A model generated the notes under the pieces. That model was not told the DNA's origin, made no database searches, and was given only the letters and a program-made list of their open reading frames with translations. A program made the translations under genes and the position numbers. A DNA stretch of 64,000 nucleotides from Strigamia acuminata (lineage: Eukaryota; Arthropoda; Chilopoda; Geophilomorpha; Linotaeniidae): NCBI GenBank assembly GCA_949358305.1, contig OX442315.1, positions 5,481,875-5,545,874 on the forward strand, written 5' to 3'. This document shows positions 1-64,000 of this stretch, piece after piece. Within the stretch, counting starts at the first letter, position 1. The number at the start of each line of letters is the position of its first letter.

Positions 1-253
1 GGGTTAAATTATTGTCACATGACCTGGCTTCAGCTCTCCTTCTAGGAATGCAGCTGAAGCCAATTATCGGATTAGTGGTGCTCCAATAGGAGCGTTTTTG
101 TATATATCTTTTTGAAGACAATAAAGTTTAACCCCAGTGAGTGTACAAAATTCATGGTGGAAGCAAGCTGCAGATTTATTTCAAAACATACAGTTAAATT
201 ACAAAGAAGCCAGAGACTTTAGAAAGACCAACTAAAAGCGATTGGAATCTACA
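1..253 (+). repeat. 5' LTR of BEL/Pao element (partial, 3' end only)
   Basis: This matches 5927-6179 except for two bases and ends in CTACA just before the primer-binding site. It contains an AATAAA signal near 120. The upstream part, equivalent to 5566-5926, lies outside the window. Confidence 0.9.
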
Positions 254-256
254 TTT

Positions 257-274
257 TGGTGCCGAAACCCGGGA
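257..274 (+). promoter_or_regulatory. Primer-binding site, tRNA-Phe type
   Basis: TGGTGCCGAAACCCGGGA lies three bases after the LTR end. Its reverse complement, including the CCA, matches the 3' end of animal tRNA-Phe as I know it. This would prime minus-strand cDNA synthesis. Confidence 0.75.
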
Positions 275-298
275 GTACCCCAAACTGCAAGTAAAAAA

Positions 299-3037
299 AT
301 GCCTCCGAAATTTGAATTGAAGAGAAGGGCCTTGACCACAGCCATCCAGGCTGCAGAGACATTAATGGCCGCCATCACAACTGCCTTTGCTGGCGTGCCG
401 GTGGTGACCAAAGACGTGCTCAGCATCTGGACAGATCAACTGGCGGGGAAAATGCTCCGCGTTACAAAAGCCAGTGATTTGGCCATGGACTTGGCAAAAA
501 ATGACCTTGAGGTGGACGAGGTGAGCAACGCGATCGACGCCATAGAGGACCGCGCTGCATCAACTAGAGCCGCCATTATGACGTACACTGCTCGGAATTA
601 TCCAGTTCAGCCCGCTGTGCCGCAAAATTTACCGCTACCATTGAACCCAACAATTAACAATTCTATAAAACGAAAACCGTTGGAAGTGCCAAAATTTGAC
701 GGTAGGCGGCCAGAGGATTGGAGTGGGTTCTGGAGAACATTTAGCGTGCAGTATGGAGACGATACACAGTTGGACAATATAAATAAGTTGCTTCACCTGC
801 GCACGTATCTGCACGGGGACGCTTTGAATGACATCAAAGCGTTAGAAATTACTGTACCAAATTACCTGGTTGCAGTTGATCGCCTAAAAAAGAAATATGG
901 CGATAAACTTTTGCTTGAAAATCGATTTATAAATAATTTATCCGTTTTGCCTGCAGTAAAAGACGAAAAGGATCATGCTGGACTGCAGCGTTTGCACCGT
1001 CACGTCGAGATAAACATCAAGAATTTGAGCAACATCGACGTGGGCCTCGAGGAGTATCAAAGGACGCTGTTTCCCACACTGGCCACAGCAATCCCACGCA
1101 CACTAATGCGTGAATATGATCGAGAGAACGCTGCGGAACGATCGGTCCCCCGCCTCATGAACTGGCTGCACGATTTCGTGACGAAAGAAGCACAATACGA
1201 AATGATGGCGAGCCAATCAAAACAGACTGCATCACATCAAAAATCGAACGTGACTCCCGACGCTCCGAGCTTCAAGAAGGAGAAGAAACGATTCGACAGG
1301 AAAGACAAGAGAGTCCAAGAAAGCTTCGCGTCGATGATGTCGATTGCTGTCAAATCCTGCCAATTTTGCGAATCGAAGAGCCATGATCGAAAAGTCTGCC
1401 CACTCAACGCCGAGGAGCGAATGGCAAAACTAAAAGCAAAAAACGTTTGTTTTCGGTGTCTCGGACGAACACCGCACCCGACCAAAGAATGCCGCACGTC
1501 AATGAAGTGCTTTCGATGCGAGGGACAGCACCACACATATTTGTGCACCAAGCCAAAATCGACAGCAAACAACGAATCAAGTTCCGACAGACAAATTGAG
1601 GTGACTGAAATTAAACAAAATGCAGTTGTCAGCGTAAACCGACCAGCTGTCGAGTTTTTGATGATTCAAATGGCACAATTAAGCGGAGAGAAGCTGCAAA
1701 CCAGGGGTGTCTGCTACATAGACGGCGGGGCGCAACGCACGTTTATTCGCGCCGACGTGGCCCAGAAATTAAAATTGAAAAAATTGGGCACGGAGAAAAT
1801 AAACCTCGCCACCTTTGGTCAGCATCCCAAGATGGAAGTGAGAAACCGAGTCCAGGTGAAGATACAACCGATCAATGGAACATCTCCAGCCATATTAATC
1901 GACGCAATTGAAACGCCACGATGCACGACCACTTCAACTGAAATTCCGACCCCCCAGTTAAGCAGCAAATTAAAAGACTTGGGAATCCAAGTGAACTGCA
2001 GACAGGCCGCCTTGCATTCGAGCGAAGTAGACATTCTGCTTGGCGTGGATCATTACAACAAAATTACCACGGGTCAATCTAAATTTATCGAGGAAAATTT
2101 GGCTGCTGTAAACACAATTTTGGGATGGACGTTGCACGGACAAACGACGCAGGGGACACAACTCATCGCGTCGCCGACACAGGCCAACAAAATAACTATT
2201 ATTCCTTCCACAGACGACCTGTTACGAAAATTTTGGGAGCTTGAATCGATTGGAGTCCAGCACGAGTCCATGACCACCATGGGAGATGAGGAGATAATGA
2301 AAAAATTCGATCAAACCATCAACTGGACAGGAAGCCATTATTCCGTCCAACTGCCGTGGACAGTGAATCCGGATGAGCTCGCTGACAACTACCAAATCGC
2401 CGAGCAGAGATTTCTCAATTTGATACGTCGTTTCTGTAAGCAGCCCAATTTATATCTCGAGTATAAAAAAGTCATTGATGAGCAGATCGAGCAGAACATT
2501 GTTGAAGAGGTGCCAAAAGGCGAAATTCCCGGTCCCGTTTACTACATGCCACACAGGCCTGTGGTCAAGGAAAATCGAGTGACGACCAAATTGCGAATAG
2601 TATTCGACGCTTCTTCACATAAAAAGGGCCAATTGTCTCTAAATGACTGTTTATCAAAGGGAGCCAATCTACTCCCGTCTTTGATTTTTGTTTTGCTGAA
2701 ATTTCGAATTCATGAGTTTGCATTAATAGCCGATATCAAGAAAGCATTTCATCAGATAGAGATTGCCATGAAGGATTGCGATGCAACCCGCTTTTTTTGG
2801 ATCGATGAACTGTGGGACGGAATTGGACGAGCAATAATCAAGATTTTACGCCAAACTCGAGTGCTGTTCGGAGCCGCCCCCAGCCCATTCCTGCTGAGTG
2901 CGACCATAAAGCACCATTTGAAGAAATTTAAAGACGAATTTCCACTAGCCGTCGAATTCATAAATCGATTTCTCTACATGGACGATTTGATATCTTCCCT
3001 GGACAGCGAGAAAAAGGCAGAGGAAATTTTTCGATAG
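299..3037 (+). CDS. BEL/Pao Gag-protease-RT, ended by an in-frame TAG
   Basis: The first part of a Gag-Pol polyprotein. I use the ATG at 299 because the open frame extends back into the LTR and primer site. The N-terminal half is Gag. Three Cys/His knuckles lie at about 1357-1545 (CQFC, CFRC and CFRC motifs, each followed by His and Cys). A retropepsin-like DGG motif is near 1720. The Pao-type RT follows, with its YMDD catalytic motif near 2975-2986. The frame stops at TAG 3035-3037, inside the RT, and continues open in the same frame to 5611. The family normally has one uninterrupted polyprotein, so I read this TAG as an inactivating point mutation. Readthrough is less likely because the stop is within a catalytic domain. 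Confidence 0.85.
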   Translation: MPPKFELKRRALTTAIQAAETLMAAITTAFAGVPVVTKDVLSIWTDQLAGKMLRVTKASDLAMDLAKNDLEVDEVSNAIDAIEDRAASTRAAIMTYTARNYPVQPAVPQNLPLPLNPTINNSIKRKPLEVPKFDGRRPEDWSGFWRTFSVQYGDDTQLDNINKLLHLRTYLHGDALNDIKALEITVPNYLVAVDRLKKKYGDKLLLENRFINNLSVLPAVKDEKDHAGLQRLHRHVEINIKNLSNIDVGLEEYQRTLFPTLATAIPRTLMREYDRENAAERSVPRLMNWLHDFVTKEAQYEMMASQSKQTASHQKSNVTPDAPSFKKEKKRFDRKDKRVQESFASMMSIAVKSCQFCESKSHDRKVCPLNAEERMAKLKAKNVCFRCLGRTPHPTKECRTSMKCFRCEGQHHTYLCTKPKSTANNESSSDRQIEVTEIKQNAVVSVNRPAVEFLMIQMAQLSGEKLQTRGVCYIDGGAQRTFIRADVAQKLKLKKLGTEKINLATFGQHPKMEVRNRVQVKIQPINGTSPAILIDAIETPRCTTTSTEIPTPQLSSKLKDLGIQVNCRQAALHSSEVDILLGVDHYNKITTGQSKFIEENLAAVNTILGWTLHGQTTQGTQLIASPTQANKITIIPSTDDLLRKFWELESIGVQHESMTTMGDEEIMKKFDQTINWTGSHYSVQLPWTVNPDELADNYQIAEQRFLNLIRRFCKQPNLYLEYKKVIDEQIEQNIVEEVPKGEIPGPVYYMPHRPVVKENRVTTKLRIVFDASSHKKGQLSLNDCLSKGANLLPSLIFVLLKFRIHEFALIADIKKAFHQIEIAMKDCDATRFFWIDELWDGIGRAIIKILRQTRVLFGAAPSPFLLSATIKHHLKKFKDEFPLAVEFINRFLYMDDLISSLDSEKKAEEIFR

Positions 3038-5611
3038 GCGCGCGTCATCATAGCCGCAGCGGGAATGGAGTTCGTGAAATGGCAGACAAATTCGACCAAA
3101 TTGCGAGCAATAATGCGACGAGAAGTCCCATCCGACCGTGACCTGATGAACGACGAGGAAACCAAGGTTTTGGGATTGCGATGGAGTCCAAACTCAGACC
3201 AGATAGGCCTTGCTGTAGAAATTGCAGAAGACGTTGGAACCAAACAAATCACCAAACGAAGAGTCATATGCATAACAGCACAGATTTTCGACCCATTGGG
3301 TTTTGCGAGTCCCTTCACCATCACGGCAAAGATTTTTTTCCAAACTTTATGGCTAAGAAAATTGAAGTGGGACGAAAAATTAAATGAAGAAATGCAAGAA
3401 ACTTGGGAAAAATGGGCGAAACAAATCCCCAAATTAAGAGAACTCCAACTGCCAAGATGGATTGGATTTAAACCACATCAAGAAAACGAAATTCACATAT
3501 TCTGCGACGCCAGCCCGAGAGCTTATGGCGCTGTGGCTTATATGCGCAGAAAGGAAGAAAATTTAATAATAATAAGTTTTTTATTTTCTAAATCTAGAGT
3601 GGCTCCAGTAAAACAATTGACGCTGCCCAAACTAGAACTAATGGGCGCCCTTCTTGCAGTACGCCTCAGAGACCAATTAATGGAGGTGATGGACTGCAAC
3701 CGATACCATTACTGGACCGACAGTCAGATCTGCTTGCATTGGATAACAAACACATCCAAGCGACCACCAACGTTTATAAACAATCGAGCGATCGAAATCA
3801 GAGAAAAACCGCATGTAAAAGCATGGAAACACGTCGCGGGCCCGGAAAATCTAGCCGACCGACTGACAAGAGGCATTGATGCAGCGGAGCTGACAAATGA
3901 CGAACTGTGGTGGAAAGGGCCAAAATGGCTAAGTGAAGAACAAGAGAACTGGCCAAATAATAAGATGGAATTAACCATAGACCCAGACGAATTGGACAGC
4001 GAGGCTGACGAACACGAGGAGCCAAGCGGAGAAACCCACGCGAATGCAGTTCAACAAAAAAATAATCAAAACATTGCATTTCCAATTTCTAGGTCGTACT
4101 TACGCACGTGTCGAGTGTGGGCCTGGTGCTATCGTTTCGCACACAACTCAAAACAAAAAGCCGACAGCGGACACCGTCAACAAGGGGTTTTGAATGCAGA
4201 GGAACTCGTGACGGCAAAGCAAAAATTGATCATCGCTTCACAACGGCAACACTACGCCGCAGAAATGAAGCAACTGACCGAGGGGAAACCATTGATGGCA
4301 GCATCCAAATTAAAGCTGCTTAACCCGTTCATCGATGCAAATGGAATGATGAGACTGAGGACCAGACTACAAACCTCCAAAGATGAACAAACAGCAACGC
4401 AACCTATCGTGTTACCACAAAAATGCAAATTGACCAAACTAATATTTTCGCATTCTCATTCACAGGTTCTCCACTGCGGTTTGACAGCAACGCTCGCCCA
4501 ATTTAGAGAGTCATACTGGACACCGGCCGCAAGGAGAACCTTAAAGTCAACGTTAAGTCGATGTGTCACGTGCAAGAAGGTGCAGGGAAAATTGATGCAA
4601 GAATCACCCGGATTGCTGCCATTTGACAGAATCACCCGTTGCGAGCCATTTGCGGTCACAGGAGTCGACTTCGCGGGACCCCTGTACATAAGAGGACGCA
4701 AAACAAAGGCATACATCGCACTGTTTACTTGTGCTAACATCCGAGCGGTGCATCTCGAATTGGTGCCCTCGCTCAACACGCCTGATTTTGTCGACGCGTT
4801 CGAACGATTTGTGAGTCGCCGTGGACTACCAAAGACATTATATAGCGACAACGGGACAACTTTTCGCCGTACCAACAAAGAATTGGCTGCATTATTGAAC
4901 AATACCAAGGATGAGTCGTTCAAGAATTATCTATGCAACAAAGGGATCAATTGGAAGTTTATAGTTGAACATAGCCCGTGGTGGGGGGGATTTTGGGAAA
5001 GGATGGTGAAGACAGTCAAATCCTGCTTGAAGAAAATTATTGGGACTGCATCATTAAACTTTTTCCAATTGAACACTCTCCTCACCCAAGTGGAAGCTGT
5101 GTTGAATCATCGTCCGCTAACCTACGTTTATGAGAAGCCCGATGAACCTGAGAGCCTAACTCCTGCCCATTTCTTGACGGGAGAAAGAGTTACATTCTTG
5201 CCGGACCCTAGTTACATCAACCAAATCGAGCCGACACAAGAAGCCTTTATCCGACAATGGCGTCATCGTCAAAAAACCCTGCTTTCTTTTTGGAGTCGTT
5301 GGCAAAAAGAATACCTAACAGATTTGAAAACACAGTCTGGAAAGTCGGGACTCCTCGAATTGGAAGCAGGCGACGTCGTGTTGGTTGAAGAACAAGGCCG
5401 ACCCCGGCTCCAGTGGAAGATGGGCCGTATTACTGAAGTGCGCGTTGGAAGAGATGGCAAAGTCCGATCACGCGAGCTTGTTACTTCGGGTGGGGCTAAG
5501 TTGAGGCGTCCGATTCAGCGTTTGGTCCATTTGGAAGTTCAAAGTGAGATCGGCGCGGGGGGGAGTGTGAAAACTGACGTTTTACTGTTCACATTCCCTT
5601 TAATGTGTTGA
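3038..5611 (+). CDS. BEL/Pao pol continuation: RT thumb, RNase H, integrase
   Basis: Same frame as the preceding segment, after the TAG. RNase H begins around 3500 (motif CDASPRAYGA). The integrase zinc region is at about 4450-4590 (HSHSQVLHCG, then CVTC). The integrase core has VDFAGP, SDNGTTF and a WWGGFWERMV segment carrying the catalytic Glu (about 4660-5010). The C-terminal GDVVLVEEQ region is typical of Pao integrases. The coding region runs about 45 bases into the 3' LTR, which begins at 5566. Without its upstream half this part would not be translated from a normal start. Confidence 0.85.
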   Translation, partial: ARVIIAAAGMEFVKWQTNSTKLRAIMRREVPSDRDLMNDEETKVLGLRWSPNSDQIGLAVEIAEDVGTKQITKRRVICITAQIFDPLGFASPFTITAKIFFQTLWLRKLKWDEKLNEEMQETWEKWAKQIPKLRELQLPRWIGFKPHQENEIHIFCDASPRAYGAVAYMRRKEENLIIISFLFSKSRVAPVKQLTLPKLELMGALLAVRLRDQLMEVMDCNRYHYWTDSQICLHWITNTSKRPPTFINNRAIEIREKPHVKAWKHVAGPENLADRLTRGIDAAELTNDELWWKGPKWLSEEQENWPNNKMELTIDPDELDSEADEHEEPSGETHANAVQQKNNQNIAFPISRSYLRTCRVWAWCYRFAHNSKQKADSGHRQQGVLNAEELVTAKQKLIIASQRQHYAAEMKQLTEGKPLMAASKLKLLNPFIDANGMMRLRTRLQTSKDEQTATQPIVLPQKCKLTKLIFSHSHSQVLHCGLTATLAQFRESYWTPAARRTLKSTLSRCVTCKKVQGKLMQESPGLLPFDRITRCEPFAVTGVDFAGPLYIRGRKTKAYIALFTCANIRAVHLELVPSLNTPDFVDAFERFVSRRGLPKTLYSDNGTTFRRTNKELAALLNNTKDESFKNYLCNKGINWKFIVEHSPWWGGFWERMVKTVKSCLKKIIGTASLNFFQLNTLLTQVEAVLNHRPLTYVYEKPDEPESLTPAHFLTGERVTFLPDPSYINQIEPTQEAFIRQWRHRQKTLLSFWSRWQKEYLTDLKTQSGKSGLLELEAGDVVLVEEQGRPRLQWKMGRITEVRVGRDGKVRSRELVTSGGAKLRRPIQRLVHLEVQSEIGAGGSVKTDVLLFTFPLMC

Positions 5612-6179
5612 TTTTATTTGTTATTTAGTATTTTATCCCACATTTAATATTTGTGTATTTTTATTTCCTTTTGATGTAATGTTTCAATGTCATTTACTTT
5701 ATTTCATATTTCTTAACTTGATAACTTTGCATTGGTGTTTGTGTATTTTTTATTCAATTGTTCTAGTATTTTAATGTCATTTTATTTGATTTATATATTC
5801 CGATTTGGATGTATTCCTTTTAGTGTTCTATCGTTTATTATTCTGTAAAACTCAATTTAATATTTCGTATTCAATTTTAACATGTTTATCTTTCACATTT
5901 AGTGTCATTAACCTTTTATTTAAAGAGGGTTAAATTATTGTCACATGACCTGGCTTCAGCTCTCCTTCTAGGAATGCAGCTGAAGCCAATTATCGGATTA
6001 GTGGTGCTCCAATAGGAGCGTTTTTGTATATATCTTTTTGAAGACAATAAAGTTTAACCCCACTGAGTGTACAAAATTCATGGTGGAAGCAAGCTGCAGA
6101 TTTATTTCAAAACATACACTTAAATTACAAAGAAGCCAGAGACTTTAGAAAGACCAACTAAAAGCGATTGGAATCTACA
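5557..6179 (+). repeat. Polypurine tract and complete 3' LTR of BEL/Pao element
   Basis: A GGGGGGGAG purine run (5557-5565) precedes TGTGAAAAC at 5566. The LTR runs to CTACA at 6179 (614 bp, TG...CA ends). The last 253 bp match the 5' copy. AATAAA lies near 6046. Confidence 0.85.
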
Positions 6180-6998
6180 TCCAGATTGTTGTTGACATCA
6201 TCTGCTGATGCTGTAATCACATACCAACACTCATTATAGAGAAGAGAATAATTATTACGCTATTGAGGTGTCACTCTCAATGCAGAGTTTCTACTTTTTG
6301 ACTCATATTCAAATGCTGACGATTGGGCCTGATGGAACCAGTAAGAAGAACCATTTCCTTGTTTTTCACTGTCACTCAAAATTGTCATTTTGAACCTGCA
6401 TTAAAATAATAAGATCTCATTTACACTCGAGCAAGTAAACACTAAAAGTGGGCAAATATTGTCTGCTTTCGTATAAAAATACCAAAGCGGTTGGGTGCTC
6501 ATTTTATGGATAATACATACGGAGTATCACTGCAAAACGAAGAGAGATTTCCTGTGTGGAAAACATGTGGGAAATGTTAAGAAAAGATCTACATTTCATT
6601 GGTTAGATGTTCAATTTTCACGGTGGATCTTTTGGAACTTAAATATTTCCAAACACTTTACCTTTTCGATGTTTGGGCATCATCTTCGCTTGTTTTGTTT
6701 TCACCATACTGCTTGCCTATTTCCCTCAATTCGTTAACGAATGAAGCTGTAAAAGTACAAGAAAGTTGTAAGTAAATAACTATAATTGGATAAATAGTAA
6801 CACCATAAACACCGGTGGTAATGACACAAAATGAAATTTAAAAAAAGATGGAAAACGGGTGAAAAAAGCATTTCTGTAATGTAAAAGTCGCTATTAGAAG
6901 CTCTGCATTCAAATAGTGATAAAACTGTTTTAAGAGATAAGAATTGAGCACGGCGGCATCTCAGGGGGAGCTTTGTGAGGCGGCAAAGCTTTTGTTCA
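6180..6998 (-). pseudogene. TRAF-like gene copy interrupted by the BEL element
   Basis: This stretch is an older duplicate of about 9520-10290; long blocks match in the same order. At the left end, 6180-6204 is the start of a coiled-coil exon equivalent to the exon at 9385-9546, and it is cut off by the LTR. Further exon-like blocks lie around 6280-6390 (open from ATG 6388, containing SSYWFHQ) and 6663-6738 (containing NELREIGKQ, followed by a GTAAAGTG donor). The MATH part would lie left of the window. The copy is broken by a retrotransposon within a coding exon. Confidence 0.6.
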
Positions 6999-7522
6999 TG
7001 CGGCAAACTAGTTTTGACACAGATTGACAGATTTCAATGTCATCTATGTTTATTTTGTGCAATTTTTTAAATGTAATTTTTTTAACTTTTTTTTATACAA
7101 TTTTTTAAAATGTTGTCTACTGCAAATAAAATAAAATAAACTTAACTCCAGTATATCAACTTCAATTAAAGTCAATAAAAAATCATATCAATTTAAATCA
7201 CTGTTGTGGTCACCCAGAAGGCCATGTATCACCCTCTTCTGTGGCTTCTGTGGCTTCATCAGCCATTGGCTGTGGCAATAATTTGACTACACTGTATAAA
7301 GGCTTAAAACTGCGTACTATCGTGCCTTTTGTGTTGCGTACAAACTCCCCCCTCCAACACTGTGGAGTTATTGGAAGTCAGATCACGAAAAGAAAAGAAA
7401 AAGAAAGAAAAGTCGCCATTATTCGAAGAATTCTATATTTTATTTTCAATAGAAACTAATTTTATTTTCCTGATACATCAATTTTAAATTTCAACTTCAT
7501 CTACAAATCACCAAGTTGGTCA
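6999..7522. other. Intergenic spacer, nothing recognised
   Basis: AT-rich sequence with runs of T and an AATAAAATAAAATAAAC stretch near 7124. It lies beyond the 3' end of the next TRAF-like gene. I see no supported gene; the 72-residue open frame at 7241-7459 has no recognisable features. Confidence 0.5.
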
Positions 7523-9546
7523 TCAAATGGTTATGCTACCGCCTTCCCCCGAATACAACGTCATCACCAGTTTAATAAACATTGTATCATCAACTACATA
7601 AGTATTAAACTTTTTAAGTGTATCCAACGCTATTAACTTTGGTATTAACCAGCTCACCGAAAACCCGCTTAACGGTGTTCTCGCTAAGCTTTGGTTACCA
7701 GATTTATATCGATAAGCGTGAGGATCCTTAATATCTTTTGATTGATCCACCACAGTAAGCTCACCATTGTAGTGCATGGGCCAGACCAGCGCTGCATCAT
7801 ATGTGCCACTGATCCCTTCAATGTATATAGACATATGAGTATGCCTTCCATCAGCTTTCCCATAGGGATGCAGCACCAGTCGCATTTTATATCCATACTC
7901 TGAGCTGGAAAAATGGTCACTGTTTAGAGTTTTGCCAGATTTTCCAGACTGTAAAACATTTGCAAAGTTGCCAATTTTCCAGATGTATTGAAATGAAGAA
8001 TGTTTTGATGCCAGTTGGTTTTTCAAGTCTATTATTTCTTGGTCTTTTTTGTTGCATAGTTTTTCCAGTTCACCTAGATGAGACAAAATGTTATGTAATA
8101 AAAAAAGGGAATACACTGACTTGTGAGAATAGTTTTTTTGGTTTAAAGTGTTGCCCCATTGACAGTGACACTTCACTGTACAGCTTCTGCAAAACTTGCA
8201 GTGACATTGGACAACTTTCAGATAATAACTTTTGAAGAGTTTTTTTAGTTACCGTACGTTCCGTCATGTGTGTCATAGTATTGTTCTTTTGTTATATTAG
8301 TTTACCTTTTAAATCAAAACATTATGCTTGTACAGTTGCTGTTTTGCTTAGCTAGTAAAAGGTTCCGAAAACATTTTGTGCCCAAGAGACTTCAAATTAT
8401 TTTGAGTTGGTTTTCATTAACCGACAAGAACCCACCGAGAGAAGTCCCGAAACATCACAACTTACTGTGCGTTGATGACAATTTTTTCTCGTATTTTTCC
8501 ATCTTATCAGACTGCTCTACTTGTTGTGTACGAAGTGTATCTACAGCACGATTACATGATTACGTGGAAGTTAGAAATGATAGTTTTAAGAATATTATAC
8601 AATACCTAATGCGTTGCTTTGGATTGCTAGTGTTTTCTCAAGTTCATTCGTCTTATCGTTCAGTGCTCCATTTGCTTCAAGAAATTTCTTTTCTAAAATT
8701 TAAGTTACCAATCTTTAATTTACAGTCATAATATTTTTATGAGGTTTAACCATGAATTTGGCACTTGAGACCAACCATGGTTATTACCTGTTTGCAATTC
8801 CAAGTTGGTTGAAGATTCATTTATGAATTCTCTTAAGACATCTAAAAATAAATTTTAAATGGAAGAATTCAGTATAAAATAGAATTTGATGGATTGAAGA
8901 ATCAATTTGAACATTTGCTTTACTCAACATCATATAATTGCAAAATTTAATTATTTTTTTTAATTGCTATAGTCTTGTTCAAATCAAAAAGAGTCCTAAA
9001 TCCTATTGGTCGAGCCTCATTACTACTAACTAACACTAGGAGAAATAGTTTTGATTTTTATTTATTTTTGTGATAGTTATGACCGTTTACTCGTAAGTTA
9101 ATATAATTTCGATTTGTTCTATTAAAAAATATTATTTCCATTTATGAAATAAAGTTTTATGCACATATAAATGTCAAACTCATGTTTGTTTTGTTTATTG
9201 GTTGCTTTGTCTGGAAAGCAAACAATAGGTAATCGATTACAATGTCGTACATTGTAATGTAATTCTGGTCTTTGGGTCTAGTTTTTGGATCACTACACCA
9301 ATAAAATGGCTCGACCAATGGGATTTAGGACTCTTTTTGACTCGAACAAGACTATACCTTTCTAATTTTCTGGTATTGTACTACCATAATTGTGTTCTAA
9401 GTCTTCTATCTTCTTACGCTGTTCCAACTGCGGAGCTAGCATCTCTTGTTTATATAAATCAATCTTAATTTCCTGAATTTTCATAGAATCCTCCAAGGTA
9501 CCCACAGTAACAAATTGATGCTCCGGATTGCTATTGACATCATCTG
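7523..9546 (-). CDS. TRAF-like MATH-domain protein, 3' exons (copy Q)
   Basis: Four exons read in one phase: 9385-9546, 8788-8841, 8606-8674 and 7523-8073. The first three encode heptad-rich coiled coil (for example NGALNDKTNELEKTL). The last encodes a short coil and then a TRAF-C/MATH domain with the family signatures SSEYGYKMRLVLHPYG and YDAALVWPMHYN, ending at a stop. MATH domains of this kind trimerise on the coiled coil and bind receptor tails or adaptor peptides. Zinc-finger exons like those of the two complete paralogues in this window were not found upstream, so this copy may have lost them or may be incomplete. Intron 8842-9384 holds an inverted-repeat element. Confidence 0.72.
8968..9356. 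mobile_element. Inverted-repeat (MITE-like) element with about 49-bp ends
   Basis: The left arm starting TATAGTCTTGTTC (8968-9016) is the reverse complement of the right arm ending GAACAAGACTATA (9308-9356), with about three mismatches. The element is 389 bp, has no coding capacity and sits in an intron of TRAF copy Q. The terminal TATA could include a TA target duplication, as in Tc1/mariner-type elements; that is inference. Confidence 0.75.
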
Positions 9547-10290
9547 CTAATGCTATATTCCAAAATACCAGCAGTGAGTTCTTATTGCTTTGTCTACATC
9601 ATGATATTGAGGTTTCAGTCTCCTTACAGATACCTTCATTCATCAGAAAGTCTCTGGATAGAGTCTAGAACATGAAATCTATACAAGTTTTTTACTTTTT
9701 AACTCATATTCAAATGCTGACGATTGGTTTTGGTGGAACCAATAAGAAGAACCATTTCTTTGTTTTTTACTCTCACTCGAAATCGTCATTTTGAACCTGC
9801 ACAAAAAAATAATATCTCATTTACACCTGGGCGGGTCAATTTGTATCTTTTGAAATTGAGATGTTCCAGAAAAATATAGAACCTTTTCGATGCTCGACTA
9901 TCATTTTCCTTTGTCTTGTCTTCACCATCCTGTCTGCCTATTTCCCTCAATTCAGTTGTTTGTAATGGTGCTATATAATTAATAGTAGAATAAAATATAG
10001 TTTAAAGTAAATAACTACATAAATCCCGGTAGTACCATAAACACCGGTCATAATGATGCAAATGTTAATGAAAAAGAGACAGCAAATAGCTGAAATAAAC
10101 ATTTCTACGACGGATGTCGCTACAAATTAACAGCTATAGTGATTAGTGGTCTTAAAATCATTACTAATTTATAGATATTTTAGTTTGCTTTGGAGATAAT
10201 AATTGAGCAAGACGCGGCATCTCCGCAAAGCTTTCAAAGGGACGGTCAATGGTTTGTACACAAGATTAAATTAGTCTGTCACCTTGACAT
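9547..10290 (-). CDS. Upstream exon candidates of TRAF copy Q (unresolved)
   Basis: The blocks that match 6180-6998 continue here. One is open from ATG at 9789 to about 9700 (contains SSYWFHQNQ). Another is at about 9885-9960 (contains ELREIGRQDG). Conservation between the two copies suggests exons, but I could not join them in phase to the exon at 9385-9546. The latter block is followed by GTTCTA instead of a good donor. This may be a decaying 5' end. Confidence 0.35.
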
Positions 10291-11303
10291 ACATAATATT
10301 TTGTTCTTTAATGTTATCTACTGCAAACACAAAGTTACATCAAGTCTGCAACTGAATTGTTAGTACATCCATATTTGCAATTGTGAAGAACCAAAGTAGT
10401 TTTGTAATATTTATATGCTGAAAACTTGTTATCATGGATTGTGAGTTCATATACTTAGAGCAATTCATTCGCACTCCTGTGGAATTCATACCACTTTAAT
10501 AAACTATCTAATTACAAAAAATCCCCTTTACAGGTTCACACTCTAGTGGCTAAATTCATCACTAACACTACTGACATAAATACAAAAACAATAACAAAAC
10601 TAACATGAATGACTCCACTTCTAGACACTTTTCAAAGATCGAGTTCGAGTTTCATAAGGTGTAATACACATTTTAAAAAAAACGTAAGAAGCAATTCAAC
10701 TACATTTTATAATTATAATTATAATTATAACAAATAACACAACATAAGACATACGAGAGGATTTCATACCAAAAAAAAATCAGACAATTTCAATGGCCTT
10801 CTCAGTTATTTTAACCTTAATCCAAATGAACATTTGTGAGATGATTTCTCGATTTGGACTAAAAAATTCCTCTAGAGTTAAAAAAAAATGTTTCATGGTT
10901 GAAATTAGCATTTCGTGATGTTCGGTGTAAAATATCATCATCAGTGCTACTGAAATTGCTCGAAAGTATGTCTGAATGACTGAAAGCAATACTACAAGCT
11001 AAAGGAGGGTCAACAAAGCATTAACAGACCACAATTGTAAGGTTTCTCGATAGTTAACACAGTTTGTTAACTTACTTTTGCCTCTTAATTTTGTCACTTC
11101 ACAAAATATTTTTTTTCTACAGAACTAATGGATAAATTTTCATAAAATTTTAGGTGAACAAAGCAGAATGTTGGACAAGTATTCAATTAAAATTCCATTG
11201 GTTTCCCTCCTTATTTCCCGATATACAGCCATGAAATTCAACATGATGTCACATTTGTTAACTTAGTTTTGCCCCCCACTGTATGTATGAACCCTTACAC
11301 GAA
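10291..11303. other. Intergenic region, AT-rich, no gene seen
   Basis: It separates the TRAF-like copy Q from the channel gene. It contains a short TATAAT microsatellite at about 10709-10731 and no convincing coding region. The 69-residue open frame at 10780-10989 has no recognisable motif. Confidence 0.5.
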
Positions 11304-14300
11304 TTATTTTGAAAACATCTTATCGTTAGTGATGAGGCACACAGTTTGCAATAAATCTAGGAATGAAAGAACTGACATTCCAAGAAAAAATCCTAAAATT
11401 GACCCAATATCACAGATGCATTTTTCAAGTGGCATTACAAATTTTTGTTTAAATATCTCATTTATGTTGCTCGTAAACTGCAGATTAGTTACAATTATGT
11501 CATTGAACTGGTACGATTGAATATATTCGCTAAGCGCAGTGTACACTGTCTCATTACACATGTGATGACATTTGCAAACGTGATTGACATCGGTGTTCGA
11601 ATAAACGTTTAAATACGATTTTCTTGCCGCCTTAGCCGAAACCGATGTGTTGCACACGGGTAAAGATGATGGACCGAAGAATGGTAATCTGTTCAGTAAA
11701 AATGACAATTAATTAAAATTTATTCAAGCGGTTATTATAAATTAATTCACCTGCATTTGGCGTTTTCTTTCCCCAACTTATTTGCGAGGCAATCAGTTTC
11801 ACATTTCTCAAATTGATCCTTTGACGTGCATGGGTTTATTGGCGAATATTTCCTCAGAATCTGCAGTATCATTTACATGAGAGTCAATTTTTAATTATTG
11901 TTTTGTAAATACCACTCACTGTTTGCTTGAAAAATCTTATTGTCAGCAATGAGTTGTGGGGTTGGAATGCCAAGAGATTGTGATTAATTCTTTTGCCTGT
12001 GTGCGTTAAAAATATCTGAAAATAATCATTAAATTATTATAAGGTAAATAAATAAAAATATTTTGGTACTAGCTGTAAATTATTTTAGTAATGAGTTTAT
12101 TGTTGTTTATTTACTTTATATTAACATTATTAGGCCTAAAATTAGACTTAATACTGCTAAATAACAACTTGAATTAGAAAATCATCTGCGTAGAATGGGA
12201 TGCGCTGATGCGACGTACGAATTTAGCATCAAGATGCCTGTAGTACTTGTAGGTGCAACCAGGGGCAAATTATAGCATAGGGGTCCGGGTCAGGGTCCCT
12301 CAAAAAATGCAATTCAGGCCAAAAAAAATTATTTTAGACCAATAAAATTCATTTTTAGGTCAAAAAAGTTTAATTTTAGGCTGAAAAATCTAATTTTAGG
12401 CCGAAAAATCTAACTTTAGGTCAAAAAATCTAATTTTAGGTCAAAAAAATCTAATTTTAGGTCAAAAAAATCTAATTTTAGGTCAAAAAAATCTAATTTT
12501 AGGCCAAAGAATTAATAATTAGACCAAAAAATTCAGTTTTAGCCAAAAACATTTACGGGTTTAATTTATGCTAAAAGGAGTCTGGGAAAAAAATTTGTCT
12601 ATGACCCCAAAACAGCTTAATCCGGTCCTGCGTGCAACGTGCAAAGTGGACTTATACTTTGGATTGAGAGTTGCATTGCAATCCCTGCGACTGATAGGCT
12701 ACATACACAGCAGTGTCCTTTACAGTGTATTTGATGGGCTCTGAAAGATACAATTTAGTTATTTTTATTCCAATATTACAAACTAAAGTATTCAAAATAT
12801 ACAAAGCACCTGATTCAAAGTGTACGCAGTTTCCAAAAGCTGTCGACAAATAAGTCCTATTCGCAAATTTGTAAATTACATTTTTCATCAGGTTTAAAAT
12901 TGCGTCCATCACCCCCTTAGCAAAGAAAAAACGAAAAAACAGTTATATTTTTGAAAATCACCCTTGAAATTAATATCTTAAACTAGGTTCAGTCTCACTT
13001 CTGCGTCTTCAAAGTTCTCCATTTCACCACTTTCCTCCCACAAAGTGTCAGCACTGGCGTTATAGTCTGACGGTTCGTCGAGTAATTCCAAAATATCGAC
13101 ATCTTCCACACAAATATCATCCAGCCGTTTCTTCTCTTTGATTTTCTTTTTTTCCGTATAAATCTCTTGGGATTCGGCGCAAATGACAAAAGGTGGAATT
13201 TGAATATATACTTCCTGCACAAGTTCAATAGTCTCAAATGTCGAATACGCTCTGAATGTCACGATTTGTTCGTAAATAAAATACAGGCACACACAAGACA
13301 TGACTAGGAAAAACATCCGCTTGAAACTGACGATCAAATTGAATTGCTGGTACATTTTCATTTCTCGATTGATTATTTTCTCGGCAGTGTGATTAACTAT
13401 GGTTTCAAACCGATTCTTCTTTTTCAAACAGAGTACGAGCCGTTTCTTGAGCATCCTCACGATGTGAATAGTTATATCGATCATCGACAAACAAGACACT
13501 CCCAAGTAAAACGACAGAGAACCTCCAATGTCACACATGAAAGCGATAAAGTCGTAGAAATAGTATTCCGTGAAACTACGAATCCAGTTGCTGAACGAGT
13601 AGATTTCGATCGATTTATCTTGTTTGTCGCGGAAGAAATAGTGCGAAGTGACCATTGTTTTTTCGCATTCTCTCGGACAGTGGCAATCGGTGTGCACGTT
13701 TACTTGTGTGGTTATGTCGTTTAGTACTCCGAGGTATTCGCAGGTTTCTTGGTTGGCAATACAGTTGTTTTCGTGTTTTTGAGGCAGGAATGGAAATCTT
13801 AAAATAAATTCATGTGTTGCAGAAAAGCTTAATTTTTCTTGTTTCAAACTTACTGGCAGGTAATGTTTTTGACAGCAACTTCTTTCATGTAACACATTCC
13901 TTCGCAGTGTTCCACTTCGGTTACAGAAACGCACGGTGCCAATTTTCGATTCATAAATTTGTACTGTACGAGATAATTTCAACGTTATTTAAATGTTACC
14001 AAAACGTTTTTAGATCTATCGAATAAGTTGCCACGAACCACTTTTATAAAACGTGTTTGAAAGACGCCTGGAAACGATTTGGCTGTTTTAACTAAATGTT
14101 TGGGGACTGCTGGGCCACCCAAGGGTGACCCGCGTCACTGCCACACACCGCCCAGTGGCCCTTAAGTCATCCCTCCTTCGGAGTATTATGACCCAATGAC
14201 TTAAACTCGTCAAACCATTTTCTTACCTTTTTAAATGTATATGTAACCACATTGGCCAAAAATATGTGTCCTAGGTGAAAGGGAGGTAAAATCAGGGCAA

Positions 14301-15643
14301 AATGTTTTTTGCTTTTTGAAGTTAAAACTATCTGTAATTCACAAAATTAATTTGAGTGTAAACATTTGCCTAGTTCAAAGCTAAAATAAATGACAGCCAC
14401 TAAAACTGCATTTATATAATTACCCTTAAACCCAGATAATCCTTGAAACTCATATTAGTCTGAATCTTTATTTTTATCCGGCTTTCTGGTCCGAGGGAAA
14501 TTTTTTTCACTAATAGTTATTTAAAAAAAAAAATTATTTATTTCTAAATTAAAGATCGGAGGCTTATGCTGTTTATGTACAAGTTTTGAAGCACATTAAA
14601 CTGCCAAACATATACGGACAATCAGGGCCGGATTTAGGTATTGCGGAGCTCCTAAGCACACAATCTTAAAAAATCTAAAATATACACTTATTATGTTTGT
14701 CTTCAATTCCCAATTAAAAAATGGAAAGACGGAAATAAAATCGAGTGCGCCATTTTTTTGGCAAGGAGTTGTAAATGTAATAAATATAAATACATATGCG
14801 ACAAGGGGGCCGCCAAGCAAACGCTTATTTTGCTTATACGTAAATCCAGCCCTGCTGACAACACAAACAGCCATGCTCATGACATATATCCTACCATACC
14901 ATTTTCAATTTTTGTAGCAAGAGAAACAATTGAATATATTTCCTTTGTGCTAAATGTATCATTGTACACATTTGATCCCTAAAAAAAATTTAAAAAATAT
15001 TTTCTTAGTTATTCTGATATTCTAATTGTTTTACCAACTGTAATTATTACTATTAGATCTTTTACTATAAAACTGTTAATATAAAATGATGTACAGTAAA
15101 ACCAAATAATGACTATTTTTGTTACTCACTTTGAAAAATTTGATGCTTTGTATCATAGTGGTAAAGTTTCTCATTTTAATCAATCGATGCAGGTCTGTGT
15201 GATCATCCATGAAGAATGACACACCTTGAATGCATTCTAGAATATTTATTAATTAAAAAAACATTTAAACTAGGTAGTATATAAGATATAGAAATTTGTT
15301 TTTCCATACCGCGTACTCCTGTCAGGCGCGAAATGTTGTCATATTCAGTACTTTCGTCAGTTATGGTTGTATACACGTACATTGCTGGAAAGTCACCCAC
15401 AGCATTTTCAGCAAAATCAGCTTGGACTTTAATAGGCTTTTCTCTGTAATAAACAAACTGAGCCCAGCACTGGAAAACACAAAAACCAAATATAATCATA
15501 ACGAAGCAAACTCGACAAATTTGATAAATAATCGAAAGCTTTTTGTTCATTCCAGATTCAACCGATGAAACTGTTGATGCACTCAATTCCAGTTGCGTTT
15601 GTACAATTCCTCGAATTACTCTTGATTTTCTCGTGTAACGCAT
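11304..15643 (-). CDS. Tandem-fused DEG/ENaC channel protein (two units)
   Basis: Exons, 5' to 3': 15310-15643, 15130-15236, 14900-14978, 14000-14082, 13854-13963, 12999-13797, 12810-12915, 12658-12740, 11920-11996, 11751-11860, 11304-11688. Unit A runs from TM1 (near 15520) to a Cys-rich block (CHCPRECEK) and TM2 with the pore signature CDIGGSLSFYLGVS. In the same exon, with no stop, a basic linker leads into a second TM1 (FFLVMSCVCLYFIYE) and IPPFVICAE, the start of unit B. Unit B ends with CKCHHMC and CDIGSILGFFLGMS. The two units share exon structure; the Cys exons are both 110 nt. DEG/ENaC subunits normally have two TM segments, so this would be a four-TM tandem protein at the plasma membrane. 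The extracellular loops look short for the family. All joints close in phase except 12658/11996, which is off by one base. Confidence 0.78.
12301..12560. repeat. 20-bp AT-rich tandem repeat
   Basis: About a dozen imperfect copies of a 20-21-bp unit resembling GGTCAAAAAATCTAATTTTA, inside an intron of DEG/ENaC unit B. Confidence 0.85.
14623..14854. mobile_element. hAT-like MITE
   Basis: The ends are CAGGGCCGGATTTA (14623) and its near reverse complement TAAATCCAGCCCTG (14841-14854). This CAGGGCC...GGCCCTG pattern is typical of hAT-derived non-autonomous elements. The 8-bp flanks match only partly, as expected for an old insertion. It lies in an intron of DEG/ENaC unit A. Confidence 0.6.
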
Positions 15644-15719
15644 GCTAATTCCAAAGAAAAACAAAGCTTATGTGAATAGAAATAATCACAACCACATATA
15701 TGCACTTAATTTCACGTGT

Positions 15720-16100
15720 AACAGTGACATTAACGAGGATAAACGCACTTGTTGGGTGTTCTAAATGTTCAAATGCAATTTCAGATGCTCAAGTTCACTG
15801 TTTGCATGAAAAAATGCTCTTCTTGCGTATCCATATGCATTTTTTAGGTACAAAACTGTAGATAAAAATGTCTTTTTTACCTTAAGATGGAAAAATCCAA
15901 TTTTTGGATGCACAAATGACTTTGAATTGTAGAAAACTTGTAACGACTTAAACGTTACTCTTGATATTGCATCTGTTCTGTTGAACTCGTCAATTGCAAC
16001 ATAAATAGTTGATTTGTCTAAAGTGCATTGGAGATCTGTCACGTTTAAACAGAGGCGGATAATTTGTGATGAAGTAGAACACCCTTTTCTTAGATGCAAT
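15720..16100 (-). pseudogene. Possible third DEG/ENaC fragment upstream of unit A
   Basis: A block at about 15884-16030 sits between a plausible acceptor and a GTAAAA donor. It encodes CTLDKSTIYVAIDEF and ends PKIGFFHLK, which resembles the extracellular exons of units A and B (YTVKDTAVYVAYQSQ and LTIRFFKQT). No matching TM1 or TM2 was found with it. It could be the remains of another unit or a 5' part of the same chain. Confidence 0.35.
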
Positions 16101-17226
16101 AGTTCAATTGATCTTTACATAAAAGGAATTCTATTTCTAGCACTGCCGAATGCGATCTCGCAATATTTATATTTTGGCAAATAAACTCAAAGAAACTATA
16201 ACTAATAAACTGAAAGAATTTAATTGCAATTACTGTACTAAGAGGTTTAAGAAAGGTCAAGGTTAGAACTTCGTTGAATAATCGAAATGGTGTAATAGGC
16301 CTAATATTCATAACAACGCCTACGTTGAAAAAAGTCATAAATTTAAAACTAGAAACATAAAAGTAGTCATAAATTTGCAAACTTTAAAATACGATACTTA
16401 TTGCAAAATGTAATAAGAATTATGTTCATTAGATGCAACCATTTTCTAAATAAATTGTGAATAAAATTATAATTCCAACAAGATCTTCTTTACACTAAAT
16501 TGGGGAACACAATACGTACAATACATTCATATTTATGTAGAAATTATTTAAATGGACACAGATTTTTGTCCAAAATTCAAGTTCAACACGTCTTAGTGCA
16601 TTTTTTTAATTTTTAATACTTATTATAGCCATGAAATTTCATCTCTTATAAATTTAAAAACCCTTACCTGACCAGAAATGAGTTTCTTTCGACGGTATCA
16701 CTATTTCTAATGAAATATTTTATATTTTCTCTGAAGTTTCTTTCAATTCAGTTTAACCAAGCCAACAAAAATCCATATTGCATTCACAATGTTGCAAGGT
16801 AATTTAGTAATGAAATGAGGTTTTCTTTTTTCTCATTTAATATTTAAAATGCAATAGATATTTATGAGTGTTATTTTGGTGAAATTCATTACGGTCCGTT
16901 ATGAAAACTGGATTTTCAATTTCGTTATTTTCTTTACTGGTTGAAAGTCTCATTCTGGCAAACACACAATTTCACAAAAAACACCACCAAAGGTCTCCTT
17001 CTGGCGTGTTTACACAGTAAACATGCAATTTTCATGAAAATCATTAAAAAAAAGTCTCGTTCTGGCATGAAAACATGCGATTTTCATATGATTTACATCC
17101 AAAATAAAAAGATATTATAAAGTATCCCTACAGTAATCAGTGTGGGAGGAAAACTTAACTTTATTGGCTACGTGAATCGATTAGTGTAGTGGTAGTACTG
17201 CGGTTTTGAAGCGCTTTACAAGTAAC
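16101..17226. other. AT-rich region with short imperfect repeats, no gene
   Basis: Low-complexity sequence. Two or three imperfect repeats of a GTCTC.TTCTGGC...ACATGC.ATTTTCAT block occur at about 16945-17095. The open frame at 16090-16380 has no recognised domain. Confidence 0.5.
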
Positions 17227-17959
17227 TAGGCGCATTCGAAAAGTCATTAAAACGAGTGTAAACGTGTTTACACTCGTTTTCACACGACATTTACACGAAT
17301 TAATTCGTGTAAATGTCGTGTAAACTGGTTAAACGGAAACGGCCTGTACGCCACGTTTCCGTTTAAAATCTCTGTGCAACGAGTTTTCTCGTTCAAATCG
17401 GGTCTTGCTGGCAGCCATCTTGGATTTTCGTTAGATCGGTTGGAACGATGTCGATCGCAAGAACAATTTTTTAGCAGATATTAGCCGCATTCTTGCGATC
17501 GAATGCGGCCGATGTTCGACCGCATTTGTACGATCGAATACGGCCGACGTTCAACCGACGTTCGGCCGCATTTGTACAATTGAATGCGGCCGACGTTCGG
17601 CCAACGTTCGGCCGCGTTTGTGCGATCTAATGCGGCCGGTGTTCGGCCGCATTTGTGCGATTGAGGCGGATGTTCAGCCGATTCCCGTTCGGAAATAAAT
17701 ATTAATAATAAAAATAATTAAAATAAATTTACATTTTATAATCATGTTTTTAGAATCTCCTGTTTTTTTTTTAGAGTAAACAACAACAACAATAATGACT
17801 ATGGTTATTATTTGGACTAATTTAATATTTACACTTGAATTTACACTGAATTTTACACAGAAATTTATTTTGAAACTCGAAAATTGGGTCGTTTAACTTG
17901 AAATTTACACTACCAGTTGCACTGGTCGTTTAGTGCAAATTACTTTTCGAATGCGCCTA
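17227..17959. mobile_element. TIR element with perfect 18-bp ends and hairpin-rich, GC-rich core
   Basis: TAGGCGCATTCGAAAAGT (17227-17244) recurs exactly in reverse complement at 17942-17959. Inside, at 17257-17328, lie strong short palindromes built from GTGTAAA / TTTACAC. At 17500-17660 there are degenerate repeats of a GCGGCCGACGTTCGGCC-type unit, GC-rich and full of GATC and GGCC sites. There is no ORF. It looks like a non-autonomous DNA transposon of unknown superfamily. Confidence 0.8.
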
Positions 17960-18375
17960 CTGTTAGTCCTAGCACTTTTCTTATACAAAACAAAACATCT
18001 TAATTATTAGCAATTATACCGAGACAGACGAGACAGCCAAAACAGTCGTGCCCTGTCATGACTCTGCTCTCCTCCCTATTCACCACTGTGATGCTCAGTG
18101 GTGAGATGTTGATCCACCACAGCCTCCACGAGCGGTTGCATGGACCGTACGGGTAAGTACGACAAAATAGTATGTTCAACCGGTCACGTCAGCCGTGGGA
18201 ATCCCTCCGTGTGTGTGACGGGTCAGTTGCCGGCGTGGCGTGCCTTCGCGGCACTGCCAACATGCGGTTAGACGGGAGACTCCAACCCCAAGACAACGGA
18301 TTAAAGGCCAACAACCCAACAATCTGGAGTTCCTTGTCTTATTTCACATGAGTATGCGTTCTAACCCATAGTATC
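17960..18375. other. Locally GC-rich sequence of unknown nature
   Basis: 18020-18310 is clearly more GC-rich than its surroundings and has no ORF of note. It may be part of an older repeat into which the Gypsy element inserted. Confidence 0.4.
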
Positions 18376-18505
18376 TGTGATATTGTGAAATGACTGACAT
18401 GCGCTCCATTCTAATGCTCGCTAGCAAGTGCTCTTTAATTCTCTAAACGGCCTTGTCATCGGCCTTGACCACTAACGCCATCTAGTGGCTTATTACGACA
18501 CTACA
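18376..18505 (-). repeat. 3' LTR (130 bp) of Mag-like Gypsy element
   Basis: Starts TGTGATATTG and ends ACACTACA on the plus strand. By eye it is identical to 22704-22833. Confidence 0.92.
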
Positions 18506-18640
18506 TCCCTTCCCCTAATACAACTGTAATAAATTAAAACAAAATGTACAATATTAATTAACAATTCGAGCACAAAACATTATCACATCAAATACTAAAT
18601 TTCACAATAAAGTCACTTTTCTCAACACATTGTTCCTTCA

Positions 18641-18964
18641 TTATTTCTTCTTATTTCTTCCTCGTTTCGCTTTCGTTGGCACAAAGTTCCCGTACCAGGC
18701 AGGTGGCTTGCCCTGCGTCGTCCTCGACGATCGCCTCAGATTTATCGGTAGTTCAGCGTGTTGTGGTGGATCAACCTGGAGCACCGGCTCGACGTGGGGC
18801 ACCCGCTCTCTTTGTGGACCCAGCTCCTCCTCCGGGATCGGCAACATTTCAGTTTGAAGCGCTGGAATCGGCTCCTCCTGAGGTGCCAACTCCCTCCTCT
18901 CCTCCTCCTGCATCTCCCCTCTCTCTTCCCCTACGCACTCCTCTCTGCGTTCCTCCTCAAATTC
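18641..18964 (-). pseudogene. C-terminal tail of Mag-like polyprotein
   Basis: In frame with the integrase after the third TGA. It is Glu/Pro/Arg-rich and ends with the LRRSSRTTQGKPP motif common at Gypsy polyprotein C-termini, then a Lys/Arg run and a stop at 18641. Confidence 0.7.
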
Positions 18965-20332
18965 TCAACCCTCTTTCTCTCTCTCTTTACGCTGCAACCT
19001 TTTGAAGAAAGAGGAGTTTCGTACGATGCTTTGCGAGCCTCTGCACGCTCTAATCTGGGAACCCACAATCGAAACTATCTTAAATGGCGCTGGATCATAC
19101 GGGGAGGTTAGTTTATTCGTTTTCCTTCTCTTAACCAAAACCAAATCCCCCACTGTCAGTCCGTGCTCCTTAACTTGTCTCTTTTCATCCGCCAGTCTCT
19201 TCATTTCCGTCTTTTTCTCTTCATCCCTTTTTCTAACTGACTTATCCTCTTGTAATGCGAACATTTGTGGTAGCCTCGTCTTTATTGGTCGGCTAAATAA
19301 CAGCTCTGCCGGCGGAACACCCGTTGTCGTGTGTGGCGTTGCCCTATAATTGAGTAAGAATTCACAGATTTCTTCATGCCATCTCTTACCCTCCGTCACG
19401 GCCGTCAGGATCGCTTTATTTAAAGTCCTCATGAAGCGTTCAGCTTCGCCGTTAGCCTCCGGCCACAACGGCGTCACCCGCTGATGCCGTATTCCCATGT
19501 CTTTCACGAAATCGGCAAACTCGCCTGATGCAAATGGCGGGCCGTTATCTGACTTTATGACTTCTGGGATGCCCAGTTCAGAAAAACGCTTCTTCATTAA
19601 ATTGATAACTCCCCGGGCCCCAGTTGACGCGACTCCATCAACAAATGGAAATCGAGAATATTCATCGATTAATACGCACAAAATCTTCCCATCTGGGAAC
19701 GGACCCAGGAAATCCACGGCGAGTCGCTGCCAGGGCCTCTCTGGAAGCTCCATCATAACCAATGGCGTCCTCGTTCGTATCGGCACGCAAGCCTGGCACG
19801 GCAGGCATCCCGCCACCGCTCGTTCGACTCGCGCATCTAACCCAGGGAACCACACTTTTTGTCGTAACAACACCTTCGTTTTCACGATCCCCTGGTGTCC
19901 ACGGTGTGCCAGGGTTATCACCGCATCTCTTAGTTGTTCCGGGATGACGATCCGGTCCCCACGCAAAATGATTCCGTCCCCCGAACTCGTCAACTCGTCC
20001 TGTAAAAGTCTAAAAGGTTTTAAACCCTCCTGTTTCCACAACTTATCTCGTTCGCCTCCCGTGCACTCTAACGCCGTCCGTAATAGTTGCAATTCCTTGT
20101 CCTCAGCCGTCGCCCTCGCGATCTGCGCCCGCGTCAATGAACTCGGCACGCGCGTTCTCACGACGAAATTAATGTAACGCTCAACCGTTCGTGTCATTGT
20201 TGCTCCGCATCCCTTCTCCTCTCCCGAATGCCGCGACATATAGTCGCTTGGATTCGAAATCCCTTTGGTGTATTTAACTTCAAACACGTACTGTTGTATG
20301 CGCAAGCAAAGGCGCTCTATTCTCGCAGACGG
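18965..20332 (-). pseudogene. RNase H end and integrase of Mag-like element
   Basis: Same frame as the preceding segment. The end of RNase H is followed by the integrase HHCC finger (HRGHQGIVKTK...CLPC, about 19760-19880) and by a D,D,E core (AVDFLGPFPDG, KSDNGPPF, PEANGEAERFM). A basic C-terminal domain (VGDLVLVKRRK) closes the segment. It ends at TGA 18965-18967, after which the frame is open again. Confidence 0.85.
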
Positions 20333-22225
20333 TCACGACTTCCGATTTCCGAAGATGCTAATGAGAGGCTTATGGTCTGTAAAAAGCACAAAGGTTATTC
20401 CATATAAATACAAATAGAAGTGTTCAATGGCCCACACGGCCGCTAAAGTCTCTTGTTCGATTTGAGAATATCTTTTCTCAACTTCTGTTAATGTGCGACT
20501 TGCGTAAGCCACGACCCGCGGTTCCATATCTGCTCCCTTAATCTGGGCTAAAATTGCTCCCAGCCCGTTCGGGCCCGCATCGACTGTCAAATGGATCTCG
20601 GCCATTGGGTCGTAGTACGCTAATACGCTCTTATTTCCTAATTGTCCTTTAATTGCCGCCCACGCCGTCTGTTGATCTTTTCCCCAAACAAACGCTGCGT
20701 TGGTCTTCTTTGCCAAATCTCGCAATGGCTTCAGCATATCGGCCATATTTCTGACGAATCGTGCACAGTAGATGACCATTCCTAACAAACTTTTCACCTC
20801 CGCAACTGATTTCGGGGGCTCCATTCTCTCCACCGCCTCCACCTTACGCGGATCTATAGAGATACCACTCGCCGAAAATACGTGGTCGAAGAAAACAATT
20901 CTATCACAGCGCAACTCACACTTTTCCTCGTTTAATGTTAGGCCTTTTTCCTCCAACCGTCTCAACACTGCATGCATTGCCACGTCATGGGCCTCTCCCG
21001 TCTTTCCTACAACGAAAATGTCATCCACAATATTTATACAATTGGGCAAACCTTTGATCACTTGTCGAATCGTATCCTGGAACAGCTCCGACGCTGAATT
21101 TACGCCAAACAGCAGTCGCTTGAATCGAAATAGTCCTACATGAGTCGCGAATACTGTGTATTTACGCGACTCACCATCAAGTTCCACCTGGTTAAAGCCG
21201 TGGTTCAGATCCAATTTTGAAAATAGAACCGCTCCTTCCGCTACCGCAATCACATCCTCCAGTCTTGGTGACGTATGTCTCACCCGTTTGGTGGCTCTAT
21301 TAACCTCCCGCGCATCCACGCACAGGCGAATGGCGTCGGGGTCAGGGTCCCTTGGCTTATCCACACAATGGATCGGCGACACCCATGGCGTCGGGCCCAT
21401 CCCCTCATCAATTCGCTCAATCACGTCCATTTGTAGCAATCTCTCCAACTCCTTCTCCACCTTTTTTCTTAAATGGAACGGAATAGGGCGATATCTCTGC
21501 GCCACCGGCGCCACGTTTTCATCCACGTGCAGATGTATTTGGTAGTCCTTCAGCTTACCTACGCCCCGAAAGAGCTTCGGATATTGCTTCTTAATCTCCT
21601 CTTCTAACGTCGTTTGTTGGACGCTATTCACTACTTTCACTATATCTAGTCTCTTAGCTGTTTCATAATTTAATAATGAGTCCCCCGGGCGGTCAACAAC
21701 ATAAGCCGTCGTCGTAACACTTTTCCCTTCCCATCGTAATACCAACTCCACCCGCCCCAACAGCGGCAGAGGCTCCGACGACCCGTATGTAAACGGTTTG
21801 GCCCGACTCACTTGTAATGTCGGTTTGAATGTCATATTCATGAAAATCTCTCTCCCCAAAATGTTTACCGACGTCCCCGAATCGACGATGAACTTCACCT
21901 TGTTGCTTTCCTTTCCCACCGTCAACCGCACTTCGGGCATGTTATTCTTCCTCGTGTTTCCATCCATACATAGTCCAATCGTGAATAAATCCCCTTCATC
22001 ATCATCCCACTCTCTCTCACGTTCATAATTCACTATATTCACCTTCTGTTTGCCTTCCGCCGACTCCGTCCGTTTCGCGCGACAAAACCGCACAAAATGC
22101 CCCGTTTTCCCGCATCCTCTACACGCAACGCCCTTCGCCGGGCAGTCCTGTGGGTTCGGGTGTGGCCAATTTCTTCCGCAATTAAAGCAACGTCTTCCTG
22201 CCGTTCCTATCGATCCACTTCGAGA
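20333..22225 (-). pseudogene. Zinc knuckles, protease, RT and RNase H of Mag-like element
   Basis: Same frame as Gag. Two Cys/His knuckles (CFNCGRNWPHPNPQDC and CRGCGKTGHFVRFC) lie at 22084-22190. The protease DSGTS is near 21880. RT follows, with the SKLDLNHGFNQVELD and NIVDDIFV motifs (near 21030), and then RNase H from about 20600 (TVDAGPNGLGA). A TGA at 20333-20335 cuts the end of RNase H. The next codons continue the domain in frame. Confidence 0.85.
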
Positions 22226-22582
22226 TCAGCCCGTCGTAAATTCGCTTCGCCGATTCTCCATACCACTATTTGTCCTTTTGCGGGTATCCTCCATTTTACG
22301 CACTAAATTTACCTCGACTGGCATCTCCTTATCGGCTCCCTCCATTTGCCTTGCTTGCCATTCCGAAGCTTCGTAGCCACGACCCAAATCCAAAAGCTGC
22401 TTTAGCGTCAAAGTAATTCCCGCCGCTATTAAATACATCTCCAACCTGCTCAACCATCTTTTCCACCGTTGTGACTGCGTCGTCGTCTCACCGTGCACGT
22501 CAAACGGAGGAATACCGGTTGTCTGCACGAAACTTGCCACGCCCACCGTCGCCACGACTGCGGGCTTCGTCTCGTCCGCCAT
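22226..22582 (-). pseudogene. Shortened Gag of Mag-like element, ends at TGA
   Basis: 118 codons from ATG 22582 to TGA at 22226-22228. The N-terminal part (PPFDVHGE..., RWKRWLSRLEMYLIAAG) is the start of a Gypsy capsid. It runs directly into the segment LTLKQLLDLGRGYEASE, which in this lineage normally lies far downstream, just before the zinc knuckles. I infer an in-frame deletion of most of the capsid core. The frame stays open after the TGA into the zinc knuckles. Confidence 0.75.
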
Positions 22583-22703
22583 GACAGTGAATCAGCTGTC
22601 TCCAATGCCACTCACTCGTTATTCTCAACAAGAACTCACGCACAACCGCTTCAAAAGTCACTAAATGTCTAATCCCACGTACGCATTTTCATCTCGTCGC
22701 CAA

Positions 22704-22833
22704 TGTGATATTGTGAAATGACTGACATGCGCTCCATTCTAATGCTCGCTAGCAAGTGCTCTTTAATTCTCTAAACGGCCTTGTCATCGGCCTTGACCAC
22801 TAACGCCATCTAGTGGCTTATTACGACACTACA
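22704..22833 (-). repeat. 5' LTR (130 bp) of Mag-like Gypsy element
   Basis: Identical by eye to 18376-18505; the primer-site region lies just left of it (about 22690-22703). Confidence 0.92.
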
Positions 22834-23358
22834 GTATACAGGCCCCAGGCTACCGTGACAGTGCAATCACGTCAAAACACTTCAGTGTCTCTGCATCCCG
22901 TACACTTGCTGGATAAACACTTCAACTGTCTCTGTTCCAAATTCAATGTGGCAGACATAGTGGATCTGCATGGTCACTTCTTTGTTTCTTTTATCCGACT
23001 TCTACGCCCTCTAGTGGCTTTGGCCATTTTGCCATGCGTCGTCTGCTAACTTCTGTACTGTTGTGATGTGTCGGTCTTGGCTGTAACTTCTGGATCCAGC
23101 AACTCTTCCTGGCACGGTGTTCTTTATGGTCCATTTTAGCACTGTGTTGCCCCTGGATAAACCGCTGCATAACAATGTTTTTGAAATAAAAAAAATTCCT
23201 TTTAATTACTTTCAGAGTCAGAATGTAAAAATTAATACAGCAATTCGTAATATGACAAAAAAAAATATTAGTATTTGAATACAAAAATTATAGTCTGATA
23301 CACAGCAGAATGGATAAAAATTGGATTCCGAAAGAAATTATCAAGGATCAAAATTACT
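22834..23358. other. Spacer between Gypsy element and TRAF gene, no gene seen
   Basis: 22834-23130 is moderately GC-rich and may belong to the same older repeat as 17960-18375. 23131-23358 is AT-rich 3' flank of the next gene. No ORF is supported. Confidence 0.45.
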
Positions 23359-26300
23359 TCAAGAGATAATACTTAATAGTAGTTTGAAAAATATTTTACC
23401 ATCCACTAAATGTTTGGCTTTAATTTCTTTTAAAGGAATAAATTTTGGAAATCCATACCCACTGTTGTACATGGTCAACGGCCTGTCAAAACACTCTTTA
23501 AAATTGTCCAGATCAGACTCGACGGTGCCAGAATAATGATCCATTTGCTCCAGTTGATCTAACATGCTAAGCTCTGCATGGTACTGTACGGGCCAATTAA
23601 GTATTGCGTCGTTTGGACCTTTGAGCACTTGAATACCAATAGATAAATGAGTTCCCTCTACGTCACCGTAGCCGTTGGGATAGAGCTCCAGTCGCATTTT
23701 ATAACCAAATTCAGATGTGTAGAAAGAATCACTGTGTGTGGCAAAGTTGTCGCCTGTTTTTGCGTTAATTTGGAGGTTGGTGAAGTTTTCAACGATCCAG
23801 ATGTATTGGAATGAGGCGAGTTTTAAGGCCAGTTCGCTTCTCAACCGAATTAATTCTTGTTTTTGTTCCAGACAAACTGCTTCCAATTTATCTAGTTGGA
23901 TGGAATTTCTGACTAATTTTCAGCTCGGATTAATTATGGATTTGGCAAATTACCTTTTTCTTTTGTAAAATCATGTCTCATGGAAATTTGTCTCTTTTGC
24001 ACAGCAGCTGCAATCAATTTATTTTCATTTCAGTTCGTCGATTTAAATTCAATAGATTTTACCTAAATTTTGTTGACTCTCCAAGAAAGATTCACTCACG
24101 TTGTCAATTTTCTCATATAATATTTTCTTGTCTTCAGCTGAAATTGTTAAATTTAGTTGTACAAAAGAACAAAAGAAAACTTCCCTGCTCTATGATATAC
24201 AGGGTGAAAGAAAAGTCTGTCACGCTACTAAATATTTCTGAAAGTATTGACAATGCATCTAATCTAATGACGGTGAAGTATTAAAGTTGGGTGGGGCAAT
24301 TTTTTGCCCCGCACGCTATTAGAGGCCCGCGGACAATTCGAAGATATACGGTATATAGATTTTAGGGAGACGTTCTATATTTATGCGACATCGTGTCTAC
24401 TATATTTGTGCTACTTGGGTTGTTTACACTCTATTGAATTACTAATAACTCTTAAACAGTGTTGAAAAAGTTACCTTACCTATAGCTTTAACCAGCTGAT
24501 CTATATTGTATAATAAATGAAAAAAAATCAATGTTAATTGACACGCCATTCTGAGATTTCAACAACTTACTGTTCGCGGTTGTCAGAGCGTTTAGAGCAT
24601 TTTCATTCTTTCTCACTTTCTCAAATTGATCAGTTTGTTGCTTACATATTGGCCCTAAAACAACATCAGAGATAGTTTTTTGCTAAAACTATATAGAAAA
24701 TACAACAAAAACATTCACTTAATGTTTCATTTTGACTTGTTAGGCGTTGCTCAAGTTCATTTATCTTTGAATGTAGTAATTCATTTGCTTCAAAAATAAA
24801 ACAAACCACTGTTCAATGTGGTAGTAACACTTCAGTTTGCAATACTTACTTTTTAAAACTTTCTCTAAAAATAAAAATTAAAAAATTAAAAAATTATTAA
24901 AAAAATTAATTTTTGTTATTATAAAATGTACCAAACTCCTGTTCTAATTTCTCCATCTTCTTGCTTTGTTTTACTTGAAAGTCACTCATGAGCTTTTTAC
25001 ATGAATTCATTTCCAACTCCTGTTTGTGTACAGTTTTGTCTAGATTAGCTGTACAAAAATACAAACAGTATAAATAAACAACAAACTCTATAAAAAAAAT
25101 AGAATTTTACCTTGTGTCACCTTCATTTTGCTGCAATACTCTTTCTGCTGTTGATTTTGATTCTTCTCACCTAATGTTAAATGTGTGCTTAGAAAAATAA
25201 TTAAAAGTTAGACTAAGTCAATTTTTTTTCCAATTTTTAAATCATTCAACTGCCAACTGGTGTTTTTTTTTCTAATTCAAACAAAAATATATATAAATAT
25301 TCTTGAAAAATCAGAGCAATTTCTCCAAATTAACATCAAAATTTGCATTAGAATATAAATAGTCCTTAGTATGGCTATTTAGTCACTAGATTGTGTTTGT
25401 TAACTGCATTTATGTACTTTTTAAACAGAAATAAACGGGGAAAAAATACCACAACACCAGAAATGGGGGACATAATCCATTTCAAAGTTAGCAGTTTCTA
25501 ATTTAATTTTTTCTAGGGCGCTCATTGCAACTTGCGGCTCGATTTCTTTCGTAAAGGATCCGGTACAACCGATTCCTTTTCTGAAGCGGTTCCTCCTTGC
25601 ACCTGCGCCTGGCTACTAAGAGCTTCCTTGAGTGATAAAACTTCGTTGAATGAACGTGATAGCATGGATGAATTACTTATTTGCTAAAGAAAAATAAAAT
25701 AAATAAATAAAAGTATTCAGAAGATTGAAATCCAATGTTTGAACTTATTTTACATCAGTTTGAAGAGACAACAATAAATTCATCATCAACTCAGCATGAA
25801 CATTGCCGCTTTCGTGTTGTTCAATTTCCAGTCTAGTTCCCTGCAATGACATTGAAATGGATGGACCAGTATGCATTTTTTAATCTGAACACACTTGAAA
25901 TTGGCAACCGATAGCTGAGAACTTGCAATAAACTAAATCACCAGAACATTCATGCACATGAATTTTCATCTAGAAACAAAATTAAAATCAATTCCAGATT
26001 ATTCCTCGCATATTTCAGTGTTGTACCGCAATCCGGATAAACTTCTTGTGGCAAAACTTGCAGACGATTGGATGCATATCACAGGTTTCAGAGTGGCTCT
26101 AGTAATCAAAGTTGTGTACAATAAAATTTAATTTAATTTAATTTAGTTTAATGTAATTCTGTTTAATAATGTCTCATTTGTTTTCAATTAAATAATTTTA
26201 TTTTTTTTCAATTTCAAATATACCTTCATCTTACCCACATCAACCATGCTGTTACAATGTGTACAAAGCTCTTTCTGTATGTATAACTCACCAGCAGCGG

Positions 26301-26558
26301 CATTATTCTCCTACATATTAAAAAATATAAAAACTCAAACTCAATTATTTATTGGTAAATATCATTTCTTACCTTTGCTTTTGCACCACATTTCTGGCAA
26401 TAGACTTGACCTAGAATTTTGTTCTTTTGCGCAATGCTCTTCAAGCCACAGCTACACAGAAAAGAAATTAATAAAACAACACAATAAGAGCTAAATCCTG
26501 TAACTTGTCATAATAAAATATACACTTACTGGAAGCAAGTGAAGGTTTCTGGATCCAT
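23359..26558 (-). CDS. TRAF-like protein: zinc fingers, coiled coil, MATH (gene 1, 15 exons)
   Basis: Exons: 26530-26558, 26373-26451, 26224-26310, 26027-26098, 25895-25969, 25754-25840, 25603-25683, 25111-25147, 24932-25048, 24850-24864, 24719-24787, 24571-24654, 24480-24500, 24063-24137, 23359-23891. All joints keep phase and total 1461 nt (486 aa). The N-terminus has four C-x2-C pairs (TCFHC, YCQKC, LCTHC, VCKFC) in place of a clear C3HC4 RING. A TRAF-type finger with the diagnostic CKFSAIGCQF follows, then a long coiled coil and a TRAF-C/MATH domain (FYTSEFGYKMRLELYP, KGPNDAILNWPVQY). Such proteins are cytoplasmic trimeric adaptors for receptor signalling. Ubiquitin-ligase activity is doubtful without a standard RING. 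Most close in exon structure to gene 2. Confidence 0.88.
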
Positions 26559-26883
26559 AGTCACTGAACAACAAATGTGACACTAGTTTTTACATCAAGG
26601 AGTTTGACTGTACATTTAAATGATTAGTCCTCATCTTAGACACTTCCTGAAAGCATTTTCCAAAATAGCTAACAAATTTGGAGGATGAAGGGTTAAAAAT
26701 TGTGTAGCCTGATAGTTTTTTCAGCAATCACACAGACATCTCTAATAATTAACTGCATGATGCCTAATCACATGGGAATTTGATATAAAATTGGACAAAA
26801 AATTGATAACATGTTGCCATAGCTTTAAACAACAATTAATGATGGTCCATTATTTACCAACTTTTGCTGTTTATTAGGCCTCA
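26559..26883. promoter_or_regulatory. Divergent promoter region between TRAF gene 1 and the transporter
   Basis: 325 bp separate the two start codons, which face away from each other. Both promoters and 5' UTRs must lie here unless untranslated exons exist elsewhere. I recognise no specific binding site. Confidence 0.5.
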
Positions 26884-29800
26884 ATGTGTAGTTTAAATAG
26901 CTATTTTGCGCCCATCAGAAACAGAGACACTCCTGAGGTAAAGTTGTTTTAGTGGGAAATTTTATATAACAAAAACTGACACAAATATTTTTTTTGTAGA
27001 GGTGTTGTTCTGATAGTCAACTAAACATTCCAAAAATCAGAGAAATATCAGCAAGAGTAGGTTTGAATGTCCAATCCACATCTAAAACTACCAGAAGACA
27101 AATCTTTTTGGATCGAATTTCTTTCTTTACAAGAAAATGTCGCAAATTCCTGATTATTGCAAAAATTGTTTTTTGTATATTTTTATGTGCACTGTACAAC
27201 TTGTACATGTACACAGTGATCACTTGGAAGTGGCATCAAACCAAGGATGTGTGCAAAGGAGTGAAACTATTGACTTTTACATCTCTTGTAGCATTTCCAT
27301 TTTTGATATACTTTGTGGCTGTAAAACCACTATTTGGTCCAATAATTGCAAACACCTTAATTGCTATCATTAATAAGATGAAGAAAGCGATTCCATTTGC
27401 ATTTACATCCAAATTCAGCATGTGAGTATAACTGTTAAAGCTGCTATTTTTGCGGGCTTAGAACGGCCCTTTGCAGACGCATTGCGGAGTGATTGCGGGC
27501 TCATTTTTTGGGAGTAAATAACAATTCTTAGTCCAAAAGATGAAATTTTGATCCAAAAGATGAAATTTTGATCCAGAAGATGAAATTTTGATCCTAAAGA
27601 TGAAATTTTGGTCCAAAAGATGAAATTTTGGTCCAAAAGTTGAAATTTTGGTCCAAAAGTTGAAATTTTGGTCCAAAAGTTGAAATTTTGGTCTAAAAGA
27701 TGAAATTTTGGTCCAAAAGATGAAATTTTGATCCAAAAGATGAAATTTTGATCCAAAAGATGAAATTTTGTTCCAAAAGATGAAATTTTGGTCCAAAAGA
27801 TGAAATTTTGGTCCAAAAGATGAAATTTTGGTCCAAAAGATGAAATTTTGGTCCAAAAGATGAAATTTTGGTCCAAAAGATGAAATTTTGGTCCAAAAAA
27901 TGAAATTTTGGTCCAAAAGATGAAATTTTGGTCCAAAAGATGAAATTTTGGTCCAAAAGATGAAATTTTGGTCCAAAAGATGAAATTTTGGTCTAAAAAA
28001 TAAAATTAATATTATTTTTGCGAGACACCCCTATTATTGGCCAATTGCAGATTTTCTGCAAAATTTCGGTACTACGATCCGATTGCGAAAATTGCGGACC
28101 AAAAAAATCCTCAGAATGCAAAAATTTTGGTGTCAAAATGCTCAATTTGCCCTATCTGCAAGTATGAAAACATTTTAAACAACATTTTTTTCAAAAAAAA
28201 TAGCAGCTTTAATAACTGTATAAAATCAACTGCAAATTAACTTAAATTTTATCAGTGTTTTTGGATGTGTTCTGTGCCTAGCAATCACAGCCTCAGTTAC
28301 ATTCGACAGCAAAGAAATGGTATTAAGATGTGTTTCTTTTGCTGGAATTTTATTTTTGATACTAGTGGGCTTTATTTTTTCTAAACATCGTAGGAGAGTA
28401 CGTTATATATGACCATTTATTTACCGTATTACCCCGCTTTAACCCCTATGCCGCTGTACTTGGGATTACCAACTACAGTCGAAACTCTTTATAACAAATC
28501 GCGATATAACGAATTATCGATATAACGAATACCTAAAAATGGCCGGTTTGGTTGGCTGGCCATAGAAACACCACGTTAAAAAATTTCAATATAACGAATT
28601 CTCGTTATAATAAATCGATTTTTCGGGTTCCTTGCGATTCTTTATAAAGAGTTTCGACTGTACTAATATTTTCAGTCATATAAAGCTTATACCATACCAG
28701 TAAAAGAGCCCGGATAAATAATTATATTAGAATTTAGGCCAGAATTTGAATTTTCTTGATATTCTGAAGGTTATTATTAAAATTTGGGTAAATTTATAGA
28801 AATTTAGGTCAATTTCCTACATTTTTGACATCTAAAAATGCGTTTTAAGCTTGTTTTGATTCAATCCTCATTTATAACAACATGCTGGTAAAAACAGCAA
28901 TCTGGTCAAATTCGAGTTATACCGGCATGTGGCTTAAAGCAGGACGATACGATAAGAAATTCAATACATACTTCTCTAATTATTTAGATTGACTGGCACC
29001 TTGTTGTCTGGGGTCATGTGTTGCAATTTTTACTCGCTTACTTGTTATTGCGATGGTCAGCTGGTCAAATCTTCATGCAATGTCTCAGTACTAAAATAAT
29101 TCAACTTATCAATTATTCAAACAATGGAAGTCAAGTTTTATTTGGTTATCTGGCAACTGGAGAAATTGAGTTTTTGAATACAGAAATGGAAGCGGCAAAA
29201 CAAACGTCAATTCTAGCCTTTAAAGTACAGTATACTGTATACCCCCTGAAGTTATAAATTCATTTTAATTTTTTGCAATGTGTTCACAGGCTTTCACAGC
29301 AGTGATATTTATTTCGCTGGTAAGCTCACTTCTGTTTTACTACGAGATATTGCCGTGGTTAATTGTCAAATTAGGTTGGATTTTATATAAAATCCTGGGT
29401 TCAACTGCTGTGGAAACAATGAATGCATCTGCAAACATATTCTTAGGAATGGTAAAGACTAATGCTGGTTCCCACTCGACTGAAACTGGGCAGAAAGTCC
29501 TGTTTTCTGCTACGACGTCACTTACTCTTATTTGGGCAGAAAATAGACTATATTTTTCTGCTGCCGAAAACACCACATGCCAATCAGATCACTTTGAATG
29601 TGGCCGGTGATCTGATCAGTTGATTGCCAGTGCTTAGTTTTGACGGGAAACTTAGCACTTTTTGGCAGAATTTGTGGCCAGTGTTTGGCCGATTACCAAT
29701 TCTTAGTTTCGACAGCATTTTTTTTTCTGCCCAATATTTTCTACCCACTTTTTTCCGGATGGGAACCAATAGCAGAAAAGATAAATGTGTTTTAAAAAAT

Positions 29801-32800
29801 TTCTGCTGACTGAATTCAGTCAAGTAGGAACCCAGCACAAAGAAAATATGAAACTGAATTGATATACCAGAGATAATTAAACGTAGGTAGAGGCCCCTCT
29901 GTGTGTCAAGCCTTATTTGCATCTACTAACAAAGGCTGAATTGCATACAGTTATGGCTAGTGGATTTGCAACAATGGCAGGAACTGTTTTTGCAGCTTAT
30001 GTAGCTATGGGAGTAAGTCTATTTTATTTTTATTTATTTTTTATTCCTTTACTAATTCGCAATAACAGGTCACACGCATTCGATCACAAATATTAAGGTT
30101 TAATTGATTATTAAATGAATAACCTCCAGAATATCAAGAAAACTCAAATTTCTGACCCAAATTCCAATATAATTATTCACCCGGGCTCTTTTAATTAAAA
30201 AACATTTTAAAAAACCCACCTTTTCACTTATATCGGTATGTTTCATTTTTTTCGGTATAGTACCGTACTGCCTCATTTAAATGCCCGGGCGTTAAAATTC
30301 TTTTTTTGGGCCAACTGCCAGGCGGTAATTTGAAACCAGGCGGTTAAATGAACCAGGTGTTTATCCAGAAAAATTGTTAAAAAAAAAATCCAGAAAACAA
30401 AGTAGTATAAAGTTATACGAAAGCTTTTTTTAACCGAAGGCGTAACTGTGCTAACACGGAAACAATGTAGCAACTAAACAGTGAAGGTAATGTATATCCT
30501 TCATCGTACCACACGTAACTTATGCGTACGTGTGCGTACGTTATGCAGGCGTAATTGCCTATTGCTGGTTCACCCTGCGTCAATACGGGGCCGGCGTCAA
30601 TACGGGGCCGGCGTCAATAGAATTTTGGCCATACGTCTGCCCGGCGTTAAAACGGGCCCAGCATCTAAGTGAATCCGGGCGTTTAAATGAGGCAGTACGA
30701 TATAAGCTTTACGACTGAATAGTTGGTAATCCTATGTACTGCGGCATGCGGCTTAATATCAAAAAGTAATATTTTTTGCTTTGTTCTAGGTAAATAGCAC
30801 CCATTTGATGGTAGCATCAGTTATGTCATCACCATCAGCTTTGGCCTATTCAAAGCTGCTGTATCCAGAAACAAAAAAAAGTAAAACTACAGCAGTGAAT
30901 ATTGCTCAGTTAGAATGGTTAGCTAGGAGCACTAAATTGTTATTTGTTTCCCAATAATTACTTGATGTTATTAGGAAGTCAGAACAGTCTGCAGTAGAAG
31001 CAGTGTTGAGTGGAACCACAGCAGGACTTATTCTGTACATTAATATTTTGGCCAATTTAATCTGTGTTATAGCTATTACCCAAACAACAGATGCACTGTT
31101 GCACACAATTGGCTCATTAATTGGGTTTGATGAGTTGAATTTGCAAGTAAATAAATTATTTAAAGAATTAGGAAATTTAAAATGGGTTCCATTTAAAACC
31201 CCACTAAAGTTCCTTGGATTTCCACTAAAAAGAAACTAAATCTCACACTGACTGATTTTTCCACTATCGGTAATTTTTTGTCCCACTAATTTAGCTAAGG
31301 CAAAAAAAACTACTTTTTTCCACTAAAATTAAATTGGCAAGAAAAAACTGATTTTACCACTACTATTACTACTTTGGTAAGATAGTTTTGCGAACGTTTT
31401 TCGAACGTTTTGCACCTCAAGTCCGTCTCAGCGGGCAAAGAGGACGACCAGAGGACGACCCGCATGGTCTACGAGCCCCCCAACAGTTGCCCGCTCCCGC
31501 AAGCAAGTCCCCGCCAAGGCCCCTGTCCTAGTCACGTGTCGGGACCCAACAAGACCTCAATGCCCCTCGCAACCGAGTCCCAGCCCAGTCCCAACAAGAC
31601 CTCGGACTCCCCGTCGAGATGCCGGGCCTTCATTTCATAATAGGGGAAAAAGTGGATGTAATAAGTTTTTTTAGTGGAAAAATAAGTTGGGTTTAAATAA
31701 ATATTTTTAGTGGAAAAAATAGTTTTTTTTGGCTTAGTTAAATTAGTGGGACAAAAAATTACCGATAGTGGAAAAACCAGTCAGTGTAAGATTTAGTTTT
31801 TTTTTTAGTGGAAATCCAAGCCACTTTAGTGGGATTTTAATTTGTGCCCATTTAAAATCTAATGATTATCTTTTAGTTTCTGCTTTCCTATATGTTTTCT
31901 CCATTGGCATTCATAATGGGAGTCCAATGGGATGAATGTGTGGCTGTTGGAGAACTCCTTGGAATAAAAACAATAGTCAATGGATTTGTTGCTTTTGGAA
32001 AGATGATCAGTTTGCGTGAAAATTCAGAATTAACAGTAAGTTATTACATTATTTTTGTTCCAGATTGAAATCCTGCAGGTTCCATCTGTTGCAGACATTC
32101 CAGTGTTAGTCAATTTGTTTGTTTCTGTTTATAGTACCGGTCAGAAATGATCGCAACATTTGCTCAGTGCAGTTTTGCAAACATTGTTAGTATGGGGATC
32201 ATGCTTGGTGGCCTAGCTAGTATAGCACCATCAAAGATAAGCGACATTTCAACATTGCTCGTGCGCTCCTTATGTGCTGGCTCAGCTGCATCTTTTATCA
32301 CAGCTTGTGTTGCTGGTAAGTAAGACTCTTAATCGAAGAAATGCTGTACTTGTATATTAACACAGGGTGAGCCAGAGAGACCTGATTCATTTATTCGCCG
32401 ATCCCGTTTAAGTGCCGGGCGGACAGCGGCGATTTCGAAAATTGACGCCGGCCCTGAATAAGCGCCGGGTCCGGTAAATTCACCTACTTTTTGCAAAAAA
32501 TCGGTGGTTTAACGGAAAAATTACCATTTATCGCCAAAAATCAGTAAGTTTTCGCGTATGCTCCGGGCCCGAATAAGCGCCGGGCGGGGCGGGTCAAAAA
32601 CAGAATTAAACGCCCGGGCTATTAAACGAGGCGGTATGGTAATTACATTTTCAAAAGCATCAGGATTAAATTACTCTGGCTCACCCTGTATATTCATTTC
32701 CTGATAAGAAATTATTCGTGGATTTATTAAAACTGTAATAAATCCACGAATTAGTACCGTATATCTGTAGAAAAAAAATATTTTGACCCGCGCGCTATTC

Positions 32801-33206
32801 GAGGCCCGCAGACTATTTAAACCCAGCATGGGCCAGTTGGCCAATGCTGGGTTTTTTTTAACGTATCGGCAACAAAAAACTACTAAAAGTGTGACACACG
32901 TTTCGGTAATTTTCTAACGAAACGTATGCAAAACGTTTCATTTGTCATCCTTTTTTGGCACATTTCAGGCCTCCAATTGTGTACCCGCGCGTTATTGGCA
33001 AAAATAAAATTTGCCCCACGTGCAATTGGAGGTCGACAATATACGGTATTCCATAACTGCCATAACACCTCAAGATTTACTAGAATCAACTCATTCAAAG
33101 TCAAAAATTGATTCGATAATTAAGTTTTAATACTCGGTTTAATTTTGTAATTAAATGCACCTAATAATGTTTGGTCGTTACAGGTGTCTTAATGGAGGAT
33201 AAGTGA
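26884..33206 (+). CDS. Concentrative nucleoside transporter (CNT/SLC28 family)
   Basis: Eleven exons: 26884-26937, 27018-27421, 28256-28397, 28988-29224, 29290-29451, 29887-30012, 30790-30917, 30975-31146, 31877-32035, 32135-32315, 33184-33206. All phases close, giving 595 aa, near the family length. Many TM helices are visible. CNT landmarks occur in order: VVWGHVLQFLLAYLLLRW, FTAVIFISLVSSLLFYYE, GSTAVETMNASANIFLG, EAPLCVKPYL, MASGFATMAGTV, VASVMSSPSALAYSKL, and NGFVAF. The family imports nucleosides driven by Na+ or H+ at the plasma membrane. The usual GQTEAP substrate motif reads GMVEAP here, across an exon junction. Its introns carry five or six small repeats. The first exon is short and rests on phase and the donor site alone. 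Confidence 0.88.
27531..28006. repeat. 20-bp tandem repeat, about 24 copies, in transporter intron
   Basis: Copies of TGAAATTTTGGTCCAAAAGA with few variants (GTCC/ATCC, AGA/AGT). Three units make 60 bp, so it is open in all three minus frames. The long Phe/Trp/Lys-rich ORFs there are only this repeat. Confidence 0.97.
28476..28660. mobile_element. Pogo-like MITE
   Basis: CAGTCGAAACTCTTTATAA and its reverse complement form the ends, flanked by TA on both sides. It is related to 46910-47213. The CAGTCGAA...TTATAACGA pattern is typical of pogo/Tigger-derived MITEs. Confidence 0.8.
29463..29839. mobile_element. Inverted-repeat element in transporter intron
   Basis: The left end TGCTGGTTCCCACT...GACTGAA matches the reverse complement of the right end (GACTGAATTCAGTC...GAACCCAGCA) imperfectly. 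It is about 377 bp and non-coding. Confidence 0.55.
30266..30697. mobile_element. Foldback element with TACTGCCTCATTTAAA ends
   Basis: TACTGCCTCATTTAAATGCC (30266) pairs with the right end CGTTTAAATGAGGCAGTA (30680-30697). The inside has repeated CCGGCGTCAATA units near 30590-30620. It lies in a transporter intron. Confidence 0.7.
31174..31859. mobile_element. MITE with about 150-bp inverted arms and a GC-rich core
   Basis: The arms 31174-31323 and about 31708-31859 are near-perfect reverse complements (shared blocks such as CACTATCGGTAATTTTTTGT). Between them, 31395-31640 is strongly GC-rich, unlike anything around it, and carries a Pro/Ser-rich 76-residue open frame (31410-31640) of unknown status. 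It lies in a transporter intron. Confidence 0.8.
32362..32689. mobile_element. Inverted-repeat element with ACAGGGTGAGCCAGAG ends
   Basis: ACAGGGTGAGCCAGAG at 32362 pairs exactly with 32674-32689. A GC-rich inner part (about 32398-32640, GCGCCGGG motifs) resembles the 30266-30697 family, so this may be one element nested in another. Confidence 0.65.
32755..33048. mobile_element. MITE with TACCGTATAT ends
   Basis: TACCGTATAT at 32755 and ATATACGGTA at 33039-33048 form the termini. Inner inverted blocks (CCCAGCATGGGCCAGTTGGC / CCAATGCTGGG and ACGTTTCGG / CGAAACGT) make it hairpin-rich. A related copy is at 34050-45859, and a fragment is near 24290-24352. Confidence 0.7.
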
Positions 33207-33415
33207 TCTCTGATAATAAAATTAATTAAATTCAACAACAAGGCTTTCGATTTGATTGGAACTCCAAAACAGATTTGAATAAAATAAAATAAAATGGTTG
33301 TCGAATTAAATCTGTTACTGTACCACACTTGACACGTAAAACTCTAAATGTTGCACACTTTGGTAATTCCACAGATTTATTACCGCAAAATACAACATGG
33401 TACATGTTAGTACTT

Positions 33416-36400
33416 CTAACTGGTAATATTTAATTCGAGTTTGATAAATATTGCGTCGTCAGCTAGTTTAATTTCTTCTAAACGCATAAATCTTGCAATT
33501 TCAAATCCTTTGTTGTCCTTAGTCTTTGGCCTCTCAAAATATTCTTTAAAATTGATAATATCAGATTTGGCAGTTACAGAAGAATAATTTGTTTGTGTAG
33601 GTTGTTCCAACAGGCTAATTTTTGCACTATACTGAACGGGCCAACTAAGTATAGCATCATTCGGTCCTTCCATGACTATCAGACTAAGACGCAAGTATTT
33701 TCCCTCTACGTTGGGATCGGCCGACAAATGTAGTCGCATTTTATAACCAATTTTGCCCGTGCAAAAAGGATTACTGGAAATGTTAAATTGCTTTCTCAAT
33801 TGAGCATCGTTGAAATAATCTCCAATCTTCTCAACTTTCCACATAAGATGATATACAAGTGGTGTAGGATTTGATGCCGGTTTGTTTTTCGATTCAATTT
33901 CCTTTTTATCTGGAAAAATAAACGGAACTCGTTACAAACTAGTTACAAACTGGTTACTGGCTGATAGTATCGGCCCACAAAACACCCAACATTCTACTCA
34001 TTCATACATTCTTTCGTAATTGGAAAATTATAGTATCCGCAAAAAGGGTTACCGAATATCTTCCATTTGTCCGCGGGCCTCGAACAACGCACGGGGGCGA
34101 AACGTTTTGCATACGTTTTGGCAGAAAATTGTGACGATGACTACCCGGGATAGGAATTAATGCTAAAAGGACAAGTGAAACTGCAGAGTGTAGTAAAGTA
34201 CAAAGAATGAAGCGTTTATGTTTCTCAAAACATAGAACATTTATTCAAGTCAAAATAAGTTATATAATAACTATGGCCGACAAAATGGCCAGTAAAATAT
34301 GTGTGTAACTAGCTATACAAACGAGTGGCTCAAAAAGCCCTAATAACGTTAACAGTTGTGTTCAGCCTTGGAATAAGAGTGTGTAAAGTTCTTATTTCGG
34401 GCGTAAAAGGTGTCATCTGCAATCGGACTGATTGTCGTCTGCTTCGGTTGGTTCTGTGTAACTAAATTATCCGAGAAGTGCGGTTGACTTTGCCGCATCG
34501 TCACAACTTTGGGTGACCATTGGTTTAAATATCTATTCGTAGATATTTACCAATTGGTCTATTTATGATTATCAAAATAACCATAAATATGAGTTACTCA
34601 AAGTTAGACTTCGAAAATCATGTTGAATTTACGAATAAAACCAAACACAAAAAAACAAAGGTATGAATTGAATTATTAAATTACAAATAATCTAATAATC
34701 AAACATAACTAAACCTGTAATAATAAAATGATTATGAAAAGACCCTGTCGATTCTGTTGCACCAAAGTACAACCAGCCCAGAATTGAATCAATGGCGCTC
34801 ACGTCAATCCAACACTAGGTTTGACCCTAATGTCTCGTTGAAAAAGGAATTGAGCACGGCATTTTACTGCACGTGCCCCTACAACGGAATGTTGGCATGA
34901 AGTACGGGAAAAGGGATTGAGCACGGCATTTTACTGCACGTGCCCCTACAACGGAATGTTGGCATGAAGTACGGAAAGGGTTTGAGCACGGAATTTAATG
35001 CACGTGCCCCTACAACGGAATGTTGGCATGTAGTCAGGTAAAGGGTTGAACACGGAATTTAATGCACGTGTCCCTACAACGGAATGTTGGCATGAAGCGA
35101 AGCGAAGCGAAGCGTAGAATAAGGGCTCAAGTAGATATCAAACAGAAACAAAAACAAGAGCGAGCTATTTCCGGTTTACACTGGAATATATGCTCAGTAG
35201 AAACAATGAGTTGACCATTGCTCCAATAGGAACACTGGTCACTCAAAACTGTCCAATCCTAGTAAATAGGAAGTGGATACAGGGGACACAGTCTTCTACT
35301 AGGTCTGTCCCAGGAAGTGGATACAGAGGACACATTTGCAATTAAGGCTATTGTCTTACTCTGCAAAAGTAGCTCAAACACCTGTGGGTGGCGAGGGGTG
35401 ACTTAATCCTTTGACCAGGTGTTGTTATAATTTTGTGTAAATTTTAGCACAACTGGAGAAATAAACACACAAATATATCATACTAATATGATATAATGTA
35501 AAAGGTAAAGTGGATTTATATAAAACCTTTAATTTTATATAAATATCACATACATATTAGATGCATTCAAATTTCCCACTAAAATGGGAAATAGCGCCAT
35601 CTAGTGGTGAACTTGGAAGTAAATATGACGTCATGACCGTCACAAGTCTCCCTTAATTAGGTTAAAGTACGAATACTTTAAACTAATTCTTGATAAAACT
35701 AAGTTCACCATAAAACATCGCTATAAACTCAACTTTTACCGTAATCGAAGATCATACTAATTTCGTCGAAAGTTTTTCAATAAAACTCAAATCCGAAATG
35801 GGATGCTTCAAAACGTTTATTAAATAATGTTTTTAAGATTATTAATAAAAGGGATTACAATAATAACTGGTTATCATTTCAAAAGTTGACACGCAAACCA
35901 AATTCAACATAAAATTTGGATCATCCTTGCTTAAATTCAAACTTAGAATCTAACACAAAATCAAGATACATTTAAATAATTATAATAGCATAACAAATCA
36001 ACTCGATTTGCATGAAATCATGACTAGAAAATAATATCAATCTGATCAAATTATATGAATACACACAAAAAATTGGTTAAAAGGTTAATTAAAATAAGTT
36101 CCAACAAAACTCTTCAATTTCGTCAAATAACACTACAAACAACAACTTTTTCTCGACCTTTTAGAATCGAAATTCTTTTTAACTAGTATTTAAATCGACC
36201 GATGAATTCCGAAGAAGACAAATGGTCTAAACACCGACTATTTGGTCTTATTCCTGGCGACCGTACGTAGGACGTTCGGAATCTTTACTGGTGCTCGGCT
36301 CGGGTTCGAAAAGGACGAGGTCGCGAACGGCGTTCGTCTCAGTGGACTTTTCCGGTGTCGGAGGTTCTCGAGCGACTTCGGCAAGTGGAGGTAACTCCAA

Positions 36401-39400
36401 CGTGTCCAGTGGGATAACGTGCGCGATCGAGCCCATCTCATACCCGGACGCTGGAGTCGGGAGAGCCTTCGACCAATTAGCATTGATCGTCGGGTCCATA
36501 TCGGGAGTGATATGATTTTAACTTCAAGTGAAAATACTTCTTACATATTTTAACTTTTTGAAAGGGAAAATCATTGTTTCAATTAATATTCTTAATAAAA
36601 TATTAATTAAAATACCGCAAAATTTAAAGTGTTAAAAGTTTCAAATGAAAAGATTAACTTTCTGGGTGGAATGAATTGTGTTAACAGTGACGTTTGTCAC
36701 ATGATCACTAATTCCTTTTCTTGAAACACCTGCTGTTTTCCTTAGTTCCATGTAAGTCCTTACATTCCTGACACGCGATTTCCATGCTTTGTGTATTTAA
36801 ACTTTTCCCAAAGGATAAGTTAAAAAATTTCACAAACTAAATATTAAGTTGCTAGATTCTAGATTCTTCTTCAGCTTTGTTCTCAAGAAAACTATCTTTA
36901 TAAATTACGGTATATCATTTATTTAGAGAAAATTTGCCGTTTTTTTGTTTCTTCCAATATTTCGGTTAGAATTATTAAAAAAAAACTCTCAAATTCCTTA
37001 GTTTGATTTACAGTAAAAAAACAAACAAAAAAAAAATTTATTTCTAAATTTTCGAGAAAAAATTATCGTTTTGTTTCTTTTAGTATTTCTGTTGAAATAC
37101 TAAAATAAAGCTTTATTTATTCAATTTTATCAATCAAATTCCTGATTAATAAAAATCGTTGTTTATTTCTTAAAATGTTTCTTGGGAAACACTGTAGAAA
37201 ATTGGAGGTTTGGTGAATGAAAAGTGACCTTTGTCATTCATCCCCCTTTGCTAGGATTCCAGCTGATGTTCTATTGTTTTAAGAATACTCCACATTCTTG
37301 AACGGTGGTGGATGAAAAGTGACTTTTGTCATTCATCCCCCTTTGCTAGGATTCCAGCCGTTTTTCTGTTTCCCTTAATATTTCGGTTAAAATATCAAAT
37401 GGAAATATTGTTAAAATTTCTCTGTTTAATCTTTTTTAAGAAATAAACTTTTGAAATTTAACTCCAAATCTTCTGTTTTTTCACTAGAGAAATAACGCTT
37501 GAAGTTATAACTTGGTTGAATGTTTTAGATTAATATCTCTATCGAAATATGGGATATTAAATAAAACCACTGCAAAGTTTCTAGGTTAAGTTTTTCAAAA
37601 AAAAGTAACTTTCAAATTCTTACATCTTGGTTACATATTAATCCAATTCTTGATTAATACATAAACGGTTAATGAATTCTTTTAATGTTTTTAACGAAAC
37701 ATTAAGTGAGAATGTTGTATAATTTCCTACCGGAAGTTCTAATTTTCAACAGAGAAAATAAAACACACGGTAAAAATCCGACTATTGCCAATTTTGATTA
37801 ATCAAAATCTTGATCAACAAATATCATTGTTAGCTTCTTAAAATATTTCTTGCGAATTATTTAAATAGAACGTGTGTGAAAACTCTTAGTTTAATTTCTC
37901 CTAGGAAAAATAAACTTTAAAAATTTTATCTCTGATGATGTTGAAAATTGGGTCAAATCATTGTTAGAAAGTTGGGATACTTTCTTAATATGTTCGAGTG
38001 TTTGTGTGTTTTGGCATGAAGCATTAGATTAATTGCACATGCTTTCATGCATTATGGTAGATTATTGTTTATGTTGCTTTATATCTTAATGGATATAATT
38101 GTTAAATATCCAGTTCATATTGTTAGTTTATCCCTGATTTGTTTAGTTGTGACATACTGTATTGTAAATATACAACCAGTATGATTAATTGTTTATTATT
38201 GTCATTTATGTTGGCCTGGTTTATTTATCTAAGTTATATCCTTTGATTATTTTCAAAGAGGACAAATCACTATTGTTGTTGTTGTTTAAATGATTTGTTC
38301 TTGCTTTATTATCATTTCATGTAATCTCAGACCCATGTGGTCTAGTTCCCACTTGGTTCCTAGTTTTGAGTCATTAAAGATGGCAGCCACCTGTGTGGCA
38401 TGTTTTGCTAAGTTTTCACAAGTTGTCAGGGCTCACCTCATTGCAGTAAATTCTCAACATGGTAGCAGAGGATGGTTGTGGTGAGTCCTGGCACTGAAAG
38501 TGACCTCAAATTCGGATTCTACGTCGTTTTCTACCTCTGGGAGGTCAAAGGCGAACGTCAAGGACGAGCGGCAGCGACGTACGGGAATCGCGAGGCATTT
38601 TCACGGCATTTTCCATTAGCGCGCGGCAGTGAAGCCGCCGACGAGGGGCAGCAACCCGAAGCAAATTCGGCGCCGTTTCGTGTGTAATTGCGGCCATTAT
38701 TCGTGTAAAACGAAGGAAGGACGGCCAGAAAACATTGGAAACACTCTATGACATTGTATGTAGGTAATAAAAAGAATTACTTACCTTTGTTTGTGTTTTT
38801 CCATTTGCGGAGATCGTTTTTCGTGTTTACGGACATCGCCGGAACGCCGGGCGGGAGCGCGAAGCAAATTCGCGGCATAGTGGTTCGTCGAGTCGACGTC
38901 GCGAAGCAGAGCAGCCCGCAAAGGGGTCGGCGGAACCGAAATTCATCGATTTTCGATAGTTTTTGCATGTTTTTCGATGTGGAATGACAGCGTTTGGATA
39001 AATACCAAGGAAGATAAGCCTATTTCGTTAAAATATTAGGTTTAAGCAGTTGGAAACTGCCGGAATAAGTGGATTTGTTCTTCATAAACGATATCGCTTT
39101 TTCGGAAATCCAAGATGGCGGCGCCCAGTGCGATACGAGTTTGAGGCCGCGTTTGGACTGTTTTCGAGTCGACGAGTGGATCCCAGCGCTGGAAATTACA
39201 ACGTGGGACCACATAAGAGCCTTAGGAAGCGATTAGGATCGGTTTAGAATCGATTTGGAGCATTTTTCGACGAAAACGAAGCGTTTTTCGGAGGTGGCGA
39301 TCGAGATTGGATTCCCGCAACGTTTTGAAGACGTCGCTCATCGTAATTGAGCATTTCCACATTGAATAACGTCGGGTAGACGTTTTAAGGAGTTGCGGCT

Positions 39401-42400
39401 AACGTCTGGACGACGTTACCGAATTTTTGGCGAACATTTCGGGACGATTTCGAGTTTTTTTGGACGCGTTTGGTGCGACGGGCACAAACGCATCACGGAT
39501 TGGCCCGTAACGGGTATCTGTGCATCGTGGGACAGGTTAAGTCTTGTGCCAGGTGCACAAGTGAATTGCAACAGATTCCAGCGTTTGGAACGGCGTTTCA
39601 ACGGCGTCAACGCGGGATTTGCGACGCAAAAATCCCGCAAATTTCAACGACAACGTGCCAGCATTGTTTTGTTTATTTGGGATTGTCGTGAAACTCTGTT
39701 ATAGTTATTTAAGGTTTTGTTTTGGGGTCCCTTTGTTTGTTCCTTGCCCTTTACTCGGTCGAGTAGCAAGGTCCTATTTCCTCACAGGCTATTTCTGGCC
39801 ACCAAGTGTCCCGCGGGCCCAGGTGCACCGGTCGGAACTTGGGAAATACTGTGGTGGAGTTTATCATCTCACTTAGTGAGATTAGCCCAAGGGAAGTTGT
39901 GCATATTCTCCTTCATTTTGGTTGGGGAAAATTGTTTTTGTGAATTTTCAAAGTGAAAAGTGCTTTTAGTGAAAGTGCCGCAACTAATTAGTGAAGAAAA
40001 TGTGTTTTGTGCCATCACTAAATTTATTAGTGAGTTTGGTGTGGTTGTGTGGCGCGAATTTTGTGCACACAGTACTTTGTGCAGCAAGAAGGTCTTCAAC
40101 AGACAATGGGATTGCCTGCAGCAAACAAACAATGGACGACACACACGAGGCGCAATTGAAGAAGGGAATGCACGGACAGATTGTCTTTAACGGACACACA
40201 GTGCCTAACGCACTTAATGGACAATTGGAAAAGAAAATTGATTCTTTTGAGAAAGAATATTTGAAATTGGATTCTGATATTGACAAAATTGTAATGTTAC
40301 TAACACATTTAGTACATAAGAGCGCACTAACAGATAACATAGATACTGTTATAAAGGGCATTGCTAATTTAATCTTAGCAATTTGTAAGATGCGTATGGA
40401 TGAAATGAATGGGCATTGGAATAGTGAAGTGCAGGGCACAACCAATGATATACGGGGCCTTAATGTGATTAATTCAAACAGGGTTTCGAAAATCACACAG
40501 GATTGTTCAAAAATCTCGCCTGCCAACATGGAAAGCAAGGGAGATAACCAATGTAAAATTGGTAACTTGAAATATTCGAACCGGGTTCGGAATAAAAAGA
40601 ATAAAAAGAACGAGGGGGACAGGAAGTTGAATACTCCGATTAAGGTTAATCAAATTAACATTCTAGATTCTTGTAGACAGAATCAACAAAGGGTTTTTGT
40701 AAGAACCGAAGAAAAGAATCCCCCATCTTTAGAAGAGAACAGGAAACTGAAGAAATTGGATAAGGGATGTTTAAATAGTAAAGAGTCAGACATTACAACA
40801 GTAATTAAACATATTGATCCCTTAGACTCTGGTGTTAAGAACCAGAAAAAGAATTCCAGGCATCACAAAAGACAAAAGGAATTTAAGAAACAGGACAGGG
40901 TCCTACCTTTTCAGTTATGGCATACCCGGTTGGTGTATTTAGACAAGGAAAGCATTTATGCTATGAATGGATCAAAATATGTGTTTGGTGTCCAATTAGA
41001 AGACACGGGGACCACCCCTATAATAGGGGACTTTACAAAGAAGAATGTTTTCCCAACACAGATGAATAAAGCAGATGGGTCATTAGATTTAATACATCTC
41101 AGTGTTTGGGAGGTCCCACATGCAATAGGACAGAAATACATTATCTTTGTTGACGACTATTCAGAATATGTCTGGTTTAGACCATTGAAGAAAAATGTTT
41201 TGGATGAATTTCGAGATTGGCTGTCTGAAATTGGGCACACAACTGTAGAAGTTGTTAGAAGGATAAGGTTAGGTCCCGGAGTAGATGTGCTACTAGATGA
41301 GTTAATTGAATTCACTGAATCCCGGGGTATTGAAATCGATAAAGAGGAATTTGATAATTTAGATGTCAATTATATCTTTAAAAGGGCAAACGTAGATATT
41401 ATTAAAGGTGTCGAAACTTTAATTGTAGAGAATAAGTTTCCTGATACCTTGTGGATAGAACTTGCAAACACAATGGTTTATTTACGGAATAGAGCCCCCA
41501 GGATTAATTTAAATTGGAAATCCCCATACAACATATTGTATGACCGATGTGTGTCGGTACGGCACCTTAGATGTTTGGGGTCTAGAGTTAAGGTTTTTCA
41601 TTTTAAAAATGGGAAGAGGTGTTCCTGGCTGGCCGCTCTAGTTGGGTATTCCAGTTTTAATAGGAAATACCGGGTCTGGGACCCAAGAGAAAACAGGATT
41701 TTTCAAACAAATAGTTTGAAAGTGGATGAGTGGAGTTATTGGCACGAGGGGGAAGTGGAACCCTTTATGGAATTTGTTAACACAGATCAAAATGTAGGGA
41801 ATAAGAACACTGAAATTCCATCCGAGGATATAGTGCCAATATCCCCTCAGCTGGAAGTGCCTTCCCCATTGGAAATGGAGGTTGAAATTCCCCCATTGTT
41901 GACTTTTGGAGAAGTTGACATTAATGAGCGTACGACTATTGGGAATGAGGGGGAAGAATTGAGGCATTTTAAGGTGGAATTCGAACCCCAATCTGCAAAA
42001 GGTTTCAAACAATCTGATCCTTCAACGACAGAGGCCGATTATAAAGTGGAAACGGTCCGTGAACATGACCCGCAGGGGAAGACTGTTTTCGATGGGTTAG
42101 AAGCCGAGCGTCGTACCGACACGGATGAGTTTGCCACAAGTAATGAAGAGGTTTATGATGACCTCACGTGTAAACAGAAATCTTCCTCTTTAGTAGAGGA
42201 TGAAATTTCCCCATCATCAAGCGAGTGTAAAATGATTGAGACAGAGGGGGAGTTTAAAAGGACTAAAAGACGCAAAAAGAAACGTAAAGGAAACAAGAGT
42301 GTAGATGTGTTGACAACAGACACAGCCGGATGTCAAACTACAATTTTCGAGTCGATCTCAGATGGTGGTATAGACATAATGACCGAAAAGAATTTGATCA

Positions 42401-45400
42401 ATGAGGGGGAAGATCGAGATGGGTGTTACACTCATAATGAGAAATTTGATTTCTTATTGTCGAATTTGGGAAAACGGACTGGGCAGGTCACGATACATGG
42501 CTTAGACTTTGCATGGGATGAGAACTACTTATATTACAAATAGTTAGTTGTAAGAAGAATAATACTTTTAACTTGAATGTACTTTGGTTTGACTTTTACA
42601 ACGAGAAACCATTATCCCTGGCATATGCCTTTACTCCTCCGTTGATTGTTTGACTTAGGTGAGCGTGGTTGTAACACACTGGCAAACACTCGAACAGAGG
42701 GGGAATGTTAGAAAGTTGGGATACTTTCTTAATATGTTCGAGTGTTTGTGTGTTTTGGCATGAAGCATTAGATTAATTGCACATGCTTTCATGCATTATG
42801 GTAGATTATTGTTTATGTTGCTTTATATCTTAATGGATATAATTGTTAAATATCCAGTTCATATTGTTAGTTTATCCCTGATTTGTTTAGTTGTGACATA
42901 CTGTATTGTAAATATACAACCAGTATGATTAATTGTTTATTATTGTCATTTATGTTGGCCTGGTTTATTTATCTAAGTTATATCCTTTGATTATTTTCAA
43001 AGAGGACAAATCACTATTGTTGTTGTTGTTTAAATGATTTGTTCTTGCTTTATTATCATTTCATGTAATCTCAGACCCATGTGGTCTAGTTCCCACTTGG
43101 TTCCTAGTTTTGAGTCATTAAAGATGGCAGCCACCTGTGTGGCATGTTTTGCTAAGTTTTCACAAGTTGTCAGGGCTCACCTCATTGCAGTAAATTCTCA
43201 ACAATCATCACAACCAAAAATTTTCCCACTCGTTCACGATCACTAACTTATTAGCGTCCAAACTTTCAAGGTTAGGATTAGTGTTAACTAAATTCCTTTT
43301 CACCTTGATTTTCTTGCTTCAAATAAATCGCGTCGGTTTGCCATAATAATTTTTATTCAAAATTAAAGGGCACAAAGTAACTTCAGAAAATCGAAAAATC
43401 GGCGATAGATTCGGTGTGAGATTACGTACCGTTTAGTACGTAACCGACAAAATCGAACAACAACAAAAAATTGGCGATAGATTCAGTGTTAACTTGTGTA
43501 CGGGTAAGTACACAAAAAACAACAGAAAACTAAGCACCAAAACACTCAAAAATAGATTGGAAAAATAGGGCTTTTCTCGAATTTACACTAGCGTGGATAA
43601 ACAATCACGCTTAAACTAACAATACAAAGAAAGAAACAGTACTCTATTTTAAAACTCGCGTGGTTTAGACACGCTTAAAACTACACACGATAATAAATCG
43701 AAAAAATAACATACACTTTACTTTAAACTAGGCAGAAAAGTGGCGTGTTCATGGAAATACGCTTAATTTTAAACTATGTACATAAATGAAGTTTTACTTA
43801 TCGGAAACTGTTAGTTGAAATGGTCACGGAATGGTCTGGTCACGGAATGGTCTGGTCACGGTCACAATGGCACATTTGGTGAGTTGTTTTTAGTTTTTAA
43901 ATTAATATTTCTGTCGAAATACTAAGTAAAAACATTTCAACGTTTGTCGAATTCTTTAAAATATTTCGAAAAATATAAAAAAAGAATTTTGTAGAAAATT
44001 CAGATTTTCCATTTCCTCAAAGGGGTAAAAGTATTTCAAACTTTTCAAAGTTGGCAAAGTTACATTTAATATTTCGAGAAATATTAAATAAACTATTTTT
44101 ACAGAAGTTCCAAATTTCTAGTTAGATTTTTGTACAAAACATAACTTAGAAAAATTTCAGCCTTTTCAAATTTTCAAATTTTGGTAAAAAATTTGCACTT
44201 TAAACTCAGAGTCCACTTTAAAATTGCAACCTATCTCGGTAGAACCTCCACGTGTGACGATGACTACCCGGGATAGGAATTAATGCTAAAAGGACAAGTG
44301 AAACTGCAGAGTGTAGTAAAGTGCAAAGAATGAAGCGTTTATGTTTCTCAAAACATAGAACATTTATTCAAGTCAAAATAACGTTAACAGTTGTGTTCAG
44401 CCTTGAAATAAGAGTGTGTAAAGTTCTTATTTCGGGCGTAAAAGGTGTCATCTGCAATCGGACTGATCGTCGTCTGCTTCGGTTGGTTCTGTGTAACTAA
44501 ATTATCCGAGAAGTGCGGTTGACTTTGCCGCATCGTCACAACTTTGGGTGACCATTGGTTTAAATATCTATTCGTAGATATTTACCAATTGGTCTATTTA
44601 TGATTACCAAAATAACCATAAATATGAGTTACTCAAAGTTAGACTTCGAAAATCATGTTGAATTTACGAATAAAACCAAACACAAAAAAACAAAGGTATG
44701 AATTGAATTATTAAATTACAAATAATCTAATAATCAAACATAACTAAACCTGTAATAATAAAATGATTATGAAAAGACCCTGTCGATTCTGTTGCACCAA
44801 AGTACAACCAGCCCAGAATTGAATCAATGGCGCTCACGTCAATCCAACACTAGGTTTGACCCTAATGTCTCGTTGGAAAAGGAATTGAGCACGGCATTTT
44901 ACTGCACGTGCCCCTACAACGGAATGTTGGCATGAAGTACGGGAAAAGGGATTGAGCACGGCATTTTACTGCACGTGCCCCTACAACGGAATGTTGGCAT
45001 GAAGTACGGAAAGGGTTTGAGCACGGAATTTAATGCACGTGCCCCTACAACGGAATGTTGGCATGTAGTCAGGTAAAGGGTTGAACACGGAATTTAATGC
45101 ACGTGTCCCTACAACGGAATGTTGGCATGAAGCGAAGCGAAGCGAAGCGTAGAATAAGGGCTCAAGTAGATATCAAACAGAAACAAAAACAAGAGCGAGC
45201 TATTTCCGGTTTACACTGGAATATATGCTCAGTAGAAACAATGAGTTGACCATTGCTCCAATAGGAACACTGGTCACTCAAAACTGTCCAATCCTAGTAA
45301 ATAGGAGGTGGATACAGGGGACACAGGCTTCTACTAGGTCTGTCCCAGGAAGTGGATACAGAGGACACATTTGCAATTAAGGCTATTGTCTTACTCTGCA

Positions 45401-48400
45401 AAAGTAGCTCAAACACCTGTGGGTGGCGAGGGGTGACTTAATCCTTTGACCAGGTGTTGTTATAATTTTGTGTAAATTTTAGCACAACTGGAGAAATAAA
45501 CACACAAATATATCATACTAATATGATATAATGTAAAAGGTAAAGTGGATTTATATAAAACCTTTAATTTTATATAAATATCACATACATATTAGATGCA
45601 TTCAAATTTCCCACTAAAATGGGAAATAGCGCCATCTAGTGGTGAACTTGGAAGTAAATATGACGTCATGACCGTCACAAAATTGCCGAAACGTATGAAA
45701 ACGTTTCATTTGTCACCCTTTTTTGCTGTTTTTCCCAGCATTGGCCAATTGGCCAATGCTGGGTTTTTTTAACGTGTAAATAACCCGCCCCCTCGTTTAC
45801 CGTGCGGGCCTCGATTAGCGCGCGGGGAAAATTTTATTTTTTCAAATAGATATACGGTACTTTAGAATTGGGCCCACTTCAGAATGGGCCTAAAATTTGG
45901 TTACTAACCAAATAAATCCTCCCGAGTTCGAAAATGGCTCTCAAAAGTGTCAGAAATTAAGTTCTCTGGTTGAAAACGCTGAGTGAAAGCTCTAGTTTGC
46001 ATCAGCCACGCAGCTGTGTGGCTGCCATTGCCACTTAATCAGGGTTGCAGTTAGCAAATCTTGCGCCTGGGACCAAAGTTCTAACTTTCACTCTTCCAAG
46101 AGAATTTTCGTAAAATTTCTGAGATATCGGCACCCTGCACTGGGCTGCCTCTTACAAACGAAGAAATACGGTATTTTCAATTATTAATAGACCATTATTT
46201 ACAATTCTTTGAAAAGAGTTCAACCGGCAAGACATTTTACCCGCTTTCGCCCCTGAAAACAACAGTTAAAAATCTTAAAAAACTGTACTCACATTGTTTT
46301 AATTCAAGATCAATCATGTAGTTTTTGTATGAACTAATTTCCTTTTCTTGCTTTTCAACAATTTGCTCCAAATTATCTACAGAAATAAAATTATACCACT
46401 CCACATACAAGCAAAATAAGAGCATCCGGTTAACTTTTACCTAAACGAACTTTCATTTCCTTGCAGCACTCGTTCTGTTTGGACCAAAATTTAAATAAAA
46501 GCCAACAATTTATCGCCATGCATACCGTTTTTGATTCTACCAATACCTGACAACTGCTACCACCTGTGTTGTTAAATGAGGACATCGATGCTGATTTATT
46601 ACTCGATTGCTGAAACATGAGAAAGTTATACAAAAACTCCTGTTTAACGCAATTACTCTGTATTCTACCTCAGCTTGAAGAGTCAGCAACAATTTCATCA
46701 TCAACTCAGCGTGAGAATTCCCACTTTCGTGATATTCAACTTCCAACTGATTTCCCTGCAATGTTTACATTTGTACAACTATTATTATTTTAGCTGGAGT
46801 ATTTGGCATACCTGAAATTCACAACCGATTGGTGCAAACTTACACTGGTTTAAACAACGGAGACATTCTTGCACATGGTTACTCAGCTGTTGGAAATCAA
46901 ATTTTAGTACAGTCGAAACTCTTTATAACGAATCGGAAGGGATCCGAAAAATCGATTCGTTATATCGAAATTTTTTAACATGGTGTTCTGTGGCCAGCCA
47001 ACCAAACCAGCCATTTTTAGGTATTCGTTATATCGAAATTTTTTAACATAGTGTTCTATGGCCAGCCAACCAAACCAGCCATTTTTAAGTATTCGTTATA
47101 TCAAAATTTTTTAACATGGTTTTCTATGGCCAGCCAACCAAACCAGCCATTTTTAGGTATTCATTATATCAATAATTCGTTATATCGCGATTCGTTATAA
47201 AGAGTTTCGACTGTATTCTTTATCCAAATTCCATTGTGTTGCGTGGACTCACCGTGCAACGAATAAATTTACCATTACAGAACATGCAGCAAATTGGATA
47301 CATGGGACAACATTCGTTATGGCTCTGTCAAACAAAATGAATATAAGATATAAATACACGGTAAATACGTGCCAGAAAGAAAAAAACATGTGTTTTTGTT
47401 TTGTGATGTTAAAAGATACAAAAACATACACGCAAACAAGCAAACACGTAAATCACAACTGCTGTGTTACCTTTTTAAAATCTTTATAAAAAATACCATA
47501 CGAAATCAAAATAAATCATGTAGAAAAAAGACCGCATAAAAATAGAATTGAGTGTATTAGTTTATATCATCAAACATCAACACTTGGTTGAATCTTGTGG
47601 CAGTTTTTTCTAGGTAACAACATTAAACTTGTTTGAAGACAAGCCAAAATAGAATGAGTGTAAAATCTGTAAATATTGTACTTACAAATAATTAAATGCA
47701 GTTTTATGCTGCAGGTATAAGCTTACAGTACTATTCAAACCATAATATTATAATTACTTCAGTCTTGTCCATATCAATCACAAGGTTGCAATAACTGCAT
47801 CGTTCTTCCACTGATCGCGGGTCGACATAAGCTCTTTCCTGAAGAAATAATTAGAATCATGACATAAATTTGAAATTTTACAACCCATAGACAAACCACC
47901 AATAGCCCTGCAACATCTTATCAACTCTCATTGTGACGGTTACACTGTCAAACACTTTGTTAATATAGGACGAACATTTCACCGATAGATGGCGCTGGTA
48001 CGTTTTAGCGGTAATTTCAAATTTCGACAATTTTTGAGTGAATAAAATATAAATTACTATTTATATTTTATTCCACTGCGACTTTAGACACTTTTAAATA
48101 CTTTTGGATGTTTAAATATTAGTTGATTTATTTGTCACATAATTCTATTGAATTATGTGCAAACTCTACACCTGGTGAAGTCACCCCCCATCACCCACTG
48201 TGAGTTGGACTCCTTTTGGATTATAGTCAAAGGGACTTAATCCAAAATGTGTCCTGCGTATCCAGTTCCTGTAGTGGACCTAGTAGAAGACTATGTCCTG
48301 AGTATCCACTTCCTATGATCTGGGATTGGATGGATTTGACTGCCCAGTGATCCCATTGGATCACTGAACAGCTATTCTCCTCACCGAGTATATATCCCCC

Positions 48401-51400
48401 TGCAAAACGGATATAGCTCGCTCTTGTTCTGTTTTTGTTTGATACTGATATTACTTGAGCACATATTATACTTCTCTGCGTTCCGACAATCCGTTGTAGA
48501 AATACTTTGTATTTAGTGTAAGTATCTAGAGTGGGTAGAAGACTCACAGACACACTGCCCGCCTCTTCATGCCAACATTCCGTTGTAGAAATGTTGTAAC
48601 TAGAGTGAGTAATTCACAGACACATTTAAGTGTAGTATCTAGAGTGGGGTACAACCCACAGACGCACTCCCTCCAGCTTCATGCCAACATTCCGTTGTAG
48701 AGTGCAGAATCTAGAGTGGAGTAAAATTCACAGACGCATTGGTAATGTAGAATCTAGAGTGGAGTATTTATATTTCACAGACGCATTATCAGAGTAATCG
48801 ACGCGGAGTAATTTCCCGGTTACTCTCCCGCCAGCCAGGACCGAGTGGAGTAATTTCCCGGCGATGGATAACCTTTCCTGCGAGATATTTCGATTCAATT
48901 CGTTATTGGTTTGACGGAACATTTAAGTCTAACTTAGATGTTGATTGCACTCGGGGCAAAAAATAGCTCGGCGCTATTTTAATATATTTTACTTATTTTC
49001 ATAGTTTTAGTTAAGTTTGTGACTCTAAAATATCATGATTAATTCCATAGAATTAATATGAATATTTATTCTCACATTGTTACATCTCGCGGTAATTATT
49101 GATTACAACAATTATCTGCGATGCGATGTGTGTGACGATACAGAAAAGTCAACCGCACCTCTCGGATATAACCCACCCAGCCTAACCATTTACACGCCTT
49201 TTAGAACCAAACCCCGGACCATTTAGAAGCCAAAGCCATTCATAGATGACATCTTTTACGTCACAGCAATAAGACCGTTACAAATTCTTATTGCATGACT
49301 GAAGCCTTCAAATGATATTATTTCAGGGCTTTTGCCAAACAACTGTATAGTTTAACTTCTCGTCATTTTAGCCACTTGTAGGCATAGTATTTATATAAGG
49401 TTCAAACCGGAATAAATGTTATATGTTTTGAGAAAACATCAGGTTTGCATATTTTACATTTTCACACAGATAGTTCACACTTTAGTTTAGCAATTGCTAT
49501 CTCCAGAAGGTAATCGTCACACGTGGAGGTTCCACCGAGATAGGTTGCATTTTATCGAAGTGAACTCTGTGATCAAAGTGTAAATTGAAAAAATGAATTT
49601 TCTTGATTATTTTATATAGATATTATAATTAGAAAATTTCCGATTTTTCTCTATAAATTTACTGTGAAATATCCATTTGCTTTCAAAAAATTCTCATTAT
49701 CTTTTGGAAATATCTGAATTCGAATTTTTGGATTATTTTGAAAAAAACTCATTATAATTCCGAATCTCTTACGAAAAATCTATTATGATTTTATTGAGTT
49801 TCCCAGAATATTCAGCTATATTCTGGAAAATTTCGAAACCTTGAATTTTGATCAAAAAACGAATTTGACTAGAAATCCTGCTGACTGAAAAATAAAAAGT
49901 TAAAGTATTTTATTTTGCTGGTTAAAAACTTGACCCAGTTTCTATTGTTCTGTTTTCAATGTTTTTGATTATTATTTTAATCTTTAACAAAGTAAAGAAT
50001 GTGACAAAGAGAACCACTCACGATGCAGCTCGGAGTAGGTCATCCAGATGTGACATTGTTGAGAATTTCGGATTAGAAATTATCAGGAATTTTTCAACAT
50101 CGCCAATCACAGCAGACTGTCTTGACAAAGGAGATTTTCCGGAAGCTAGTTTGACAACCAATATTCAGCCACACTTGCTTTTCGACAGTGCGACCATCCA
50201 GTTGTGCCTTTGTGACCAGTGCCCGTTTGGACCATTCTTGACCACGCAATAGGACAGTTTTTCCGAAGCCACTTCAGTTTCAGCAGCTAAGGTTGTATTT
50301 TTTCAAATTATTTCTTAGTTTAATATTAAGCGTGTTACATTTACGCTAGTTCAGTTAAAGTTTATTTTTTCTTTTGTACGTGTATTTCTTTGAGTATTAT
50401 GGCCCGTAGACCTGTAAGAGTTCGTGGAACACGAGGAAATCGTGGAGCACGACGACGTGGTGGTATGTGTGAAACACCAAGAGGAATTGTGGAGTCTGAT
50501 CTAGAAAGCCAGGGGGAAGAAAATGTTCCTAGAGACGTTTCCAACCCAGGTAGTTCTCGAACGGATCCACTATCAGTCCCACATGATTTAGAAGTTTACT
50601 GTCGCCATTACCAATTGGAAGTGACGCAGTTTTCCTCTTTGTGTGAAGCTCAACAATACACGGCGAATAATCATCACGAGAGAAATCGTGTAATTACTCC
50701 CGATGTAGTTGTAACCAACGAACCAAGTGTTTCTGTAGATCGAACTGGCCCTCGTTCGCCGGCCACATATCGCTACCAGCAATTGCCTGGATGGCGAATG
50801 AATGTTGCTCGTGACGACAATGGGCAGTTAAATTCTTCACTATCTGTTCAACCTTTGATTCAGTTACCAACTAGTTCTTGGCGATCGAATTCGGCCGAAA
50901 GAATGGGAAATTCCGGACAAAGAAATATTTCTGCGCCAATTTCCCGAAATTTACCAAGTGCGACGGCTGTAAATAATATTTTACCCGCTCCCACTGGGAA
51001 TTTGAATGATTCTTTCAGAGTTCCACAGCCTCGAACTAATCTGTCGGTCCAACCAAGGGGGAGAAATGAAAATTATCAAAATTTTCAATCTCACACCCAA
51101 TCTGATGGAGATTTTAGGAATTATAGAAATTCCCGCTCTCAAGGTGGACGAGCTCCGCCGAGAAATCAACGATTTCCCGGAGCTCCTGGTGATCCGCGTG
51201 ACTCCGATCCTAACTCGAGTAGTGACGAATCTCACGCTGGTGGAGGGGGAAATTATAACAATAATTTCCACCGACGTAATAATTCTCGTTCTCCACCGCC
51301 ACCTGATAGACATCAAAATTTTCAAGGAGAGCCAAATCCGCCACCCAGAGACCAAGGAAGTCGGTCTACACCCAATTCGAACTCTGCTTCTAATTTGTCG

Positions 51401-54400
51401 GACGAAAATGTAAAACAAATTATTCAGGGTTTAGTTGGTCAAATCCGAAGCCCGAGTAATCCCAGTCAGAATTTTGGAAAAGGAATCGAGATTCCTATTT
51501 TTGACGGGAAACAGACAGAGGTTGCGCGATTCCTTGAAATCGTCAAAGCTGTCGCACTCGGGAAAGGCATCCCTTTAGACGACATGGTACACACTGCTGT
51601 ACCTGGACGACTATTAGGCCATGCACAACGTTGGTTCCATAAGCAACGCCATACTTTTAACAGTTGGCGAACTTTCGAAGCCTCTTTTCTCGATTGTTTC
51701 GACCTCGTTCCACTTACAAGAGAAAGGCGACTTCTTAATGTAAAACAACGAGCCGACGAATCACTTTATAGTTTTCTTCTGCGTTATACGCAAGAACAAG
51801 GTGAAGTGCCGCCAGGTGATAAAACTGGACGTGCGCAATTATTCGACAATCTAACTCAAGAAAGTTTCACGGCGTTATGTACACAAGGAATGTATGGTAA
51901 CTTTACAGTAGATGACATTCTACAATATGTAGGAGCAAATCGCTCTAAGTTTGAAAGTTCTCAACTTGCAGCCAAATTGGAGTACGATAATCGAGAGAAT
52001 CATCCTACTCCCAAACTTCACGAAAAATCTAAGATTTTTCCATCCAAAACCTCACTACGTTTAACGCAAACACAAGATGAAGTTGAAGATGAAGACGAGT
52101 CGGAAAATGACGACTCAACTGACGATGGTTCAATGGAGCGATTATTTGCCGCCCAGTATGAAAAAACTACTGGAAAATGCTTTTTCTGTCACGAGCCTGG
52201 ACATTTTAAAAGAGAATGTCCCGCTCTTGCCAAAAAATTAGCAGGGAAATCAGACTCGTTAAATACAAATAAAAGATTTAACCACTCTGCTCCCAACCCC
52301 GAGTTTAAACGACCCAAACAAAATTGGGTTACGTCAGAAACTTTAGACTCCAAATTTACTGACTTCCAGAAAAACATGGTTGACCTGTTAATTAAGCATT
52401 TACCAGCAGCCACTGAGTCAGTCACTCCCGATGAGACAAAAAACTGATTCAGGGGGTTGTTCAAGTTGCCCAACCCCCGCCTAACGAGTTGTTTCCTCTC
52501 TCGGAATTTTCAAATGATTTATTTTTTCATAAAAAAGAAATTAAAATAAGACATAAGCCTAGTCATCTCACAGTACCTTATGTCGATGATTCGAAGAATA
52601 AACCACCATCGTTGGTCATTTCTTACGAAGCAGTGCCTGTCTGTCGGAAAGCTAGTAGTTCCACTGGTGGTGTCGATGAGAATTTAAAAATCATGACAGA
52701 CCAACTAGAAAATTTGAGTATTTTCAGTGGAAGTTGGAATGCGCCAAAGAAACCGCTTGTACCCAAAGTTTTCAAGTTAAGGAAAATTCTTAAACTTGAA
52801 AAATGGAACAAGAAAGAACGAAAAGTATTGCTTGGCAAACTTTGCAATAGCAAATTAATTAATGGTGGCAAAGATGATCCGCGTATGAATGTCCAAATTG
52901 GAGGTTTGGATTACAACGCACTAATGGACTCTGGAGCCACCCAATGTTTTATTGGAGTACAACTCCTCTCAAACACGGAAATTCCGGTGGAATTCATACA
53001 AGAATGTCCCCGGGGAATGCGTGTCTGCGCGGTCGGAATAGATCACCGACCTATCGGTCAAGTTTGTCTTTGTGTCAAATGGGCCGATAAAAGGAGAGTT
53101 ACACCTACGACCTTCATAATTCTACACAAGAATGTATGTGGGTTGATTTTGGGTCACAATTTTATGCGTAGAACGGGGATAAACCCTAATCCCCGACGAG
53201 CAGTGTTCACCTGTGATGACATGCCCGGATGGACAGCGCCATACGAGACCACTGAACTTAACTGTTGTTTAGCAAGCATTAGGACTTTGGGTCTCCAAGG
53301 TGAAGGAACTCCCACTTCACCTGATTGGGCAGAAAAACTCGTCGAAGGCTGCAACAGCTCGGCGGAAGAAAAACGGTTACTCGTAAACGTTCTTTTGCAA
53401 TTAAAAAACGTATTTCGAGATCAATTGGGCTGTACGAAGGTGGCCAAGCACAGCATCAAGTTTAAACCTGGTGCTACTTGGAAACACCAGCCATATAGAA
53501 TGTACAATCCAGCCAAGAAGGCCATTATGACGGAATTGGTCGAGGAGTTAGAGGCTGATGGGTTAATCGAACCTGCCACTGGCCCTTATATAAGTCACCC
53601 CGTCATAGTGGCTAAACCCGGCGGGAAGTATCGATTATGTATCGACTACCGCTGGTTGAATGCGATCACAGAAGTTGATGCAATTCAAATGCCAAGTATT
53701 GACCTATTAATTCACCATACTAATCAGGCCAAGTACTTTACATCCATTGATTTAACTAAAGGTTATCATCAAATGGAAATGGAGGAGGAGGATAAGAGCA
53801 AAACTGCTTTTTACACTCCAAAAGGCAAATTTCAATTCAAGAGACTGCCATTTGGTCTTTGTAATGCACCTAGCTCTTTTCAACACCTCATGACTACCGT
53901 ATTGGGTGACTCTTTATATAAACACGCTCTGGTCTACTTAGACGATATAATTATTTTTTCCGACACATGGGAAAATCATTTATTACATATTAAAGACGTA
54001 CTTGAGAAGTTAGATGCCGCAAATCTAACTATCAATAAAGACAAGTCAAAATTTGGTCGAACATCATTACGATTTTTAGGCCATTTAATTTCCGAGGGAT
54101 CTCTTCTTCCAGACCCGGACAAAGTCTCGGCTGTAAGGAATTTTCCCAAACCGACTTGTTCTAAAGACATTCAAAGATTTGTAGGACTTGCGAATTTTTT
54201 CCGAAAATTCATTCCTAACATCGCAAATATTGCTCGTCCATTGACCAATATTATGCATGATCAAGCAAAGTTTGTGTGGGATGATCCACAAACAACTGCA
54301 TTCGAAACTATCAAAGATATTTTGTGTGACAAGGACCAAGCCCTTCTCCACATGCCAGATATGAATAAGCCTTTTGTCATTTTGACAGATGCTTCTCATT

Positions 54401-57400
54401 CAGGTTTAGGTGCAGTACTCTGTCAAGACGTAGAATTATTCTGTGAAAAGAAACAGAAATTAATTATGGTCCCAAAAGCAGTCGCGTACGCCAGTCGAGT
54501 GTTACACGGGGCCGAAGTAAGGTATTCTACGCCGGAATTGGAGTGTTTGGCCGTTGTATGGGCAATCGAAAGATTTCGCCCTTATATTGAATACACGACT
54601 TTCACTCTCGAGTCCGATGCTAAGGCCCTTAGCTGGTTGATGAGTACGCCGGAACCATCGGGAAGGTTTGGTCGTTGGGCCGTCAAAATACAATGTGGCG
54701 CGTTTAAAATTATTTTTAGACGCGGTGCAATGAACCAAGTAGCGGACGCATTATCACGCGCTCCACTGTCTGCACTAGACACTCCGGATTATGATTATAT
54801 CGAACCAGAGGAGATCACCCATTTCTATCCAACTTGGAATGGAAACAGGTGTGCATCTTTACAAGTGACGGAGACTGAGCGCAAACATTTTCTCACAAAT
54901 GTTGGCCTTAGTTTGGATTTTTTCTCAGAATCATATAATCCAGTTAGATTTCATGATTCTGGAGAAAAGGGGGAGGAAGAAGGATGTACGAGAGAAAATT
55001 GCAGACATATAGATGTCCACAATTGTAATCACGAAAATGTACACACTGCGCTAACAGATATCCTAAAAGTAGTTCCGCCGACGCGAGACGAAATTATCGA
55101 AGCGCAGCTTAAAGATCCAGCATGTAGTAAAATCCTTGTTTACCTAAAAGGAGACGAAAAATTAAAAAATCGTATCACGGATAAACATTGGTTAAATGCG
55201 ATTCGTGGCTACACTCTCGACGAACCGGAAGAAAATAAAGGTGTTATGCTAATTTATTTTGCTCCGACCGATGAGGAGGAGTTAAACGACTCCGGCAACG
55301 GGTTTAAGGCGGTAATTCCACGCTCTCTCGTGAGACGTGCATTATTCGCATGCCATGGCCACCCACTTACAGGACACGCTGGCATGAGCAAAACCCTAGA
55401 TAGAGCAAAACAGATGTATTTCTGGCCTAGAATGAGCAAAGACACTCGAAACTACGTTCGCAGTTGCACTCATTGCCAACAATACAAACCTAGCCAACAC
55501 CAAAAGCATCGGGCAAGCTATACACCCCACAACATGACCAACCCATGGGAGACAATAAGCATTGACCTGATGGGACCAAAGCCAGCTGGTCGTTCACAAT
55601 TAAAATGGATTTTAGTAATCATTGATAATTGTACAAAATGGATTGAAGTCTTCCCACTAGCAACTGCATCAAGTGAATGCATTGTTAATAAGATGAGCGA
55701 AGTTTTCCACCGTTGGGGATATCCAAAAAAGATAATCTCCGACAACGGCAAACAATTCGTGTCAACAATATTTAATGATTTTTGTCGAAAAAATCACGTA
55801 GATATTGCTCACATTAGCCCATATCACGCTGCCGCTAATATTACAGAGCGGGCTAACAGGACTTTAAAAATGATGTTAGCTTTATACTCAGACATTCACT
55901 CTCACTGGCCAAAATATTTAAATTCTTTTGCCTTTGCGATGCGCACCGCTAAGTCCGAGGCAACAAATTGTTCTCCGATGATTCTTAATACAGGAAGAAT
56001 CGTTCCTTTGCCATTTGACCCGCGTATTACTAAACACGCCATCAAATTCGACAAAGAGAACCCCGAAGCTTATGTCTATAGTATTTTAGACGTAATTAGA
56101 CGTGCACACAGCGAAATGCATCGGAAAATTCAATCGAATTACGAAAAGCATGATCGACTACATAAAGACAAATATTATATTTGTCAATTTGCCAAAGGAG
56201 ATCTCGTGTGGAAAGCCACACATATTTTATCAAATAAAGATAAAGGGATTTCGGCAGGATTCGCTGAGAAACGTGATGGACCTTGGGAAATTACGGCTAT
56301 TCTCGGCGGAGGTTCCTACACGCTACGGAAGCTCTCCGACAATTCAAAAGCAAAAGCGATCAACATACAGGATTTAATGCCTTATATCCCAAGTTACCCG
56401 ATTGAGGAATGGACATTAGATCAGAAAGTCGGTACCAACGAGTCACACCCGACTCCAGATTGGATGGCAGGTCAGGTTATTAATTCTTCAGAATTAATAA
56501 ATGAACCTGTGTCCATAGAAACAAGGGATTTAGTTGAAGAGAAAGAGGAGGAAACTTCTCAGATTTCTTCTAAAGAGGACGAAACTCCTCAAAATCCGTC
56601 TAAAAAGAGGAAAAGATTTCCATCTCCCGTTCGACAGTCTAAACGTAGACCCAAGCCGAACACAAAATACGTGACCGATTTTGTACAACTCATAAATTGT
56701 TTAACACAAGTCAAGTTGGGTTAGGACACAATATATTGAAAATATTTTATTTTTTAAATAAATATTTCCAATCATATTCACGAAGGATTGTTAAATTTTA
56801 TTAATAAAAACATTTCACCAATGTAGATAAAATTTAACAAATGTTTGAGTTATTTTTACACGGCCGATTGTATTTAAATTAATCTACGTGTAAACATTTA
56901 CTTGAAACTATGTTTTCCCCCCTTGGGGTTAATAGAAACTTCGAGATGAGTAATTACAAACCAATCAAATTACTCCTCGAAACTCCCCTTAACCCCTGGT
57001 TTGAGATTATCACTCACTTGTTCGCCAAGTTTTGTACTGGACTGAAATCAAGGATTATTCTCGACTTTTCGACGCTTTAACGGATTTTCGCTGAATTTTA
57101 GTGAGTTAAAATCTAGATGATTTTGAACACTTATCGTTTATTTTACTGATTTTTTCATTTGACGAATATCAGTTCAAATTCAGAAATTATCGACACGACG
57201 CTGATTATCGAAACCATTTCGTGGCAAAATCACAAGGAACCTTCCCGCGAATTCACTACGTGATTTTCCGGTAAATATTTAAGCAATATTTTGTCAAAAT
57301 TAATAATATTTTGACATTAATTGACGACATTTATTTTGGTTAAGCGTCCATTACGGCAGACTTAGAATTTGCACGTGCCGCACAACGTCTTTATCGGCCA

Positions 57401-60400
57401 ACGTCGCCGGAACCGAGCAGCCCTCGCAAATACGCGAAGCTAGACGTTAAACTAGCCAAATATACCCTGTTAGGACTGCACCTAGTTAGTAAGTGTTTAT
57501 TTTATAAAAGATAAAAAATATCGCTTAAATTCCTTTGAAATTGGAGAGCATACATGTGTTAACAAGTCACGTGTATGATACTAACGAACGCCACCAGATG
57601 TCGGTGATAGATTTTTACTCGGACGAATTATAGAGTTATTCGTACAGTTAAAAATCATGTATATTGTCAGATACTAAAAATACTGCAAAAATATTTTTTA
57701 ATATTTTGACAGGTTGTTTAGTTATTATGTCGTTTAGATGTAAAAATTAGGTTTATTTTATTTAATAAACACTAATTTGAATAGTTTTTCAACGATATTG
57801 TTTTAAAGGATAAGATGAAATTATCTACCAAGTCAAGAATAATTATTAATGTTAATAATTATTCGACAAATGAAGGAAACCCGCTAACAAAAGGAACTTA
57901 AGAATTTAATTGCGAAATTAATCCAGTTGTTGGTCGACAATTAATTTAATTTGAAATTAAATTAATTACCGACAGTTTGATTCGTGTTCTCAAATAAAAT
58001 TTATATTTTTTGAAGATGCAATGAGTCGCCGAGGTCGTGCTAGCAAGCGACAGTACGTGCATTGGGATCCAGAAGAGTCTGAAGAACCGGATTATCGCTT
58101 TGTTAATCCCTCCTCTGACCCCGAGCTCGTCGCCAACTGGGCCCGTGATAACCCGGATCTCGTACCGCCCCGAATTAGGACCGCCATGGGTGTTAGCCCG
58201 ACCGACTCACGTCCTTCCAGAGGCCGTCAAGCGAGTCAGCGTGTCGTAACCTATGATGCGCCCCACGAGACTCCGAATTGGGATTTTTCTGACGACTCGT
58301 CACAATACTCCCGTTCTGCTTCAAGGAGACGGCGCCAAGACGACTTCTCACAAGAAGAAGAATCTTATGAGGAAGCTCCGCCCCAGACTACCAGCAGACC
58401 ATTTGCTCGACCACGAAATCCTCGCGATACCGCTAGTCGAGGAAAAACCGGCAAGTCCAAAGGACCCACCAAGTCCACGTTGGCATCTTCATCCGAGGCG
58501 TTGACCCGCCCAACATCGCAAGCTCGCTCATTATCGGAGCTCAACTTACCGATTTATCGGAAGCAACGGCGAGAACATGTATTTCGCGACATGGAAGCTG
58601 CCGCCTTGGGAACCAACATCATGCCGAAGTCGAAACTGATGTTCTGCCCATTGTGCGCAGGATGCGGATGGTTGTCGTCCTTGTTATCCGGCATTCACGC
58701 CGTGGTCTGTGTGAACTGTCACGGTGGTAAACGCGTTGCCATATCCAGCATGTGGAATGAAGAAATTCTTCCATTTATCGTCAAGGGGCTAAGTACGCCG
58801 ACAGCACGCAATTGGGCGATGTGTCGCGAATGTGGCCTCATCCACCAGGGCCCGGAGCAGGCTATTTATGTAGACCCGGCACAAATGTCCAGCACCTCGA
58901 CTCCACGAGGAGGATTCACGGAGCCACAACGCGAGCCGGAAACTCCCACCCCTGCGATTGATGGAACTCCAGTTGTCTCGGCGGAAAACCTTCCAACGTC
59001 AGTTACTGCGTCTGATTCTCCGCCGGTTGCATCCGATTCTGGTCCACAAGCCGCCGCTTCTCCAGAGGGAACATCGACTAACAACATGATTGTAGCGACT
59101 ATTCCGCTCCCCGAAGTAAGCGACGCTGCTGAACCGGTCATTTTACTGGTTCACCCATACATGCCAAGACCAAACATGTCGCTCACGGAGCAAACTAAGG
59201 CGGAAGTGGAACATTATTTCCCAATTTTATTGGAAGCAGCTAAGCGTATTAGTGTGTCGATTTCAAACGACCAAATTCCAGATTTGAGCGTGCCGCTGGC
59301 CGTGATCCAATGGATTTTTCATCCATCCCGGCCGGAATCCTTTCAAACTCGCTCTTTCATTTGGTGTAAGATTTTGCAACAGGTCTCAGCAGCAGCACAC
59401 CCATTGATTCGTGAAGGATGGCACTCTGGCTTACCCGACCATCACTTGGTTTTTTCCGAGCCAACCAGCGCTAACACCATTCCGTTAGGAGGGCCTGATC
59501 CCCTGGAAGTATTCACCGAGGAACAACACAGAATGCTCCTGAATCCCCTGGCCCATGACGTTGAGCCAGATGCAGTACCGGAATTGGTAGCTATGCAACT
59601 TAATTCTCCACCCGCAGCCGTCTCGGAAGTTGTTACATCCATGGAAGGATTCATTGAGGATGAAGAGTTGGACTAGAAAGCGTCAACGATGTCGGGATCC
59701 GTTACTTTCCCGATATCTTTCCTTTTAGGCAAGACCAGAAGTAACGAGTCCATTTTCTCCATCTCCATTTCTTGACCCGAGTTGAAACAAAGATTTAGTC
59801 AGGTTCAGGTGTATTTTATGCCGTTTTTTGTGAATAATTCAAAGATCTTTAATATTTAAATTAACAATTTTGCTAAAATTTGATTACGAGTCAATGTGAG
59901 TTTGTTTATAAAAATACTAATTTTAATACTTGAATTTTAACGTGTAAAGTGTTATTTTGCAAATCATTACATTTCCAGTGAGAAGTTAAGTTTTGTGAAA
60001 ATAATTGTTAAATTTTATTAATCATTTGTTTGATACAAGAGTTTTGATGTTAGTTTAAGTTATCGTTTTTCTTGATACAGTTGTAAGTCCACCTGTAAAG
60101 CGAGATTGGAGTTATTATTAATAATTGAAAGTTTTATAACCTTAATAAATATTTTTTGAAGCATTTGATTAAGAAATACTCTTTATTTATACTATTAAGA
60201 TATAAAATAAAGGTTTTTGCTTACCAAGGATTACAGCTCGAGTCCCCTAGATGACAGTGTGGTCTTGATCCTCAAGATATTCGGAATAAATAGTATGTTA
60301 ATACAGGTATTAACATATATTTAAGGGGGACTTGTGACGGTTACACTGTCAAACACTTTGTTAATATAGGACGAACATTTCACCGATAGATGGCGCTGGT

Positions 60401-62341
60401 ACGTTTTAGCGGTAATTTCAAATTTCGACAATTTTTGAGTGAATAAAATATAAATTACTATTTATATTTTATTCCACTGCGACTTTAGACACTTTTAAAT
60501 ACTTTTGGATGTTTAAATATTAGTTGATTTATTTGTCACATAATTCTATTGAATTATGTGCAAACTCTACACCTGGTGAAGTCACCCCCCATCACCCACT
60601 GTGAGTTGGACTCCTTTTGGATTATAGTCAAAGGGACTTAATCCAAAATGTGTCCTGCGTATCCAGTTCCTGTAGTGGACCTAGTAGAAGACTATGTCCT
60701 GAGTATCCACTTCCTATGATCTGGGATTGGATGGATTTGACTGCCCAGTGATCCCATTGGATCACTGAACAGCTATTCTCCTCACCGAGTATATATCCCC
60801 CTGCAAAACGGATATAGCTCGCTCTTGTTCTGTTTTTGTTTGATACTGATATTACTTGAGCACATATTATACTTCTCTGCGTTCCGACAATCCGTTGTAG
60901 AAATACTTTGTATTTAGTGTAAGTATCTAGAGTGGGTAGAAGACTCACAGACACACTGCCCGCCTCTTCATGCCAACATTCCGTTGTAGAAATGTTGTAA
61001 CTAGAGTGAGTAATTCACAGACACATTTAAGTGTAGTATCTAGAGTGGGGTACAACCCACAGACGCACTCCCTCCAGCTTCATGCCAACATTCCGTTGTA
61101 GAGTGCAGAATCTAGAGTGGAGTAAAATTCACAGACGCATTGGTAATGTAGAATCTAGAGTGGAGTATTTATATTTCACAGACGCATTATCAGAGTAATC
61201 GACGCGGAGTAATTTCCCGGTTACTCTCCCGCCAGCCAGGACCGAGTGGAGTAATTTCCCGGCGATGGATAACCTTTCCTGCGAGATATTTCGATTCAAT
61301 TCGTTATTGGTTTGACGGAACATTTAAGTCTAACTTAGATGTTGATTGCACTCGGGGCAAAAAATAGCTCGGCGCTATTTTAATATATTTTACTTATTTT
61401 CATAGTTTTAGTTAAGTTTGTGACTCTAAAATATCATGATTAATTCCATAGAATTAATATGAATATTTATTCTCACATTGTTACATCTCGCGGTAATTAT
61501 TGATTACAACAATTATCTGCGATGCGATGTGTGTGACGATACAGAAAAGTCAACCGCACCTCTCGGATATAACCCACCCAGCCTAACCATTTACACGCCT
61601 TTTAGAACCAAACCCCGGACCATTTAGAAGCCAAAGCCATTCATAGATGACATCTTTTACGTCACAGCAATAAGACCGTTACAAATTCTTATTGCATGAC
61701 TGAAGCCTTCAAATGATATTATTTCAGGGCTTTTGCCAAACAACTGTATAGTTTAACTTCTCGTCATTTTAGCCACTTGTAGGCATAGTATTTATATAAG
61801 GTTCAAACCGGAATAAATGTTATATGTTTTGAGAAAACATCAGGTTTGCATATTTTACATTTTCACACAGATAGTTCACACTTTAGTTTAGCAATTGCTA
61901 TCTCCAGAAGGTAATCGTCACATCATTGTCATTAAATTGACGCCTGGGCTATTAATTTAATAATTTGTCATATATTGTGTACTTACGAGTAAAGATCTGC
62001 TTAAATCTGTTGTGGTACCACATCGTTGGCAGCGGATGATACCACTAGGTCGTTCCTTCGGTAGAAAACTTTTCAAATCGCATCTAAAAAAAATTATTAA
62101 AATATTGTATTTAGAGATAAGAAATGAGTGGAGATATATTCATTAATTTTAGCCGAGATGATCGGTTAGTTGTTCCACTGCGACTGAAATTCAAACCACA
62201 CGGTAGTTACCGTTTTCAATGAAAATGTTATGTTAAACAATAAATCGACTTAAAAAACTCATCCATAGTCGTGTTAGAAGAACAATTAATACAGAAAAAG
62301 ATGCCAACTTACTTGAAACACGTGAAAAATTCGAAATCCAT
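33416..62341 (-). CDS. TRAF-like protein (gene 2), 10 exons over 29 kb with retrotransposon-filled introns
   Basis: Exons: 62313-62341, 61987-62083, 47758-47838, 47253-47324, 46812-46886, 46669-46755, 46547-46609, 46441-46474, 46293-46376, 33416-33909. They total 1116 nt (371 aa), every joint is in phase, and no internal stop is seen. Exons 1 and 3-6 match gene 1 in length: 29, then 72, 75 and 87 nt; exon 3 is 81 against 87 nt. The protein has C-x2-C pairs (TCFKC, RCQRC, RCSYC, CMFC), a TRAF finger (CKFAPIGCEF), a short coiled coil and a TRAF-C/MATH domain (GKIGYKMRLHL, EGPNDAILSWPVQY). Compared with gene 1 it lacks five small coiled-coil exons. Element Y lies in intron 2 and element X in intron 9. 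Expression would require splicing introns of about 14.1 and 12.4 kb. Confidence 0.87.
34130..35644 (-). repeat. 3' LTR of element X (1515 bp)
   Basis: Runs TGTGACGATG...GACCGTCACA on the plus strand. At 34850-35110 it contains four tandem copies of a 56-60-bp unit, each with GAGCACGG, GCACGTG and CTACAACGGAATGTTGGCAT, followed by an AAGCG microrepeat. It has an extra 88 bp (near 34262-34350) missing from the other LTR. Confidence 0.9.
35645..37956 (-). other. Internal non-coding DNA of element X (left part)
   Basis: AT-rich, with repeated AATATTTC.GTT-type motifs. Two direct repeats of about 97 bp at 37214-37360 contain GTGAC.TTTGTCATTCATCC. The only coding hint is an 83-residue minus ORF at 36248-36499 (Pro/Glu-rich, no recognised domain), which could be a relic. 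43209-44232 is the matching right part and has no ORF. Confidence 0.55.
37962..38459 (+). repeat. 5' LTR of copia-derived element (498 bp)
   Basis: TGTTAGAAAG...TTCTCAACA; identical by eye to 42706-43203. Confidence 0.95.
38460..38477 (+). promoter_or_regulatory. Primer-binding site, initiator tRNA-Met
   Basis: TGGTAGCAGAGGATGGTT directly abuts the LTR and is complementary to the 3' end of eukaryotic initiator tRNA-Met, the usual copia-group primer. Confidence 0.85.
38478..39990 (+). other. Leader of copia-derived element, no clear ORF
   Basis: About 1.5 kb, GC-richer than its surroundings, with only short overlapping open frames. A gag would normally lie here; I see no capsid-like or zinc-knuckle sequence. 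39000-39700 has recurring TCGTTT/CGACG-type motifs. Confidence 0.5.
39991..42543 (+). CDS. Copia integrase-like protein lacking the catalytic residues, 850 aa
   Basis: Residues 1-300 are charged and unrecognised. The first ATG gives a hydrophobic start (about residues 10-30), and the ATG at 40132 is an alternative. At about 310 is a GAG-pre-integrase-like motif (LWHTRLVYL) in which the second zinc His is Tyr. From about 365 to 590 lies a copia integrase core and adjoining region (YIIFVDDYSEYVWF, TMVYLRNRAP, WKSPYNILYD, LVGYSSFNRKYRVWDP). The catalytic Asp, Asp and Glu positions seem lost: the HSD, SDNGGEF and GVAER motifs read HLS, LGPGVDV and a non-matching segment. The C-terminal third is acidic, with a KRRKKKRK nuclear-signal-like stretch. 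The frame is uninterrupted for 2.5 kb in a young element, so it is probably still selected. Its role is unknown. Confidence 0.8.
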   Translation: MKKMCFVPSLNLLVSLVWLCGANFVHTVLCAARRSSTDNGIACSKQTMDDTHEAQLKKGMHGQIVFNGHTVPNALNGQLEKKIDSFEKEYLKLDSDIDKIVMLLTHLVHKSALTDNIDTVIKGIANLILAICKMRMDEMNGHWNSEVQGTTNDIRGLNVINSNRVSKITQDCSKISPANMESKGDNQCKIGNLKYSNRVRNKKNKKNEGDRKLNTPIKVNQINILDSCRQNQQRVFVRTEEKNPPSLEENRKLKKLDKGCLNSKESDITTVIKHIDPLDSGVKNQKKNSRHHKRQKEFKKQDRVLPFQLWHTRLVYLDKESIYAMNGSKYVFGVQLEDTGTTPIIGDFTKKNVFPTQMNKADGSLDLIHLSVWEVPHAIGQKYIIFVDDYSEYVWFRPLKKNVLDEFRDWLSEIGHTTVEVVRRIRLGPGVDVLLDELIEFTESRGIEIDKEEFDNLDVNYIFKRANVDIIKGVETLIVENKFPDTLWIELANTMVYLRNRAPRINLNWKSPYNILYDRCVSVRHLRCLGSRVKVFHFKNGKRCSWLAALVGYSSFNRKYRVWDPRENRIFQTNSLKVDEWSYWHEGEVEPFMEFVNTDQNVGNKNTEIPSEDIVPISPQLEVPSPLEMEVEIPPLLTFGEVDINERTTIGNEGEELRHFKVEFEPQSAKGFKQSDPSTTEADYKVETVREHDPQGKTVFDGLEAERRTDTDEFATSNEEVYDDLTCKQKSSSLVEDEISPSSSECKMIETEGEFKRTKRRKKKRKGNKSVDVLTTDTAGCQTTIFESISDGGIDIMTEKNLINEGEDRDGCYTHNEKFDFLLSNLGKRTGQVTIHGLDFAWDENYLYYK
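42706..43203 (+). repeat. 3' LTR of copia-derived element (498 bp)
   Basis: Preceded by a purine-rich tract at 42692-42705 and followed by the ATCAT target duplication. Confidence 0.95.
43209..44232 (-). other. Internal non-coding DNA of element X (right part)
   Basis: AT-rich, no ORF. 43380-43760 has recurring blocks (GGCGATAGATTC.GTGT; TACGTAC...GTACG). Near the primer site it matches the start of the Y internal region. Confidence 0.55.
44233..44250 (-). promoter_or_regulatory. Primer-binding site of element X (tRNA-Gln type, one mismatch)
   Basis: On the minus strand it reads TGGAGGTTCTACCGAGAT, two bases after the LTR. It differs from the Y site by one base. Confidence 0.7.
44253..45679 (-). 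repeat. 5' LTR of element X (1427 bp)
   Basis: Matches 34130-35644 apart from about seven or more substitutions and an 88-bp deletion flanked by AATAA on each side in the longer copy. Confidence 0.9.
46910..47213. mobile_element. Pogo-like MITE with internally triplicated segment
   Basis: It has the same ends as 28476-28660 (CAGTCGAAACTCTTTATAA), flanked by TA. A segment of about 75 bp containing GGCCAGCCAACCAAACCAGC occurs three times in tandem. It lies in an intron of TRAF gene 2. Confidence 0.85.
47932..49521 (+). repeat. 5' LTR of element Y (1590 bp)
   Basis: Runs TGTGACGGTT...AATCGTCACA, so its extreme ends form a short inverted repeat. At 48480-48790 it has an array of alternating motifs: CATGCCAACATTCCGTTG, ATCTAGAGTG and CACAGACGCA. 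The first of these is shared, reverse-complemented, with the repeats in the X LTRs. A TATATAT box-like run lies near 48390. Confidence 0.95.
49524..49541 (+). promoter_or_regulatory. Primer-binding site of element Y (tRNA-Gln)
   Basis: TGGAGGTTCCACCGAGAT, two bases after the LTR, is complementary to the 3' end of eukaryotic tRNA-Gln including CCA. Confidence 0.75.
49542..50398 (+). other. Leader of element Y, no ORF
   Basis: AT-rich 5' untranslated leader between primer site and gag. The 97-residue open frame at 49959-50252 has no recognised domain. Confidence 0.5.
50399..52447 (+). CDS. Gag of element Y
   Basis: 682 aa from ATG 50399. The N-terminus is Arg/Gly-rich (RRPVRVRGTRGNRGARRRGG) and could bind RNA. 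A long Gln/Asn/Ser/Pro-rich linker with many RN and RDxG motifs follows. A Gypsy-type capsid lies at about residues 365-530 (FLEIVKAVALGKGIP, AQRWFHKQRHTFNSW, LLNVKQRADESLYSFLLRY). An acidic stretch is followed by one CCHC zinc knuckle, CFFCHEPGHFKREC, at about 52180-52221. It is larger than a typical Gypsy Gag because of the N-terminal extension. It ends AAA AAC TGA, forming a frameshift site. Confidence 0.9.
   Translation: MARRPVRVRGTRGNRGARRRGGMCETPRGIVESDLESQGEENVPRDVSNPGSSRTDPLSVPHDLEVYCRHYQLEVTQFSSLCEAQQYTANNHHERNRVITPDVVVTNEPSVSVDRTGPRSPATYRYQQLPGWRMNVARDDNGQLNSSLSVQPLIQLPTSSWRSNSAERMGNSGQRNISAPISRNLPSATAVNNILPAPTGNLNDSFRVPQPRTNLSVQPRGRNENYQNFQSHTQSDGDFRNYRNSRSQGGRAPPRNQRFPGAPGDPRDSDPNSSSDESHAGGGGNYNNNFHRRNNSRSPPPPDRHQNFQGEPNPPPRDQGSRSTPNSNSASNLSDENVKQIIQGLVGQIRSPSNPSQNFGKGIEIPIFDGKQTEVARFLEIVKAVALGKGIPLDDMVHTAVPGRLLGHAQRWFHKQRHTFNSWRTFEASFLDCFDLVPLTRERRLLNVKQRADESLYSFLLRYTQEQGEVPPGDKTGRAQLFDNLTQESFTALCTQGMYGNFTVDDILQYVGANRSKFESSQLAAKLEYDNRENHPTPKLHEKSKIFPSKTSLRLTQTQDEVEDEDESENDDSTDDGSMERLFAAQYEKTTGKCFFCHEPGHFKRECPALAKKLAGKSDSLNTNKRFNHSAPNPEFKRPKQNWVTSETLDSKFTDFQKNMVDLLIKHLPAATESVTPDETKN
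52438..52478 (+). promoter_or_regulatory. -1 ribosomal frameshift signal between gag and pol
   Basis: The heptamer A AAA AAC (52438-52444) lies in the phase X-XXY-YYZ relative to gag and is followed directly by the gag stop TGA. Seven bases on, GGGGGTTG (52452-52459) pairs perfectly with CAACCCCC (52471-52478) around an 11-nt loop. The -1 frame is open across the stop into pol. A AAA AAC is a known slippery site, used for example in MMTV gag-pro. Confidence 0.85.
52444..56724 (+). CDS. Pol of element Y: protease, RT, RNase H, integrase
   Basis: In the -1 frame relative to gag and without its own early ATG; expected as a Gag-Pol fusion of about 1426 pol codons. Protease DSGA is near 52927. 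RT has the YLDD motif near 53938-53949 and FTSIDLTKGYHQMEM upstream. RNase H starts near 54388 (TDASHSGLGAVL). Integrase has an HHCC finger (HGHPLTGHAGMS...CTHCQQYK) and a catalytic triad at D (IDLMGP, 55564), D (SDNG, 55741) and E (ITERANR, 55846), with D-x34-E spacing. The C-terminal KGDLVWK and GPWEI segment follows, then a basic Ser/Lys-rich tail. All key residues are present, so this looks functional. Confidence 0.95.
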   Translation: MIQGVVQVAQPPPNELFPLSEFSNDLFFHKKEIKIRHKPSHLTVPYVDDSKNKPPSLVISYEAVPVCRKASSSTGGVDENLKIMTDQLENLSIFSGSWNAPKKPLVPKVFKLRKILKLEKWNKKERKVLLGKLCNSKLINGGKDDPRMNVQIGGLDYNALMDSGATQCFIGVQLLSNTEIPVEFIQECPRGMRVCAVGIDHRPIGQVCLCVKWADKRRVTPTTFIILHKNVCGLILGHNFMRRTGINPNPRRAVFTCDDMPGWTAPYETTELNCCLASIRTLGLQGEGTPTSPDWAEKLVEGCNSSAEEKRLLVNVLLQLKNVFRDQLGCTKVAKHSIKFKPGATWKHQPYRMYNPAKKAIMTELVEELEADGLIEPATGPYISHPVIVAKPGGKYRLCIDYRWLNAITEVDAIQMPSIDLLIHHTNQAKYFTSIDLTKGYHQMEMEEEDKSKTAFYTPKGKFQFKRLPFGLCNAPSSFQHLMTTVLGDSLYKHALVYLDDIIIFSDTWENHLLHIKDVLEKLDAANLTINKDKSKFGRTSLRFLGHLISEGSLLPDPDKVSAVRNFPKPTCSKDIQRFVGLANFFRKFIPNIANIARPLTNIMHDQAKFVWDDPQTTAFETIKDILCDKDQALLHMPDMNKPFVILTDASHSGLGAVLCQDVELFCEKKQKLIMVPKAVAYASRVLHGAEVRYSTPELECLAVVWAIERFRPYIEYTTFTLESDAKALSWLMSTPEPSGRFGRWAVKIQCGAFKIIFRRGAMNQVADALSRAPLSALDTPDYDYIEPEEITHFYPTWNGNRCASLQVTETERKHFLTNVGLSLDFFSESYNPVRFHDSGEKGEEEGCTRENCRHIDVHNCNHENVHTALTDILKVVPPTRDEIIEAQLKDPACSKILVYLKGDEKLKNRITDKHWLNAIRGYTLDEPEENKGVMLIYFAPTDEEELNDSGNGFKAVIPRSLVRRALFACHGHPLTGHAGMSKTLDRAKQMYFWPRMSKDTRNYVRSCTHCQQYKPSQHQKHRASYTPHNMTNPWETISIDLMGPKPAGRSQLKWILVIIDNCTKWIEVFPLATASSECIVNKMSEVFHRWGYPKKIISDNGKQFVSTIFNDFCRKNHVDIAHISPYHAAANITERANRTLKMMLALYSDIHSHWPKYLNSFAFAMRTAKSEATNCSPMILNTGRIVPLPFDPRITKHAIKFDKENPEAYVYSILDVIRRAHSEMHRKIQSNYEKHDRLHKDKYYICQFAKGDLVWKATHILSNKDKGISAGFAEKRDGPWEITAILGGGSYTLRKLSDNSKAKAINIQDLMPYIPSYPIEEWTLDQKVGTNESHPTPDWMAGQVINSSELINEPVSIETRDLVEEKEEETSQISSKEDETPQNPSKKRKRFPSPVRQSKRRPKPNTKYVTDFVQLINCLTQVKLG
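56725..58020 (+). other. Spacer between pol and ORF3 of element Y
   Basis: About 1.3 kb, AT-rich, no ORF. 57350-57490 is GC-richer. It may carry a promoter or splice acceptor for ORF3; I cannot identify one. Confidence 0.5.
58021..59676 (+). CDS. ORF3 of element Y, novel zinc-finger-like protein
   Basis: 551 aa, same strand as gag and pol, in the position where some Gypsy elements carry env. There is no signal peptide, TM segment or furin-like site, so it is not an envelope protein as far as I can see. It has a basic, Arg/Ser-rich N-terminal third. A Cys-rich block at about residues 206-280 follows, with CPLC, CGW, CVNC and CREC spaced like a multi-zinc fold. A Pro/Thr/Ser-rich linker comes next. 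A C-terminal 130-residue part (about 380-510) looks folded (VIQWIFHPSRPE, IWCKILQQVSAAAH). Its GC content is higher than that of gag and pol, suggesting a different origin. I do not recognise the family. Confidence 0.8.
   Translation: MSRRGRASKRQYVHWDPEESEEPDYRFVNPSSDPELVANWARDNPDLVPPRIRTAMGVSPTDSRPSRGRQASQRVVTYDAPHETPNWDFSDDSSQYSRSASRRRRQDDFSQEEESYEEAPPQTTSRPFARPRNPRDTASRGKTGKSKGPTKSTLASSSEALTRPTSQARSLSELNLPIYRKQRREHVFRDMEAAALGTNIMPKSKLMFCPLCAGCGWLSSLLSGIHAVVCVNCHGGKRVAISSMWNEEILPFIVKGLSTPTARNWAMCRECGLIHQGPEQAIYVDPAQMSSTSTPRGGFTEPQREPETPTPAIDGTPVVSAENLPTSVTASDSPPVASDSGPQAAASPEGTSTNNMIVATIPLPEVSDAAEPVILLVHPYMPRPNMSLTEQTKAEVEHYFPILLEAAKRISVSISNDQIPDLSVPLAVIQWIFHPSRPESFQTRSFIWCKILQQVSAAAHPLIREGWHSGLPDHHLVFSEPTSANTIPLGGPDPLEVFTEEQHRMLLNPLAHDVEPDAVPELVAMQLNSPPAAVSEVVTSMEGFIEDEELD
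59677..60332 (+). other. 3' untranslated segment of element Y
   Basis: AT-rich, no ORF. It ends in the purine tract AAGGGGGACT (60323-60332) immediately before the 3' LTR. Confidence 0.55.
60333..61922 (+). repeat. 3' LTR of element Y (1590 bp)
   Basis: Identical by eye to 47932-49521, including the two short reverse-strand open frames it contains. Confidence 0.95.
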
Positions 62342-62655
62342 TACGAGCGACCGGAAAAAAACGAGCGAAGCCGGAAACCACTAGCTCGGAACCAGGATAG
62401 TGCACTAGATAAATTAACACCTGGCATGTGTTACCAAATTATTTAATTTATTTATTTACTCCGGTACGATAGAAAAAACGTTTAAAAATTGATATTTTAA
62501 AAACACCGATGCTTTTTTAAATGAAATAGTAATAAAACTGAAATAAATTTGCTTTATTTATATTTTATTTATTTATTTATTTTATTTTATTTTCCAACAA
62601 AATACAAGATAGTGCTCTGAATTAAAATAAAACACTAAAAAGTGGACAGTTATTT
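62342..62655. other. Spacer between TRAF gene 2 and TRAF gene 3
   Basis: About 310 bp upstream of the gene 2 start codon and downstream of the gene 3 stop. It must hold the gene 2 promoter. It is AT-rich, with a TTTATTTATTTATT run at 62560-62590. Confidence 0.5.
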
Positions 62656-62945
62656 TCAACTAGTGACATTTAAAACTAGTTTCAAAAACATTGTATCATC
62701 GACTAAATATTTTGGTTCAATTTCATTTAAACGAATAAATTGTGACTCTCCATATCCTTGGTAATCCGCATTAATTGGTCTTTTTAAATACGTTTTACCA
62801 ACGATAGTTGCAGTGTCTAAACTCATAGAATGTTTAGTTTTGTGTGTCAACTGACCCACCAAGCTAATTTCTGCACGATACTGTATAGGCCAACGGAGAA
62901 TTGCATCATTTGCACCGATCATTAGTTGAAGAGAAACCGATAAGT
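62656..62945 (-). pseudogene. TRAF-like gene 3: MATH exon truncated by an LTR
   Basis: The C-terminal half of a MATH exon, clearly homologous to genes 1 and 2 (LSVSLQLMIGANDAILRWP, then FIRLNEIEPKYLVDDTMFLK and a stop). At 62945/62946 the homology ends abruptly at the TG of an LTR. The rest of the exon and gene would lie beyond the window. Insertion in a coding exon should destroy the MATH domain of this copy. Confidence 0.8.
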
Positions 62946-63941
62946 TGTGGTGACCCGACTGGGGTGGGGCACGAAGAGTTTCTCTCGTGGCCTACATACG
63001 GGTAAAGAAGGGGAGTCGCACGCGCGCCTCCCTTCCCTCAGAGCATTGACATCCAGTCAATGGACGGGCGTCTGCCCTGGGGGAGTGGGGGAGATTCGTC
63101 TTCTCCACTATTGGGTGGCTTTAGTCACCTGTCACCCCCCGCTTTGTGCAAAGGAATTTGCCTTGCACTGAGCGGGCAGAACCAACACAAAAATCAACCA
63201 AGATACACGTAAAAGCCAAACGTCCTAAAACGATCAAGCCTAAGTACAAAGACTTCAGGAGTGACCTAGGACAAGGGACTTTCAACGTGAGTACGATTGA
63301 TTTGTGTTAACCTCCGCAGAGTAACCTGCGAAACAAGATTACCACACTATTTTAGCAAGCCAGCTAGAAATAGTAAACCTACTCCAATTTAGCGAGTTGT
63401 GCAGACAAACGGTCGCACAAGCCTAAATTGCAGTAACCACGACGAGCGTTCCCGCCGCTGTGTGTATCGCCGGGAACCACCAAGCGTCCGCCGCTGTGTG
63501 ATCGCCGGACACCTACAAAAAACCCTAAACCTAGACAACAGACCAGAAGTAAGACCTTTCAGGCATTCACTCGCGCCCGACCAGCGTGAGCCCGAAGGAC
63601 CGAACGAGAAACGTGAGACGAGGACGCCATTCATTGCCACGCCGGCCCAAGACGACACCACGTTGCCACGCGGACGCCATCTTGGATCCACAGCGACAAA
63701 GGACGACCTCGACCAGTTTCCCGCCAACTTCACACCCCTTTCCTTTTACCTTTTTATTCCCTTACATATTTTATTCCCTTTTAACTGTATATTCCCGTAT
63801 AATAAATACATTTATTATATTTACCTTTTACATTGTCTTGCCGTGTTACATTATTTGGGTAACCGCTTGAGTAAAGCGGTATTGCGAGATTAGAGAGTGA
63901 CTCATACCACGTATTAGCGACAGACCGAGTTGAGCGCGACA
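62946..63941 (+). repeat. LTR of a further retrotransposon (element continues beyond window)
   Basis: It begins TGTGGTGACC where the TRAF exon breaks off and ends GCGACA. Two bases later is TGGGGGCCTGTCCGGGAT (63944-63961), which has the position and form of a primer-binding site. It resembles the tRNA-Pro site with two changes. It is 996 bp and GC-rich in its first 750 bp, with AATAAA near 63799. The plus ORFs at 63399-63893 have no recognised domain. The family is not determined. Confidence 0.65.
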
Positions 63942-64000
63942 CGTGGGGGCCTGTCCGGGATCGATTTAAACGACTCGAATAGAACTTGAGATCATTTTCA

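Follow-up and report, generated by a model that had tools for sequence, protein, structure and literature searches.

We found that the element at 37962-43203 of the window (the whole 64,000-nucleotide stretch of Strigamia acuminata DNA analysed here) belongs to a large and diversified family of non-autonomous LTR elements derived from Copia, of which it is a young copy. The family's integrase has apparently lost catalysis and kept its fold, judging from a structure prediction, and codon models show the integrase domain to have been under purifying selection since the loss of the active-site residues. Since selection preserved the domain despite the lost catalytic site, the dead integrase is suggested to have a second job, perhaps the use of the machinery of related complete elements. 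We infer, at a probability of about one half, that it uses such helpers and acts mainly in cis, as a non-catalytic integrase subunit or adaptor linking its own RNA or cDNA to the helper machinery.

The window element and its family

The hallmarks of an LTR retrotransposon (TG...CA LTR pair, primer site, polypurine tract and short target site duplication, TSD) were found in five copies. These copies were read end to end; their TSDs are perfect, the two LTRs of each copy are nearly identical, and the ORF is open. In the window element (Table 1), the LTR pair shows 0/498 differences, ATCAT is found on either flank, and a purine tract immediately precedes the 3' LTR; identical LTRs, a 5-bp duplication and a purine tract had been claimed in an earlier, sequence-only reading. 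The LTR pairs of L009 and L010 are also 100% identical. The identical or near-identical LTRs and the TSDs show that the elements moved recently, as that reading had proposed for the window copy. The putative primer of the window element is the initiator-Met tRNA, judging from the 3' end of that tRNA. The first 12 nt of the primer site were present in 12/12 family loci where they were sought, and Rfam at gathering scores gave no match in the window.

Table 1. Features of the window element
Feature	Position	Strand	Remark
TSD ATCAT, left	37957..37961	+	sequence read
5' LTR, 498 bp, TGTTAG...CAACA	37962..38459	+	identical to 3' LTR
Primer binding site TGGTAGCAGAGGATGGTT	38460..38477	+	directly after 5' LTR
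Long untranslated leader	38478..39999	+	conserved family-wide; 3' part alignable with autonomous Copia L018, L069
GGTGAGT splice-donor-like motif	38480..38486	+	just 3' of primer site; putative, from sequence only
Leader hairpin	39867..39881	+	compensatory changes, family vs autonomous Copia
Single ORF, 847 aa from ATG	40000..42543	+	850 codons counted from GTG 39991
First 45 codons	40000..40134	+	low synonymous and nonsynonymous change
Integrase-like region: zinc-domain remnant, RNase H-like core, SH3-like C-terminal domain	40879..41748	+
Tyr replacing second zinc His	40936..40938	+	18/18 family sequences
Ser replacing first catalytic Asp	41101..41103	+	18/18
Gly replacing second catalytic Asp	41272..41274	+	Gly 17/18, Ser 1/18
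Lys replacing catalytic Glu	41380..41382	+	Lys 4/18, Glu kept 14/18
Basic TKRRKK stretch, nuclear-localisation-like	42262..42279	+	in 9/11 family ORFs; putative function
Polypurine tract AGAGGGGGAA	42696..42705	+	precedes 3' LTR
3' LTR, 498 bp	42706..43203	+	equals 5' LTR
TSD ATCAT, right	43204..43208	+	sequence read

The sequence-only reading had implied a single odd copy. Instead, a protein search of the genome returned at least 114 matched stretches, of which 101 are free of internal stops and 13 are not (counted over all 114 matched stretches from the 53 of 2672 candidates scored), and the sister copies have the same dead core and are mostly open. The 18 family integrase sequences compared below stem from loci that the LTR and leader searches brought up or that were chosen from the protein search for their long open frames, a sample biased towards openness. 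The residue table leaves out L010 and also L020, which was aligned, because its match starts within the domain; the omega analysis leaves out L009 too.

Loss of the active site in the integrase-like region

The ORF is single and open, as claimed before, and the claimed length of 850 codons requires the GTG start. Pfam at E up to 1 detected neither protease nor RT, RNase H or gag in the window ORF; the absence of the first three had been noted from the sequence alone. Its sole match was the SH3-like domain PF25597 (E 2e-7), which is shared by the 5/5 family ORFs scanned as their only match above the cut-off, and Pfam found no gag domain in any of these five. Against the L018 and L023 polyproteins, the N-terminal 300 aa gave nothing better than E 1.1.

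The HHCC zinc site is broken: of its four residues, only the first His is kept, the other three being lost in 18/18 family domains. The second His had been called lost in the window copy, where it is indeed Tyr; beside it the window copy carries a private Gly-to-Val change found in no other aligned copy. The DDE triad is broken as well. The loss of all three catalytic acids claimed earlier holds for the window copy, but family-wide only the two Asp are replaced (18/18) and Glu is retained in 14/18. AlphaFold predicted an integrase fold with the RNase H-like core, from an alignment biased towards this fold by the presence of seven ordinary Copia polyproteins; the sequence-only reading had noted that the fold-defining motifs persist. 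Over the domain, the integrase is 33% identical to that of Copia L018 and has a profile match to 7z0h_W, which indicates Copia descent. In the tree, five autonomous sequences cluster together at 100, on a long branch.

The dead integrase might also tether the element to chromatin, by binding host chromatin or LTR ends and directing cDNA insertion. The shared SH3-like C-terminal domain would suit this, as would the basic TKRRKK stretch, whose two missing cases are ORFs that end before it. MBD sequences would point to methylated DNA as the target: L018 has this domain (E 3e-10), and family member L054 has an MBD-like tail, a relic that Pfam does not call at E up to 1. However, Pfam detected no MBD in the window ORF, and the TSDs of the five copies have no sequence in common. 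We regard tethering as rather unlikely.

Selection on the integrase domain

Codon models, run without recombination among subfamilies, gave an omega of 0.27 for the integrase domain after active-site loss and rejected neutral decay (log-likelihood -7083 vs -7312 at omega 1). Among the pairwise comparisons, the 12 in which dS was at least 0.39 gave omega values of 0.19-0.31. Outside the integrase region, pairwise omega between subfamilies was higher (0.47-0.75 for residues 46-250), and near-identical pairs gave 1.84 (window copy and L012, tail, dS 0.012), 0.54-0.82 (L055-L015) or no estimate. This weaker constraint and the values up to 1.84 were counted against an adaptor role. In the first 45 codons, dS is also low (0.07-0.26 vs 0.26-1.0 for residues 46-250, nine inter-subfamily comparisons), so this stretch is probably an RNA-level signal extending the leader. 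An N-terminal signal peptide was set aside because synonymous sites are conserved there as well.

A functionless ORF could owe its openness solely to the youth of the copies and to recombination with coding relatives. Consistent with this account, the window copy and L009 differ at four amino acids and at zero synonymous sites (four blocks compared; L010 equals L009 in the blocks compared), the window copy has its private Gly-to-Val change, and mosaic copies occur in the family. However, omega is 0.27 between subfamilies diverged at synonymous sites, 101/114 matched stretches are stop-free, and only 1/500 simulated ORFs remained open at 5% neutral change. We already disfavour passive carriage and give it very little credence. 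The dead core seen in the copies, together with the low omega, supports the purposeful non-enzymatic integrase put forward in the sequence-only reading, whose particular roles (targeting, regulation, packaging, interference) would be candidates only. Neutral decay of the ORF among copies, one of the two results that this reading had named as refuting it, did not appear in the copies searched.

Related Copia elements as candidate helpers

Among elements that have RT and an intact triad, L018 and L069 come nearest, with 33% integrase identity to the family, and they form separate lineages; a 119-aa fragment of L023 reaches 43%. L018 encodes, in a single frame, gag, an integrase that retains HHCC and DDE, an MBD and RT (Pfam matches RVT_2, rve, Pol_BBD and others). 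L069 was read for its first 4.2 kb only, gag to integrase, and L023 from integrase to RT. A usable integrase was obtained from 5/8 autonomous loci tried (L018, L069, the nested Copia of L010, L024 and L043); L047, L049 and L050 gave none, and L023 contains just the end of the domain. L024 and L043 are closely related to each other.

We rejected the element as a fresh internal deletion of a helper: the nested case aside, no RT is flanked by this LTR pair among the loci read, and the nearest whole autonomous integrase is only 33% identical and of a separate lineage. Copies with RT and an intact DDE triad that differ by a recent deletion, which the sequence-only reading had named as the other refuting result, were absent among the loci searched, where relatives are about 33% identical. 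A full-length partner sharing the LTR was also sought, and none was found among the loci read. An LTR pair spanning 10 kb at C3:35.96 Mb resembled such a partner, but it proved to be the 5.2-kb element again, with a Copia (1368 codons) nested in the leader. L017 and L022 are not tandem helper-element arrays; they are family LTRs situated in Copia gag or pol. L018 resembled a helper with the family LTR, but its Copia adjoins a broken solo copy of that LTR, and no 5' LTR of its own was found.

Two autonomous types also have the opening 12 nt of the primer site: L069 and the L018-type element of L055. The LTRs of the family and of the L069/L023 type both end in CAACA. In the leader hairpin, 40/40 cells are paired over eight sequences, 3/5 pairs are changed on both sides and 0/500 shuffles scored as high. 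This count excludes near-duplicate copies and antisense rows with low scores; the hairpin was first seen by eye, the rows were collected by a script favouring paired arms, and the variation comes from two autonomous sequences only. Because the primer-site core, leader blocks and covarying hairpin are shared, the intact Copia relatives are plausible helpers. The LTR starts and U3 regions of the candidate helpers differ from those of the family, and the primer site matches L069 in the first 12 nt only, the rest differing; both were counted against an adaptor role.

The leader would also fit a Rev-like factor that takes unspliced genomic RNA out of the nucleus. The GTGAGT splice-donor-like motif after the primer site is found in family members and in autonomous L069, the hairpin is conserved, and, by analogy, an extra protein of Cer1 is required for genomic RNA export according to the available part of PMC10309623. 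However, no splice acceptor was identified and L054 is without the donor-like motif. An export role seems improbable.

Proposed mechanism

A non-catalytic subunit or adaptor acting in cis could work as follows. Each family element would have kept the long leader and one protein from the middle of the Copia polyprotein. Related autonomous Copia elements, which have the primer-site core, leader structure and CAACA LTR end in common with the family, would most likely reverse transcribe and insert the family elements. The dead integrase would bind the RNA that encoded it and later the cDNA, integrase-integrase contacts would join these to the helper particle or intasome, and the basic tail may favour nuclear entry. 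The protein has no gag that could bring it into the helper particle, and this too was counted against an adaptor role.

An inactive integrase whose fold is intact might instead enter mixed multimers and poison or restrain the helper integrase, which would lessen competition or protect the host. The genome contains many Copia copies. However, poisoning the helper would block the element too, and the family continues amplifying. We consider interference very unlikely. Returning to the adaptor, we advance only tentatively, at somewhat less than even odds, the wider proposal of a new helper-dependent retroelement living by a pseudo-enzyme, in which a dead integrase, preserved by selection in many subfamilies, would be both a cis adaptor for RNA and cDNA and a non-catalytic subunit of mixed intasomes.

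Comparison with known elements

Non-autonomous LTR elements usually carry nothing, or structural proteins such as Gag. If the proposal is true, this element carries its own passport to a borrowed machine, and the family is a case of pseudo-enzymes emerging in mobile elements. An integrase fold kept after catalysis is gone would indicate that integrase has a selectable job beyond cutting and joining DNA, also in retrotransposons and not only in the retroviruses where such a job is known. Since catalytic and non-catalytic forms share one genome, the job is testable in a natural setting. The retroviral integrase with non-catalytic roles is also the active enzyme. HIV-1 integrase binds RNA as a non-catalytic function (PMC7671690, available part), and a similar action on its own RNA may apply here; unlike HIV-1, the element holds the inactive form only.

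Protein searches for relatives elsewhere gave eight proteins, all with an rve domain and none of the dead form. Among the matches listed in the open-access literature, as far as their available text goes, no LTR element with only an inactive integrase was recognised. The family shares a homologous integrase, leader blocks, hairpin, primer-site core and purine tract with autonomous Ty1/copia elements of the same genome (L018 and L059; L069/L023 type), but encodes only the dead integrase; the gag, protease, RT and RNase H of Ty1/copia were not found in the five family ORFs.

LARD/TRIM elements, exemplified by PbTRIM of an ant, are likewise non-autonomous LTR elements with a primer site and purine tract (PMC3532108, available part). 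The accessible text of PMC3286476 describes them as typically without coding sequence, whereas the interior here holds a 2.5-kb ORF under selection. The pol-less Athila lineages of plants are also non-autonomous, with ORFs under purifying selection and mutual recombination, but these ORFs are Gag and Env, and no integrase is stated in the available part of PMC2410132. RLG_Quinta, as presented in the available part of PMC11302176, is a pol-less LTR element with one ORF (GAG and an unknown domain), proposed to be mobilised by autonomous RLG_Cereba, with which it shares the primer site and parts of the LTR. Our family resembles it as a single-ORF, pol-less element with a proposed autonomous partner, and differs in having an inactive integrase and no gag. 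A pair of the Cereba/Quinta kind would have identical primer sites and LTR termini; the family and L069 have the CAACA end and 12 initial primer-site nucleotides in common, and differ in the LTR start and the remainder of the primer site.

Structure and coding content of the window element

The sequence-only reading described a young Copia-derived insertion with identical LTRs, a perfect target duplication, a primer site and a purine tract. We found the LTRs (498 bp) to be identical and the duplication (ATCAT) to be perfect, with both the primer site and the purine tract in place. The element carries a single ORF as described, but the proposed length of 850 codons results from counting from a GTG, which the ORF tool had used as the start. 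With Pfam at E values up to 1, no gag, protease, RT or RNase H was detected in this ORF, in line with the reported absence of the last three, and the only match was an SH3-like retroviral C-terminal domain. A splice-donor-like GGTGAGT lies directly 3' of the primer site, and also occurs in family elements and in the autonomous Copia locus L069 (at about 580). This motif suggests that the leader itself could be an intron.

Coordinates of the window element, compared loci and other features of the window
Feature	Location	Strand	Description
Window element	window 37962-43203		LTR to LTR
ORF of window element	window 40000-42543		ATG start, 847 aa
GGTGAGT	window 38480-38486		
L010, leader of a family copy	C3:35.96 Mb		nested Copia with 1368-codon frame; LTR pair consequently ~9.5 kb apart
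L018	L018:5945-10000	-	autonomous Copia polyprotein with MBD
L023	L023:1923-3433		helper-type polymerase and LTR, then family-type leader, then inverted LTR; chimeric, palindromic
Pao-type retrotransposon	window 242-5611	+	
MATH-domain frame	window 7523-8176	-	
Sodium channel part	window 12978-13982	-	
Gypsy-like element	window 18965-22093	-	
Probable retroelement	window 50390-56724	+	

The window element belongs to a family

Sister copies were found by LTR, leader and protein searches, and the window element is a family member, not a one-off. Searching the 237.5-Mb genome with the LTR identified two more near-identical copies (99.9% and 99.8% over aligned parts; ORF protein identity 99.5%), plus a sister group whose LTRs are about 80% similar and whose frames have 863 and 862 codons. 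Five copies, including that of the window, have perfect 5-bp duplications at different sites and no more than one base difference between their paired LTRs, indicating recent, separate insertions. One of the five has a Copia nested in its leader.

The leader search gave at least 66 matches (40 of 352 candidates scored). The protein search, in which 53 of 2672 candidates were scored, gave at least 114 matched stretches; many of these belong to multi-copy subfamilies, and open frames range from 498 to 1198 codons. Stops were present in 13 of the 114 stretches, a count that covers stops within stretches and not frameshifts between them. Four subfamilies were read. Long frames are present in three of them (1179, 991 and 1018 codons from stop to stop). 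The frame of the fourth, L055, is shortened, apparently because an L018-type Copia inserted there; the junction sequence suggests that this Copia lies within the ORF. At L018 itself, this type of Copia abuts a solo LTR that is broken and belongs to the subfamily of the window element.

Loss of the active site

We aligned 18 family integrase sequences with five autonomous Copia integrases, all five of which have both HHCC and DDE. All 18 family sequences have Tyr at the second zinc His, whose loss had been noted, and lack the zinc Cys. The first catalytic Asp is Ser in 18/18, and the second is Gly in 17 and Ser in one. The catalytic Glu is retained in 14/18 and replaced by Lys in four, among them the window copy. 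Thus, the claim that all three acids are lost is correct for the window copy but not family-wide. Since all family sequences read have lost two acids and the zinc site, parsimony points to a single event on the long branch between them and the autonomous sequences. The latter group at 100 in the tree; support for branches within the family is often weak.

Selection on the ORF following the loss

Neutral decay of the ORF among copies, named earlier as the contrary outcome, was not observed: a codon model without recombination gave an omega of 0.271 for 17 sequences, with a log-likelihood 229 units above that of omega 1. By the Nei-Gojobori method, dS in the integrase region was 0.39 to 1.51 for 12 of 17 pairs, with dN/dS ratios between 0.19 and 0.31. 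The remaining five are near-identical (two without synonymous differences, three with ratios of 0.26 to 0.54). Ratios were 0.47 to 0.75 for residues 46-250 (nine between-subfamily comparisons) and 0.25 to 0.66 in the tails where dS exceeded 0.2, although the tails align poorly. In the first 45 codons (ratios 0.40 to 0.95) dS is low as well, so this stretch is probably conserved as RNA.

Between the window element and the family member L012, dS was 0.012 in the tail (ratio 1.84) and 0.82 in the integrase region, which indicates that the elements are mosaics. The window element's leader is 95% like that of L021, its 3' part 95% like L012, and the sequence between them 77-83% like L012 and L013, which may reflect template switching between RNAs packaged together.

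Origin of the ORF and candidate helpers

In the autonomous L018, Pfam detects a methyl-CpG-binding domain (MBD; PF01429, E 3e-10), located between the integrase and RT domains, that may steer insertion towards methylated DNA; an MBD-like stretch also occurs in L023. No MBD was called by Pfam in the family locus L054, but in a two-sequence comparison its C-terminal stretch was 43% identical to the L018 MBD over 58 aa (E 1e-13). Because of this resemblance, the family ORF looks like the integrase-to-MBD segment of an L018-like polyprotein minus gag, protease and RT. Tails differ in other subfamilies, and no counterpart of the N-terminal 300 aa was detected.

RVT_2 has at least 150 matches in the genome (150 of 2633 candidates scored), and of the loci read, those of the L018 and L069/L023 types lie closest to the family. 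At least 12 pairs of the L069/L023-type LTR lie on the same strand at a spacing of 6.4 to 6.6 kb. The first 4.2 kb of L069, the part covered, contains an LTR, a primer site sharing 12 nt with the family, GGTGAGT, and an open frame from gag to integrase with DDE present. Its leader matches that of the window element at 70% (237 bp) and 84% (63 bp). However, the LTR starts, the U3 regions and the primer site beyond these 12 nt differ between candidate helpers and family, which counts against a helper link. Leader ends can be aligned between five members of the family and both autonomous types, with invariant blocks and a hairpin in which 3 of 5 pairs vary in step on both arms. In L023, polymerase and LTR of the L069/L023 type are joined to a leader 81% like the window element's, a chimera that fits shared templates.

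Proposed role of the dead integrase

The dead integrase may benefit the RNA from which it was translated. Possible alternative roles are chromatin tethering, export of RNA, and interference; a protein favouring its own RNA would most easily account for selection on the ORFs of individual copies. The protein, whose integrase fold may have retained multimerisation and nucleic-acid binding, could link the RNA that encodes it, and the cDNA, to Gag-Pol or integrase of the helper. A basic TKRRKK stretch is present in 9 of 11 family ORFs, and the remaining two stop short of this position. As a precedent, non-catalytic work of HIV-1 integrase on RNA is described in two reports (PMC7671690, PMC9144474).

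LTR families that lack pol but have retained ORFs are already known. Athila has Gag and Env ORFs under purifying selection (PMC2410132), and Quinta retains a GAG ORF (PMC11302176). What these two have retained is a structural or envelope-like protein, whereas here it is a dead integrase. Among the open-access papers listed, we recognised no LTR element whose sole protein is an inactive integrase, and protein searches found no relatives of the dead form outside the Strigamia acuminata genome. The original observation stands, and its interpretation as a non-enzymatic integrase element is supported, corrected for the mostly kept Glu and the existence of a family.

Other contents of the window

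The Pao-type retrotransposon has two frames with DUF1759, DUF1758, RVT_1, Peptidase_A17 and integrase domains, and the Gypsy-like element has two neighbouring frames with RT, RNase H, an H2C2 zinc domain and rve. Frames of 685 codons (with a weak zinc knuckle) and 1411 codons probably represent another retroelement. A MATH-domain frame, which points to an animal host, was also found, as was part of an amiloride-sensitive sodium channel, which points the same way.
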